In this document: positions 1 through 64,000 of the stretch, one piece after another
Layout of the letters: every line of letters begins with the position of its first letter
How positions within the stretch are numbered: the first letter of the stretch is position 1
Source: Apostichopus japonicus
Lineage: Eukaryota > Echinodermata > Holothuroidea > Aspidochirotida > Stichopodidae
Assembly (NCBI RefSeq): GCF_037975245.1
Contig: NC_092579.1
Location: 7,191,001 to 7,255,000 of the forward strand
Direction: 5' to 3'
DNA: 64,000 nucleotides
Made by a program: the position numbers and the translations under genes
Notes under the pieces: generated by a model
Seen by the model: the letters and a program-made list of their open reading frames with translations, nothing else
What the model was told of the DNA's origin: nothing
The model's database searches: none

Positions 1-77
1 ACTAAAATTAAATTTACATGATACGAGGGGGACGGTGGGTGGGTGGGTGGGAGAGGGGGAGGTAGTATTGTACTGAC

Positions 78-364
78 CTGGAATAGCAGCTTCTCCTTGT
101 TGCCCAGCTTGCGCCCCTCAGCCGGTGTTAAAGCCTGTTTTATCAGCAGTCTCTGCTGCTCTTCTTTATTGTGAGGTTGGACTTGGTCATCTTCCACTCT
201 GTGGCACTCCAAGACATCTGGGTTCTCCCTATCCTTCATACCCATGTCAGCAGACGACAAAACCACAATCTTCGGAGTCAAATGGCGGAGATCTGCGTTG
301 TTGCACACAGGGTCAACAGCCATTGTTCCCATCTTCTGACTGGGAAGGTTGTAGGTAACAAAGC
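78..364 (-). CDS. Internal exon of an unidentified minus-strand gene (partial)
   Basis: On the minus strand a good acceptor (polypyrimidine tract, then TTGCAG) precedes position 364, and a donor CAG|GTCAGT follows position 78. The 287 bases between are open in one frame: two leading bases (entry phase 1), then 95 complete codons. The peptide runs from FVTYNLPSQKMG through HLTPKIVVLSSADMG to a charged end, KLGNKEKLLFQ. It has no membrane segment and no domain I recognise. The reading frame stays open past the donor to the window edge, so an unspliced end cannot be excluded. The rest of the gene must lie to the left, and its 5' exons in the several kilobases to the right, where I could not place one with confidence. 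Function unknown. Confidence 0.5.
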
Positions 365-3060
365 CTGCAACAGAAACAGTTACCATGTATTGCATTAAAA
401 AAAGAGGACAATATGCTTGAAACTTCTCAATGATGTTTCTCAAACAAGTGTGACTGATCTTTACTAGCCTAGCCTAACCAAGCCTAGCCTAGCCAAAATA
501 TATGATGGAATCACACCAATTAGCCTTGTTGATCTTCTCCAGTTAGCACAACTAATCCCGCTGGTCGTACTGTGGTTCCTCCTCTCACTGGCCCAACTGA
601 TTGCAAAGCCAATCAACTGGACCCTTCTCATAATCGACCCCCCACACACCAAATTGCTATAATGAGCACATTCTTCTGTTAACATGTTCCCTGTTGACCA
701 CTCTGCTCGTTGACATCGCATGCAACATTACCTTCCTGTGATCAGATATGTGTTACGGCTGCAAAATTTTATTTTGTGAAAGGCCACACACTGATGACTG
801 CCTGTCGGGGAATGGTCACATGTTCAGTTTTAGGATACAAAATATTTGCTACTGCAGTCACTAAAAGCATTACTTTACGAAAGTGTGATATTTTTAATTG
901 AAGCATATAGTAAATTAAGGTCCAGGTCAACATTAAATTTGATACTGTATTTTAAATCTATTGTCTTACGGTAAATAGCAGTATTTCGGACTATTTTCCA
1001 AACAGTAACACATTTGAACCTATTGGTCAACTAAAGGGATGGGGCATGCATGCCTCACTGTTCAATGAAAACCTAACAGACCAGCAATTAACACCAATTG
1101 CTATCCACTTCATGCAAAAGAAATTCTCAATTTCTGATACTTTTAATACACAACACATTTGGAAGAGGGACAAAACAATTATAACTAATATATTATTATC
1201 TGGGGAAAAATAAAACTATATGCACCCTTTTATAGAATTTGAAAAGTATGAGGTACCAATATAGGCACCTACATATATAAAACTGATAAAAGCTAAATTT
1301 ACAGTTCAAATGAACAGTTGATACATACTATACTAAATAACAAAAAGATTTGAAGGCAGCTATACAAGATTCTTAATGGACCTCACTTCATGATCAAACA
1401 TATTTTTTATATATATCTCCTAACATTAGATATAAAATGGCTCAATCACTTGTATTATAAGTTTCCTTAATAAGATACTGAGAGTAAAATACATTGCCTT
1501 TTAACTGCTAGGGCATAATAGCTCTCTATGGAACTCAAGTACAATATTTTATACTTTCACTATATGAGTGAAGAGGCTATACTTTGTAAACAGATCTGAA
1601 TGCTACAGGTAATTGGAATCCCCAACTCAATTACTGAGAAATTTGGATAATAATTAAGAGAAAACCACAATATCAACCTAAACTTCAGTGAAAAGTTGTT
1701 ATGTGGCATTTACAGCAGTTGGCTTCATATACTGTAGCAGCAATCCACGATCAAGAGCTGTAAATTCAATGCATATTTTGATAGGCCAGGGTTTCCTTTA
1801 GGGGATGAGAATAATTCTCCCAGGAGTTGGCGGTGTCAGTTGAAGGATTATGGAAAGAATATTTGAATGACAGAAACAGCCTTCTACGTTCATGAGATCA
1901 TAGCATGTACTAGACAATTATCAGTTGCGTAGGACTGTAAAAGATAAAGCTTCAAGATGATTACATTTTGAAATAGACTTGGGTTAATGATAAGAAAATT
2001 AATCCAATTTTTGCAATGGGGGTGTCTGGGAAACTAAGTCACTCAATGGTCTGTGCTGGTAGATGTAGCTTATATAGTACAATCAGGAAGGTGAAACATT
2101 ATCTCCTTCTTGAACTATTATTTTCTACTTTTTCATTCCTCTTTTATTATTTGTGTTTTGCTTTCATGTTTTGAGGTAGAAGGGAGATCGTGATGATTTG
2201 GTTGTTCTTCTTCTTATTATTGCGACTACTATGAAATTTCTTTGGAATGCAGTTTGATGAGCTAGTGCATGTTTGTAAACTGATAATAAACCAATGAACA
2301 GTAAAATGCAAATACTGACACAGAAAATATATACCAAATTAAATATCAACATGAGATGCAGCTCTTCAATTAAAGCTGCATAAAATCCAAGCTTTACTTA
2401 ATAATAACTAAAACATAGCTGTTGGAACTATCTATACACATGACTGTGCCTTTTGGACAGAATTTCGAAGGAAGATTCTTAGCTTCAATGGCATTTCTGT
2501 AGGATTCAAAGTATACATGATAGTATAGACTGCAGTACCCCAAGTAAATCTTGTACTCGACATGTCAGCCTGTTAATAGACTGTAGTTAATACAGAGCAC
2601 AAGTACGTTTGACAGACCTATAGGTCTTATTCTATATTTGGTTGTTAGTGTACGGATGAACTGTGACTTTTCAAACCGTTCCTTTTGTTGCAAAGATCAC
2701 TCAAAGATATGAGATATTATTTTATTATCTCCCTCTTTTGAAAGCATAACAGGCTTTTCACAATTAAATAAGCCTTATAGGTGCCTCTGGGGCCAAACAC
2801 TTGGCATGTCAACATATTGCAATCTCTGTTACAGAAGCGAGGCAATACTATAGTTAACAGCAAAAAAAACTTACTCAAAATGAATGTACATGTTTAAGTG
2901 GTGAAGTTGGGGTAGGCCTATTTTTTCTAAGGTACTTGGCCAATACATGCAGAGTGTTCAATATATGTAACATGGTTAAGTAATGCAATATTTGGATAAA
3001 TGATTCAGTTGACTTGATTATATGAAGAGTGGTTGACAACTTTAAAGGGAAACATGTATG
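365..3060. other. Non-coding AT-rich stretch, probably intron or 5' flank
   Basis: Only short open frames without coding character occur here. A minus-strand segment near 735-765 has an acceptor and donor around 27 bases, but its phase does not join the exon at 78-364. Probably intron of the minus-strand gene at the left edge. Confidence 0.4.
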
Positions 3061-3061
3061 A

Positions 3062-3490
3062 TATCTCAAAGTTGTAACTTTGGATCAAATAAGACCATTA
3101 AAAATAATTAAAACAATTATCAGTTAAGAAGGTGTTCATTCTATACATGAAACCATGTACAAGTACCATAGGCAATTAACCTTTATCCAGTTCAATGGAG
3201 GAAGTCCCATGATAGCAATGATTCCATCACCTACGGACCCTTTTTCCCCTTTTCTAGTTATAACAGGGGGTAATGGATCTCAAAGTTGTAGCTTTTGATT
3301 AATAAACCCTAGAAATGTGTATCAGTTAAGACTGTGTTCATTATCTACATGAAACTATGTGCATTACAATAGGCATTAAATTAAGTTAACCTTTATCTAG
3401 TTCAATGGAGGAAGTCCAAAATGCCAGGTAGCAACAATTCCATCACATATGGACTATTTTCCCCTTTCCAAGTAATATAGTGCCACGTAA
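3062..3490. repeat. Two-copy tandem duplication, unit about 216 bp
   Basis: The phrase ATCTCAAAGTTGTA occurs near 3063 and again near 3279. Each is followed by matching stretches including a CAGTTAAGA-type segment, GTTCATT, ACATGAAAC and CAATGGAGGAAGTCC. The copies have diverged by substitutions and small indels. No coding content. Confidence 0.6.
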
Positions 3491-5453
3491 TGGATAATGG
3501 TAATGGCAAGTTTGCCTATGTCTTTCAAACAGTGATTATGAGGGATAGATATTTTAAACACATAAATTGCAAATAATTCAATCCCTTGTAACTACTGCCA
3601 CTGGTGCCAATTATTAAATGACTGCCATTTTCTTAATTAACATCCCACAATTTCACTCAACATTTGAATTCAATTAGTGCATATAATTCATGCAAATGAT
3701 ATGAAGAATTTCTCCTTGGCCTAACCAGCTAATGAGGCCTGATGACATTACCTTCAGTTTCTTTGGAATTGTATAATTAAGATTTTCAACAGTTTCAATG
3801 ACATGTATTTTACAATGTATGCCAGCTGCTAGGTATCACAGATGCTTGCATCATCCAGAACATGCTGCAATTTATAGCATGACATCGACAATGCTTGGTG
3901 ACCAGATTTGCTAAAGTCTTGCCAGCCATGTCTGCTTCAGTTATTGAACAGAGCATCATATAGTACAATCATTACAATTTGTAGCCATTTTATTTGGCTG
4001 TTTAGTAAACTGGTTCTGGCTATCATACTTTTCTAAATATAGTCACATTACCAATACTAATAGGGGCCCATACTGTAGTTTGCAGTTACTTGTGTGCAAT
4101 CTTTTACCTTTTTAGTACAGTGTGTCATACCTTGGGAGTGGCTATGCTCAGACATGGGGGGAGTTGTAGTCTAATATTAGTCTTATGGTAATGACAATGC
4201 TGGGTAACCTCAAATTAACCTTAATATGGCCAGCCAAATTTAGCTCATCTGTACGTGTACTGTAAGAGGAATCGTAACAAATAACATAGGCCTACTGAAA
4301 AAAAAATTCTTCTAGGCCTAGGCCTAGGCCTAATTTAACATATAAACTTTATTACCATTTTGCAAGTTTTTGAAACAATGTGGTGTAAGTAATCATGTTT
4401 AATAAAATAGGGGTTAGACCTAGCAAAGCAAGTTACACCCGGCGATTATTAACTAGCTAGGCTACGTAATGAGTTACAAATACAAGTTCATGGATAATGC
4501 TTGGCTTTACCCGGGTTAGGCTACACCCTCAGGCCCACATTGCCTAACATTATTAAGTTCTTTGGCCTAACCTTACCTAACATTATTGTAGTTTAGGCAA
4601 CTTTTACTCTGCAATTAACGCCGTTACTAACTGAGAGGCAGTTTCGGAGGGATGAAAGACATTTACATTGAACTTACAAGATATTTTACCGTCCGTCCGT
4701 CAACAGCATTATGACCCTTTGAAGTACTGTAGGAAGATCTTACTCTAGCTTGAGTGTAGACTGTCGTTACCTAGGATAGGCCTACGTTCATGACCCCGAT
4801 CATGCGAGAAGAAATTACAGGGTCCCCAATGTCACACAATACTTGTGTGGTACACGCCGGGACTTCAGAGCGCCAATGAGTAAAGTCTGCTTCACAACCA
4901 TTCTAGACTCTCACTAAATTTAGTTAAAACCCAACCTCAATACATTTTTCCAAACAATAGATAGCCTTTTTTGTTAGTGTCAATTATTTTTACGGCATAA
5001 ACCCTTCCTTACTCCAGTAACTGTATCATCGTCAGCGGTCTCTGAAGTGTGATGTCATCTTGATAGAAGTAGCCTACTTCCTATAGTTATAATACTGTTG
5101 TTGATTTGTCAGTGGAATATCATCGTTTAGAATTGCATTCACTACGCAACATTTTTAAAGCATAATAATAAATAAACAATTATTTTACGTTATAAAGAAA
5201 CATTAAAGATTTTTTTATCTCGCTTTCATGATGGCGTCACTAACTCTGTTGTTGCCAGATGCATTCATAAACTTTCAACAAATTGCAGAAATGTATCTCC
5301 CCGGACACAAAATGCTCTTACGATTTTGTACAACAATGAATGTTAGTCATCTCAATATTCTCTAATTTTTACATCATGTAATGTTATACTCACTCATTTC
5401 CACATCCAAATATAGAAAGTCGGGAGAGTACCTGCTTTTGTTCCAAAGTCCCA
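3491..5453. other. Non-coding stretch with TAGGCCTA-type palindromes
   Basis: No gene seen. A short AGGCCT reiteration lies at about 4313-4331, and similar TAGGCCTA palindromes recur through the window. Isolated ATG-led frames in the 4.6-5.3 kb interval could hold a first exon of the left-edge minus-strand gene, but none has decisive support. Confidence 0.35.
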
Positions 5454-5454
5454 C

Positions 5455-5489
5455 CAGGGAGCTGCTACTCTAACAGTAGCAGTTCCCTG
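5455..5489. repeat. Short hairpin repeat, copy 1 of 3
   Basis: CAGGGAGCTGCTACT is followed after a five-base loop by AGTAGCAGTTCCCTG, giving a near-perfect 15-bp stem with one G-T/A-C type mismatch. Similar CAGGGAG...CTCCCTG palindromes occur at 29464-29491 and 39165-39189. Confidence 0.6.
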
Positions 5490-5705
5490 TTCCCACTGAA
5501 TGGAAAATAATTGTGTTAGACCTACATTATTACCTGAACTTTTAAAACTCAAAACCATCATCGCATCTGTCATAATTAATAAGACTAACGTACCTAATTC
5601 AATGTATATATAGTTACCTTTCACTGTATACATGAATCTGGTCGGAAGTTTATATGTTTGCCATAGCTATAGGCTACTTATCAGCATATTCCAGCCTGCT
5701 TGACA

Positions 5706-7074
5706 GGAAGGACCATGGGCGGGATTACGGGGGGGCAAGAGGGGGCATTTGCCCCCCCCCCCACTTTTCCCCAAATCTTAGTTCACTTTTTTTGTCGTTT
5801 TTGCAGACAAATGTGCTCAACCCTAATCGAAATTATACCCCCACAACAGCCCTATCAAATAGGCCTATTTGTTTCGAATCTAAGTCGAATTTGTATTTAA
5901 GATCGTAACATGTAGCATGCAGAATAACTGGAGCTGGAGCTAGCACATGGTTCGCAGCACAGGTTACGAATCCTGGAGCTAACACACTAGCGATTCAATT
6001 CTGCATGTGATGAATCCGCGGCATGTGCTACAGTGCTAACTTCAGGAATTGATTTTCAACGTTGCTGCTCTACTGAATGCGTTGAATAACTAAATCCAGA
6101 GAAACGATTTACGAAGGCCAGATTTGCATATTGGGTATATCAATAATTAAATTCAATATACTGACACATGACACCCCCCCCCCCTCCCGTGTCATTCAAC
6201 AATATGCAATGGCAATGCCGATGTAATTTCTTTACTGCTCGAAATCACCCCTCCTCGACTTCGGTGGCGACGGAACCGGTGGACTTGAGGGGCTTATCCC
6301 CCATGAAAAAAGTGTGGGGGGGGGGGGGGTAAAGGTATGTTCAGCCCCAATATTTGCCAAGTGCTCCAAGAAGTGGGGAGAATTTCGAAGTGGGTGCTGA
6401 ACATATTCTTGATCGGTCCAAATGCACAATATACCAATAATTTTAGGGGGAAAGAACTGTCTAGATGCGATTTATTGTTACCAGAGGTGTCATTTTTGCT
6501 GATCTAGGATTTCCTTTTTGCTTAAATTTCGACGCGCCGCGCCAACTGATGGTGGTGCACCGCCTAAATAGTGACGTATAAGCTTCAGTTGTACATCACC
6601 ATATAAGTTCTTCTATCCGTCCTCCCTTAATTTCAACACGTTCATTAATTGTTTAGATGCAATTTAAAGCCTACATGGGTGTTAATTTAACCGATCTAAG
6701 GGTACCTTTCATCGAAAATTTCGACGCTCCTTGCCAACCGATGATGGCGCTCCGCTTAGATAGTGACGTATAACAAAAGTTGTACATCGCCATCTGACCA
6801 TATGTTCTACTATCAATCCTCTTCAAATTTTTAAACAATAATTAACTATCTAGATACAAATTGTAGACATGAGATCCATATTTCAAGGATGGGTACATGC
6901 AGCTTAGAGCACTCGGGAAGTGCCGTTTCCGGTCATCTGGAGGGTTTGTAAAGCCAAAAAATTTCTTGTACGCTCCGCGCCAACCGATGGTGGCGCTCCG
7001 CTTAGATAGTCTTGCTGGCAGGTTTGCCCCCCCCCCCCCACTTTCACAACTCAAATCCCGCCCCTGGGAAGGAC
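5706..7074. mobile_element. Non-autonomous hAT-type transposon, 1353 bp, with 8-bp target duplication
   Basis: The element occupies 5714-7066. Its left end CATGGGCGGGATT mirrors the right end AATCCCGCCCCTG, and the TIR resembles the CAGGGG-type ends of hAT transposons. The octamer GGAAGGAC flanks it at 5706-5713 and 7067-7074. Next to each TIR is a long C-tract followed by CACTTT. The interior has no transposase frame. It contains a block around 'CCAACCGATGGTGGCGCTCC' repeated near 6533, 6726 and 6974, followed by CTTAGATAGT. The same block appears at 43369-43700 and 62648-62820, which defines a family in this genome. Confidence 0.8.
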
Positions 7075-7075
7075 C

Positions 7076-10000
7076 GTAGGAAACTTGATATAGTTAGAGT
7101 TAAGATTTTCACAAAATATCGCTAAAAGTGCATGCTTTGGTTTCAGCCATCGTTGGGATTGCGAAAATATCATGGATGATTTTGTTGGGTGATTTAAGTA
7201 TACAGATATGCTCACTATAAATTTGTTGATGTTTAATCTATAGCAACCTGCGACTTGATTATTTTCTAAATGGTCCATACATCATTCACTGGGCAAGTTC
7301 ATAAACGGTTAACGGTGCACGGCGGGTGGGGGAGTATTGCAAAAACTTACGTCCAATCACCAACTTGATACTTTATATTGTGTTTGAAGATTTTGTCTAT
7401 GTTTTTTCTCATTACATGGTAACGCTTTGGAGCCGTGATCAGCTTCATCACAATATGGTGGTACCATAGCATATAGGCCTATAGGCCTAGGCTAAATTTA
7501 AGACAATTAAAGTAGGCTACATGGAAACCAATTAAGTTATCGGTTTATAGTTAGTTTACAGACACTGCTCCAGGCGCGATTGTATCAGGCACAGATTTCA
7601 AAGGTTTTGTGGACACCGCACATTAAAATAGTGGAAAGCAAAATTCAGCGTATACGGAGAGGTCACGTGGTCACCAGTGTAAGCTTGTGTGGCTTGAATA
7701 CCCCAACACATCTCGCAACTTGCCAACCCAGCTTATATGCCCTGCCCGCAAATACACCTACGGCTCACTTTCCTTTCTTTTCTTTTTGTGGTACAGGAGC
7801 TATGCTTAAGCGAAGAGATGGGACGCTCACATCAAATTCAATGGGGCTACTTTCAACCATGCGAGCGTAACGTCTAAATTGAGACTTTGATCCGAGGTTT
7901 CACTTGGGTGGCGCCGCTGTTTCTGAATTATAGTTAGCTTTGACCCACCAGAGGTAGCAGCCACTGTACGGCTCTAGAATAATAATGATCCTGCGATTTA
8001 TCTATATCAATTAAATAAATGTTTCCCAAATGAATGGCCCGCTGCATCACATGTTATGATATCAAGCACATTCTCTTAGACACTATTTCTACTATATGTT
8101 GTGACGCAAAGTATGGTCCCGTCACAAAACGCTAACATGCCGTACACGACAAGCCGCCAATATACTCACGTGCTTGCTTATTCCTTGAGACCCTTAGCAC
8201 TCGATGCGTTTTCTCAGTCGGTAAGCAAAGAGGACTGTCCTATCGGAACTCGGAGTTTATACTCCTACAGTAATGTCAGGAAAATAATATGTACCTGAAA
8301 TCGACGACGTTAAGGTATCCTTTTGTTGGTCTAACGACGTTTAATGTGTCCACTTACGAGCTCCCACGTAGAATAACACCTCCCTCATAGTAACACCATA
8401 CTAAAGTTTTTAACGCGAACTTGGCTACGAGATTATCAAAGCAATTTCTTCCGTGATAAATTTCACGTTATAAACTCCTCCACAGATGCGCACTTATGTA
8501 TCCGCTGGTGCGTGGATGCATGCGAGCATAATGCCCTATTTCCGGTTACTCTGGAAACTGCAGCTCATCGGTTGCAGTGCATCAGTTCACAGAAGCAATT
8601 TTTTTGTATTGATTTACGTTATATATTCATTCGATTTTTTTTAAATGATTTTCTGCTTAAAACTAAAACCACTCTGAAATTAGTCAAGAATACTCATTTG
8701 AGTGACTTCTTTGGTTTTGATCTTGAATTAAAGTGAAAATTTATCTTGTCGATTAAATAATTAAATAATAATAACGATAGGCTGTAACCTTTTACGATAA
8801 GGGGTGGCAGGAGTAAAGGAGTAAATGTGTGGGAGTAATTGGGGTAAGGAGGGGGTGGGGTGTATACGTTGGGGGAGAGGTGGTTGAAGAGTTGGCAGTT
8901 GCTGCAGGATGAGGGGAAGGGGTGGGTCCAAAGATGAGATGGTGACATATTGGAAGAGGGGCACCGCCATTCACATCCCCGCTTTCAAATATCCACAGGA
9001 ATTGTTCTTGTTTGTGAATGATATATCCTAATGTGTTTATTTGTTGTTTGTATTATACACAGAATGCGTTTTGCTTCGAATGGAGCTTTAGATTATGCGT
9101 TCAGGGTGGGGGTGGGTGGGGTTAGAGGGGATGACGGGTGAGGATGGTGGATTGCTCTTTATTAGAGTGTACTTGGGCCTTTTCGCTTTTGTGGTATGTA
9201 ATTGATGACAATAATAAAGACAACTGAATGGCTTACTTCTTGATGAAATTGTTTTATTATTATTATGTTTTATTATGTATTTAGGTAATTTGCAGGTAAA
9301 GTATAGTTTGGTCGCAAACTGCAATATTTTGTCTCTCCAATAACCCTTTGTATCATGTTCTGTGTAATTGCAAACCCTTTTGTTATAAAATATATAATTC
9401 GTGTTGCGGTATCCACGGGATAAGGCTAACAGTATTTAAGAAATAAGCAAAACAGATGTATATATATCATTTTCGGAATCTTCCACCCTTCCCCATTTTT
9501 CTTCTTGGCAAAATTTTCAAATGAAACGATAGCAGTCATTTATTTGGATCTGAATGTATATATAAAGATATATATAGAACATAATGATTGCATCAACATG
9601 CCCCAAATTTAACCCCTTTAGATCTAACCTATTTACATGTTAAATATTCTTCTGATGACTAATTATCAGTTGTATCTCGCTAAATAAGAAAACAAAATTG
9701 GCCTATATAGTGTTGTCACCTGACAATTACTTTTGCATTTGAAATTGAAATTGAAAATCAGCTTTTGTCATAAAGTCTGCATGAGTTATCGAGGGGAGAG
9801 GCCTTGCAGCTATAAGATATGAATTTGAATTTGAATTGCCTACGTAGAAGTTTGATTTAATCATGTCTATTTTCTGTCGACATACATACTCTCATAATTT
9901 TTCCACTGAAGTCTCCCTTATAGGTTTATATATATACCGTCGAGAAACCGGTTCGGTCCCCGCTGTAATAACTTCACTGGGCCCCTTGTTTGAAGTATCA

Positions 10001-11538
10001 TCCCTTTTTCTTAAGAACATGGATATACAATATTCTTTTCTCATATTTCACAGGGCCCCCTGGATATTCCTCCTTGACCCTCCTCTCGCCAGGTCTCCTC
10101 TCACCCCAAATATACTGAAGGATCAAAAGTTGTCAGCGATGGTCAAACTTTCACTTTACACACTTTCTATCACATGCAGCCTGCGTCTATATCTACAGTT
10201 GATATATCTAAGTGTTATTTGATATTACAAAATCACATAATTGACTAAAACTATAGGCAGCTGTTTGCGTTTACTCAACAATTTAACAAACCCCAAGTTG
10301 TTAACTCAGTGTATTTATAAGGAGTTGTAATTGAGGATAACCAACAAGCTGTTTTCACCAAATGAAGTTTAATGTACAAGACATTAATGAATTTGATTAC
10401 AATCCAATCAGCAATTATCTTAAAAGCTGCGTTAATCCCATGCAGCGGCGTGCACACGATTTCAAAGGAGCTGGAGGGGTGGGGGAGGGGGAGGTACCAC
10501 TGATTATGAAGAGGGCGTGACTTTGGGGTCGTTGAAACTGATACCCATACAAAGGGTGTAGAGGTCTAGCCCACAAAAAACATCCCCCAGAAGAAAAAAA
10601 AGTTTCGACGCTTAACAAGGCATTCCGAGGCATAATTAGACTATAAAGTAAAGCTCTTTATAACTCTTCTTGATGTTCTTGGAGACCCCAAGCTTTGGAG
10701 AGAAAGAATCAACCAGAAAATAATTTATTTGAAATTTGAGGGGTATTTCCGGTGACCATAAATGCAATAATATCTGCACTTACTCAGGGCGGGTCAGGAG
10801 AGGACAGGTTAGGGGGGGGGGGTGGACTCCACTTCTGAAATGTTTGGCACTACAATCTTACCTTAATACACAGTTATTCACAACAAGATAAATAGTTAAA
10901 AACTTTAGTACGCTTGCAGCAATTTCCCACTAATTACCGTTGTTTTCTTAGATGCTCCGCTATACTTCTATACTTGTCTTGATCTCCCCCTCCCCCTACC
11001 CACCTTCCGAGTTATTCCGGATCCATCACATTTTCTCTCTGTTGACGCGAAGACGTGCGGGTGTTTGGATTACCGGTATTATCATCTGGTGGCTTTGGAG
11101 ACAGAAATTCGTGCTGCCTGTCATGTATGGACTAATACCACAAACTGATTTTGGTCTTCCGTTAATGGATCACTCTAGGCACATAATTAAATTTAATTAT
11201 GTTATACAGACCTTTAAAAACTACTGCTATCAGTTCAGGTTGCATTTCTATAACACTATTAGTTTCGAGATGTGACAGATGAGTGTGACTCAAAATGACA
11301 TATATTTCTACTTTGCAGTTATGTTTGTCATGTATATAAGTCGTATACAAAGATGCGTGCTATGTTGTTTATACCAAGCTAAAAGACCATGTTCTGCTTC
11401 AGATATTAAAATTTATAGAATAATATATTCATTAAGGCCTGCACTGAGGAGCCGACATCATCAGCAATTCAGCATTAAAGGAGCATTCCACATACATTTA
11501 GCATATTTTAAATGTGAATATCTTGAAAACCAATATAG
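7076..11538. other. Non-coding stretch
   Basis: No exon with supported splice sites or coding character. It holds G-rich tracts (8800-8960, 9105-9150), AT-rich DNA and scattered short frames. The longest, 9863-10222 on the plus strand, looks like chance sequence. Confidence 0.4.
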
Positions 11539-11636
11539 AGCAAAGAAAAAAAAGAAGGGGGGGGGGATGAAGGGAAATTACATTAGTCGGTTAATATTTC
11601 TAGGATATGAAACTTAAGAGAATATCATAGAGAATG

Positions 11637-11679
<43 letters not shown>

Positions 11680-11785
11680 TTGTTACATTCTACGGCATGG
11701 TACACACTTAAGTTTCATATCCTAGAAATATAAACCGACTAATGCATTTTCCCTTCATCCCCCCCCCCCCGTTTTTTTCTTTGCT
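11539..11785. mobile_element. Foldback / MITE-like inverted repeat around an (AT)n core
   Basis: The left arm (about 11539-11616) runs from AGCAAAGAAAA through a G-tract to a segment ending GATATGAAACTTAAG. The right arm (about 11708-11785) is its inverse, from CTTAAGTTTCATATCC through a C-tract to TTTCTTTGCT. The arms are about 78 bp and roughly 90% matched by eye. The centre holds about 16 AT dinucleotides at 11639-11672. I see no clear target duplication and no coding content. Confidence 0.7.
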
Positions 11786-14700
11786 ACATACATGTATACG
11801 TTTCATTAATTATTAGTGCTCCCTTTTTCGTTTGAAAGTGCTTTTCGTTAATAATTAGCAAAAACAAACGTAAGTACAGAAAAGTGCCCTTTCCTTGGAG
11901 AACATTCAAATACTACATAAGTTGTCGTATATGTAAAGGTTCATTTCGTCGGAAATGTTTAAAGTAACTACGTGATTTGCCTCATGAAACCAAAGTCACA
12001 TGTCCCGATGCCCTCGAAGTTTTAACCTTCCTCCCCCTCCCTTCTCGGGTGAAACCACTTATGCCATGCATCGATGCGTAACGGTATACTGCGATATGAT
12101 TAGTCGTTATTTCTATCCTCTTGCGGTTACCGAAAAGTTTGAAAGCCAACGGAATTGGTAAAATATCGAGGCGCTGTTTTGTTTTAGACTTTAAGGAATT
12201 CTCTGTCATTGAACTACTGAAATGTAGTTGACTCACACGCTCAAGTCATAATTTTGGAAGTTTTTAACAAGGATGTAACCTATTAAATTTGATGAGTTCA
12301 CATCATAGAAACTTGACAGCTTAATTAACAAAAGGACCGTGAGAGAAAATAATTTAAAAAAGAATATGTTCGGTACGAACAGAGAAGTACAAAGAAACCC
12401 TTTCTTTTTTGGCTTGTAGTCCTTCAAATCTGACAATTCTGTCATTCGTCAAATTAAAAAACAAAATTAACAGACAAATGAAACTTGATATATGTCTTTT
12501 ATTGCTGTTAGAAACTTGTTGTTTGAAAATTATCGCTGTCATGTTATTTATAGCCTTCATATTAATAATGGAGACGTTACAACCATTGTATTGGATTTAA
12601 TTTTAAGTAAGGAGCTCATCAGACTGGTTTTAAGTTGTCGCGGATCAAATTTGATTCGATTCTAGTCAGATTTGATCATCTTAATTTAGAGTATGTGCCG
12701 CCTTTCTTTTCTCATGATCACCCAGTGTTTATGACTTAGCGTGAACTTTTGGCGTAAGGCATGCGCTCTCGCCTACTCCCTTTCAATCACTCCCGAATTA
12801 CGGCAGGTGGGCCTGATTAAAACTGTCACGATATGCTAACCAGTATCGGGCTCCTCTATAAGGAACTTTTCATAAACTTAGAATATCACAATCATAGCGA
12901 CACAGTTACAATAAAATAGAGGTCGCTCTGTCAGAATGAGTTTCATCGAAAATTACTCCCTCTATTTCTCCAGTATGTTCAAAGTGAGGGAACATCAATA
13001 AACCAGAGGGACATGGGAACCTCTGAATGTTATTAAAATAGTGCAAGCGTATATAGTTTTTTTCAATCAATTTCATCATGCCCAGAACGATGCAGATAAT
13101 CAGTTATTTTAATTAGCATTACTTGGCTAAAACAATAGTAATCCTTATTCGCGTTTTATATGCAAATTGCAGTTGGCTTATTGCCAAAATTGGCTACGAA
13201 ATCTTTAGGTTATACATTCATATGCTAGCCTTTTAATGGTGACATTTATATAACTATTGAAACGGCCAGACATTTTATGAGTATACTTTATATTAGCCTC
13301 TTGTTACAAATTTACTAATGCATCAACAACCGATACAACATTTATTTGTTTATTTTGCCCTGGATTGTAATTTCGTGTAATTGTGATATGTACGTGGATA
13401 CTCGGCATCAACTTAAATATGAAATCTATTCGGATCAGTCCCTCATTATATATGCAACATTCCTCGATCATTATCTCTGAATAATTTGGAAAGTCAGACC
13501 CTCTACGAAAGTATCGTATACTTTCTGAAAGTTTTAGAAGTTTTAAACTTAATTTAACAAGTCAACTAAAATGTTTTAACAATATTTACTTACAGTAAAG
13601 GCTTTTACGTGGCTATATATAAATGATTTGTGATGACTAGCTAGTTCAAGGTACTTTTCAAGGATCATTGATAGCATAAGGGGCTATAGGTAAGGAAACC
13701 TGTATTCGATGCAACTTGGAGGGGAGGGGAGGATGACGAAATATTTTATAACCTGACCCGGAATTGACACAGATTTATACTTAGATAAGAATGCACTTAG
13801 CTTTGAGATACACATCGAGACCACCATTCATAATATTGTCGTAATCACACGCTCCACGTAACGTTAACATGATATTGTAACGTGGGCAGAGGGAGGGGAG
13901 GGGGGGCAATTAATATATTTACCCCAACTGATTTAGGTATAGGAGCATGAACCTATATATGGACGGGTTGAAATCGGATACAAAATCTTGCGGATGATCG
14001 AGGGGTGTGACTTTGGGGTCTGGGTCGTTGAATGCGGCTCCGATGCCAGCGGATCTGGGGGTATAGCCAGCTCTACGTACGACACTCGCCTGTGTCCATG
14101 TCTCAAGCTCCTGTGACTCATCTGTGAGACATAATTATGCACACTATACGCAATACTTAACATTAAGTTTTATGATTGTGTGATTTATACGGGTGTTTGG
14201 TACCATCATATATACTGCTTGATCATATCGATAACATGCGGATGAGTTTTTTCACGGAACAAATTCACGGGAATGTCTCATTGAAGGCCGAATCTGTTGA
14301 ATGAATAACGAGATGTATGTATAGGCCTGGCGGATGGGGACCCAGTTCGAGCTGCACGGTGTGCGGCCATTTTTGGAGGCCAAAATTGTAAGTATAGGGT
14401 ACGCCCAAAAAAAGAAAGCATATGATGAAAAGAATAACGAGAGAGTAAAATAAGGCCTATTTATAACTTATAAACATGCACGGAGTCAGGCCGGGGCAGG
14501 CAAGAAGTAAGTGACCGCCCCCCCCCCTCTATGGAGACTATACATTGCCCCATCCTCCTGTGCCTACATATGTTACAGGACGCGATTATTGTGTCCCCGT
14601 GTCTCCTTAAATTGTTGGTACCCCTCCAGCATGGAATTCCTGACCGTATAATTCTACAGGCGTGAACTTGCTTTATAATATGCTGACAATGATACCCGTT

Positions 14701-15406
14701 TGAATTTTAATTGTGAGTATATAGGCCTATGTATAATTTCCCATATCAGTGTTTCCCAAATGAAATTTATTCACTACGTTTATAGATCCCATTTAATTTT
14801 ATGCTACACCCAATAATCACTGTCGAACATCAGGCAAGAATGAAGTGATACAAGCCCCACCCCACCCCCCCCCCCCCGACCCCCGACCCGCCAATAAAAA
14901 TCAATATGAATTTGGCAGTTAAAAACTGTTTACAGTATATATAGGCCTACTAAAGAAATAGAAGTCATGCTGATGCAATACCATGCACACCTATGAATAA
15001 CTTTACCATATTATTACCGACAGGAAATGAGGAGAGAGCTAATGGGCATGGCTTGCTACGTTGCTGACATTTAAAATCCCATCCAGAACCGGGACCGTGA
15101 TCAGCGGCCATATAGGCTATAGTGTAAATTTAAATTTTCAGTTCGGGATCATATGATGATCGGAAAAGCATATATTCGTAGGCTATATACACTGCTTCCG
15201 AAACTGGGTTCATTATAAACTGAGTGCGTATATATAGATGTTGGCCTTTATCACGTCCATATGCAGTATCGAGACCCGACCGCCTAACGGGCGGCGATCA
15301 TGGTGATCGGCCCTGTCGCGTACCTTATACATACAAATCATGTAATTCTGTTAAAGTGACTCGAAAATTTCATTTGGGTTGATCATGACATGTGTCGGGC
15401 GCTCGG
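11786..15406. other. Non-coding stretch
   Basis: Nothing gene-like is supported. It contains G/C homopolymers (13893-13910, 14518-14528, 14860-14878) and scattered AGGCCT palindromes. Confidence 0.4.
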
Positions 15407-15416
15407 TATATATAAG
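15407..15416 (+). promoter_or_regulatory. Possible TATA box upstream of a 129-codon open frame
   Basis: TATATATAAG lies about 92 bases before an ATG at 15508, the start of a 129-codon frame (15508-15897). Position and sequence suit a TATA box, but A/T runs of this kind are common here and transcription is unproven. Confidence 0.2.
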
Positions 15417-15507
15417 TGACGAGTCGGTTATTTTTTGGACAACACCGATATGCACTTATCACTAACATTCTGACAGAGGCCTGCATTATGAGCTTAATTG
15501 GTTCATC

Positions 15508-15897
15508 ATGGTACCGTACAATATCCCGCGTAGGTCATTAACGTTCGCGAGAGGTCGACGAATCGATATGTGCCGGGTAGCTGCGTTATTGTACTTGCAC
15601 GTACACTGCCAAAAACGCCGTTCCTCGAAACGTCAAAATAATATGCGTTCGTACTTTTGTCTCGAACTATATATCTGTGTGTGTAACTCAAGAAAGCGCA
15701 CAACTGTTGATGGTTATTGCATGTACCACATGACGACCCTAATGTGGAATTTATATTTGCCATTAAAAATGGCGTATATGCTGACTGTCGGGGCGTCAGG
15801 ATGGGAATTTTCCATCACGTCGATCCCGCTGACACAGTGCGCAACAATTGACTCCCGCGGTCTGTGTCGAACCGACGCCATCGTTCGCTATGCCTAA
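15508..15897 (+). CDS. Hypothetical 129-residue open frame, doubtful
   Basis: A continuous frame from ATG to TAA in a locally CpG-richer stretch, 92 bp after a TATA-like sequence. The product is basic and Cys-containing, with no signal peptide, no membrane helix and no motif I know. An overlapping minus-strand frame of 85 codons covers much of the same DNA, as happens by chance in GC-richer sequence. I keep it only because of the promoter-like sequence and its length; most likely it is not a gene. Confidence 0.15.
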   Translation: MVPYNIPRRSLTFARGRRIDMCRVAALLYLHVHCQKRRSSKRQNNMRSYFCLELYICVCNSRKRTTVDGYCMYHMTTLMWNLYLPLKMAYMLTVGASGWEFSITSIPLTQCATIDSRGLCRTDAIVRYA

Positions 15898-16325
15898 AGA
15901 TTGACTTACCTTGGTCGCTGTAGAAATTATGCAATGGCGGTTCCGATCGAGCATAATTAGTTGCGTTCCCCAGTAAAGAAATTATAGCAACATATTTAGA
16001 ATTGATTTTTTTGATTTCCTAGCAAGTTCGCAATAAAACCGCAAAACTGATCTTGTTTCGCTTCCCATTCCATTTAGAGATTTAGAGACTCGTGAATTCA
16101 GACAGTTGCACGATCGCACGTATCGTATATACATTGCACTTACATCATTAGTTTCATTTCAAATTTACCAAATGTTAGGGAATGATGTTACAGAATGCAC
16201 GTATAGTTGGTTAATAAAAGTGAATCTGAGTGATTTTGTTTGTAATTAGAATGAAGAAAGACGCAAGTCGATACTGTTTTAGGACGTCAAATGAACCTTT
16301 CATATTGTTATTAAGGTTTTAATTT

Positions 16326-16371
16326 TGACGTCACGAGTTCGGACTGAGTCTGCCATTGAAATCTATAAATA
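16326..16371 (+). promoter_or_regulatory. Orphan core promoter-like module: CRE plus TATA box
   Basis: A perfect cAMP-response element TGACGTCA (16326-16333) is followed 30 bases later by TATAAATA (16364-16371), a textbook spacing. No coding frame starts soon after it. It could drive a 5'-UTR exon of the histone gene at 17343 or a non-coding RNA; both are inference. Confidence 0.3.
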
Positions 16372-17211
16372 CACACGCTTGTTATGACAAATTCATTTGG
16401 GGAAATGTGTCTTTTTACTAGTTACAGAGAAAAGAATAGCACTGAATACTGTTGGGATCTCTCTGAAAGATAACGTTTCGTGTAATTTACTTCATCTCAT
16501 ATACATAGCAGCATATTTGAAAGGAAAAGTCTAGGTCCGCAATAGAAACAGACACAGCTGTATATACGAGACAAGGTCAATTCTGAGAATGAAGTGCGAA
16601 CATGAAAAACCTTGTAAAAATGCTATTTTTAAGTGTTACGCTCAAGTTTGAGGTGAACTTTGTAGAAGATTATATTCATTAAGCTTTGCGGTTGCCTTAA
16701 GTTAAGAAAACACGTTTTAAACAGGTGAAATAAGAGTATATCTTACGTGACCTGGCTGTGAAATGACGTCAGCGCTGCAAATTTTGTGCTAGTTGACTTC
16801 TCATTAAGTCTTAATATTTACAAATGTACCATTAAAACAGCAAAATTAGATAATTTCTTGGCTATTTTAATAATTTCTCAATGTATTGCTTAGCATTTTA
16901 CGTTGATTATTTACTCAATGGTCTCGTAAGAGCTTCTGTAATTTGCTGACAAGGAATTGTTATGTTTCTTCTGTTCTAGTAGGTTAGGTCACTAACTAAT
17001 TGAAATATTTTTCCCAGATAAAAAATGAGATCATCAAAAGGAAAAATTAATATTCTTTGCAACTGAGTAGTTTTTATGCATGCAAAAACGAGACTAAGTA
17101 AGGAAAATGGTAAAAGAAAATGACAACTAGCACAATTTTGTTCGAAAACCCCTTTGAACGACTAAAGCAAGTTTATTGTTTGGTATTCTCTGTCACGTCC
17201 GTTAGTTTGCA

Positions 17212-17221
17212 TATATATAAA
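17212..17221 (+). promoter_or_regulatory. TATA box of the linker histone gene
   Basis: TATATATAAA lies 122 bases upstream of the histone ATG at 17343. Transcription would start near 17245, giving a 5' UTR of about 100 bases. This is the best-placed TATA element for the gene. Confidence 0.5.
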
Positions 17222-17342
17222 CGCGTCACCGTGAACTTCAATCGTTAACGTTTGTATTCTGTTAATTGCTACGTTCATGTACATTTTGTGCAAATACCTA
17301 TACTGCTATTAATCTTGTATACATTGACCGTGAACTTTCAAA

Positions 17343-17822
17343 ATGTCTGACGATCAAGCAAAGAAGAAGACTGCGGCGAAACCGCCACAACACCCTAAAT
17401 ATAAAGAGATGATAACTGCTGCTATCGAAAGCTTGAAAGAAAGGAATGGTTCGTCAAGGCAGGCAATTTCTAAATACATAAAGGAAAACTATACAGTTGG
17501 TGATAGTTGCGATGTACATATTAAAGTGGAACTGAAGAGGCTCGCTGCAAACAATGTGTTGGTGCACACAAAAGGTACTGGCGCATCAGGGAGTTTTAAA
17601 GTCAACAAGAAGGCCCCAGAGAAACCTGGAAAGAAGACACCGCAAAAGAAGAAGCCGGCTGCTAAAAAGACAAAGAAACCAGTCGCGAAGAAAGCAGCAA
17701 AGAAGGTTACACCGAAGAAGACCGCGAGGAAGGTTGTGAAAAAGAAGCCAGTAGCAGCTAAGAAACCAGTAGCGAAGACTGCTGCAAAGAAGAAGAAGGT
17801 TACGAAGAAGGGAAAGAAATAA
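17343..17822 (+). CDS. Linker histone H1, H1.0/H5-like, intronless
   Basis: A 159-residue linker histone that binds nucleosomes at the DNA entry/exit site and compacts chromatin. Residues about 18-92 form the winged-helix globular domain. It carries HPKY near the start, GSSRQAISKYIKENY in the middle and the hallmark GTGASGSFKV at the end. The C-terminal tail (about 95-159) is almost only Lys, Ala and Pro with KKP/AKK repeats, typical of H1 tails. The HPKY and GSSRQ signatures are closer to the replacement forms H1.0/H5 than to somatic H1, which usually has HPP and a different helix 2. The start follows AAAATG, with a TATA box 122 bp upstream. No core histone genes lie nearby, and no replication-type 3' stem-loop follows the stop, so polyadenylated, replication-independent expression is likely. 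At 159 residues it is shorter than vertebrate H1.0 (about 194). Confidence 0.95.
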   Translation: MSDDQAKKKTAAKPPQHPKYKEMITAAIESLKERNGSSRQAISKYIKENYTVGDSCDVHIKVELKRLAANNVLVHTKGTGASGSFKVNKKAPEKPGKKTPQKKKPAAKKTKKPVAKKAAKKVTPKKTARKVVKKKPVAAKKPVAKTAAKKKKVTKKGKK

Positions 17823-19400
17823 GGGACATCACGTTTGTGTTTTTTTAACCCGGAACAATAACGTGTACAGTATAACTGCAGACTGATTCCGCGCCCCGTG
17901 GAAGTAGGACTTTCCGTATTTTTTCTGAATATGTAGATATGCTTGTTTATATATAGATAAATTATACGCGATTTGGACGTGCATCGGGGAAGCCCCGAAA
18001 TTTCACCTATAGGACTACACGACCGAATGGACCAGAAACATTGCAGTCTTGGAATTCGACATTATTGTTATCTTCAATTCACTACAAACTACGCACCACA
18101 GTTTAGGTTATACCATGTATACGACGTCTTTTGCAAGGTTACAATGATGAATTAAGCTCGGAAATTTGACGGATTTTGTTGAACAGGTGAAGTAGCTCGA
18201 TACGAAGTGCTGTACTGTGGGATTAAATATTTTTTAGAAGTCCTTGCCATTTATTTTCGATCGGTCGTTGGTGTAATGGTCATCCGCTGTGGAAGTTACT
18301 ACACATTGACTTTGTGTTCATCGATTCAGCCGTTTGTGACTCCCATTTCTTATTGTTCTCACTTTGAAAATCCGAGAGACCTATTTTAACAATACATATA
18401 CGATATAAATCCTACTTATACCTTGTGTTTGTTTTGAACCTTTGTCCAGATGCTTCGAGTTTCTCTTTTCAATTTTACTTATTTATTAATAGAACCGATT
18501 GTCATGATTGACTTAATGTAGCTTATTAAATGACTTTATTGCTGAATTTCAGGGGATACCTAGGAAAAGTTGTAGTTTTAACATATTCTAAGCATCCTGG
18601 TGAGATTTATATAGTGCTTTCGAATTATCGGTACTTGGAATTGACATAATTTGTACATTAAGTGAACGTCAAGGAAACGGATTTGTTGTTACATTTTGAC
18701 ATCGCTTCTGTTTTTTCTCAAGTCCACTTCTGCTACAAAAGTGTCAATTTCAAAGCGATACATTTGAACTGAATGAAAATTTCTGTAGGGGGTGTGTAAT
18801 TTTTCTGCTCTGTTGATGGTTGGGAGATATATTTGATCTGAAACATCCTCTTGAACTTGAAGTGATTCGTTTAGTGCGTCCATTTCGTGGTCAACTACCA
18901 TTCATGTACCCACCCCCCCCCCCCGCCCACCTACCTCCACTCATCATGAGCAAGTTAAATTTAACGAACTTAAGACAAATTATTCCGTCGGGCAAAATCT
19001 GTTTTACTATACTTGCATAGGAATCGACAATTCGACAATTGTTTTTAAACAGACCATTCCGAACTGTAAATTATCATATTAAAACATGAACCTTCCCCGT
19101 CCCACACCACATTAATTAACTGCAGGTTACTACCGCTGTCCCTATTGTCTGCACTACCAGAGTGATGAGGAGGTGAAGTGGATAACAAGCAAACAGTTTC
19201 TGGGAGGTGTTTTGGAAGTGCAAGATCGCACCTGTACCAAGTATGCGTATCACGGACAAATTTAGTGAGGGGGGTAAGATCATTGGTGCCGTCACAGTCT
19301 TTACTGCATGCAGCAAAACGACTTCCGTAACTTATTTATTTAAACTTAAACTTATTCTTTTATTTGCCAACATTTACTGCAGCAGAATGACAAAAGCACT
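17823..19400. other. Non-coding flank downstream of the histone gene
   Basis: No further gene seen. A 3' stem-loop of the GGCTCTTTTCAGAGCC type is absent just after the histone stop, and no canonical AATAAA stands out within the first 300 bases. The rest holds only short chance frames and a C-tract at 18912-18924. Confidence 0.4.
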
Positions 19401-19889
19401 CGCCAAAACGGACATTTACTTTATGCGGCGGCGACGCTGTTCAAGAAACACGGGATTTCTGCTTTGCTGCAATTACACATCGATATGAGAATTTTGTATG
19501 ATCAGCATTAATGCGCAACGTAGAAACACATGCTGCCCCATATTGAACCTAACGTCCTTGTGTAGTCTATGCCTTCGTGAGTTCTCCTGTGGTTGGCCTG
19601 AGGTATCATTCAGGTATGAATGGGCTAACTTCGTTAACCATGAATTCTAAACAATTCACATATATGTATAGCCTACTGACATCACAAATAAAATGACATT
19701 TGACATCAAAATTAGACAAGTAGATTGTCACCATTTACTTTCGAGAGATCCCTGACTTATGCCCCTCCCCCAACCTTTAGATCTGACCCTCCTATTCACA
19801 CTTAATTTCGTGGCCCGACAGAGTATATCGATCATAGCGGTATAGTTAAGTGCAAGACGTAGGCCTAATGCACATACAAGACACTTGAT

Positions 19890-20125
19890 ATAAGCTAGGC
19901 CTTAGGGCCACAGTCGTTACGCCAAGTAGGACTTCTACATGTAACCGTAGAGTAAACGTCTTTCATACGCAAGTCATTGGCCTTTCTGTACCACTCAACC
20001 GTCTTCTGCGATACGCCAAAACGTCTTGCTATTAGAGCAGGCTTTAATCCTATTGAATGAAGTACCATACGGTACTACATGGAAAGGCCATTGCTAACAG
20101 GACGCCCGCGACTTTCGTGGACCTA
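19890..20125 (-). pseudogene. Transposase N-terminal helix-turn-helix fragment, broken
   Basis: Reading minus from about 20123, the frame gives ESRGRPVSNGLSM, then a TAG stop, then YRMVLHSIG followed by ALIARRFGVSQKTVEWY, ending at a stop at 19890. GRP-x(n)-L...I-ARRFGVS-x-KTV is the layout of paired-type/Tc1-like HTH domains: a GRP hook, then a helix, turn and recognition helix. The first 20 residues or so are separated by the internal stop, and no catalytic DDE domain follows. It is a non-functional relic inside the inverted-repeat element at 19401-20572. Confidence 0.5.
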
Positions 20126-20301
20126 TTCAATATCAATCGCTGCCGTTTTTAAGGTCGATGATTGGAGAGTAATTCGAGAATTCTTGCGCTGATTTCTGAG
20201 ATATTCTCCTAACGTCTGCATTCAACAAATAAACAACTGAGTTGTCTTGAACAGCGTCGCCGTCGCATAAAATAATGATCATAATGTGACTGTAAAAATA
20301 A

Positions 20302-20342
20302 CCGCATAATGACTACAATTTTTCGTGAAGTCATTATGCGGC
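20302..20342. repeat. Hairpin, 13-bp perfect stem
   Basis: CCGCATAATGACT and AGTCATTATGCGG face each other across a 15-base loop. It lies in the right part of the decayed transposon, where the phrase CATAATG with a following GAC/TGAC recurs several times. Probably a subterminal repeat structure. Confidence 0.6.
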
Positions 20343-20648
20343 AATAAAACTGCACAATAAAGACGAATTGTCCGAATAAATTGTCCGAAACGGCGACCTT
20401 TCTGTGACAGCTGACAAACTGCGCAATAAATATTAAAGCCTTGGTCACTGTGCTGCGTAAAAAGAACCTCACATAATGACTTGTAATTGTTTATCATAAT
20501 GTGACACAAAATTTACTACTGTAGAAGCATATAAGCTGCATAAAAAGTTACTGAATAATGTCCGTTTTGGCGTTCCATACGAAATCGTTAGCAAGGAGAG
20601 GGGGAGGAATTACGACAATTATATATATAGATTGGATGCGTCGTCGCC

Positions 20649-20697
20649 ACTGATCTGTACACTAACTCCAATCCAGTTAGTGTACAGATCAGTGGTC
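20649..20697. repeat. Perfect 21-bp hairpin with 7-base loop
   Basis: The 21 bases at 20649-20669 (CCACTGATC...CACTAACT) are the exact reverse complement of 20677-20697, separated by CCAATCC. It lies just outside the right end of the transposon relic. CGTCGTCG-like bases on both sides extend the symmetry imperfectly. No promoter or gene is adjacent. Confidence 0.8.
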
Positions 20698-22217
20698 GTC
20701 GCATGCGTTGAGTTTGGGTTACTTTTCGACGTTCTTCAATATCGCCCTCACTTATTTTTGACTGCGACGTTAGTGTGTAAATCAGAATGTCTATTATTAC
20801 GGATTCAGTAACATGTGTTAGGTGCTTCAGGGACCCGAGTAATTCTCAACATATCGCGGCCTTTGGGCAGTTCGCTTCTTCACCCAAGCAACCGCTAGAA
20901 TCGCGTGTGTAGGTCAGGTATGGTTGAAGGGGGCGGGGAGCCCAGGGCGTGCCAATTATGACACATTTCAATTTGTTTTGTCGCGTTTCAGGTACAACTG
21001 TGCGCGTCCTTCGAACATGCAAATCCCGTTCAATGGAAGATTGTACAGACATGAACTTTGGGGCGCTCGTGTGATGTCGTGCATTAATGATATTATTTCA
21101 TACATGGATTTTCATGTACACCCAAGTGTACACTACTGGGGGAAAAGAACAATTTAGCAATGAAAGTTGTACATAGGGACCTGGATGGATTTCCAGGTCA
21201 TGTTTTTTCTACAGTAAACAATAGGGTTGAACTTTTGACCACGCGGTGTTAATTAAACTGTCTGGATTGACATAATAAATGGCCGACTGAATACGTCATA
21301 GTGTAAACTAGCCAATGATATCATTTTGTTTGCATTTCCGACACTCACACATAGGGATCTCACTCAATTAAACACCCTTGTAAAAAACGCCCCCCAAAAT
21401 CACTATTCATAGATCACGCGCACTCCCCAATTAGTAGCATGCGCTTGAATACCCGTGTACATTGCATGTGCGTTCGTACAGTGCAGAGCCGTATATTTAG
21501 ACGGCTCTGGTATACCGTGTACGTAGGTGTACACGCGCATGATATCAATACTGCGTACGTACATATATACATACACAACCGTACAAGCCCCGCCCATTCA
21601 ACCAATCGGGATACAGAATGAGGCAATAGACACATTATTCACTGGGTTGGCAGGACTAATGACAGCTGTGACATTGACAGTGAACTTGCGAATCCTCCAT
21701 TGAAAAAAATTGATATGTGCACCGATTGATAGTACAAACACTACAGTCTGGGCGTACATAGCTGCTGTCATCGCATTTACCTCCCAACCTCACCAGAAGT
21801 GCAGTAACAGCAGTATGTTTAAAGTCTGCCACAGGGGTTCTATGTGTATCCCCGAATGCCTGCACACACAAAATGACACACAATATTCGCAATGGGATAT
21901 ATGGACCCTTAAGGCCTAAGCTTAGACTTGAACGCCCTGTTGATTAACATGCATGCATGTGGCTTACTTATAGGTTATTAACCTGGAATAGCGGTGTGAT
22001 TGTAATCTATCTGATACTTCGTTTACCATCCAATCTTTTCTCTGGTCATAGAAAATTCAATGAGAATTCCCGGTCTACGAATATAGCGGCTATTCAGAAA
22101 TAACATTCTTTTAGCGGCAGATTTATCGAACAACACTAAAATAGAATTTAAAAAAGCATTTTGTTATAAATCTATGTATAGTATGTACAAGCAATACAGC
22201 TCTTTCGTTTTAGTGTC
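20698..22217. other. Non-coding stretch
   Basis: Only short overlapping frames on both strands; none has splice support or recognisable protein character. Confidence 0.4.
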
Positions 22218-22486
22218 GTCTATCCCAGTGGCGTAGGAAGGTACTTTTGACTGGGGGGGGGGGGCTGAAGACTGATGGCCGGCCTGGGGAGGGGTCTAAG
22301 GGGAGGGGTGTCCCCCTCCTCTTTTGAATTTTTTTTGCATTTCCAGGTGGCCTCAGATGCAATTTGGTACAATATTGCACACTTCAGCCCACCCACTCCA
22401 TTTTGTATATAATTTTGCATTTTCACCTGGCCTTAGATGCAATTTGGTGCTCCCAGCCCCCCGGTTCCTACGCCCTTGGTCTATCC
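22218..22486. mobile_element. hAT-type MITE, 253 bp, internally deleted copy
   Basis: The element at 22226-22478 starts CAGTGGCGTAGGAAGG and ends GGTTCCTACGCCCTTG, and is flanked by the exact octamer GTCTATCC (22218-22225 and 22479-22486). The 8-bp duplication and CAGTGGCG-type TIR are hAT hallmarks. The interior matches the longer copy at 32783-33153 closely, including 'GGCCTCAGATGCAATTTGGT' and its near-repeat, but lacks about 118 bp just before the right TIR. Confidence 0.85.
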
Positions 22487-24266
22487 AATGTATAGGGATA
22501 ACGTCACGCAACCGTATTGCTGCAAAACAATAGGCCTTTCGTTTCGGAGGTGAACAAATGAAACGAATGCAATCAGTTATTCACATTATGCCCCTACTTC
22601 CAGTTCCCGGTTTTATAAGGTTGAAATAATGTGTGGATCTTACGGTTGCAGCTATTATATCTATACGCAGCCACTGGAGGTTCTTGTGGCTATGTTATGC
22701 TATACACCTCCATTAGTAACGTTAGTACGGCTAGGCTATGTAGCCTATCAAGTAATTACTTCGTTCATAAAATGAACTTGCTTTTGGGATGTAATCTATT
22801 TATGATTATTTTGTTGTTGTTGTTGTTAGAAACGGTTTAAGCAAAAGGTTAATTGATGGCTATCAAATTGCTCCTGACGTTTCATGTCAAAATTTTAATA
22901 ATGTTAATAATCTTAAAGTTTTGTTGAGTGTTATCTCATTTAATTTCAGCCGAACTTTTGACGTTTTATCTCAAAAATGTATTTCTTTTTAGGCAATATT
23001 CCAAATTTTGACAGATTACGAGATTACAATCGGATCACTTGATTGTTCAATTGCTCATGGTCCGCTGTCAGCTTCATGAGTATTTTTTTATTATGGGAAA
23101 TTCGAGACTTTGTCTGAATCTACACACATAGACCATTCGTATCGTAAAATGTTGAACCATTAAATTTTATTATTATTATTTTTGAAACAATAAACCATTT
23201 ATATATGATGTTGCGTGAAACAGAGTTGTATTTACATAAATTATAGAAGCAAATCAATATATATCTACAAAAATAGTGAAATCGGACGAGGCTCTCTTCA
23301 TAAGAAGAGAGCAATACACGAAAAAACATCTACCCCGTACCATTACCATTTTGGTAAGCAGTTTGTTAAAAAAAAATATTAAAAAATCTCTTTGATATCC
23401 CTAAGAAAATTATAGTTTATTTAATTACCGATATAACCACTTAGAACTTTGTTTGTTTTCTTAGTGTAAATTTACAACTTAATTATTTATGACTTGTTTA
23501 TGACAAATTGTTTAAATATTCCTTCATGCATATTCAATTGAAACCCAAATCTGTAACATAGCTCGCTTAAAACTATACTTGAGCGATGCCTCACCGTGTT
23601 CTTGACGGAACAAACGCAGGCTATTGAGAATTCGTCGGCGGATTTGAAAAGGCTCCTCCATCAGTATCGCACGTAGGAAATATTTCACCCCCATCACCCC
23701 CCTCCCCCACCCGCCCTCTCAGTTGAAGGGACATAGCCAGGGGGAGCAATGGAAGCAACCCCCCCCCCCTTGAAGTATCACGAAAAATAACATTTAACTA
23801 AAAGCAGGAAATATTATTAACTCTACAGCCTTGCAGTATGACCCACTTTAGCAGAAAGTGCTTTTCTTGGACTCAATTTACATCAATTCAGAGGAATATT
23901 TTGTAAAAGAACATTTTTATCAATGGAAAGGGTAACAGTTGTTGATTTCATATCTGATAAATTTAACTAATTTTGGGTAAATTATGTATGCAAATATGCA
24001 AACTAGGTGCCAAAATAGCTTATTTTGGAATACATACTACTAATAGTAATAAACTTTTTAGCTTATTTGGAATACAAACTACCAATAGTAATAAACTGTT
24101 TGATTTTTGTGTATTTTAAGATATTTTAAAATAGTTTTATCTAAAATATTTTCTATCATTTGAGGCCAAATTTGTGGAAATTGGTTGGAAACTGATCGAG
24201 ATATAAGGATTGGCATAAGAATTGGAGGAACGCCCCCTTCTCCAGGCTATACCATACATAAACAAT
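22487..24266. other. Non-coding stretch
   Basis: AT-rich DNA with no supported exon. It includes C-tracts near 23696-23712 and 23760-23769, and a duplicated phrase ATACxxACTAxxAATAGTAATAAAC at about 24031 and 24071. Confidence 0.4.
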
Positions 24267-24731
24267 ACACGTATATGGCAAGCCATGTGGGACAAACACC
24301 GCATAATATATCCGCGTATTAATTCGAATATATACGCGTATTAATTGTACATGTGTAAAGTTTCGCTTTTTGAAGCGATCTCGCGAACCCGCCAAAACAT
24401 TTATCATTGGTATATGTACACAGCAAGAGCGGAATTGTTTTTTCGTGTATGTTCTAATTAATCCGTGCATATATTGGATTTAATCACCATATGTATTTTA
24501 TTTAATACGTGTATATTTTCGAATTAATACGTGTATATATTCGAATTAATACGTGTATATATTCGAATTAATACGTGGATATATTGGAATTAATACGCGG
24601 ATATATTTAAGCCATATGATTGGCTCATAATATATTCGCGTATGCATTCCAATTAATACGCGTATGAATTCCAATTAATACGCGGATATATTATGCAGTG
24701 TTTGTCCCATATGGCTTGCCATACACGTATG
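24267..24731. mobile_element. MITE with long inverted arms and 22-bp subrepeats
   Basis: The left arm (about 24267-24347) contains GGCAAGCCATGTGGGACAAA, then GCATAATATATCCGCG. The right arm (about 24640-24731) is its inverse, with a few differences. Between the arms lies an array at about 24500-24610 of the 22-bp unit ATTCGAATTAATACGTGTAT plus AT, with variants GTGGATAT and GCGGATAT. No coding frame; arm length and composition suit a non-autonomous DNA transposon. No target duplication was found with confidence. Confidence 0.65.
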
Positions 24732-25293
24732 TACAATACACGTATATACACACATAATGTGCCCATATCGAAAATATTTCTTACAACGGATTGGTGGCGC
24801 TATGCCGATATTCGTTGCTTTATTTTTGTAAGGAAGCTTGTAAAGAACTTAATAATTATTACATTATTGCAAAAGGGTGTAGGGTGACCGACAAGAGCTT
24901 TTCAACTTTTTTTCGGTTTTTGGACGGGTTTTTGGCAATATTCCGATGATAATTTAAATTTCCAACTCTCCGTAGCCATAGCTCATCGCCAGGGTAGTTT
25001 TTATATGTGTTGGGCTTGTTCTAGAACATTTATGAAGGTACTGGCCTGTTTCTAAGTGGAGCCTAGATTTTCTTAATAAAAAAAAAGTTCCTTTGTAAAT
25101 TTCTTTGTACATAATGGCGCTCCGTTAAGTGTAATAATGCTCCCGTTGTGAAAGTTGCCCCTTTTAAAATTCTCCACCCACCCCTCTTTCAAAATTCCCG
25201 GCTTCGTCCCTGCCCAATTGAAGTTGGTCGAGCAATGATGTGTCACAACGTCCGTAGTTTTGCAGTTTATGAAAACAACTTTACTCTACCCTA

Positions 25294-25299
25294 TTTATT
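25294..25299 (-). terminator. Candidate polyadenylation signal of the PH-domain gene
   Basis: TTTATT on the plus strand reads AATAAA on the minus strand, about 205 bases beyond the stop codon at 25504. It is the closest canonical hexamer I found downstream. Confidence 0.4.
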
Positions 25300-25503
25300 T
25301 ACATGATAGGGCAGTTCCTCCAAAATCCAAGGTCACTAGGTGACTTTGTTCCATCAGTTCCCAAATGACACCATAAAACATTGATCCACATTAATATTCT
25401 CCATCGCTTTTGTACATACAATATTAAATATTTAAAGTCCATCACCTCTGTAGTTAGTACTAGTACTGCTGATATTTCATAATGCTTTGGTCATCGTTCA
25501 TAC

Positions 25504-28500
25504 TCATGGCATAGAAGCTAACAGTGCCCGTAATTCTTCAATTCCCTTTACTTCAGCAGTCCCAGTGTCATCATCGTTCACCTTCTCCTCAAAATGAACA
25601 AGTTCTTTTAATTCTTCAATTGCTGGGCTCGATTTTCTCCTCAGTTTTTCTGGCTGTCTGAAATTTTCATACATTGGGTCATTTGTTTCATCCGAGTTCG
25701 GTTCTCCCGTTGTTTCACTGATGCCTTCGTCCTCGCTGTGCGCATGCGTAGCAGGGACGTCATAATCTGGTGACTCATCAACAGAAGTCGAGTCCACACC
25801 GGAACTGGCCGAAATTGGCCGAGCGTCTACCATATGGTCTGCTAAATCTTGATCGTGGTCTCCATCATTGAATACATCCCCCTCCTCCTCCTCCTGCTTC
25901 TCCTGATTAGCCAGAAAATCGAATGAATTTATCGCATCTTCTTCATCTGAAAAATGTCTCGATGAACTCTGTGATGAATTTCTCCAGAATTTAAGATTTG
26001 ACTTCCGTCTCTGTAGTTCATCTCTGTAACAAATAAACATAGACGTTACCATAGAAACCTCGAATACAGAGGTGGTATGACAGAGGCAAGTTCGTGTCAC
26101 ACCTTTTTTTTGTTGCAAACATAAAGTCAGAAAAATGAAATTTTTGACCCTAAAATGGTCAAGTCCACCTCATACATACCTTATGGTCCAACCCATCCCC
26201 ATACACACACACACCAACCCATATTGTTAGCTCAGTAGTTAACACCAGTGCCTTTCAATCGTAAGGTCCCGAGTCCGAGTCACTCCAAGGTTAATGTAGG
26301 CCTATGTCGAGTTGTTGACAATTGACAATAATAATCATGGACGATATGAATCTAAGAGACTGACTTCGATCAGCTTGCGGCTATGATAAGCCAATGATGG
26401 CTTCTTCGCGAGTTCATGCTTGCAGGAGCATCTAAAACACATACATACATACATACATACATACATACATACATACATACATACATACATACATACATAC
26501 ATACATACATACATACATACATACATACATACATACATACATACATACATACATACATACATACATACATACATACATACATACATACATACATACATAC
26601 ATACATACATACATACATACATACATACATACATACATACATACATACATACATACATACATACATACATACATACATACATACATACATACATACATAC
26701 ATACATACATACATACATACATACATACATACATACATACATACATACATACATACATACATACATACATACATACATACATACATACATAACACAACAC
26801 ATTTCAGTTCAGTGCCCCCAAGGGATATGAGGCGGGTACCAGTTCAAATACCATATAAATGTGCAATAAATGGTCCAAGAATTACAATATCTCATATCTC
26901 TCTTTCTTTTCCTTGATTAATGCTAAATCTAAACATTTGATAATTACTCTATTTTCTTTGTTTCTTCTTCTTTTTCTGGTAATTCTGCTGTGTCTGAAAA
27001 TCGTTGCATCATCACTTCCTTCAAAGCGTCCAGCCATTGGAGTGACTGCTCCTGGGATGGTGATTGCTGTATGGACAATATATAGAAACCACATGAAAGT
27101 ATCGCTACCATATGATATTACACAGTTATCATGTCACAGTTGCATTTCGTGTTAAACATAATACATAGAACAATTTGCATAATGCAGTTAAACTTGCTCA
27201 ATGTGTATATGGTCATTTACATAGAACAATCAAAAATCAAAATGACTATATAGACTACCCAGTACGAGCGCAACCACGCATACTTCTGGGGGGGGGGGGG
27301 CTTTAAAATAATTTCCTCACTGACAGACAGAATATTACAAACAATCCTAGTGTACAATACATTCGACCCTGAGCCCTTCCCCTCGACGACATAACACCTT
27401 AGCTCCCCCTCCCCCAGTACAAAAAAGTGGTTGCGCGTACAAAATTTAGCTATGCAGTCCTTTCATCAAAAGTAACAATGAATTCGACATGAAGTCACAC
27501 GACTGCGCAGTTTTCAAATAACATATTTATATTGCATTACAATTGTCTGCATGTCACGGACAAAATGATGGTGTAAAAATGCCTACGTTGCGTGATCAGT
27601 TATTGAAATGAAGCTAAACTTAGCCGATGGCTGAGTTCGTGCAACATTGGAACATATAGTGGAACATTAGACTTGAAATAAGGGAGCTGATGTCAACATG
27701 AAATTGGTGTAAAAGGAGTGTTCCATATATTTAACATACTCAAAAGGTGATACATCTGACAAACATTAACAGTTATCACCTGTAATTAATTTAATAACGT
27801 TAGTATACATATCAATATTGAAACTGCCGAAATTTATTGTGAGGTACGTTGGTTTCAATGTAACTCCCTGGCATGAATTATCTCGACGTGTTTATGACGT
27901 CAGAGAAATATTAATATATAGAGTAGAACCTAAGAGAGGAATCTTTATTCATTCTAGTATTATACTAGAGGGCGTTAACAATTAATTTACATGTTACTGG
28001 TAAACTGTGTAAGTTGTATGACAAAAGTTTTAGTATTGAGGTTACGGAATGCAATAATGGGATATGGGATAGGGGAGGGGGGGGGGTGTTTAGCTTCCGT
28101 TAAAATTCTCGCAGTTGCTAAATTACTGCCAGCTTTCACTTGTAGATGCAGTATTTGCTCAAAGTGACCTTTGATCGTCCAATTTACAACGTGATTATTC
28201 ATTATACCGAGAAAAAAGGTGGGCATAATATATTCATTATAACGTAGGTGTACTGACATGCGCAGAGAGATAAAATTGACATATTTTATGTGAGATTAAA
28301 TGTGAGACAGTTCCGTATGTAGTAAAGGTGGTAATACTTACGAAAACTATTGATTTATTCATGGTGACGATTTCGAAAGCGTTCTTAGCATGCCCCTGAG
28401 AAGTGAGAGCTCTCACCGCCTGTAACTGCATCAGGTCAAAACAATCTATGAAAACATTGTCCTATGCAGGAAAAAGGAAATAAAATATTTGAAAAATACA

Positions 28501-31053
28501 CCTTTGTCATGAGGATTAGAATTGCCCTTTCAAGTATAGAAACCCTCTGATGGCAATTTTATTGGTGAAATTTACATTGAAATACTTTTCAGTCCGTAGC
28601 GTGGTCAGTTTTTTTGCAATGAGGAACAGTTGGAACGGGTGGTGGGTGAAGATGGTGTGGGAGGGGTCATCAAACGGGTTTGCCGTGTTGACATCACCCT
28701 GTTTTCGTGTGGATGTCTCTATACATGTGACTATAAGGAAGAGCCATGCGTGTGCTATGTTCTTCAGTAGTTAATCTTCCCTACATCATTTTAATAATCT
28801 GGTTGTTTGACGTCTGCCAAGAGACTTTAGCCCTTTCTTATCAAGTAAGTATTTATAGTACTGACTTTATTATATGTCGGGGAATCATCGATGTTTAGTA
28901 GAGGTAAATAATATTTCTAATCGACAGTAAACATAATCTATTTAGATATCAGGCTATGGGCTTCGTAACGCTGTAGAACTGAGGTAAAAGAGGTGGTCCC
29001 TTGGGCTGCAGGAATTCACCGGGATAGATCAGCCAAGTCGATGCTGTACGAGCGAATAGTACGTGGAAAACCGTGTAGGTTCGTATAGAACGTGACAGTG
29101 ACGAAGGGAATCGTGATACACACGTGACAATGATCACACAGTCACAGTATCGATGCAAGATGACCGGGGTTGAGAGCGTATCAGTCGTTCGGTTGTTTGG
29201 TTTTTCGTGCCCCAGGTTCTTTCCTGGGTGACTGTTCTTAAAAAGTACATACTTCGTGACAGTGGCGGAGACAAAGGAATAGGGGGCGTAGTGCTAAAAT
29301 GTTACAAAGTTAGTTAGTATACGTTAGGTTTAGGAGAGGTGAAGTGCGTAAGCACACTGGAGACACAGATAAGAGGGTAGCGAGGTAAAACGTTTACTGC
29401 GACGCTATATAATCCTCACGTATATAAGGAAGTGATAATTGGAGTAGGCAGTGATTGTTGGAGCAGGCAGTTGTTCCACAACAACTCCCTGGTTGGAGTA
29501 AACAAACGACATATTTTACTGCAGGTAATAAAAGGTCATTTATGATCGAACCAAGAAAAGGGCTGTACTGATATAGTTTATCACTATGTACAAATACTGG
29601 TATAGATCCCGGTACTTACGTTTTTGAAAGCTTGTTCGCTTTTGAAACTTAGTAGCCGCCTTCCTGTTAAGACGAACCACTTTTTCTTGCTCTGCAAAAT
29701 ATAAAAAAAATTATACAGGATGTGAATGCCAAAATTATTGCATGGGGGAAAATCATCGAGAACTTAGTGCAATTGAACCAACAAAGTACCAAACATGTGC
29801 AAATATACATTATATACATGGACTTTGTTTCGATATGATCGCACTTTCTGAACGAAACATCACTTAGGACCGTACAATAAGAAGGTTTTTATAGTGAAAT
29901 AAATATACAATAAATACGATAAATTTGCGATCAACACAAGCCATTCGAAGCCGTTAATTCATAGGCATGTTCAACAGTTTAAAATGCAGACGGAAAAACC
30001 ACCACGTATGCCTATTTATTGGCTTTTAAATGATCATTTCTGGCCCGGAATTAAGTCTTGAAATGTAGTAGTTCAAGAGAAATGTAGAAGGAAAAAAATG
30101 GCAAATGTTGAGTAATGCTTCAACGGCCATTCCATATTGCGAGATACGGCTCTAAAATATTTGCGTCGTTAGGCGTCAACAACACCCTACCCCCCTCCCA
30201 CCCCCACCCACCCCCCCCCCCCCATACACGTACGCCATCACCATTGCAAAGATTCATTTTGCCTCTTGCAAGCAATAGAAAACACACAAACCAAAACAAG
30301 CCAGGTTGTAACACTTTCTATTCATACAGTTCACTTCCTCATATTTGCTGGTTAACGAATGACTGAATACGGTACCGTAGTTTATAACTGTTAAGTTTCT
30401 CTTGATTTACGATCGACCTATTGACAATGCGCAAGAATTATTAGTCACAGGCCATTAACCATTAACTCGCCAGAAAATATGTACATTTTTGTTCAACCCT
30501 TTTTTCAACCGATCCCAGTCACCGGTCTGGAAAATGGAACAGACCTTGGGAGAAGGACACGAGGATCCGTCTGAGTGAACTTACATTGTACTGCACTCTG
30601 ATACATGTGTCATGATGTGTGTACATTAATTTATGTAGTGACGATTTCCTCGTGTAGTTTGATACAATGATCTAAATGCATTAGGTCCTATTTCCAGAGT
30701 AATGTTATCCCAAAGTGTGTTTGTTTTAACCTTTTACATCGCACAGTCACATAGTAGGCTAGAAATGGATGTTCATGGGGTCATACCAGAGAAACCAATG
30801 CTTGTTTTGGGGTATGGATGGTGCCACTGCAGGGTATAGGCAGTTGTAGCAGGTGGTAGTGTAGGCTATTAGTGGGAGACCGCACAGGGTGGTAGCATGC
30901 AATACAACTCCTCAGTGTGTACTATCATTGCTTTGCAGACTAGTTGTATGTACCTGCAAGCAGGAACTTGCGAAGAAGCCATCATTGCGTATTGACGATT
31001 CGATTTCATCCTGGTTTTGCCCCATGTTTTGCCCCACGGACAATCAGGGGTAG

Positions 31054-31133
<80 letters not shown>

Positions 31134-33310
31134 TCTAGGTAAATGGTTATTCTTGAACTGTATTTAATCTGCACAAAATACTGTACACACCCAAATTACT
31201 TTACACACCCAATGTGTGTACACAACTCCTCCATTAATGACACACACATTTGGTACACACCCGCATACAGTTCAATAGAACCTATTGTTATTTTGGCTTG
31301 TCATATTTTCAAGTGAATACTAACAGTGTTGACACTGAAACAAATGCCAGTATTACGTCATGTTTACGACAATGTTAACGTCATGTTCACGTCAATATTT
31401 TAAATTCCCTATTTGCATAGTGGTTAACGCCGGTGCCTTTCAATCATAAGGGCCCGAGTTCGAGTCACTCCAAGATTAATGTATGTCGTCCAGTTACAGA
31501 GTTGTTGACAATTCATAATCATGGCCGTTAAAATATGAATCTAAGAGACTGACTTCGTTCAGCTTGCGTCGTTGATAAGCCAATTATGGTTTCTTCGCGA
31601 GTTCCTGGAGGATCTAAAATACATACAATACATACAATGTAACCTGTACTATTACCTATGTGATTTGTGACATTTTACGTAGTTACTGTTAACCCACCCC
31701 CCCCCCTCCACCTTGCAGCACGTTAGACCATTTTCTACACGGAAAAATTGTGAATCTTTGGAAACAAACGCCCCCCCCTCCCGCCCCCCCCTCTTACCTT
31801 ACCCAGCGCTCGAGCCTGTGTGTTGTCATGAGCAACAATCTGAATGCCTTAAACCAAAAAAAAGCTCGGTTGTTTATCAAATTAAACAAGTTAAAAAAAA
31901 CACAAGTAACTTTGGAATCGACAATTAAAGTCAAACATTAAAAAACTAATTAACACCTATCTAAAGTCCTGGGTTTGCCTAAATAACACCATGACTGTAT
32001 GACGTTTTGCGATCGTGACATTGAAGGCACTTGCTTGGATATATGATACGCTAACACGGAGTACGTCACGTGCTCCTTCGTGGTTGGTATATGTTTTGTG
32101 TCTCTTAGTTGATATAAACGGCTAATTCTTTTATAAACATGTCTATAAATATGCCATACAAGAAGTTAGTACAACAAACCTTTGATCTATAGGTCACGCA
32201 GGCCGAGTATCTCAACGATATATATGAAGTGTTTTCTTTTATTATCTTTTTACTATAATCTTTTTAACTGGGTAATAACTATTAATATTTAGATTTAATA
32301 TTTCTTTCACTTTCAAAGACGTTGTTATGTAGTTTTCTTCATCCCCTAAGTCATATAAGTTTATAGCGTAAAAGGCGAAGAAAACACGACCACAAGATAA
32401 CCCTATATATTCATATATATTCATATTGCTCGCCCCCCCCCCCTCCCGACTTCCCACACCACCCCCCCCCTCTTTTGCTAGAGAATCAAATTGTTGTCAC
32501 CCGACAGTTCCTCTAACTTTAACACTGAAACATGCAGTGTCCGACCCTCGACCTAGCATTTTCCAGCACTGATGCATTAAGAAGTCTCATTTTATCTATC
32601 TTATTCGCTCTCAACAATGTAGAGGATCTGAACATGTTTGCTAGTTTTTAAGATCCATCTTGCATAGCGTTTTTAGCAGACTAAATTTACAGGTAATCCT
32701 GATAACCTTTGACTACACCACCCTATAAGACTACCAGTATAACTACTATACATCTGACTATACGGCTCTATAAGACTATACACAGTGGCGTAGGAAGGTA
32801 CTTTTGAGTGGGGGGGGGGGCTGAAGACTGATGGCCGGCATGGGGGAGGGGTCTAAGGGGAGGGGGCGTCCCCCTACCCTTTGGATTTTTTTTGCGTTTC
32901 CAGGTGGCCTCAGATGCAATTTGGTGCAATATAGCACACTTCAACACCCACTCCATTTTGTAAATAATTTTGCATTTTCACCTGGCCTTAGATGCAATTT
33001 GGTGCTCCAAATGAGATTTTTTTCTCATTTGGAAATGAAAAAGGGGTTTTCTGACTTGCGAAGCGGGGGGGGGGGGGCGGAATGATACTTCCGCCCCACC
33101 ATAATTTTCACTGGGGGGCTGGCGCCCCCAGCCCCCCGGTTCCTACGCCCTTGACTATACATCTGTTTACGTAGCCTATGTTTAGTTAATATATTGTATA
33201 TAGATAACTGCGTTTCAAAGAAGACTTACCTTCATGCTACCGCCCATTATGCGTCGACTTAAGAAACCCTGCATCAAAGGACCGTTTGATTTCGTCTGAG
33301 CACCTTCCAT
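25504..33310 (-). CDS. PH-domain protein, 303 residues, five coding exons
   Basis: Exons, minus strand: 33310-33230, 29691-29620, 28461-28342, 27066-26948, 26023-25504. All introns are GT-AG, phases 0,0,0,2 agree, and the total is 912 nt. Residues about 10-118 form a pleckstrin-homology domain: the start MQGFLSRR, strand KKKWFVLTGRRLLSF, strand AFEIVTMNKSIVF, and the C-terminal helix with its invariant Trp in SLQWLDALKEVM. PH domains bind phosphoinositides or proteins at membranes. The rest (about 131-303) is acidic, Ser-rich and disordered. It has a basic RRKSSP phosphosite-like motif, DPMYENF (a YxN motif of the Grb2-SH2 type) and a Leu-rich tail, ELRALLASMP. This suggests a small signalling adaptor; I cannot assign an orthologue. 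A splice acceptor at 33376 implies an upstream 5'-UTR exon. The donor of exon 4 (GTAATT) is the weakest site; reading through it ends at a TAA one codon later. Confidence 0.8.
26226..26437 (+). mobile_element. tRNA-derived SINE, copy 1
   Basis: The head GTTAGCTCAGTAGTTAACAC resembles a tRNA A-box region. CGAGTCCGAGTCACTCC about 35 bases later stands in for the B box. The 3' body contains GATAAGCCAATGATGGCTTC (a small hairpin) and TTCGCGAGTTC, and ends directly in the (ACAT)n tract. It lies in the last intron of the PH-domain gene, antisense to it. Confidence 0.7.
26438..26790. repeat. (ACAT)n microsatellite, about 88 units
   Basis: An almost uninterrupted run of about 353 bases of the tetramer, forming the expanded 3' tail of the adjacent SINE. 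All open frames across it (repeating Tyr-Ile-His-Thr or Met-Tyr-Val-Cys) are artefacts. Confidence 0.98.
29464..29491. repeat. Short hairpin repeat, copy 2 of 3
   Basis: CAGGCAGTTGTTCCACAACA with following ACTCCCTG forms a hairpin. Read on the minus strand it is CCAGGGAGTTGTTGTGGAAC..., matching the palindromes at 5455 and 39165. It lies in an intron of the PH-domain gene, just upstream of its second exon's far side. Confidence 0.6.
30944..30993 (-). mobile_element. 3' fragment of a SINE, minus orientation
   Basis: TGCAAGCAGGAACTTGCGAA followed by GAAGCCAT matches the inverse of the 3' body of the SINE copies at 26226 and 62211. Only this end remains. Confidence 0.5.
31053..31130. repeat. 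(TA)n palindromic tract
   Basis: Two TA runs separated by TTACTACA form a self-complementary tract of about 78 bases in an intron of the PH-domain gene. Confidence 0.9.
31415..31639 (+). mobile_element. tRNA-derived SINE, copy 2
   Basis: The head GCATAGTGGTTAACGCCGGT and B-box-like GAGTTCGAGTCACTCC are closer to a tRNA than copy 1. The body matches copy 1 through AAGAGACTGACTTCG and TTCGCGAGTTC, and ends in a short ACATACAATACATACA tail. Lies in the first coding intron of the PH-domain gene. Confidence 0.7.
32775..33161. mobile_element. hAT-type MITE, 371 bp, longer copy
   Basis: The element at 32783-33153 begins CAGTGGCGTAGGAAGG and ends GGTTCCTACGCCCTTG. The exact octamer ACTATACA flanks it (32775-32782 and 33154-33161). 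It is nearly identical to the 253-bp copy at 22226, plus about 118 bp containing AAATGAGATTTTTTTCTCATTT. It inserted just downstream of the first coding exon of the PH-domain gene. No coding capacity. Confidence 0.88.
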
Positions 33311-33375
33311 TTTGGGAAAACCCCGAACGAAGTTCGGCAACTTTTAGGTTTAATAACAGCTCTGACTTCTTCTCC

Positions 33376-36300
33376 CTGTAAGTAAATAGAGTCACACTTA
33401 ATCGTTTTGTAATGGATGAACTTCCGGCTTCAATTTTAGTATTGTTCATGAAAGTTTATTGCGCTTCGGTAAATAATACTTTAAAGTACATATAGTGTAT
33501 ACTCAAAACTTCCCAAGGATACTTGGAGCGATAGGCAGTCATTGCTATATTTAACTAAATATACGTAGACAAGAATCTAACCAGTGATCTTTGGCTAATA
33601 AAAACAAAATTACCTCTATTTGCGACCAAAATAATTAAAACCATGTGTCATGGCTCATGGAGGCAGACGTTTATTGTCCACTCATTGTTGATCAATATTT
33701 CGGGGGAAATCCCAAAATTTTGCGATAGATGTGGAATTACAAGTCACCGTCTGATACCAAAAATAGGAAGTTTCGGGTTTTGATGTGGTTCAGTGGTTGT
33801 ATATATGACAATGGTACTGCAACGTTGTAACGATCTCCTGCAACAGTCCACTTATGGTTAACCATTATAGACTTGGACGAATCGTCACATCATGTATTGT
33901 TCATTTCATGAGTTCTGAGACAAACTTGTGACAGTGTCTCCTGCGTGATGCATCTATATACAAATTGAATCAGTAACACATTTAACTATAGGAATATAAC
34001 CTTAATAATACAAGTAAGTGGAAATGTCTCTCAACACAACAGATATTCTCATTATATAGTGATGCAATAGTGATCATAATTTACCAATTTTCAATTACAA
34101 TGGTAAGGCATGCACAGTCGTTAATGAATGTCACAAACTCGGCCTCCTTATTTCTGTACTGGAAAATGACTTATATCTGTACAAATGCCAACGATAAGAA
34201 AACTATAGCACCAAAAATTTAGCGACAAGGCGCACATACATGTAAGGTAATAATGGAATCACTGTATTGCACAAGCGCGCGAGAATTAGCACGCGCACAT
34301 ACACACAGACACCAATACTTCTGTCACACTTCTGCGTTAAAAAATATTTCCTTGTTCTCTATAGGCTATAAAATATGTAACGGTATATTCAACAGCGTGA
34401 CGTCAAATTCTTCAATGCCATTTCGCTTAACTTAATAATTTCACTCGTTTTAAAAAAAAATAATTACACAGCAGTTTCGAATTCATACTTATTTCAGTGA
34501 AATTATAAATGAGCGTTCAAAGCAAATGCAATGAATACTCTCATCGAGTTTCCTGGTTGATAAAGTCACCAATTTAGGTATTACTCATCTAGTTCGAAAT
34601 TGAAAGTTTCTATACATGTGAGGTCAACAATTATCTGATTATATAGCAGACAAAAACACTACTTTCAAATTTGAACAAAAAGGGTTTATCTGAAGCTCTT
34701 TACCGACGCGGAAAAAAATTACTGAAAAACATGTTCTATTTTACTCCATATCTTTTAAAGACCTCTTATTTATATAAAGTAGCGACGGATGTCAACTTTC
34801 ATTTATTTGGTTGTTTTTCTTTCTTATTGGTTCTGAAATTTAAAGCAGGGGGAACAGTTCCGAAAAGAATAAAAAGATCCATTCATCTCTAAGAGGAAAA
34901 ACTAACGTAGAAAGTACACGTACAGCAGTAGTGTTTTGTTCATAGATCTATGTTCCATGGAACACACAGATATAAATCACCAAGGTATGGGTTTGATGGT
35001 TTCATTGTTAGACGAAAGCGAAACCATGATGCAGATAACAAATGTAATTATTCCAAATTAAGAAGATATTCTGAATTCATAGACTGCGTAGAGTCCTATA
35101 GTAGTTTAAACGTGATGGTAACTTTGCTGTACAGGCTAGCTCAGTATGTCTAGTACAGGGGTTTTATCACTATAGGTGAAAACTATTTTCTTGTATAGGC
35201 TATAAAAAAAGTCTGAATTATGAACGTGGTAATTTTTGTGGAAATACTCCATACTGTGTGCACTAAAGTTGAATTTATATATTTAATGTTGTGATTTCAG
35301 TATAAACCGTAGAGGTGAACTATATGTAGTATGAGAGCGAGCGTTAGTTGATCCGTGGCTCTATAGTTATTATAGGCTATAGCCTATACTTTGTAGGCCA
35401 ACAGGAAAACCAATATATCGGAAAGCCTTGAAAGTGACACGTGGAAATGGTTTAATAAGAAATGACCGGTCAAATTTTCACAATGTCAGTTTCATTACCC
35501 CCCCCCCCCCAAGAATAAGGAGGAAATTATTACTATAACGGACCGCAGGCTTTTGTATTTTGACGGCCGAAATGTAACAAGCCACTGCATTCATACAATG
35601 ATACCAAGAAATGGACATTACTTAACTTTACAATGTATATAATGAAATGAGACGGCAAATCCTGCCTACAAAAAATATGACCCAGCAGGAAATTACTACA
35701 TATAGGGGCAAAGCAACGGTCGTGCTAATGTGTAGTGCTAGATGTATTGTGACGCATATAACTGTATAATATTCGCGTATAACGGGATAGCTTTATGAGC
35801 ATACGCCATATATATACCTATTGCTAACAAAGTGGTTAACTTATAATAATATTAAATAATAATAATATATTATTATTATAATAATAAAATGATTAATATT
35901 TGACAGACTTAATTCTAAAACATTCATCATCATTCTAAGAGGCAGCTACTTTGGTAGCGTGTTCACCATATATAAACAGCGTTTGCAATTCAACTAACGT
36001 ATACAAGTATGGCCGTTCAAATGTAGGCCTATATACCGTAGGCTTTCTACAGTAAAACATGTGGATTATCTTATTATCAATGTATATAGAGGAAAACATA
36101 AATAAATAAAAGAAGTGGAACTTTTCAGTGAATAATCCAAAGATTTGAGATGTAGCCTATACAAGTCCCAAAGCTAGGGATAAAACAGCCGAAATCTAGA
36201 CATAAAGTATCGAAATTGAAGTCTAAGCACCAGTCATTTTTTTTATTTCCTATATATTATATCACAATATAATTAAGCCAACAGGTAATTTGAGCAGGTA

Positions 36301-37692
36301 ATTTAACAAGTCTATCATTTCCATTATCCACTTGTCAAACACGGTATTTCCGGGAATATTAATTTGAAAAATTACAATGTATAAACTGTAGGTTGTTTAT
36401 TATACGATAACTCGTCCTGCTGTGAGGGTGCATGCTCCTGAAACTTACAAGTGTTATAGTATGTTACACATATGCTACTGTAATAATAATATAAAAAAAA
36501 GTCTAGCTGAATGAGTCTGCAACCCCGTGCCGGGGTGCATCACGGATTTATAGTCAGAAAGAAATGAAAAAAAAATTCAGTTTGTCTTTAGGTTAGAAAT
36601 TTGGACATAAAATAGTCACAATTTGCGGTGTCCCGTCTGGGAAATCGTAGCATCTACAAACCTAAAATTCCCTCGGTGAAGATTTCAAATCCCTTTACCC
36701 GGGTTTTTCTGCCCCCCCCCTCCCCTCACTTTTTGAACAGTGCTAGATGACCGCGAATATATATATTGTAAAGTTCGAATGCTCGTTATACGGTAGGAGG
36801 ACCATACATAGTGATCCTAATACCGCTATAGCACTTAACGAATATTTCATTGAGGAAGTATTCGCAACGAGCAAACAGTATTCCAACAAATTAAGCTTAC
36901 TTCATGATTTAGTCAACTCTTACAATGATACCATAAAATCAACGAAGTAGAATAAAACTTACAAGGATAAACTGTGAACGTATTTTAGTGTCCGATAAAA
37001 CTGTTACCAAATTGAAGTTTAAGTGACTGCTGATATGGATTCCACAAAACGTCCTGCTACGATGAAGGCCTTGTTGCTGTGATAACGCGACTAAGTTCAT
37101 ATCATGTATATATAGCTCAACCGCTGCAGTTGTCTGGTGTCAAACAGGTCACAATGTGTCCCGTTGGGATGACGGATATAACCTGTACACGGTATGGGAA
37201 GTTATAGCCCTGTGTTGTAAAACCGAAGAGGAAGTTCAGAAAATCTGGTAAAACGCAAACAAATGCGATCAAAGTTCTTACCACGTATATAATGCAAAGT
37301 TGAATTGGCTGATGTGCTTCAGTAGTTATGTATAGGCTAACTGCACGGGTAACGGTGACCTTCAATGCCTTGCACCCGAGCTCAGACTGTACGGTGGCTG
37401 TTACGAAATGCATTGACATGCGAAGCTACCCAAGCAAACGTTTCCTTGTTACTAAACACGAAACAGCAGCTTGGAAGATTACAGCAGAGAGGAGATGATT
37501 ATTATTATTATTATTGTATCTACTATATCCTGCATTTCTTTTTTTTTATAAATGATCTTGGCTCAAGATCATGTTCTTCCCAATAGAATTAATGCACGGT
37601 TCTGCACAACAGGTCTACTATAGACAAACTACAGTACTCTGTCGGAGCCAATCTGTCGGAGCCAAATACATACATACACACATAGGCCTACA
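33376..37692. other. Non-coding stretch upstream of the PH-domain gene
   Basis: It should contain the promoter and a 5'-UTR exon of the PH-domain gene, which I could not pin down. Otherwise AT-rich with C-tracts (35498-35510, 36712-36722), an AATAAT-rich tract (35845-35890) and an ATT microsatellite (37497-37516). No other exon supported. Confidence 0.4.
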
Positions 37693-38082
37693 TACATGCA
37701 CATAGGAGTAGGAGGCGGGGGGGCTGGGGGTTGCAGCCCCGACCAAAACTTTTTGTGAAAATTCGGGCAATATGCTGAGAATTTTTCGGGCACCTACTGA
37801 AAGAAAAATTATTTGCAATGTGTTTTTCAATGGTTAAACTGATATTATTATGATCATTAATATTGTAACGACTTGCCTAATAATTATAACCAATATAGAG
37901 GGGTAATAACACGGCAAATGATTGTATGTTATTGGCATGCGATGTTATAACCGATGCATGCCCATATGATATGCACATTAATATGCTGAACGCGCGCGGA
38001 AGGCGCGAAAAATTTGGGTTATATTTTTCGGGCAAGTCGAGACCCCCAAATCAAATTGGGCTCCTACGCCTATGTACATACA
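37693..38082. mobile_element. hAT-like MITE, 374 bp; uninterrupted relative of the 44-62 kb insertion host
   Basis: The element at 37701-38074 starts CATAGGAGTAGGAGGCGGG and ends TTGGGCTCCTACGCCTATG. The flanks TACATGCA and TACATACA match in 7 of 8 positions. Inside, AAATTCGGGCAATATGCTGA follows the left end, and GAACGCGCG with TTATATTTTTCGGGCAAGTC precedes the right end. Its left half matches 44047-44373 and its right half 62444-62546, so it shows what that locus looked like before interruption. Confidence 0.75.
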
Positions 38083-40080
38083 TACATGCATGTAAGGGAC
38101 TGACTCGGGGTGTTGAGGTGGGGGAAGGGGACGGGTTTGAGTGACAAAAGGGACGTTGTGGTGGGCAGTGTTGGGATAAATAAGTCACCGCATGCAATGT
38201 TTAAGCTTATATGTGTACGCAACCACGATACGTTGACGTCATTCATTGTTTACCAGAATGTTATTTTTACCCAGAATTCCATGTGCCATCACTCAAAAAA
38301 CAAAAAAAACGCACCGTGAATAAATTGTTGTGTCGATAAATAGAACAGTTAATTTACTTATTTACTTCTTTCCTGCAACATAAATGGAGTATGGCTACAA
38401 ATTCAACAGGAAGGGGTTTTGGGGAAGGGGAATGTGTTTGGTATAGGGGAAGGGGAGGGGAAGTGTGTGCAAGAGCCAGCTGGTTAAGCCCCTGAGGGAA
38501 AAAGTCACCAGGAATAAATTCTAAGATCAGTTTTCAATTTCTTACTTATGTTATGAAAATGCTAATAAAAAATTTACCTCACATTACTCAGGGTCCCTAA
38601 TATTTTTTACTGCGGGACCAGTAGCAGTAGCTCCTGAATCCAGCGCATCATCTCGTCAGGCCTAGGTCAAGGTGATATGGCGCCCACCAACAGTTTGGTC
38701 GATCATAGATTTTCCGTAAAGGAGCCACAAACCCAATTAACCGTCTCCATCAGGTAATTGTTATGAACAACAACCCCAGACAGCTAAGGAAAATGATATT
38801 CCATTCGGGAGATATTACAAACACACGGCTAAAGACTTAATCAAGTCTAAATATGACGTCATCGAGTCATATATGCTTAAATAGGCTGTTTATTTTCTGT
38901 AATGAAGATGGGGTTTTTTGGCAAATGGTGAAGCTAAGTTTATACATCACGATAACGATGGTATTGGTTTCAGTATCAACATTGTTAACATAATAAATGG
39001 AAAACTGGACAGGAAAAACAAATATAAAATAAAAGGTTTCAGAACTTAATGGCAATATGACATCACAGGTTTACAAAATGTCAGCCCCCAGATATAAGTA
39101 TATACGATATCTCTTTGGCACCTCCCAATAGACCACCATGGATCCGCTATCAACCCTCTCTAACCAGGGAGTTCCATAACAACTCCCTGTTCTAACGGTC
39201 CTGTTCTGGACGGGTGACAGTGTCGGTTCGTAAAATGATGTTTTCTTTTCCTTGGCCAATCTCTAAATTGACGATTTTGGATCGTGTTACGTCATAGTAA
39301 ACAGAATTTCCCCACGTCTTTGGTAACAGACTTTGCCCGGCTCTACGACGACAACTCAGCACAGCAGACACCGTGGTTGTTTATTAATTATTTAATATCC
39401 GCCTTATACAGAGATCATATGTATCTGTAATATGTATTAGATGGACTCCCTGGAGTGACTGTACAATTGCATCCTCCCCCAGCCACTCTTTGAAGATTCT
39501 CTCCGGAGGGATTCCTAATCCTCCGACCCCCCCCCCCCCACACACACCCCAGCATAATTTACCTACCAAATGGATATATATATATAATTATCTAAAATCG
39601 TTAGATTCTAGATGGAGACTTTGATCTATACTATTATTTTTGATGACATTCAGTGACAGTTTCTTGGCAATATAAGCAGTCCGTGTATGTGACATAGTTC
39701 GCTATTTATATTATGTTCGATCCTTTCCGTCTTGTACGGAAAGGAATGTATTTGTATCATTTGATTTTCAGAGAAATATATATTACAATGTACTCGCACA
39801 GTCGCACTCATGCTGTTGTACTCTTGCTGTTGTTGTTCAGTGTACTATGCAAGTCTTGTAAATACCAACGCTGAATGTGAAGAACCAAATGTTGTTTGTT
39901 GGAATGAGAGGACGAACGGAAGGGGAGCGGGTGGTGGGGTGGGGGGGGGGGTAGGGGGTATTGTCCATACAATGACTTCTTGTCTTTCCGTTCCGTTGTC
40001 TTGTTTTCTTTCCTTTCTATATAATATTCCAGAGACGTTCGAGCACACAACTCTCTTCGATCTAATTATCTCATATATTT
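38083..40080. other. Non-coding stretch
   Basis: No supported gene. A third CAGGGAG hairpin lies at 39165-39189, G-rich tracts at 38410-38460 and 39930-39960, and a C-tract at 39527-39539. Confidence 0.4.
39165..39189. repeat. Short hairpin repeat, copy 3 of 3
   Basis: CAGGGAGTT, a seven-base loop CCATAAC, then AACTCCCTG: a perfect 9-bp stem. It belongs to the set at 5455 and 29464, and shares the following TGTTC-type flank with the copy at 5455. Confidence 0.6.
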
Positions 40081-40131
40081 TCTCCTCCTCCTCCTCCTCC
40101 TCCTCCTCCTCCTCCTCCTCCTCCTCCTCCT
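40081..40131. repeat. (TCC)n microsatellite
   Basis: About 17 units of the trinucleotide. The polyserine frame across it is an artefact. Confidence 0.95.
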
Positions 40132-40679
40132 TGTTTTCTAGACATCTAGACTATCATTAGTTTGCCTCAGGTTCTTCAAGGCGTACATAATTGTCTCTAT
40201 CTTTCCTTTGCATTCTGCTAAGATTGAAGTAACTTGATTTGCATTAAAATTGAAAAGGTCATGTCAGTAAAGTGTAAGATATAACTCTCGGTGAAAGACA
40301 CTGGCATCCCACCCCTCCCTCTCCCCTTCCTTTCTCCTAGTAAGTTAATTGCAATCGGGACCTTTGGGTGCAAAGGTTGGGATGACGTCACTGGAAGTAA
40401 TGAAGAGGAACTATAGGTCAACGCATGGCTACATAATATGTTGCTTTTATTACCTTCTGCATCTCTGTGTGTTGGTACTAAATTATATTGGTATATATGA
40501 TGCAAATATCTATACCAAAAGAAAGAAACTATACTTTAGGGATTAAATGAGATGTCTGACTGAATGAGCTGTCTGTGGCTTAAATGTGGTGTTATTTTAT
40601 TCTAACTCCACGTATACTCATAAATAATTACGAATATGTATATAAAGGTCGCTCTTTTTGTTATAGTTATACACACACA

Positions 40680-40850
40680 TCATAATTATAACTTTATAAT
40701 ATATATATATATAGTTATATATATATATATAGTTATAGTTATAGTTATATATATAGTTAAATATAGTTATATAGTTTGAGTCATATACATAGTTATATAT
40801 AGTATATACAACTATACATATAGCTATATAAAGATAGATATAGTTTCTCA
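40680..40850. repeat. (TA/ATAGTT)n AT-rich satellite tract
   Basis: Irregular alternation of TATATA and ATAGTTATA units over about 170 bases, downstream of the K2P gene on its transcribed strand. Confidence 0.7.
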
Positions 40851-41047
40851 AGTAAATCCTTCATGGAGAACTTGGCGTAAATACATAAGCCTACATATAA
40901 CAAATAACCTTGATGAACCGGTAACTAGGTGATACTTCCATGCTGACAGTATAGTCCAACAGAACTACGTACTCTGAATCTAAGTTTACCATTCAAACGC
41001 CAGTCTGTATCAACTGTATCAAAGCATTCCTACCTCGACACTACGAA

Positions 41048-42691
41048 CTATGATGAATTTATACCGGCTTCTCTTTCGGTGCTAAACTTTGTTATCGACA
41101 ATGCATTGGATTTGATATTTGTAACAAGTTTAATAAACCTGGCCTGTAACAAGGTGATACACATTGACAAACAGCAGAGACCTACCAGTGTGTATATCAT
41201 ACAAGGAAACAGAGAGTTATTCTCGATATGTTTTATGGGATAAAAGTCGCCGAATCCAATCGTAGTCAGCGTGATAAATGTGAAATAAAACGCTTCTAGG
41301 TAACTCCATCCTTCAGAGAGCGAAAAACTTAAAGCACCAATGCACATGTAACTCACTATGAAAAGAATAATGACCGGGAAAGGGACGTTCCCATTGTCGT
41401 ACTCTTCTAATACGCTTGCCAAGTAACTCGGTTGTTTCTGAAGGATGATCCGCGATTCCCTTTTATTCACAGGAGACGTTGTAGATCCGTCGAATATCCC
41501 GTCGTCATTTCCTCCCTCCACGGCATTGTTATCACCTGCAGTGTCGCGATAAACCGCATGAGAGTCTTGGTGCACCGCGGTAGAATCACTAGACTCGGTG
41601 TCCCCGAACGACATGAAACCTGCCCGAGCCATCTTACCACGACACCTCAATCGGATAGATGAAGCGATGAAGGAGGCCAGTCGGGCGAGCAAGCCACCCA
41701 TATCGGCAAAGAGGAGAAAGGAAAGGGGTACCCCAATAGCGCTATAGATGACTACTGCAATCTTTCCCATTGTCGTCGCTGGAACCGATACACCGTATCC
41801 TGTATGAGAAAATATTTCAGAGTGTAACAATAACAGGCAAATTATTCAAGCATGCCATAACTTGAAAATTATCAAATTTAAACAAACCAATGTTATCTTT
41901 CCCACTGCTAAACTGATAAAGCCGTTAAACACGCAAAATAATTTGTGTCTGTCTTAGTGCTTACATTACGTTTACATTAGTAAACATATTCAGTCTCGAA
42001 ATAATGTTGATCCAACCTTAAGTATAGCATGATTTCAAAAGTAGTTCCTACTGAATAAGGTTTTACCTAATGGGGTCCCTGCAGTCACAATCACTCCGAA
42101 AAGTGTATAGGAAAGGTATAACATATCGTACGAAACTGTTCAAGGTATCCCATGGACCCCACCCCACTCTAATATCAGAAGTCGTTCAAATTGCAGTAAT
42201 GATTGATTATGTAATCCTAACGTGGTTATTAAATTTCTGAAATCACCAGGCTTCGACGTAATCTGTTCAATGCAATTTCTTGTTGTAAATATTTATCATA
42301 TAATAAACTCACCTATGGTTGTGATCGTGGTAAAACAGAACAGCAAGGACGAAGATATCGACCACTCATTGCCAGATTCCATTACATCATAGCGCCCTCC
42401 TTCCCAATCGGGATGGGTTACAGTATCCACTAGCTCCTGTAACAGAGTATCTAGTAGAGTCGCCTGCTCGGGTGCTGCCTCGGAGCAGTTCATGAGCAGT
42501 GTCTTGATCTCTTCACGTAAGGACTCTTCTCTATTGTCAAACTGAGCAACGGCCTTTTTTTCCGATGTGTTCTCCAGGAAGTGGAAGAGCAAGCTGCCTG
42601 CGAACAGGTAACTGAAGTAAAAGATGACCAGCGCCACATGAGGGACAGATAGCTTTAGAAGGGCCGTCGTCCTTGGAGATAAACAAGCCAT
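41048..42691 (-). CDS. Two-pore-domain potassium channel (K2P), 376 residues, two coding exons
   Basis: Exons 42691-42313 and 41799-41048 join to 1131 nt; the intron is GT-AG, phase 1. The protein is a K2P leak channel (four membrane helices, two pore loops per subunit, working as a dimer). M1 is about residues 15-38 (VALVIFYFSYLFAGSLLF), followed by a long extracellular cap of about 70 residues. Pore 1 is TTITTIGYG, formed exactly across the splice junction (ACA ACC ATA G|GA TAC GGT). M2 is about 138-160, then a disordered Ser/Asp-rich loop of about 75 residues. M3 is about 266-288, pore 2 is LTTIGFGDFYP (about 304-314), and M4 is about 324-346. GYG in pore 1 and GFG in pore 2 are intact. 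The long M2-M3 loop recalls TRESK/TWK-type channels, but I would not name a subfamily. The C-terminal tail is short and holds no obvious motif. Confidence 0.93.
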
Positions 42692-42770
42692 ATTTGTTCC
42701 GCAATCTACTTAGAATAAAAGGAAAAGAAAGGAAATACGTCAAGTCAACTTACATACAATGCTACCGTGA

Positions 42771-43060
42771 CCGGACAAATACCCCCCAGACAAATACCCC
42801 CCGGACGATTACCCCCCAGACAATAACCCCCCGGACGATTACCACCCGGACAGATACCCCCGGGACAAATACCATCCCGGACAATTACCCCCCAGGACAA
42901 CTACCACCCGGACAGAAACCCCCCGGACAATTACCCCCGAGGACAAAAACCCCCCGGACAAGTACCCACCCGGACAACTACCCCCTCGGACGAATACCCC
43001 CTAGACAATTACCCCCCCCCCCCGGATGAATAACCCCCGGACGAATATACCCCTGGACAT
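42771..43060. repeat. Minisatellite, 15-17 bp unit, CCCCGGACAAATACC-like
   Basis: About 17 degenerate copies alternating GGACAAATA, GGACGATTA and AGACAATTA with C-runs. The array starts about 80 bases upstream of the K2P start codon, so it probably lies in that gene's promoter or 5' UTR. Confidence 0.9.
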
Positions 43061-43368
43061 ATGCCGTTAACTTTAGGAGACGGATACAGCGACGGATACG
43101 CCCGTCTTTTTTCGAGTTTAGTTTCCCGCGGGCCTCAGCATATACACTGGTCCCTCGGGCAACTCCGAGAGCATATTTACAATTGGGTCAGGGTGACGGT
43201 TAAACTGGCACCACTAGGTCGTCGTGTGCCCTGGCCCTTATAACCTCCTCCCGACTTTTAAAAAGATTCGAGCTTTTCATATATAAGCCCCCAAAACTCC
43301 TGGATAGGGTTTGACAATGGACCGAGGCCCGGGGGTTGGGTTGGGAATTGCTCACTGCTGGTAGTAAC

Positions 43369-43700
43369 CAGGGGCGTATCCAGGATTTTCTAACCGGGGG
43401 GGCGCGAATTACTATCTAAGCGGAGCGCCACCATCGGTTGGCGCGGAGCGTAAAAGAAAATTTCAGGTTTTGATACCCCCTAGATCACCGGAAATGGCAC
43501 TTCTCGGGCTTGAAAATGAGCAACCAGATGTACACTTTTGCCTGAGAACCAAGTATTTCCCAATATTTTTTTTTCCATCCATAACCTTTTTGAAGATTGT
43601 AACCAGTCACACATCATGTTCGACCTCATTGCATGTCCTGTTGATCATTGCTTTTGTAGGTGATTCTACGTCACGGCCCACAATATCCGAAAGCCCCACT
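43369..43700 (+). mobile_element. hAT-family fragment (same family as 5714-7066)
   Basis: It begins with the hAT-like end CAGGGGCGTATCCAGG. It then shows the family block CTATCTAAGCGGAGCGCCAC and, after it, GGAAATGGCACTTCTCGGGC, which corresponds to the inverse strand of 6925-7015. The right end is not recognisable, so the boundary at 43700 is approximate. Confidence 0.6.
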
Positions 43701-44038
43701 TTTCAAAGTTTAAAGCCCATTATTTGTTCAGAATTTGAAAATTCACATTTCTCGTGAAGAAAATCATATCAAAACATATACATAATGTTGCACAAAATTC
43801 AATCTATGGATAACCAATATAGAAAAACCTCCTTCAACCCCTAACAGACCGGTCAAAATTGCTACGAGTAGAGGGAAGTATGATGAAGAATGTTGGTCAG
43901 GAAGTTTTCGAAAATTCAGACACAGTTAATTTATTGGTGTACAAATATTACAACCTCTTATAACGGCAATTATAAAACTTCGTTGAAGGAAATGAAAAAT
44001 AGCAGATATTTCCGATATCAGATATTTCGAAACCGAAC

Positions 44039-44373
44039 ACTACACACATAGGCGTAGGAGGCGGGGCTGCAGCCCCCCCCCCCCAACCAAACTTGTTCCC
44101 CTGAAAATTCGGGCAATATGCTGAGAATAAATGAATAGTTTAAAAATGATCTCCTTGGTAATTAAAATAAAGTTCTAGGCTTGGCAGACTAATTCGCCAT
44201 TACTACTGTAAAAGAGAGTTTTGACATAATTGGACCTGCATGCTTTTTCTCCATCTACATAAGACATTTCGTTGTTTACATTAGCATCCTGCGGATGACT
44301 GCGCAACTTTCACGGACCGTACGGTACACGATGCCATGCGATGTAATGACCTATGCTTGCTTATATGATATTG
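44039..44373 (+). mobile_element. Left part of a hAT-like MITE, interrupted; target duplication ACTACACA
   Basis: CATAGGCGTAGGAGGCGGGG starts at 44047, preceded by ACTACACA (44039-44046). The following AAATTCGGGCAATATGCTGA and the phrase around CATGCGATGT...ATATGATAT match the complete MITE at 37701-38074. The match stops at TATTG (44369-44373), where the (TATG)n tract begins. The other part of the element is at 62439-62546. Confidence 0.75.
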
Positions 44374-44601
44374 TATGTATGTATGTATGTATGTATGTGT
44401 GTATGTATGTATGTATGTATGTATGTATGTATGTATGTATGTATGTATGTATGTATGTATGTATGTATGTATGTATGTATGTATGTATGTATGTATGTAT
44501 GTATGTATGTATGTATGTATGTATGTATGTATGTATGTATGTATGTATGTATGTATGTATGTATGTATGTATGTATGTATGTATGTATGTATGTATGTAT
44601 G
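44374..44601. repeat. (TATG)n microsatellite, left half of a split SINE tail
   Basis: About 57 tetramers with one TGTG variant near 44397. It has the same strand orientation as the (TATG)n at 62048-62210. I interpret both as one SINE tail separated by a 17.4-kb insertion. Coding frames across it are artefacts. Confidence 0.95.
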
Positions 44602-44930
44602 ATTAAGTGCCTTATGGAGACAAATTTGAGCATACAACTATCCTTATGGCGACACAAATCCTTGTGGAGACAAAAAGTAGGTCTCCACAAGAAATAGTTT
44701 TCCCGCTAACTTCTCAGACCACCACAAACCTACTGGAGACGTTTGAGAAAGGTCACCATAGGGATACCCTTGTGGAGACCATCATAGGTATGCAGACGAT
44801 GTATACAAACAAAAACAAATGTAATGTAAGTGCTAGGGCGCCCTCATTTCTTAAGCCTCCACAAGGCTGTTTAAAATACTGCACAGTGAACTGTGAGTTG
44901 GAGTCTCCACATGGTCAGTTATACCGCCCT
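44602..44930 (+). repeat. Left subterminal array of GTGGAGAC/GTCTCCAC motifs
   Basis: At least seven occurrences of GGAGAC, GTCTCC or a one-base variant in 330 bases, in both orientations but with the outer copies all reading GGAGAC. Typical partners are CCTTGTGGAGAC and GTCTCCACAAG. These are likely recombinase or transposase binding sites if the block is mobile. Confidence 0.55.
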
Positions 44931-45885
44931 TGAATACTGACCACAAAATGAGGAAGAGAGAAATGGTCAAGATAGCTATCACCAAAGTGAGTACAATGTT
45001 TAAGCCTTTTTTTGTACCATTTAAAGTTGCACCATTTTTGAAAGTTTAGTTTCGGAATTTTATATCATTCTGCAAGGCCGAACAACATGACTATACAGTC
45101 AGTTATATTAAGTAGTAAGTACCAGTTCTGCGAAGGCTACAACAGTTCCACAGGATCTTGGATTGAAAAAAAAAGACCTAGCCTACTGTATTCTTCCCTT
45201 GATTAAACCAGGAACAACAGCATTGCATTGTTATTTATGCCCAAAGCTATATTTGCATGTCGAGGGTGGGAGGAGGGGGGGGGGGGGGTCTTTCATGTGT
45301 AACATTATTCCACTTATTTCTGTGCTAACTACATGCATTGTAATTTGTATGTGTCTCGATTGGCTTTGGACATAATCTGATTCGCTCTTTAACAACTGTT
45401 CAGGTTAGATAAATTTAAAATATCAAAGAGTGTTTGACAAAGCCATGTCAACACATTAATAACTTCAATGGAATTGAGCAGAAATAAAGACTCAATACTA
45501 GACCATTCTTTTTTATGTTTTTTTATTAACTGCAGATCACAAGTTTCAATTATTTTTTGAATTTGTATCAAGTCATTTTCTTTTTCTTTTCAGCCTTTCT
45601 TGCCCCATCCTACAGTATTAGCTGCATTCTCCAGAGGGATTACCCTGTCAAAGTAAACCAAAATACTTATTCGTGAAAGATTGCAAAAGATGCATTAAAC
45701 AACTTGTATTACAAACATTGTTGGGAATAACTTAGCATGTTAATGAGGAGGAGAACTTCGGTTAAAGCAAGTCGCATGTTAAAACAGACACTATGAGGCT
45801 GTTTGAACATTACAATCAGATATTTGATAGTGTGTGTTAACATACAGTGGCCAAATACTGTATTCATTACTTCCTACTTACACAG

Positions 45886-47382
45886 TTAGGGTACATGTAG
45901 AATGCTCCAAACCAAATACCCAAGACTAAAAAGAAAAGTGAAGAGGAGAGTTCCAAGTACAACAGCGATAATTGCAACATGTTTTGCATCTCTTGGTTCT
46001 GTGACTTGCACCAACGAAATTGTGCGCCTCACTGGATTCACTGGATTCATTCTTGCTGTTGGAATGGACTAAGGAGATAAAGTATATAACAAAATGCTGA
46101 AGTTCATTACTCGTTGGGAAAAGAGATTTTTTTACCAGGGGCTAATGTGAGTTTGTACATATGAACATTCCAGATTGAAAATTGTGTATCCGACATTCAA
46201 GAGTTTGCTTTCTGTATAAGAGAGTAACTTCCCATTGGACTTGTGAATGCAAACTGTGGGAAAAGAAGATGGTAGGGTGACAGATGCAACATGTTAGGGG
46301 CTTGCTGTTTCAGCACTTATTGATGAACTGTTAGAACACATCAGATGATTAGTGATTTGGTAAGCAAGCTATCCAATAACTGAAAATATTTAATTCCTTT
46401 TGTTAATAACATGTGAAAACTATATGAAGGGCACATAGCAGTATAGCACAATTATTGTGAAACTTTGTTCAGGCTTGCAACCACTTGGTTTTGGAATTTG
46501 GGTTTGGAGGTAAATGTTTTACTTCAGTGATCAGTTCTTGTGTGTGTGTGTGTGTGTGTGTGCAGTTTAAGGATGGTTTACCGGTTATCCGAGTAAAATA
46601 TTTGACTGGTTATAATTTGATGTAAATATGAAACTGCACATATACCTACTGCATGTACAGGCCTTTGAGCCACTACGGTTTGTGAGCATTTAGCTTTGTG
46701 AGATGCACACATGATTGTTTATACTTCTTTGCCTCAAATGCAGTTCAGTATTAATTACATAGGTATTTTTATTTAACATGGGATTTAAGAATGCAAACAA
46801 TTTGTAATATTTGGTATAATTAAGTGGCATTATTGTGAAACAAGATAAATAAGATTACAAGTTAGGTAGAGTTTCTCTTTAAATCTTCAAATATAAAACA
46901 CTACCATTACTATTGTTATGGGTTGTGCCTTTAGAAGACATTCTATGTAGTCTTAGAAGAGGTAGGGTGAGAGGGAAGATAACGGTCATGAGCTGAAATA
47001 AAGAATTATCACACATATTTTGCACCTTCCTTGTAAAGTTCTTTCTTCTTTTATTAAAACCTGTGGTCCTACACTCTGCAGCTGTACACTAAGGCCTATA
47101 TAGTCTTCTATGCCTTTCAGTAATCTTGCACATAACCAGAAAATGATAGGCCAGCCACTATACCTAAATGTTATTATTTGGGCAAAACAGCTAGTTCACT
47201 TGGCGCATATAGTATTACTCAACAAAAATATCTCACTAAACCTACCTTCCAAGTCTTTAAAATGTGTACTATCTTAATTGATGAGCCAAATGTAGCATGA
47301 GAGCCGTCTGGAGACATGTATTTGGCCTGTTTAGTGCACAAGCCTCCACAAGACTGGTCTGTATAGAGTGTTGAATACACTA
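45886..47382 (-). CDS. Last two exons of an unidentified single-pass membrane protein gene
   Basis: Exon 47382-47246 (entry phase 1, good acceptor TATACAG, donor AAG|GTAGGT) joins in phase 0 to the terminal exon 46068-45886 (acceptor TCTCCTTAG, stop TAA). The first gives a Cys-containing segment with STLYTDQSCGGLCTKQAKYM and HATFGSSIKIVHILKTWK. The second gives a basic stretch NPVRRTISLVQVTEPRDAKH, then one hydrophobic helix of about 24 residues (VAIIAVVLGTLLFTFLFSLGYLVW) and a four- to five-residue tail. This looks like a C-terminally anchored membrane protein with a disulphide-bearing domain. The family is unknown. Upstream exons should lie at 47.7-48.7 kb. The gene is divergent from the SET/recombinase gene, and both lie in the candidate mobile block. 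Confidence 0.45.
46541..46562. repeat. (TG)n microsatellite
   Basis: Eleven TG units. Confidence 0.9.
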
Positions 47383-47694
47383 CTGTATATGTACAGCACA
47401 CAGGTCATTATAATTACTCTGAGTGGCAAAGTGCATGGGGAATCCCCTTTTTTGTGGACAATAATCTGAGAGGGCAATTAAGGGCAGTGGATATGTGAGA
47501 ATAACACTTTTTTCTTTAATGCTTTCTTTTGATGGACTGCTGATATTCAAGAGAAAGAAAAAACAATTGCAACAAACAAGCACTTAGCATATAGTGAAAA
47601 GTTAAGCCTTTATCAGTTTTGCAATTTGCCCCAAATGTGGTACCACCTTTGCAAGAGTTATCCTGCAACTTTACCTCAATTGTTAGCCATGCCA

Positions 47695-47925
47695 ATCCCA
47701 AAATTTCCAATTTTTAAAAGTGAAGGTTACTCCTTGAGTGTCTCCATTTGGCTTGTAAACATATGGGCAACATCTGGCAGATGTAGCCAATAAATTACTT
47801 TTATTCCATTTAATTTCCTCCTCAGTCATATATGGCTCTCCCTGTCCTCTGGCCACAGTTTCAATCTTGTCATACCATGTAGGCCTGTGCATGGACAATC
47901 TGAACCCCCCCCCCCCCACCCTTAA
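47695..47925 (-). CDS. Probable upstream exon of the minus-strand membrane-protein gene
   Basis: After a pyrimidine-rich stretch and TTTAAG, a 15-base G run leads into an open frame with clear protein character: SMHRPTWYDKIETVARGQGE, YMTEEEIKWNKSN and SARCCPYVYKPNGDTQGVTF. The frame ends at a stop near 47683 with no donor in the needed phase. The G run could hide a length error. A further short exon at about 48028-47962, with acceptor TTACAG and donor GTAAGG, may precede it. I could not close the phases, so only the protein-like frame is claimed. Confidence 0.3.
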
Positions 47926-49152
47926 ACAAAGAAAGGAAACATCATTGAAATCCTTACATATGAGTTTGAATTGTTCGATGGATTCAGCTGCCAATGACTC
48001 AAGCTCAGCTTTGACTGTGATCTATACTGTAAGTTGTTGACTTGTCAAGAAGAAGCAGAATGCACAGATAAATACATTGCTTTCGTCTTTTGATGATATG
48101 AATATTTTTTTCAATCTGACATACTAATGAGATGCAGCAGTACCTGCATGGTGATAGCAAGTCTTCAAAAATTACATATAGGTATATATTTTATTATGGT
48201 CCCTGTTGACCCTTACAATCTTTGACCAGCTTTAAACGTAAAAGGCTCATGGGGCTCAAAGTAGTACACCCGTACACACCAAGAATCAAATTCTACCAAG
48301 CCTCACTTCTTGAGATTTATTTTTTGCAAGGTTATTTGACCCAAAAAGCACCTGTCCAAAAAGCTAGCAACGCGCTTTGAGGCTACGTGACCATATTTGA
48401 ATGGGGATGATAACTGTACTCGTACCGACACTGTTATTAGTTTACTGGCACCGACAGCGATTTCAACAAAATGTGTTCATCAAATTCGAGTGATTGATGC
48501 AGATCGTACTGTTCTGTACATCGCATTAAAAATCCACACGTGTATAATAGATGTAATGTGCTAGTACATAGACTGGTATGCTGCAACGTTACACCGAAGA
48601 GGGAACTCCAGCAGGTCTCCAATAGGAAAACCCATAGCAATTCCCCCGCGCTCTTCCTTATGTAGCGACGGAATGTCACAACAGTTACTTCCCATACCCC
48701 CGTTGACTTACTGTTAGGCCATGTTTTTCTTCACCGATAACAGTTCTTTCCTCATTTCATTACACTTTGTCTTAAAATCTTAAGAAAGGTGGAATAAATC
48801 TCTTCATATCTCAGTGGTTTTCTAGTTTCTATTTAGTATGGCACAATCGGACTTTGGGGGTTAAAAATGTAGAGCTACGCAATTTTTGAAAACCAAAATT
48901 CACGCGTAAAACACATTACTGAAAGTTCAATTGTGTCTCTATAACACTGGCCCTCCTCTTTCTCTGTATTGAATATGCATTACAAATGAATGACAGATTC
49001 TTTACATTTAAAACTATTGTGATTGGTTAAAATTCTCAATCGGACCTAGAGGTAACAAATGAGAGTTATCGTTAGAAAATATCGACCTTCGTGCCCAACC
49101 TCGAAAGACGCTATTGTAAACCATTGATCATTACTATCCTAGCTAGGTAACA

Positions 49153-52100
49153 ATGAAGACTCGTGGAAAGAGGGTGAGTAAATACATCAATCTGTAATAT
49201 TTTCAATTTAGCTGTCCATTGCTTAGGCATATGAGCCAGGGAGTTGAGGGGGACTGCAGCCTCTTCCTCCTTGGAGTTGGCCAAAGCAAATTTCTCTGGC
49301 AAATTACTGGAAAAGCCAGGAGAAATCTCAATAGTAATAGGTGGGTGATGATTTCATTTGTGCTTTGTTTCTTCCCTACTGTTTGGCTGTTATGTAGAAT
49401 TTTTTAGGTTATATTTATATACAAGTGGGTACAATGCAAGAAGAGAATTACCTCTTCGGGTTGTCATAAACCAAATTTTTCACCCATTTGAATGTGAAGC
49501 TTTCGGTGTAGGTCAAAGGGCATAGGGATCAACAGGAGTCAACATGTGAAAACGTTTGTTAATTTAATATTCCATGAATGTATCAAGGAGGAATTCTCAT
49601 GTTTAGTTGCTGAGGTACTAAATTGAGTTGAATCATCTGTATGGGTTATGGTTTACCCCTCTCATGTATTGACCCTGAATTATCTTACAGTGGTAGTATA
49701 TTACATAGTTTGCCAATTAGTTAAATTTCACAATGCGTCTTGTGCATTCACCTTGCTGAATGTGAGAAAATTGAAGTATGCAAAAAGAGAAATATGCAAG
49801 AATTAAATATAAATTTGACCAGATTGCTAATTTTGAATCCCTTGTACATTAAATTAGCTTTAGGGCCTTTCTGTATACTTGCACCTCTACACTGTGTTCT
49901 GCATAAGCACAAACAACTTGCAATAAAGTAAACTGGCATGGTGGCTGGAGCCCATTGCGGTGCACCCTAGCTACTGATTGTACATGCAGTGCAATGCACA
50001 TTGTCTCTCTTGACACTGACATACTGTTACATGTATCCATATTGTTGAACACATGTTAGAGCTTTAATTTGCAGTATTCAGTAATTGTGTTGTCACTGTG
50101 TTAACTTTTGATATCTTTTAATCTTCCCAAAGGATACAGATGTACCCAACTATGAGCAGGATCACCCTGGTCTTGAGAAGAAGTTCATCAGTGAAAGGAT
50201 TGGTGAGTGCTTTACTAGTAATAACATACATGCATGGCTAAGCAACAAGATATTTTTAGTGGTATTAGAGAAATTATATATTGGAGAGTTGTGTTTGCTG
50301 TTATTCATTTTTAAAGGAAATTGTTCATAGTTTTTCATTTATTTTTTTTAAGATATGGAGTGTTTGCAACACAATCAATTGAGAATGGGGAGTTCTTGCT
50401 GCAGTACAAGGGGGAGAGAATTACAACAGAAGAGGCAGAGGAAAGGGAGGTTGATTACATAAATCGTCAGCTGAGGCACTGCTATCAGTATTTTTATTCT
50501 GATAGAGGCAAGACATTATGGTAAGTTAAATTTCTTTTCGAAGTTTCCTGACCATGTCAGCCAGGCTGATCTGTCAGTGAAAAGTCAATTAGTCTGCTAG
50601 CCTAACATCATTTGTCAGTTGGATTAAAACTACAATTCTGTTTGAGTTAGGTGTCAAATAAAGCTCACTTGATGTAGGTTGGTGCAAGTCAGTTTCCAAT
50701 TTGTACTTCATACTGAAATATGCCAGAAGTCAAACAGAAGTCTCTAGAACTTTTGCTAATGGATCAGTTACCTTACTTCATCCTTTGAACTATGTTGTTG
50801 GCAAATTTTGGGTCGAATTGTGAAAACCTTGTAAACACATTATCTCAAGAGGAAAACCTTGGGCATAACTCATATGTTAGTGTGTTGAAGTACCATATAA
50901 AGGACAAGGAGCCTATTAATTTTGGTAGAGGTCAAAGGTCATTTGGGGTCACCGACGGTCAAATTGTGAAAACCTTGTAAAAACAATATCTCAAGAAGGA
51001 AAGCTTGAGCATACCTCTTGTTTAATGTGTAGGAGTACCATATTGAGGACAAGAAGCCTATTGATTTTGGTTGAGGTCAAAGGTTATTTGTGGTCAAATT
51101 GTGGAAAACCTTGTAAACATGATACCTCAAGAAGGAAAGCTTAGACAGACCTCATACTGTACTTAGTGTGTAGAAGTCACACATTTAATACAAGAAGCCT
51201 AGTGTTTTTTAAGGAGGTCAAAGGTCATTTGGGCTCACCAGGGGTCAACTTGTGAAACCTTGTAAATGAGACATCTCAAGAAGGGAATCATGGGCAGACT
51301 TCATATTTGGTTTGTAGAAGTACCACATAAAGTACAATAAAGCCAATTTGATTTTGATGGAGGTCAATATCATTTGGGGTCACCAGGGGTCAAATTGTGG
51401 AAACCTTGTAAAATGTTGCAAGAAAGGAACCTTGGACAGATCTCATATTTTGTTATTAGATATGCCATATCAAATTTAATTAACTTCATTCCCCTCTTAC
51501 CTGCCTCTCTTCACTAAGGCACCTTCCTTAACATAACATCACAAGGGTAGCTTTGGACATGTCTATCACATATTTGGTATGTAATTGTACCACATTGAGT
51601 ACAAGAAGCCTAATGTTGGCGGAGGTCAGTGGTTGAGTTCATGAGGGGTGAAATTGTGAAAAGTAGGACATTAAATTTAGTTGCTGATGTATCACTCTTA
51701 GTACAAGAAGCCTGTTGTTGAGGTCAATGGTCATTTCAGGACAGCCCGTGCCTTTGTGAATTTATTGTTTGTCACAACACAATGCGTTGCACTGTAATAC
51801 AAAGATCAAGTATGTTGTACACCCTCAGTATACATTACGTCAGATTCATGAAGAAAAGTGCTCATATTACATCATTGGTAGCACAATGCATTTTTGCATT
51901 CTGGTTAAGGATTAGTGTTATTTCACTGTGAGTTATTAATGATCATGATTTTGGAATAATCATGTCCTCCATGATAAGGTACTTGTTGGTAGTAATTGTA
52001 ATGATACAGGTATTTATAAGTAGAGTGTTAATATTATATTAAAAGTAAGGTATTTATCAGTAGTAGAGTACTCACCATTCCGCAAGATCGCGCTCATGCT

Positions 52101-55100
52101 TTGTAGCGCCTGTAAATTCCAACTGAGGAACACAATTAGTAGCTCCTGTCAAGAGCTATCAAGGAAATTATCTACAGCCATAATACAGTGTGTAGTGTGC
52201 TAAAGCCACTCACTTCAGTACTACATAGGGGTGCTACTGAAGCAATACATGAACTTCTTTAAAACTCAAAAGAAAATCTTTGTCAGTCAAGCTTTAACTC
52301 ATCACATTGCAAACAAGGTGAGATTTGTAATAACATGAATCTCTTACTTGTTGACTTTGTAGTTTTTGAAAGGAATTTGGAAGGGATATACGGGAAGGGT
52401 TTTGCTTATTTTAATTTTAATTAATTGGTCAGGGGATAAGGCTAGGAGAAGCTTACTGTTGGGTTTGGGCAAGAGTAATGGTAGTGACAGGTCTATAGGC
52501 ATTGTGGGAGTTACCACCACAAAGAATGAGATTTTGAAGGAAGATATTCATGGGAGACTTTTCTCTTCATTTTGTACATGGAGAAAGTTTAATTCATTGG
52601 GCATAAAAGGTTGCCTTCCTTTAATGATTGCAATCATTTAATGAAATACACAATAATTGTACATGTTTTTTTTTAATTTTATATCTTTCAGCATTGATGC
52701 AACCCATGTGAAAAAGTCACTTGGAAAATTTGTCAATGATGAAAAACCCCAAAAAGCAAACTGCAGAATGAAGAAGATAATTCACAATGAAGAAGTTATT
52801 CTTTGCTTGTTTTCAACAAAGGAAATTAATATTGGTGACGAGATACGGTATGACTATGGTTTAAAAAATCTTCCTTGGCGAACAGACAAGGATGGCAAGA
52901 GTACCCAACAGGAAGTTCAGGACAAAACTGAAGACAAACTGGATATAGAGTGTTGTGAACAATTACCTAGTATGATGGTGCTCAACACAACTCTTCACAG
53001 GGAAGATGATGAGGAAATTGTTGAGGGATCTTCCAATGAGATGTTGAGAGATGTTGGTTGCAGTAAAGAAGATCAAGCTTGTGAACAGAATAATAATGCA
53101 AAAGACCATTCACAGCAAGAAATACTGACCACTGCTAAAGACCCTAAAGAAGAAACTGGTGACAAACCTGATAAAGATGGTTGGGAACAGTTAAACAACA
53201 TGGCGATGCATAATACAGCACTTCAGAGAGAGGATGATGAGGAAATGGTTGAGGTATCTTCCATTGAAGATAGTGGTGACAAAATTTCAGATCAAGCTTG
53301 TAAGCAGAATACTAATGCAAAAGACCACTCACAGCAAGAAATACTGACCACTGCTAAAGACCCTAAAGAAGAAACTGGTGACAAACCTGATAAAGATGGT
53401 TGGGAACAGTTAACCAACATGGCGATGCATAATACAGCACTTCAGAGAGAGGATGATGAGGAAATGGTTGAGGTATCTTTCATTGAAGATAGTGGTGACA
53501 AAATTTCAGATCAAGCTTGTAAGCAGAATACTAATGCAAAAGGCCACTCACAGCAAGAAATACTGACCACTGCTAAAGACCCTAAAGAAGAAACTGGTGA
53601 CAAACCTGATAAAGATGGTTGGGAACAGTTAACCAACATGGCGATGCATAATACAGCACTTCAGAGAGAGGATGATGAGGAAATGGTTGAGGTATCTTCC
53701 ATTGAAGATAGTGGTGACAAAATTTCAGATCAAGCTTGTAAGCAGAATACTAATGCAGAGGACCACTCACAGCAAGAAAAATTGACCGCTGCTGGATACA
53801 CAAAAGAAGAAACTGGTAACAAACCTGATAAAGAGGATAGGGAACAATTACCTAACATGGCGATGCATAATACAGCACGTCGGAGAGAAGATGATGAGGA
53901 AATGGTTGAGGGATCTCCCATTGAAGAATGTGGTGACTGGAAAGCAAATAAAGCTATTGAACAGAAACCTAATGCAGAGGACAGCTCACAGCAAAATCAG
54001 ACATTAGACACTAGGTCTGATCTGGAGAAGGAACTTGCTAAGATAAGATCCATTCTTAGAGATACACACGTTTTTCCTATTATGGCAGCAGAGGTAGACT
54101 GTGAAACAGCCCTATTAAGTGATATTGAAAGTACTCATGAATATGAAGTTGCTGATGACATGAGTGATGCTTCTGAACATGAAGCCGATTCAGATTATCA
54201 TCCAGACCCTGGTGATTCAGAAAAGAACAGTGATCTTGAAAAGGATGATGACACATGTGACTTACCCAAAGATGTCCCTGGGACTTCAGGGACATGTTAC
54301 AATAAAGTGATTGATGCTAAAATGGATGCAGGCTACTGTGAAGATAATTCATCAGGTTGTGAACGGGAGCAGTTGGATGATGAAGAACAGGAGGAAGAAG
54401 AAGTCCATGTCAAATGTGCTCAAAGGAAACAAACAGAGAAAGGTTCCAAACGAGTCTACGATAAAAGAAATGCATGCTTGTTTTGTGGGAAGTTGTTAAA
54501 AGTTGTTATCGGTCGACACTATCTAAGTCAACATAAAGATGAAGTTGCTGTTGCACAGATAATGGCACTGCCTGTGGGATCAAGGGAGCGGAAAGTTAAA
54601 CTAGACCTTCTGCGAAACAAAGGAAATTTCTTTCACAATGAAGAAGTGATACAAACACAGACTGGAGAGATAATTTTGATGCGAAGACCATCAACTGGAG
54701 CCTACTTTGACTTGGATGATTACGGCCCCTGTCCACAGTGTTTGGGATATGTTAGTAAGGATGATTTGTGGAGGCATGTGCGGTATAGATGCATTGCCAA
54801 AGAATCAGAATCCAAGGGAGAAAGTAAAAAGAGATCACGAGTTCGCATGGAAAGTGACATCCTTATGAAACGGTACAACGGAGCAAGTGACAAATTGAAA
54901 AGAATGGTCTTATCTTCAATGAAGAGAGATGAGCTGTTTGATGTTCTTAGCAATGACATACTCATACTTGAATATGGAAACCAAGTGCTTCGCAACCAGC
55001 AAACCAGAAAGCATATTGTGTCCCAAAAAATGAGAGCACTTGCTAGTGTCTTACTAGAACTAAGGAAATCTGATCCTAATGGTGGCCAGAACATCAGTGA

Positions 55101-58100
55101 TTTCATAAAACCATCCAAGTTTGATATGGTAGTTGAGGCAGTGGAAAAAAGATGTGCCATAGTTGAAAATGATAATGGTGGAAATTGTCAGTATAAGTTT
55201 CCATCATTCGCTATAAAGTCAGGGCATGACTTGGTCTGGATCACAAGAATCAAGCGTAGCCAGGCAATAAGGCAAGGTGATGCTAAAGCTGAAGAAGAAG
55301 CAAACATATTTGCAACTTCATCAAGCAGAATGGCATGTGAAAGTTGCTTCAGCAGCTGCTTCCACATTGAATGTAAGAAAGTGTGAAAAAGTAGTCAGCC
55401 TCCCAAGTGCTTCTGATCTGAAGAAAGTTTCTGAGCACACACGATCTCAGATTAAAAGTTTGACCAGTAAACTGATGAGTGCTAAACCTGAGTTCAGAGA
55501 TTATCGTCTATTGCAGAAAATGACCCTAGCAAGACTGATCGTCTTTAACAAACGCAGACCAGCTGAAATGGCAAAATTGCCTGTAGCTTCCATCTTAAAC
55601 CGGCCGCAGTGGGAGAAATGTCAGATTGATGAATTAGCTCATAATCTAAATGCTTTGGAGAAAGAGCTGTCTAAGCGGTACCAGCTAGTTAAAATTGTGG
55701 GAAAACGTGGCCGTCCAGTCGCAGTTATTATTCCACCAGAATGTTCTGAATCTCTTAAGTTGATCATTGATCAAAGGGAATCATTTGGCATACCAGCCGG
55801 CAACCCATATGTGTTTGCTAGGTCTACTTCAGCATCATTTCTTGATGGAGGAGAGTGCCTTTCTGAAGTAATTACTGGTCTGGATTTAGAAGCACCAGAG
55901 ACCATAAAGAGCACCAAAATGAGACAGTATGCTGCAACTGTCTCACAAGTCTTAAGTCTTGGTAGTCAGGAGGTAGAGTGGCTGGCAAGCCATCTTGGTC
56001 ATGATGTGGCAATTCACAAGCAATATTATAGACTCCAGGAGTCAACAGTTGAACTGTGCAAAGTTTCCAAATTGCTCCTTGCCATGGATCGAGGCAAAGT
56101 TTCTAACTTAAGAGGAAAGACGTTGGATGAAATCAGTGTTGATGGTAAGAATTTATTTAAGTAGTTCAATTAGCAGGAGTAAGCTACTTATGACAAGAAA
56201 TGTAAAGAACATTTAACATCTTCTCTAATAAAATGACTTAATATGCCAATGTTACTTAACTTAGGTTATGTTCACAAACTGGAGTTATTCAGCATCCATG
56301 ACTCTAGGTCAGATCAGTGCAAGCATATTAGTACCTTGACCATTTCAGTAAAAAAAGGCTGGTTTTGGCTGGCATTCTACCTAATTTCTCTAAAGGTTGC
56401 CCCAAGATTGCTTTGGCTACATTTTGTCATCAATTATAAGACAAATTTTTTGAACTTCACAATCCAACAGACATTCCTGTGTTTGAAGATGAACAAATTG
56501 AAGAATCTGTTGCAATGCATCAGCTTGAGGGTGGTGAGTCTCTTTTGTATTATGTTGCATGTCTTATCTAGACATCTCATATTAAAGGGTAGATATATCA
56601 GAGAAACAAGGTAAATTATTTCTTGGGTATACTTTCTTGTAACACAAAGCTTACTATATAGGGCTGAAAAGGAATTGTCATGTTGGTAAACATGGCAAAT
56701 GAAAGTACCTGTAGAATTGAACGGACATAGGCATCATATTAAACAGATGTTCAAAGGTATTGCCTGTAATTAAGGAAAAACAACAAACCAACTCTTACTT
56801 AACTCTCCAGCCCCCATTTGTTCTCACGTCTTTCAGGGAACATTGGATGATAGATAACATGTTCCGAATAAGTAGAATTGTTATTACTTTTAGTTGCGTA
56901 AACTTGTGACCATTGCTTATCAACTAATCTACACATTTGGCATTTGTCTGTCTTATAGATAACCATTCAGATGAGGAGGGGAAGCAGAGCCATCATGATC
57001 CACCTGTACTGGAAAACACTTCCTCTGGTGAGTTTTTTGTGGAGATAATGCAAGTGATATCTGAGACTTATGTTGTATTCCAGCCCTGCCATTTAAGATA
57101 AAAAACATAAGTATGTTAACCTTGATCTATATACCCCTGGATGAGTCCATATCTTTGTTTCTTTCATGGGATTCAATTGCAGCCAAACTCACATACTTGT
57201 CAAATTGACTCCCTAGGTATGTTCCACCTTCGGCCAATACCTTTATCTTGAATTAGTGCCAAATCAATCCTTACCAAAATAGGTTTTATTGATACAGTTT
57301 TTAATATTTTAAAAACATTTACAGTGCAGTTCAGTTCAAAAGGGACTACAGAAAGATGAGTGTGATTTATTACCTTAAGCTGCTTTAGTGTGCTAGGCCA
57401 GGATCCTAACAAAGGATTGTGTTAGCTTGCACTCACAACAATACCGTAGAAAACTGATTAATAAATTGCTATTTACAGTCATCAAGGAATTTATGTGGCC
57501 TCACAAAAATCTGACAGGAGGACATTGATACAGAGCAAGCATTTCTTGCAGTCCATTGTCCCGATAAGACCACATATTTTGATGTTCAAATTAGGTGAAA
57601 GTATTCTTAGAATCAATGTTTAGGAAGATATTTTTTAGTTATTAACTTATTGCCCAGACTTAAACCGTTCCAAGAAATGAAAAATGTTAATACCATGTAG
57701 ACATGTAACATTGATGGACTTATCAAACGTAATATGGCACCCTTCTGCCTTTTATTTATAAGTTTCTCTGCTATAAGCTAGAGATCATGATTGAAAGAGT
57801 GAAAGTTGGTTTGAAGTTTAGCCTTGTATTGTATTGGCACCCATTGACAATTACTGCAAGGCAATTGTACAATATTGGCCATTTTTGTTGAGTAACACCG
57901 AATGTTGGTATCTTCTGTCTAAAGTTGCCTCTCATTTGCAAGGAATCACTTAGCTATTTGATTTCCTGGTTTATTTGGTATCATATTGCACTTTTTGTCT
58001 ATGATCTTATATAAAAGCCAAGGTATCAAAGACACAGGGTAAATTATTAAAAGCAATTTGCCTGGAATACAAAGAAGCTACTGTATCAGGCTTCATGAAG

Positions 58101-59278
58101 GAAATGTCAAGTAGATGCAATTTGGTAGAAATGAGGGAACATAGGCTTGATATTTAGCAGATTTTCTGAGGCATTGTCTAAAGGGAAAAACCACAAACCA
58201 ATTTGACATCTGTCCTGTTACTCAAGTCTTCATTCCCCCACATGTTACCTGATTGAAATAAAATTGCTAGTACTTTTGCCATGCAAACTTGTGACCATTG
58301 TTTTTTATTAACCTAATCATTTGGCATTTGTCTGTCTTACAGATAACAATTCAGATGATGAAATGGGAATACAGGGCTCTCAAGATCAATTGGTACTGGA
58401 AAACACCTCATCTGGTGAGTTTTTGGTAGAGATAATGCAAGTTATATCTGAGAAAGATGAGTGTAATTTAAGACCCTAAGCTGGTTAATTGAATGTCCAT
58501 TTTTTGGATCCCAGTTGTGAGGTACCCTTCTCAATGCAAGTCTTTGTGCACTACATGCCAACATGCAGTCACTCCAACTTCGATAGTGTCAAGGACTTTC
58601 AAATCCCCGCTGGATTCCATCGCCTATATGAGTATTATCCAGCCAAGGGTTCCTGTTTGGAACCAACTGGAGTCCAAGATGGCCCCCACTTCTGCCCTGA
58701 CTGACAATTCACATCTTAGCTAGGCTTTTGCAACATCATTGTGCTTGTTTTGTTGTGAATTTGTAATTTTGTGATTGAAGGCATACTTAAAAGAGTTACA
58801 AATTCCAGTGTGCATCAGGTATATCTAGTCAAACTTTTTATGTCATACATACCGACAAGGAAGTGTTGTCAAAGAGAAGCCCTTGTTATAGCATTTTAGA
58901 AGAACCTATAATTACTCGTTAGTGGATGTGTATATATATTTATCATTTAAAAAGCACTAGAGGGAAGGAAGCAAGTTCACAGAAAATGTTTTTTATTCAA
59001 TAAAGAGTTTAACCAGGTTACATAAACTTTGCGTTTTACTATTACCTCCTGCAGGTAAACGATTTTTCCGAAAGCAAAAGAAAAAAGTCCCTTGGACAGC
59101 TGAGGAAAAAAAGACCATCTTCAAGCATTTTCAAAAGAACATAAAGCAAGGAAAAAACCCTGGCAGAGATGCCTGCAGGTCTGCTGTTGAAAAATTTCCA
59201 TGTCTCGCCAGAAGGACTCCTGACAACGTAAAAGACTATGTCCGGAACCAAATTGTAAGATTGGCAAAAGGAATTTAA
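49153..59278 (+). CDS. SET-domain (KMT5A/SETD8-like) methyltransferase fused to zinc fingers and a Crypton-like tyrosine recombinase
   Basis: Exons: 49153-49173, 50133-50202, 50352-50520, 52692-56144, 56959-57027, 58343-58414, 59055-59278; about 1358 residues if two one-base lesions are ignored. Residues about 28-150 are a SET domain of the KMT5A (H4K20 monomethylase) type: YGVFATQSIENGEFLLQYKG, then KTLCIDATH and GDEIRYDYG. Next come five acidic 73-residue repeats (about 151-516), then an acidic linker. Two zinc fingers follow: CLFCG...RHYLSQH at about 680 and CPQC...RHVRYRC at about 766. A helical core-binding-like region precedes the tyrosine-recombinase domain (about 1090-1225), with GKRGRPV, KMRQYAAT, LASHLGHD and KQYYRL supplying the R, H and Y positions. 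The last 74 residues are basic and Trp-led (VPWTAEEKKTIFKHF). The NHS SAM-binding motif of SET is changed to NDE. Lesions: the intron-2 acceptor is off by one, and there is a +1 frameshift near 55285. Confidence 0.7.
50352..50520 (+). pseudogene. SET exon with acceptor shifted by one base (lesion 1)
   Basis: Exon 2 ends in phase 1 (ATT G|GTGAGT). To read the expected Ile-Gly-Tyr-Gly, exon 3 must start at 50352 (GATATGGAG), but the bases before it are AA. The only AG ends at 50352, so a normal acceptor gives an exon starting at 50353 and a frameshift. Loss of one G from an original AAGGATATGG explains this in one step. The exon's donor (TATG|GTAAGT) and the next acceptor (TTTCAG|CATTGATGC) are in correct phase. 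This is either an inactivating deletion or an assembly indel. Confidence 0.55.
50810..51770. repeat. Degenerate tandem repeat, unit about 145 bp, rich in AGGTCA half-sites
   Basis: Copies are marked by GAAAACCTTGTAAACA-like phrases at about 50821, 50968, 51104, 51253 and 51396. They are linked by ATCTCAAGAAGGAAAGCTTG, AAGTACCATAT, AAGAAGCCTATTGATTTTGG and AGGTCAAAGGTCATTTGGGG. It fills most of intron 3 of the SET/recombinase gene. Confidence 0.8.
52882..53976 (+). repeat. 219-bp in-frame coding minisatellite, about five units
   Basis: Unit starts at 53101, 53320, 53539 and 53758 are exactly 219 bases apart, and the next boundary is 53977. A diverged first unit covers about 52882-53100. Each unit encodes 73 acidic residues with DHSQQEILTTAKDPKEETGD, MAMHNTALQREDDEEM and DSGDKISDQACKQN. 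The units starting at 53320 and 53539 are nearly identical, so this is a recent expansion. The frame is preserved because 219 is divisible by 3. Confidence 0.95.
55277..55310 (+). pseudogene. Frameshift inside the recombinase region (lesion 2)
   Basis: The long frame from 52692 runs to a TGA at 55384-55386, but from about 55315 its peptide loses family character. The protein-like sequence continues in the next frame (HQAEWHVKVASAAASTLNVR), which stays open to the donor at 56144. One surplus base, most simply in the AAA at 55285-55287, restores a continuous reading through both parts. It may be a real mutation, a sequencing indel in a homopolymer, or a haplotype difference. Confidence 0.6.
56600..58480 (+). 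repeat. Duplicated segment containing a symmetrical exon
   Basis: About 56600-57070 and 58020-58450 match through intron sequence (GGTAAATTATT, CAACAAACCAA, CTTGTGACCATTG, ATTTGGCATTTGTCTGTCTTA), the exon, and the following intron (GAGATAATGCAAGT, ATATCTGAGA, AGATGAGTGT). The exons (69 and 72 bases) both start in phase 1 and encode DNxSDxE...LVLENTSS-type peptides. The second copy lacks about 280 bases of the 3' intron part. Confidence 0.8.
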
Positions 59279-61469
59279 GTGAGTTCCTGCTGCATATGGT
59301 CAATAAGATGAACATTATTTTTGCAGGCAAAAACAGGTATTGCATGTTAGGCAAGTGAAAAAGCTAAATGATTCAATATAAATCAGCCTTTTGTGTGAAA
59401 CAATTCAATATTTTTGATTGCATATGTTTATTGGCCTTGCTTCCTTCTTAAGGTTACTGCTTAATCTTTTTCAGCTGAAGAGCTCAGTTTGTAAGGCAAT
59501 ATTCATGTCTTTCTTGCATTCTTAATCTGTTCCAAAAGAACATTAGGGAAGGCAGAGTCCCTGACAGATATCACTCCTGCTCTCCCTACAATACAAAGAA
59601 TATGTTTAGAGGTAAGATGTTGTAAGGTAAGATGGTAAGATTACAACGAAAGGAATATAGGGTTTCAAGCACATTAACGGGAGAACAGTTTCCGACTGAA
59701 AACCCTGCTGTATCAGGTCCATAATGCAAAAAAAAAGGAATGATTTTATCCAAATGACCTGTTTGTGTTAAATGTAAATGTGTTTCTGATAGAAATGTTT
59801 GTTTAGTGTGGTTATTAGGAAATGAGGTCAAAAAGAGATACAAATCTGTATCATAATTTTTAAGAATTTCTTTAGATTGAGGAGAGCTTTTACAGTATTT
59901 TGGGAAGAACATATAAGTGAGGAGATTTCCTGGTGGATAGGCCTACTACATCAGGTCAGTCAGATGTATTTTTACAAGCAAAGAACAGTGTGAGTTATGC
60001 AAAAGAAAAGTTAAAGGGTTTCATTTTAATGAATTTTTTGTGTTTAACAGTTCTTTACTTCCGATAGCAAATGTCTGTTAGTTCTTTTTAGGAACTGAGA
60101 TTTTAGTCAGAAACCAAACTTCAAAATCAGTTTAGCTTAAGTGCTTCATTTATAAGAAAATTTAAAAACTTCTTTGAGAGGCTATTTAACAGTATATGTT
60201 GACAAGAACAAAGTTATTTTGAGAGTAAAGGACAGGCAATATCAGTTATCAAAAAAGAGACATGATCTTCTTAAAATTACCTTTTTGTGTTCAATATTTC
60301 TATGTTTTAAAGCAGGTGTTTGTTGAAACTACTTAGTAGATAGTGAGATCATCAAAAAGTTCCAAGGTTTAAACTCATTTACTCATAAACTCAATAAACT
60401 CAGCTAAAAAGCTTCATTTCTGGGTAATTTTGAAATCATACTTTGTTTGTATTTTGGTTGTGTTATCAAGTTAAACAAATGGCTTTCCCTTTTAATGTTA
60501 CTATTGACAGTATTACAAGGCTTAGTTTCATCAAGGAGAATAAATAACAGAATTCATTTATGTTCCAATTCGTACAGCTAATGATCTTTGAGAGTCAGAG
60601 GGTGGGTGAAAAAGATTTGAGATGTTAACCACGTGTAAAAAAATCTGAAGAAGAAAATATTCCAGATGCCAAGTACCTGATAATTTCGGACATCGGAAAT
60701 TATGTTGGTTCATATTTGCTGTACTAGTGCATGTGCTCCTTCTTGTTATATTCAGTGAAAGGTTAGCAACAGTGAAGATATTTTAGTTTTGATGCAACTA
60801 ATACACCAATGCAAACATGATGGAAATCATGTTCCATTATCAAGACCAAAGTACATATTTGCATTCTATTTTCTTATCTCTAATAGAGTAAAAAAGAAAA
60901 TGGTGTCCACTGTCATTTTACTTCTGTACATTGATTCAGCCCATGTTGTGTTGTCAGTATTACTGTTATTATGTTACTAGTTGTAAGTTCAAACTTGCTT
61001 AAAATTTTTAGAAATAATTTGAACATTTGTTAACATTAATTTAACATGTTGTAATGTTTACTTGTTTTAATTAAATGGTGTTCATATAATGTCTGTCCCT
61101 TTTCATATTTGTATGCATTTCTGTTGAAGGACCTGAGAGAATATGCCGGATGATCAGGGCAATAAACTGTAGTTAAAAACTGAACTTTGTTGTTTGAGAT
61201 AAACTAAAACTTCTATGAAAGCTTCACTTGGCTTGTCTACTGGAGAAGTGGGAATGAATACATGTAAAAAAAGTAATGAAAAGTAATAACTTTTCTAAAA
61301 ATTTAAGCATGGCCAACTGTATTTTTCTTGATAATTCCCTTGTGAAATTTAAAATGCAGTCATTACAAGCTTGCAAGGGGCAAGATGAAATAATAAGAAC
61401 AGTACTGGACTTAAACCAAGCAGGTTGGGTATTACAGCATTTGGAAGGTTTGGTTTTTGAGAATGTATA
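59279..61469. other. 3' flank of the SET/recombinase gene with decayed duplicates of its last exon
   Basis: 59515-59680 resembles the last exon (AAAAGAACAT, AAGGCAGAGTCCCTGACAGA, then GTAAGATTACAACGAAAGGA). Repeats of the 3'-UTR-like phrase (CCTGCTG..AT..GGTC..TAA, GCAAAAACAG..T..TGCA) recur near 59700, 59935 and 60225. None is open. The remainder is AT-rich, with AATAAA near 61161 as a possible late polyadenylation signal. Confidence 0.4.
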
Positions 61470-61975
61470 AAGTGGTCTCCAGAGGGATGATTCATAAAGA
61501 TGGTACTGAACTTCGGTCCAATACCAACTTATGTAAACTTGTCTCCAGAAGGAAGGATGATTCATTAGGATGGTACTGATCTGCAGTCCAATACCAACTT
61601 ATGTAAACTTGTCTCCAGAAGGAAGGATGATTCATAAGGATGGTACTGAATTGCAGTCCAATACCAACTTATGTAAACTAGTCTCCAGAAGGAAGGATGA
61701 TTCATTAGGATGGTACTGAACTGCAGTCCAATACCAACTTATGTAAACTAGTCTCCAGAAGGAATGGTGATTCATAAGGATGGTACTGAACTGCAGTCCA
61801 ATACCAACTTATGTAAACTAGTCTCCAGAAGGAATGGTGATTCATAAGGATGGTACTGAACTGCAGTCCAATACCAACTTATGTAAACTAGTCTCCAGAA
61901 GGAATGGTGATTCATAAGGATGGTACTGAACTGCAGTCCAATACCAACTTGTGTAATCAAGTCTCCAAAGGGTAT
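61470..61975. repeat. 70-bp tandem repeat, about seven units, carrying GTCTCCAGAAGG
   Basis: TGGTACTG recurs at 61501, 61571, 61641, 61711, 61781, 61851 and 61921, exactly 70 bases apart. Each unit contains GCAGTCCAATACCAACTTAT, then GTAAACTAGTCTCCAGAAGG. The last two full units are almost identical. Followed by single GTCTCC motifs up to 62031. It forms the right subterminal array of the candidate mobile block. Confidence 0.95.
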
Positions 61976-62047
61976 GTTTGATAAGGATGATGGGAGTCTC
62001 ACAAGTTGTCTCCACAGGGAAAGTCTCCATTAGGCCCACAACATGAG

Positions 62048-62125
62048 TATGTATGTATGCGTGTATGTATGTATGTATGTATGTATGTGTGTATGTATGT
62101 ATGTATGTATGTATGTATGTATGTA

Positions 62126-62174
<49 letters not shown>

Positions 62175-62210
62175 ATGTATGTATGTATGTGTGTATGTAT
62201 GTATGTATAT
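62048..62210. repeat. (TATG)n/(TG)n microsatellite, right half of a split SINE tail
   Basis: TATG tetramers with an internal (TG)n stretch at about 62130-62159. It directly abuts the 3' end of the minus-oriented SINE, so it is that SINE's tail. Confidence 0.95.
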
Positions 62211-62438
62211 GTGATCTTCCCGCAAGCAGGAACTCGCGAAAGAAGCCATGGAGGCTTATAGACTCCCAAGCTGACCGAAGCCAATCTCTCGGCACACATC
62301 CATTTAACGTCCATGTCGGGAAGTTGTTATTGAACAACACCCTTGCCAGACGACACACCTTGCTGTCGGCGGGGAATCGAACCGGGGATCTCATGACTGG
62401 GAGACGCCGGCGTTAACCACTAGGCTATACACTCCGCC
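62211..62438 (-). mobile_element. tRNA-derived SINE, copy 3, minus orientation
   Basis: Read on the minus strand from 62438: GGCGGAGTGTATAGCCTAGT followed by GGTTAACGCC (A-box region), then CCGGTTCGATTCCCCGCC (a near-perfect B box). The 3' body contains GCTTCGGTCAGCTTG and CTTTCGCGAGTTCCTGC, shared with the copies at 26226 and 31415. Its head abuts TATTG (62439-62443). The same pentamer stands at 44369-44373, at the far end of the split tail, so TATTG is probably the SINE target duplication. Confidence 0.75.
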
Positions 62439-62554
62439 TATTGACATTAACATGTTGAACGCGCGCTGTGCGCGCGAAAAATTTTGGTTATATTTTTCGG
62501 GCAAGTCGTTACAGCCCCCAAATCCAATTGGGCTCCTACGCCTTTGACTACACA
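62439..62554 (+). mobile_element. Right part of the interrupted hAT-like MITE; target duplication ACTACACA
   Basis: ACATTAACATGTTGAACGCG, TTATATTTTTCGGGCAAGTC and the end TTGGGCTCCTACGCCTTTG (to 62546) match the right half of the MITE at 37701-38074. It is followed by ACTACACA (62547-62554), identical to the octamer before the left end at 44039-44046. Confidence 0.75.
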
Positions 62555-62647
62555 CATAGACAGTTTTGAGGCTGTTCATTTTTGAACATGCATTTTCATG
62601 CTCACTGATATTATGTGATGTCTGCTCTTTGCTTTACAAATTCGAAC

Positions 62648-62880
62648 AGGCGTGTAGCGAGTAATTTGCCAACGGAAGGGCGAAGCCTGTAGGCAAACTA
62701 TCTAAGCGAAGCGCCACCATGGTTTGGCGCGAAGCGTACAAGAAAATTTTGGCCGAAAAAGCCTCCCAGATCGCTGGAAATGACACTTCCCAGGCCTTGT
62801 AAGTTGCATTTAAGCATTGTCTATTTTTAAATTACTAGCGATATCATAGAGAAAATTTGCTCGGGGGGGGCGGTCGCCCC
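62648..62880 (+). mobile_element. hAT-family fragment (same family as 5714-7066 and 43369)
   Basis: It begins near a CAGGCGTGTAGCGAG end-like sequence and shows the family block CTATCTAAGCGAAGCGCCAC and AAATGACACTTCCCAGGC. It stops in G/C-rich sequence. No right end or target duplication found. Confidence 0.55.
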
Positions 62881-63370
62881 TTCCCGAAATGCGTCATGTT
62901 CCCCGACGACTCGGTCGAGTTCAAGACCAGCCACAGTTGGTTCCATTGCACAATTGAACAATTGTTCAAGGCGTCCATACACACACACGCGTTATGCTAG
63001 ACCATATATAGTATATATATATAGATACATTAGTGAGAGAGGAAAAATGGAAACGTCAACTAGAGCACCAATGGTGCAGAAGCTCATACCTTTTCGAGCT
63101 TAAAAATGTAGGGCCCACAAAACTTTATGGCCCACCAAATTTCCGGCCATTTTTCAGATTCCACCAATTTTGGGCGCATGAGGGATACCCCCCCCCCCCC
63201 CCTCCGTTAGCAGAATACTGGCCACACCACTGGCTATAATTCCTATTTCCCCCCTTTAAATCCTGTTTTACCCACTCTCTCAAACAATACCACTGACATA
63301 CCCTATTAAACTTTCTCCCCTCTACCTGAGCAGACTTGAAGTATGGAACGCGAAAAGGTCAACCGTATTT

Positions 63371-63670
63371 CGTTGCCTAAACTAAGTTTGTTTCGTTGCC
63401 TAAACTAAGTTTGTTGCTGTCTAAACTAAAGCTGTTGCTGCTAGTTTACCATGTTGCTGTTGTTCGTTGATGTCTAAACTTACGTTGATGTCTAAAGTCA
63501 CGTTGACGACTAAACGCGCCTTAATGTCTAAACTCACGTTGATTTATAAACCTTACGGTTGATGTCTAAACTCACGTTGATGTCTAAAACTTTCGTTGCT
63601 AATTTAACTGCGGTTGATGTCTAAACTCACGTTGATGTCTACACTTTCGTTGCTATCTAAAGTTCCGTTG
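63371..63670. repeat. Degenerate 16-20 bp repeat GTTGATGTCTAAACTCAC
   Basis: About 14 imperfect units alternating GTTGCTGTCTAAACTAA, GTTGATGTCTAAACTCAC and CGTTGCTAATTTAA variants over 300 bases. No coding sense. Confidence 0.8.
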
Positions 63671-64000
63671 TGAACACATTGTGAACGAACATCATTCTTT
63701 CTTTTCAAAAAAATTATAACAATCAACCGCAAGTTGCTTCCGTGCAGTGCTAACAACATATCTATTACAGAGATTTTCATGCTAAATACAGCCAATGATG
63801 TTTTCTCAAATTTCCCGAGATTTGTTTGGTTAATAGTCCCTTATCCATTGTCTGCAAACATGCTTGCATCTTCAGTGCTCAACGAACGCAAAGTATGATG
63901 GTTTAACTATGTAACGCGAAAAAAAGGGGGGGGGGGGGTAATCGTTAATGTCATGCCGGATTTGTAGCAACAGCCATGTAAATATCCTTGACAACCTGAT

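Follow-up and report, generated by a model that had tools for sequence, protein, structure and literature searches.

A SET domain-tyrosine recombinase gene in a multicopy 17-kb element inserted in (TATG)n microsatellites of Apostichopus japonicus

The window, meaning the whole stretch of 64,000 nucleotides of Apostichopus japonicus DNA that was analysed, lies on contig C19 of an assembly of 671.6 Mb in 35 contigs. It contains a block of 17,445 bp (44602..62046, plus strand) that is identified as a mobile element by its further copies in the genome. The block is bounded by two (TATG)n tracts of the same orientation, as had been proposed in the initial annotation; TRF confirms them at 44372..44601 and 62047..62208 (both plus strand), and each forms part of the target microsatellite. 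The right tract is followed by a minus-strand tRNA-like SINE (62209..62438), the 3' tail of which is the (CATA)n target, and the left tract likewise belongs to the 3' tail of this SINE, which is nested in an abundant repeat. The label 'tRNA-like' is based on A/B-box-like wording recognised by eye; neither ARAGORN nor Rfam recognised a tRNA or an RNA family within the SINE or close to it. Relatives of this SINE occur in the window at 26.4, 31.4 and 30.9 kb. The outer flanks of the insertion site show a 5-bp match, TATTG/CAATA, a candidate target duplication of the SINE that is supported by the copies of the surrounding repeat that are free of the SINE.

In the main gene of the block, a SET domain of the KMT5A type is followed by Cys/His motifs, then by a tyrosine-recombinase (YR) domain and, perhaps, by a Myb-like exon. 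The SET domain is divided over two plus-strand exons, the N-terminal half at 50354..50521 and the C-terminal half (IDATH...YDYG) at 52693..52860, both recognised by similarity to KMT5A structures. A further short N-terminal exon, picked out by eye, likely lies near 50135-50202; when inspected by eye, the SET exons offer no exact splice sites that would give a clean join. The peptide joined from the two exons has KMT5A/SETD8 as its best solved-structure match (E 1.4e-15), which bears out the KMT5A-like domain earlier ascribed to this gene. Downstream follow a 219-bp tandem repeat in four copies (53070..53937, plus strand; TRF), which is in reading frame and forms an acidic linker, and two Cys/His motifs of the forms CxxC...H...H and CPxC...H...C (54475..54792, plus strand). 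The latter are also seen by eye in related families, and the Pfam model zf-C2H2_4 reaches only E 1.2. The YR domain (55192..56035, plus strand) is recognised by its catalytic pattern and fold. It contains a frame change near 55305, where the window copy lacks 2 bases that are present in the other copies. The possible Myb-like C-terminal exon (59087..59263, plus strand) matches Pfam Myb_DNA-binding with E 0.03, below the cut-off; a similar C-terminal stretch after the YR domain is seen by eye in two related families, L038 and L047.

In the window, a 909-aa frame comprises the C-terminal half of the SET domain, the acidic repeat, the Cys/His motifs and the start of the YR domain. The open frame hit by the SET match has the same length as that hit by the YR match in copies C4 (1169), C17a (1096), C11 (1190), C6 (1263), C16 (1190) and C17b (1022), from which it follows that the SET half and the YR domain share one frame in six of the eight copies; in C17c and in the window copy they are not in one frame. 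Elsewhere in the element, a 112-aa minus-strand frame (47683-48021) has no match in Pfam or PDB. A K2P-channel-like and a histone-H1-like frame, recognised by eye, point to an animal genome.

That the gene encodes a tyrosine recombinase, another of the earlier proposals, is upheld by the fold and by a catalytic pattern of the YR type that is largely present, though no convincing sequence-profile hit was obtained. In the window, the catalytic residues are the R of NKRRPAE (55547), the K of VGKRG (55697), the R of TKMR (xxR, 55913) and the LGH...Y stretch (55991-56035). An alignment was made of ten YR rows, all from this genome, of which three are near-copies of one sister family and two belong to the focal family. 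All ten rows share the R, K, R and Y, and the later H is found in nine (one of them MGH, the tenth row reading LGD). In place of the H of the classical HxxR the rows have T, or in one case S.

The YR domain alone gave no convincing hit against Pfam, PHROGs, NCBIfam or PDB sequences, nor did a YR profile search of PDB sequences find a YR match. Pfam Integrase_1 appears in three of ten family members with E 0.045 at best, while an unrelated Pfam model, MOM1, attains E 0.0031 in one family member. A profile-profile comparison with XerD, XerC, FimB and FimE of E. coli gave E 0.0044 at a probability of only 7.9, with their K, second R, LGH and Y placed opposite those of the element. Against single E. 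coli YRs the E values (0.14-0.53) are not distinct from those of 11 unrelated controls (0.17-0.82). The AlphaFold2 model of the domain has a pLDDT of 71.9 and a pTM of 0.72, and from residue 221 onwards, the part with the LGH and the tyrosine, it is of low confidence (block means of 51 or less). When the model is compared with PDB, XerA, XerD and XerH come first (E 0.009 or above, none at or below 0.001; TM up to about 0.4), and the first 24 of the 50 rows listed are tyrosine recombinases or phage repressors; the repressors (YopR/MrpR, SroF) we take to be YR-derived. Among viral models, the named top rows are mostly integrases and Vlf-1, the best with E 0.0015. Taken together, the catalytic residues and the modelled fold argue strongly for a YR fold and family, and moderately for YR activity.

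The proposal that the block is one mobile unit is well supported by further copies with the same ends. A query with the left end (299 bp) yields eight matches in the genome, each spanning the entire query, and one with the last 97 bp of the right end yields nine. Paired ends are found in eight copies: the window copy on C19, three on C17, and one each on C16, C11, C6 and C4, with lengths of 17.1-19.0 kb by coordinate subtraction. On C15 there is a right end without a paired left end, and C1:10273886 is a possible solo left end. Over 3.8 kb around the recombinase, the eight copies are 97.45-99.95% identical, an identity that points to a recent family. The window copy is somewhat atypical, as its left end is devoid of the TTTTCAC found in the other seven. 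Relatives were sought in viral and prokaryote contigs, where none was found.

One might imagine that the copies arose not by transposition but by recent segmental duplication of a single locus, and the window copy and C16 indeed have about 1.3 kb of both flanks in common (97-98% identical). This is, however, hardly likely. The common flank is itself an abundant repeat, for which 40 of 2,231 candidates were scored, and C16 is the only copy that has both flanks in common with the window copy. When left flanks were compared (plus strand, 1.5 kb, E 1e-5), no similarity was seen among the other copies, and that between C19 and C16 lies in one host repeat. Right-flank similarity is confined to the repeat or SINE (C16, C4 and C19) and to (TATG)n tracts, so that the homology across the ends, the point raised by the initial annotation, is limited to host repeat, SINE or tract. 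Furthermore, the nearest relative of the window copy is C4 (99.84% identical) and not C16 (99.50%), so that the window copy and C16 are best read as separate insertions into sites of a similar kind.

All ends adjoin TATG repeats, which lends good support to the TATG core that had been suggested for the recombinase. The junctions lie in (TATG)n at eight of eight left ends and nine of nine right ends, with strand and tetramer phase identical at all junctions seen; the left junction reads TATG|TTTTCACATTTAGTGCC in seven of eight copies and the right one CATGA|GTATG in nine of nine. Exact (TATG)6 has 22,769 overlapping hits in 671.6 Mb, corresponding to about 91 kb or 0.014%; for tract coverage this figure is a minimum, since short and impure tracts are uncounted. 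With all ends inside such tracts, random placement is not credible. Three of the nine sites (C19, C16 and C4) are tails of one SINE family, whereas the 1.5-kb right flanks of the other six contain no SINE match, and none was found in the eight left flanks. The common factor is therefore the microsatellite and not the SINE. The recombinase probably cuts at a fixed point of the TATG repeat.

The repeat that hosts the window copy provides sites without the element. Among 30 fetched host-repeat loci, 13 combine the repeat and the SINE with an unbroken tract of 26-725 bp and represent empty paralogous sites in the same genome, in line with the expectation of an uninterrupted (TATG)n SINE tail. Twelve are without the SINE (11 by script and one, L071, by eye), two carry the element (the window and C16) and three were unreadable by script. 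These loci bear on the possibility that the tracts are younger than the insertions and expanded from a single TATG, either brought in with the element or created when it inserted. Tract length does vary greatly among copies, from about 21 to 257 bp on the left and from 55 to 860 bp on the right by a loose script, as such an expansion could produce. Yet such a tract occupies the corresponding position in the 13 element-free paralogues, and in the window a tract of 353 bp without any element adjoins the SINE at 26.4 kb, so that this very improbable explanation is largely refuted.

The termini of the element are related to each other. The left arm of a terminal inverted repeat lies at 44602..44620 (plus strand), the window copy being without the outermost bases of the other seven, and the right arm at 62024..62046 (minus strand). 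The left end of these seven copies and the right end match at 17 of 23 positions without gaps. This score, taken as the best over 9 x 9 offsets, was reached in none of 20,000 mononucleotide shuffles. The window contains 27 copies of the motif TGGAGAC/GTCTCCA where 5.45 would be expected, a number reached in none of 100 shuffles, and in the block the motif is concentrated near the two ends. Of the inverted GTCTCCA arrays previously described, the enrichment at both ends stands, and so does the uniform orientation on the right (61475..62029, minus strand), where ten of ten are minus; the left array (44615..44909) is mixed, with four plus and two minus, and is not purely inverted. Most of the right-end copies are held in one 70-bp tandem repeat of seven units (61485-61989) and are for that reason not independent.

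Cut-and-paste elements typically have terminal inverted repeats and arrays of subterminal motifs. The possibility may accordingly be raised that a DDE transposase (encoded in the block but unrecognised, or acting in trans) moves the block as a terminal-inverted-repeat transposon, with insertion in TATG and duplication of it; the YR-SET gene would then be captured cargo. A short TATG-type target duplication would be invisible inside (TATG)n, and animal Cryptons are described without terminal repeats (PMC3212892). Against this stand the single tetramer phase and strand at every site seen, the recurrence of YR and SET as a conserved pair at dozens of divergent loci, and the fact that four frames of the block put to Pfam revealed no other transposase, the tyrosine recombinase being the only recombination enzyme recognised. 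Movement by a DDE transposase thus appears improbable, and in our judgement the block is likely to be a YR transposon of autonomous type that circularises and uses (TATG)n as the core of its attachment site.

For such a circularising transposon, the following course may be proposed. The element would leave as a circle, the joined ends of which would constitute the attachment site. If one TATG is kept, this site would consist of two imperfect arms of 23 bp, ...TCTCCATTAGGCCCACAACATGA and TCACATTTAGTGCCTTATGGAGA..., around GTATGTTT. The latter would act as an 8-bp spacer, and its GTATGT occurs in any (TATG)n, so that strand exchange and reinsertion could take place without disturbing unique sequence. 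The predicted circle junction is CACAACATGA-GTATG(TATG)n-TTTTCACATTT; a head-to-tail junction with a spacing of up to 24 extra bases was sought in the assembly and none was found. The subterminal TGGAGAC motifs on the one hand, and the Cys/His and Myb-like parts on the other, could be accessory DNA-binding partners. The SET domain would most likely serve as a chromatin-contacting module, helping the recombinase to bind, or to establish itself, where the chromatin is in a chosen state.

The association of SET and YR domains extends beyond the focal family. The YR domain has at least 137 matches in the genome and the SET query at least 139 exon-wise matches. Pairing was assessed for the best 70 of the at least 137 YR matches (E 1.1e-29 or lower, mostly near full length). 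A SET-exon match is situated upstream within 40 kb of 61 of these 70, on the same strand in 61 of 61 cases, and a SET match downstream of the YR domain was seen for one of the 70, with a random expectation of about 0.004 per locus. Outside the focal family, 53 of 62 YR matches have a same-strand upstream SET-exon match. Several other families likewise have near-identical copies, of which four lie at C15/C16/C21 and seven were fetched from the C8/C16/C3/C9 group, and these families too look recently mobile. For a sister family on C12 and C23, the YR domain of which is 45% identical, no element boundary was found within 34.8 kb of sequence. The choice of (TATG)n as a target is demonstrated for the focal family alone.

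The catalytic motifs of KMT5A-type SET domains are named YDYG and NHS, and changes in the NHS motif abolish the activity of KMT5A. In the window, YDYG is kept and the NHS position reads VND (about 52732-52740), followed by two extra residues in a domain that, unlike KMT5A/SETD8, is fused to a recombinase. This could mean that the SET part is a dead passenger, that is, a degenerate methyltransferase retained as a structural or protein-binding module, a reading to which we give slightly less than even weight. It concerns the SET part alone and is compatible with a circularising YR transposon. The upstream SET match at 53 of the 62 non-focal loci implies, on the other hand, that the domain is maintained across divergent families, which is evidence for a function of some kind but not for a catalytic one. 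The earlier idea that the SET domain might act on target or own chromatin calls for caution in view of the change from NHS to VND.

Several known systems resemble parts of this element. Some CryptonV families are inserted specifically in microsatellites, according to a paper that cites a 2012 Repbase report by Kapitonov and Jurka, on cnidarians by its title (PMC8869645). As with those families, the focal element is a YR-encoding transposon specific to a microsatellite (eight of eight left and nine of nine right ends), as judged from the published description of CryptonV (PMC8869645). In crustaceans, endogenous nimaviruses with YR, C2H2 zinc-binding and SAM-like domains are inserted in (TAACC/GGTTA)n, which again associates a YR with insertion into a simple repeat. 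They differ in their virus-sized genomes and telomere-type repeat, and no SET domain is mentioned in the passages concerned (PMC10871703). In the light of these two precedents, microsatellite targeting by a eukaryotic YR is not new.

CryptonA and CryptonI are likewise YR transposons of animals, described as having neither terminal repeats nor a C-terminal domain (PMC3212892). The focal element, in contrast, is a 17-kb unit whose terminal inverted repeats match at 17 of 23 positions; its gene has introns and encodes a SET domain and Cys/His motifs, with a Myb-like exon as a possible further part. Fungal Cryptons, for which the initial annotation gave TATGG-like repeats, are stated there to have direct repeats of 4 or 6 bp, and the usual YR site to consist of inverted repeats of 11-13 bp flanking 6-8 bp (PMC3212892). 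A Crypton-type short direct repeat, GTATGT, is possible at both junctions of the focal element, yet indistinguishable from the microsatellite. Because of its terminal inverted repeats, and because CryptonV was compared by its description, the element is not classed as a Crypton proper. SETMAR similarly fuses a SET methyltransferase to a transposon recombination enzyme. In anthropoid primates it is a gene of the host, and its transposase is of the mariner family, whereas the present fusion occurs in multicopy mobile elements with a YR (PMC6326780). A SET-YR fusion in YR elements was not found in the open-licence literature, a scope that excludes Repbase Reports, bioRxiv and subscription journals.

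It is tempting to speculate, as a tentative view that we hold to be rather less probable than its opposite, that SET-YR elements form a large and self-contained superfamily of giant transposons in animals. In these, a histone-methyltransferase module that was once captured would act together with a site-specific recombinase as a single machine. By reading or writing a chromatin mark, its SET domain would guide or protect the element, and the YR would home to a simple repeat specific to each family. The SET-YR gene, which might be mistaken in annotation for a methyltransferase gene of the host, is part of a mobile unit. Its 23-8-23 attachment-site model is concrete and testable. With one short core, this natural integrase appears to have access to a large number of sites in an animal genome that are nearly identical and presumably harmless, and the recombinase protein carries its own chromatin module. 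This raises the question whether a transposon-borne histone methyltransferase domain may steer where a recombinase acts.

A sister family of SET-YR elements, whose tyrosine recombinase (YR) is 45% identical to that of the element, is represented on two other contigs of the A. japonicus assembly (loci L078-L081; C12:11507889 and C23:7812457). The SET exon of this family lies 14-16 kb upstream of its YR, and offset matches between its copies at these two positions reveal tandem units of about 857 bp upstream of the YR. In the element itself, the intron separating the two SET exons holds a 145-bp tandem array (50810-51413); a 133-bp unit downstream of the YR in sister-family locus L079 looks similar to this array by eye. 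Further along the element, two near-duplicate frames of the form VLENTSSGEF..VEIMQVISE were recognized by eye at 56928-57098 and 58312-58476, 1.4 kb apart, which suggests that an exon has been duplicated ahead of the possible Myb-like exon.

The dispersed repeat that hosts the element's site (43256-44371 and 62439-63500, nominal extents) is very abundant, with 2,231 first-look candidates in the assembly search. Copies are known both with and without the nested SINE, and the repeat appears to have been amplified with the SINE already aboard. More copies of this tRNA-like SINE family are found in the window at 26355-26791, 31415-31607 and 30953-30982, one of them with a pure (ACAT)n tail of 353 bp, making it an empty, potential target for the element.

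Elsewhere in the assembly, the left-end junction GTATGTATGTTTTCAC occurs solo at C1:10273886, where the 299-bp left-end query has no match; the reversed control pattern gives 3 matches, and this junction is either a chance occurrence or a remnant of the element. The 67 weaker YR matches include 24 on contig C17 (hand count), the majority at 15-25 Mb; the stretch at about 15.5-25 Mb may be either a graveyard or a preferred region of SET-YR elements.
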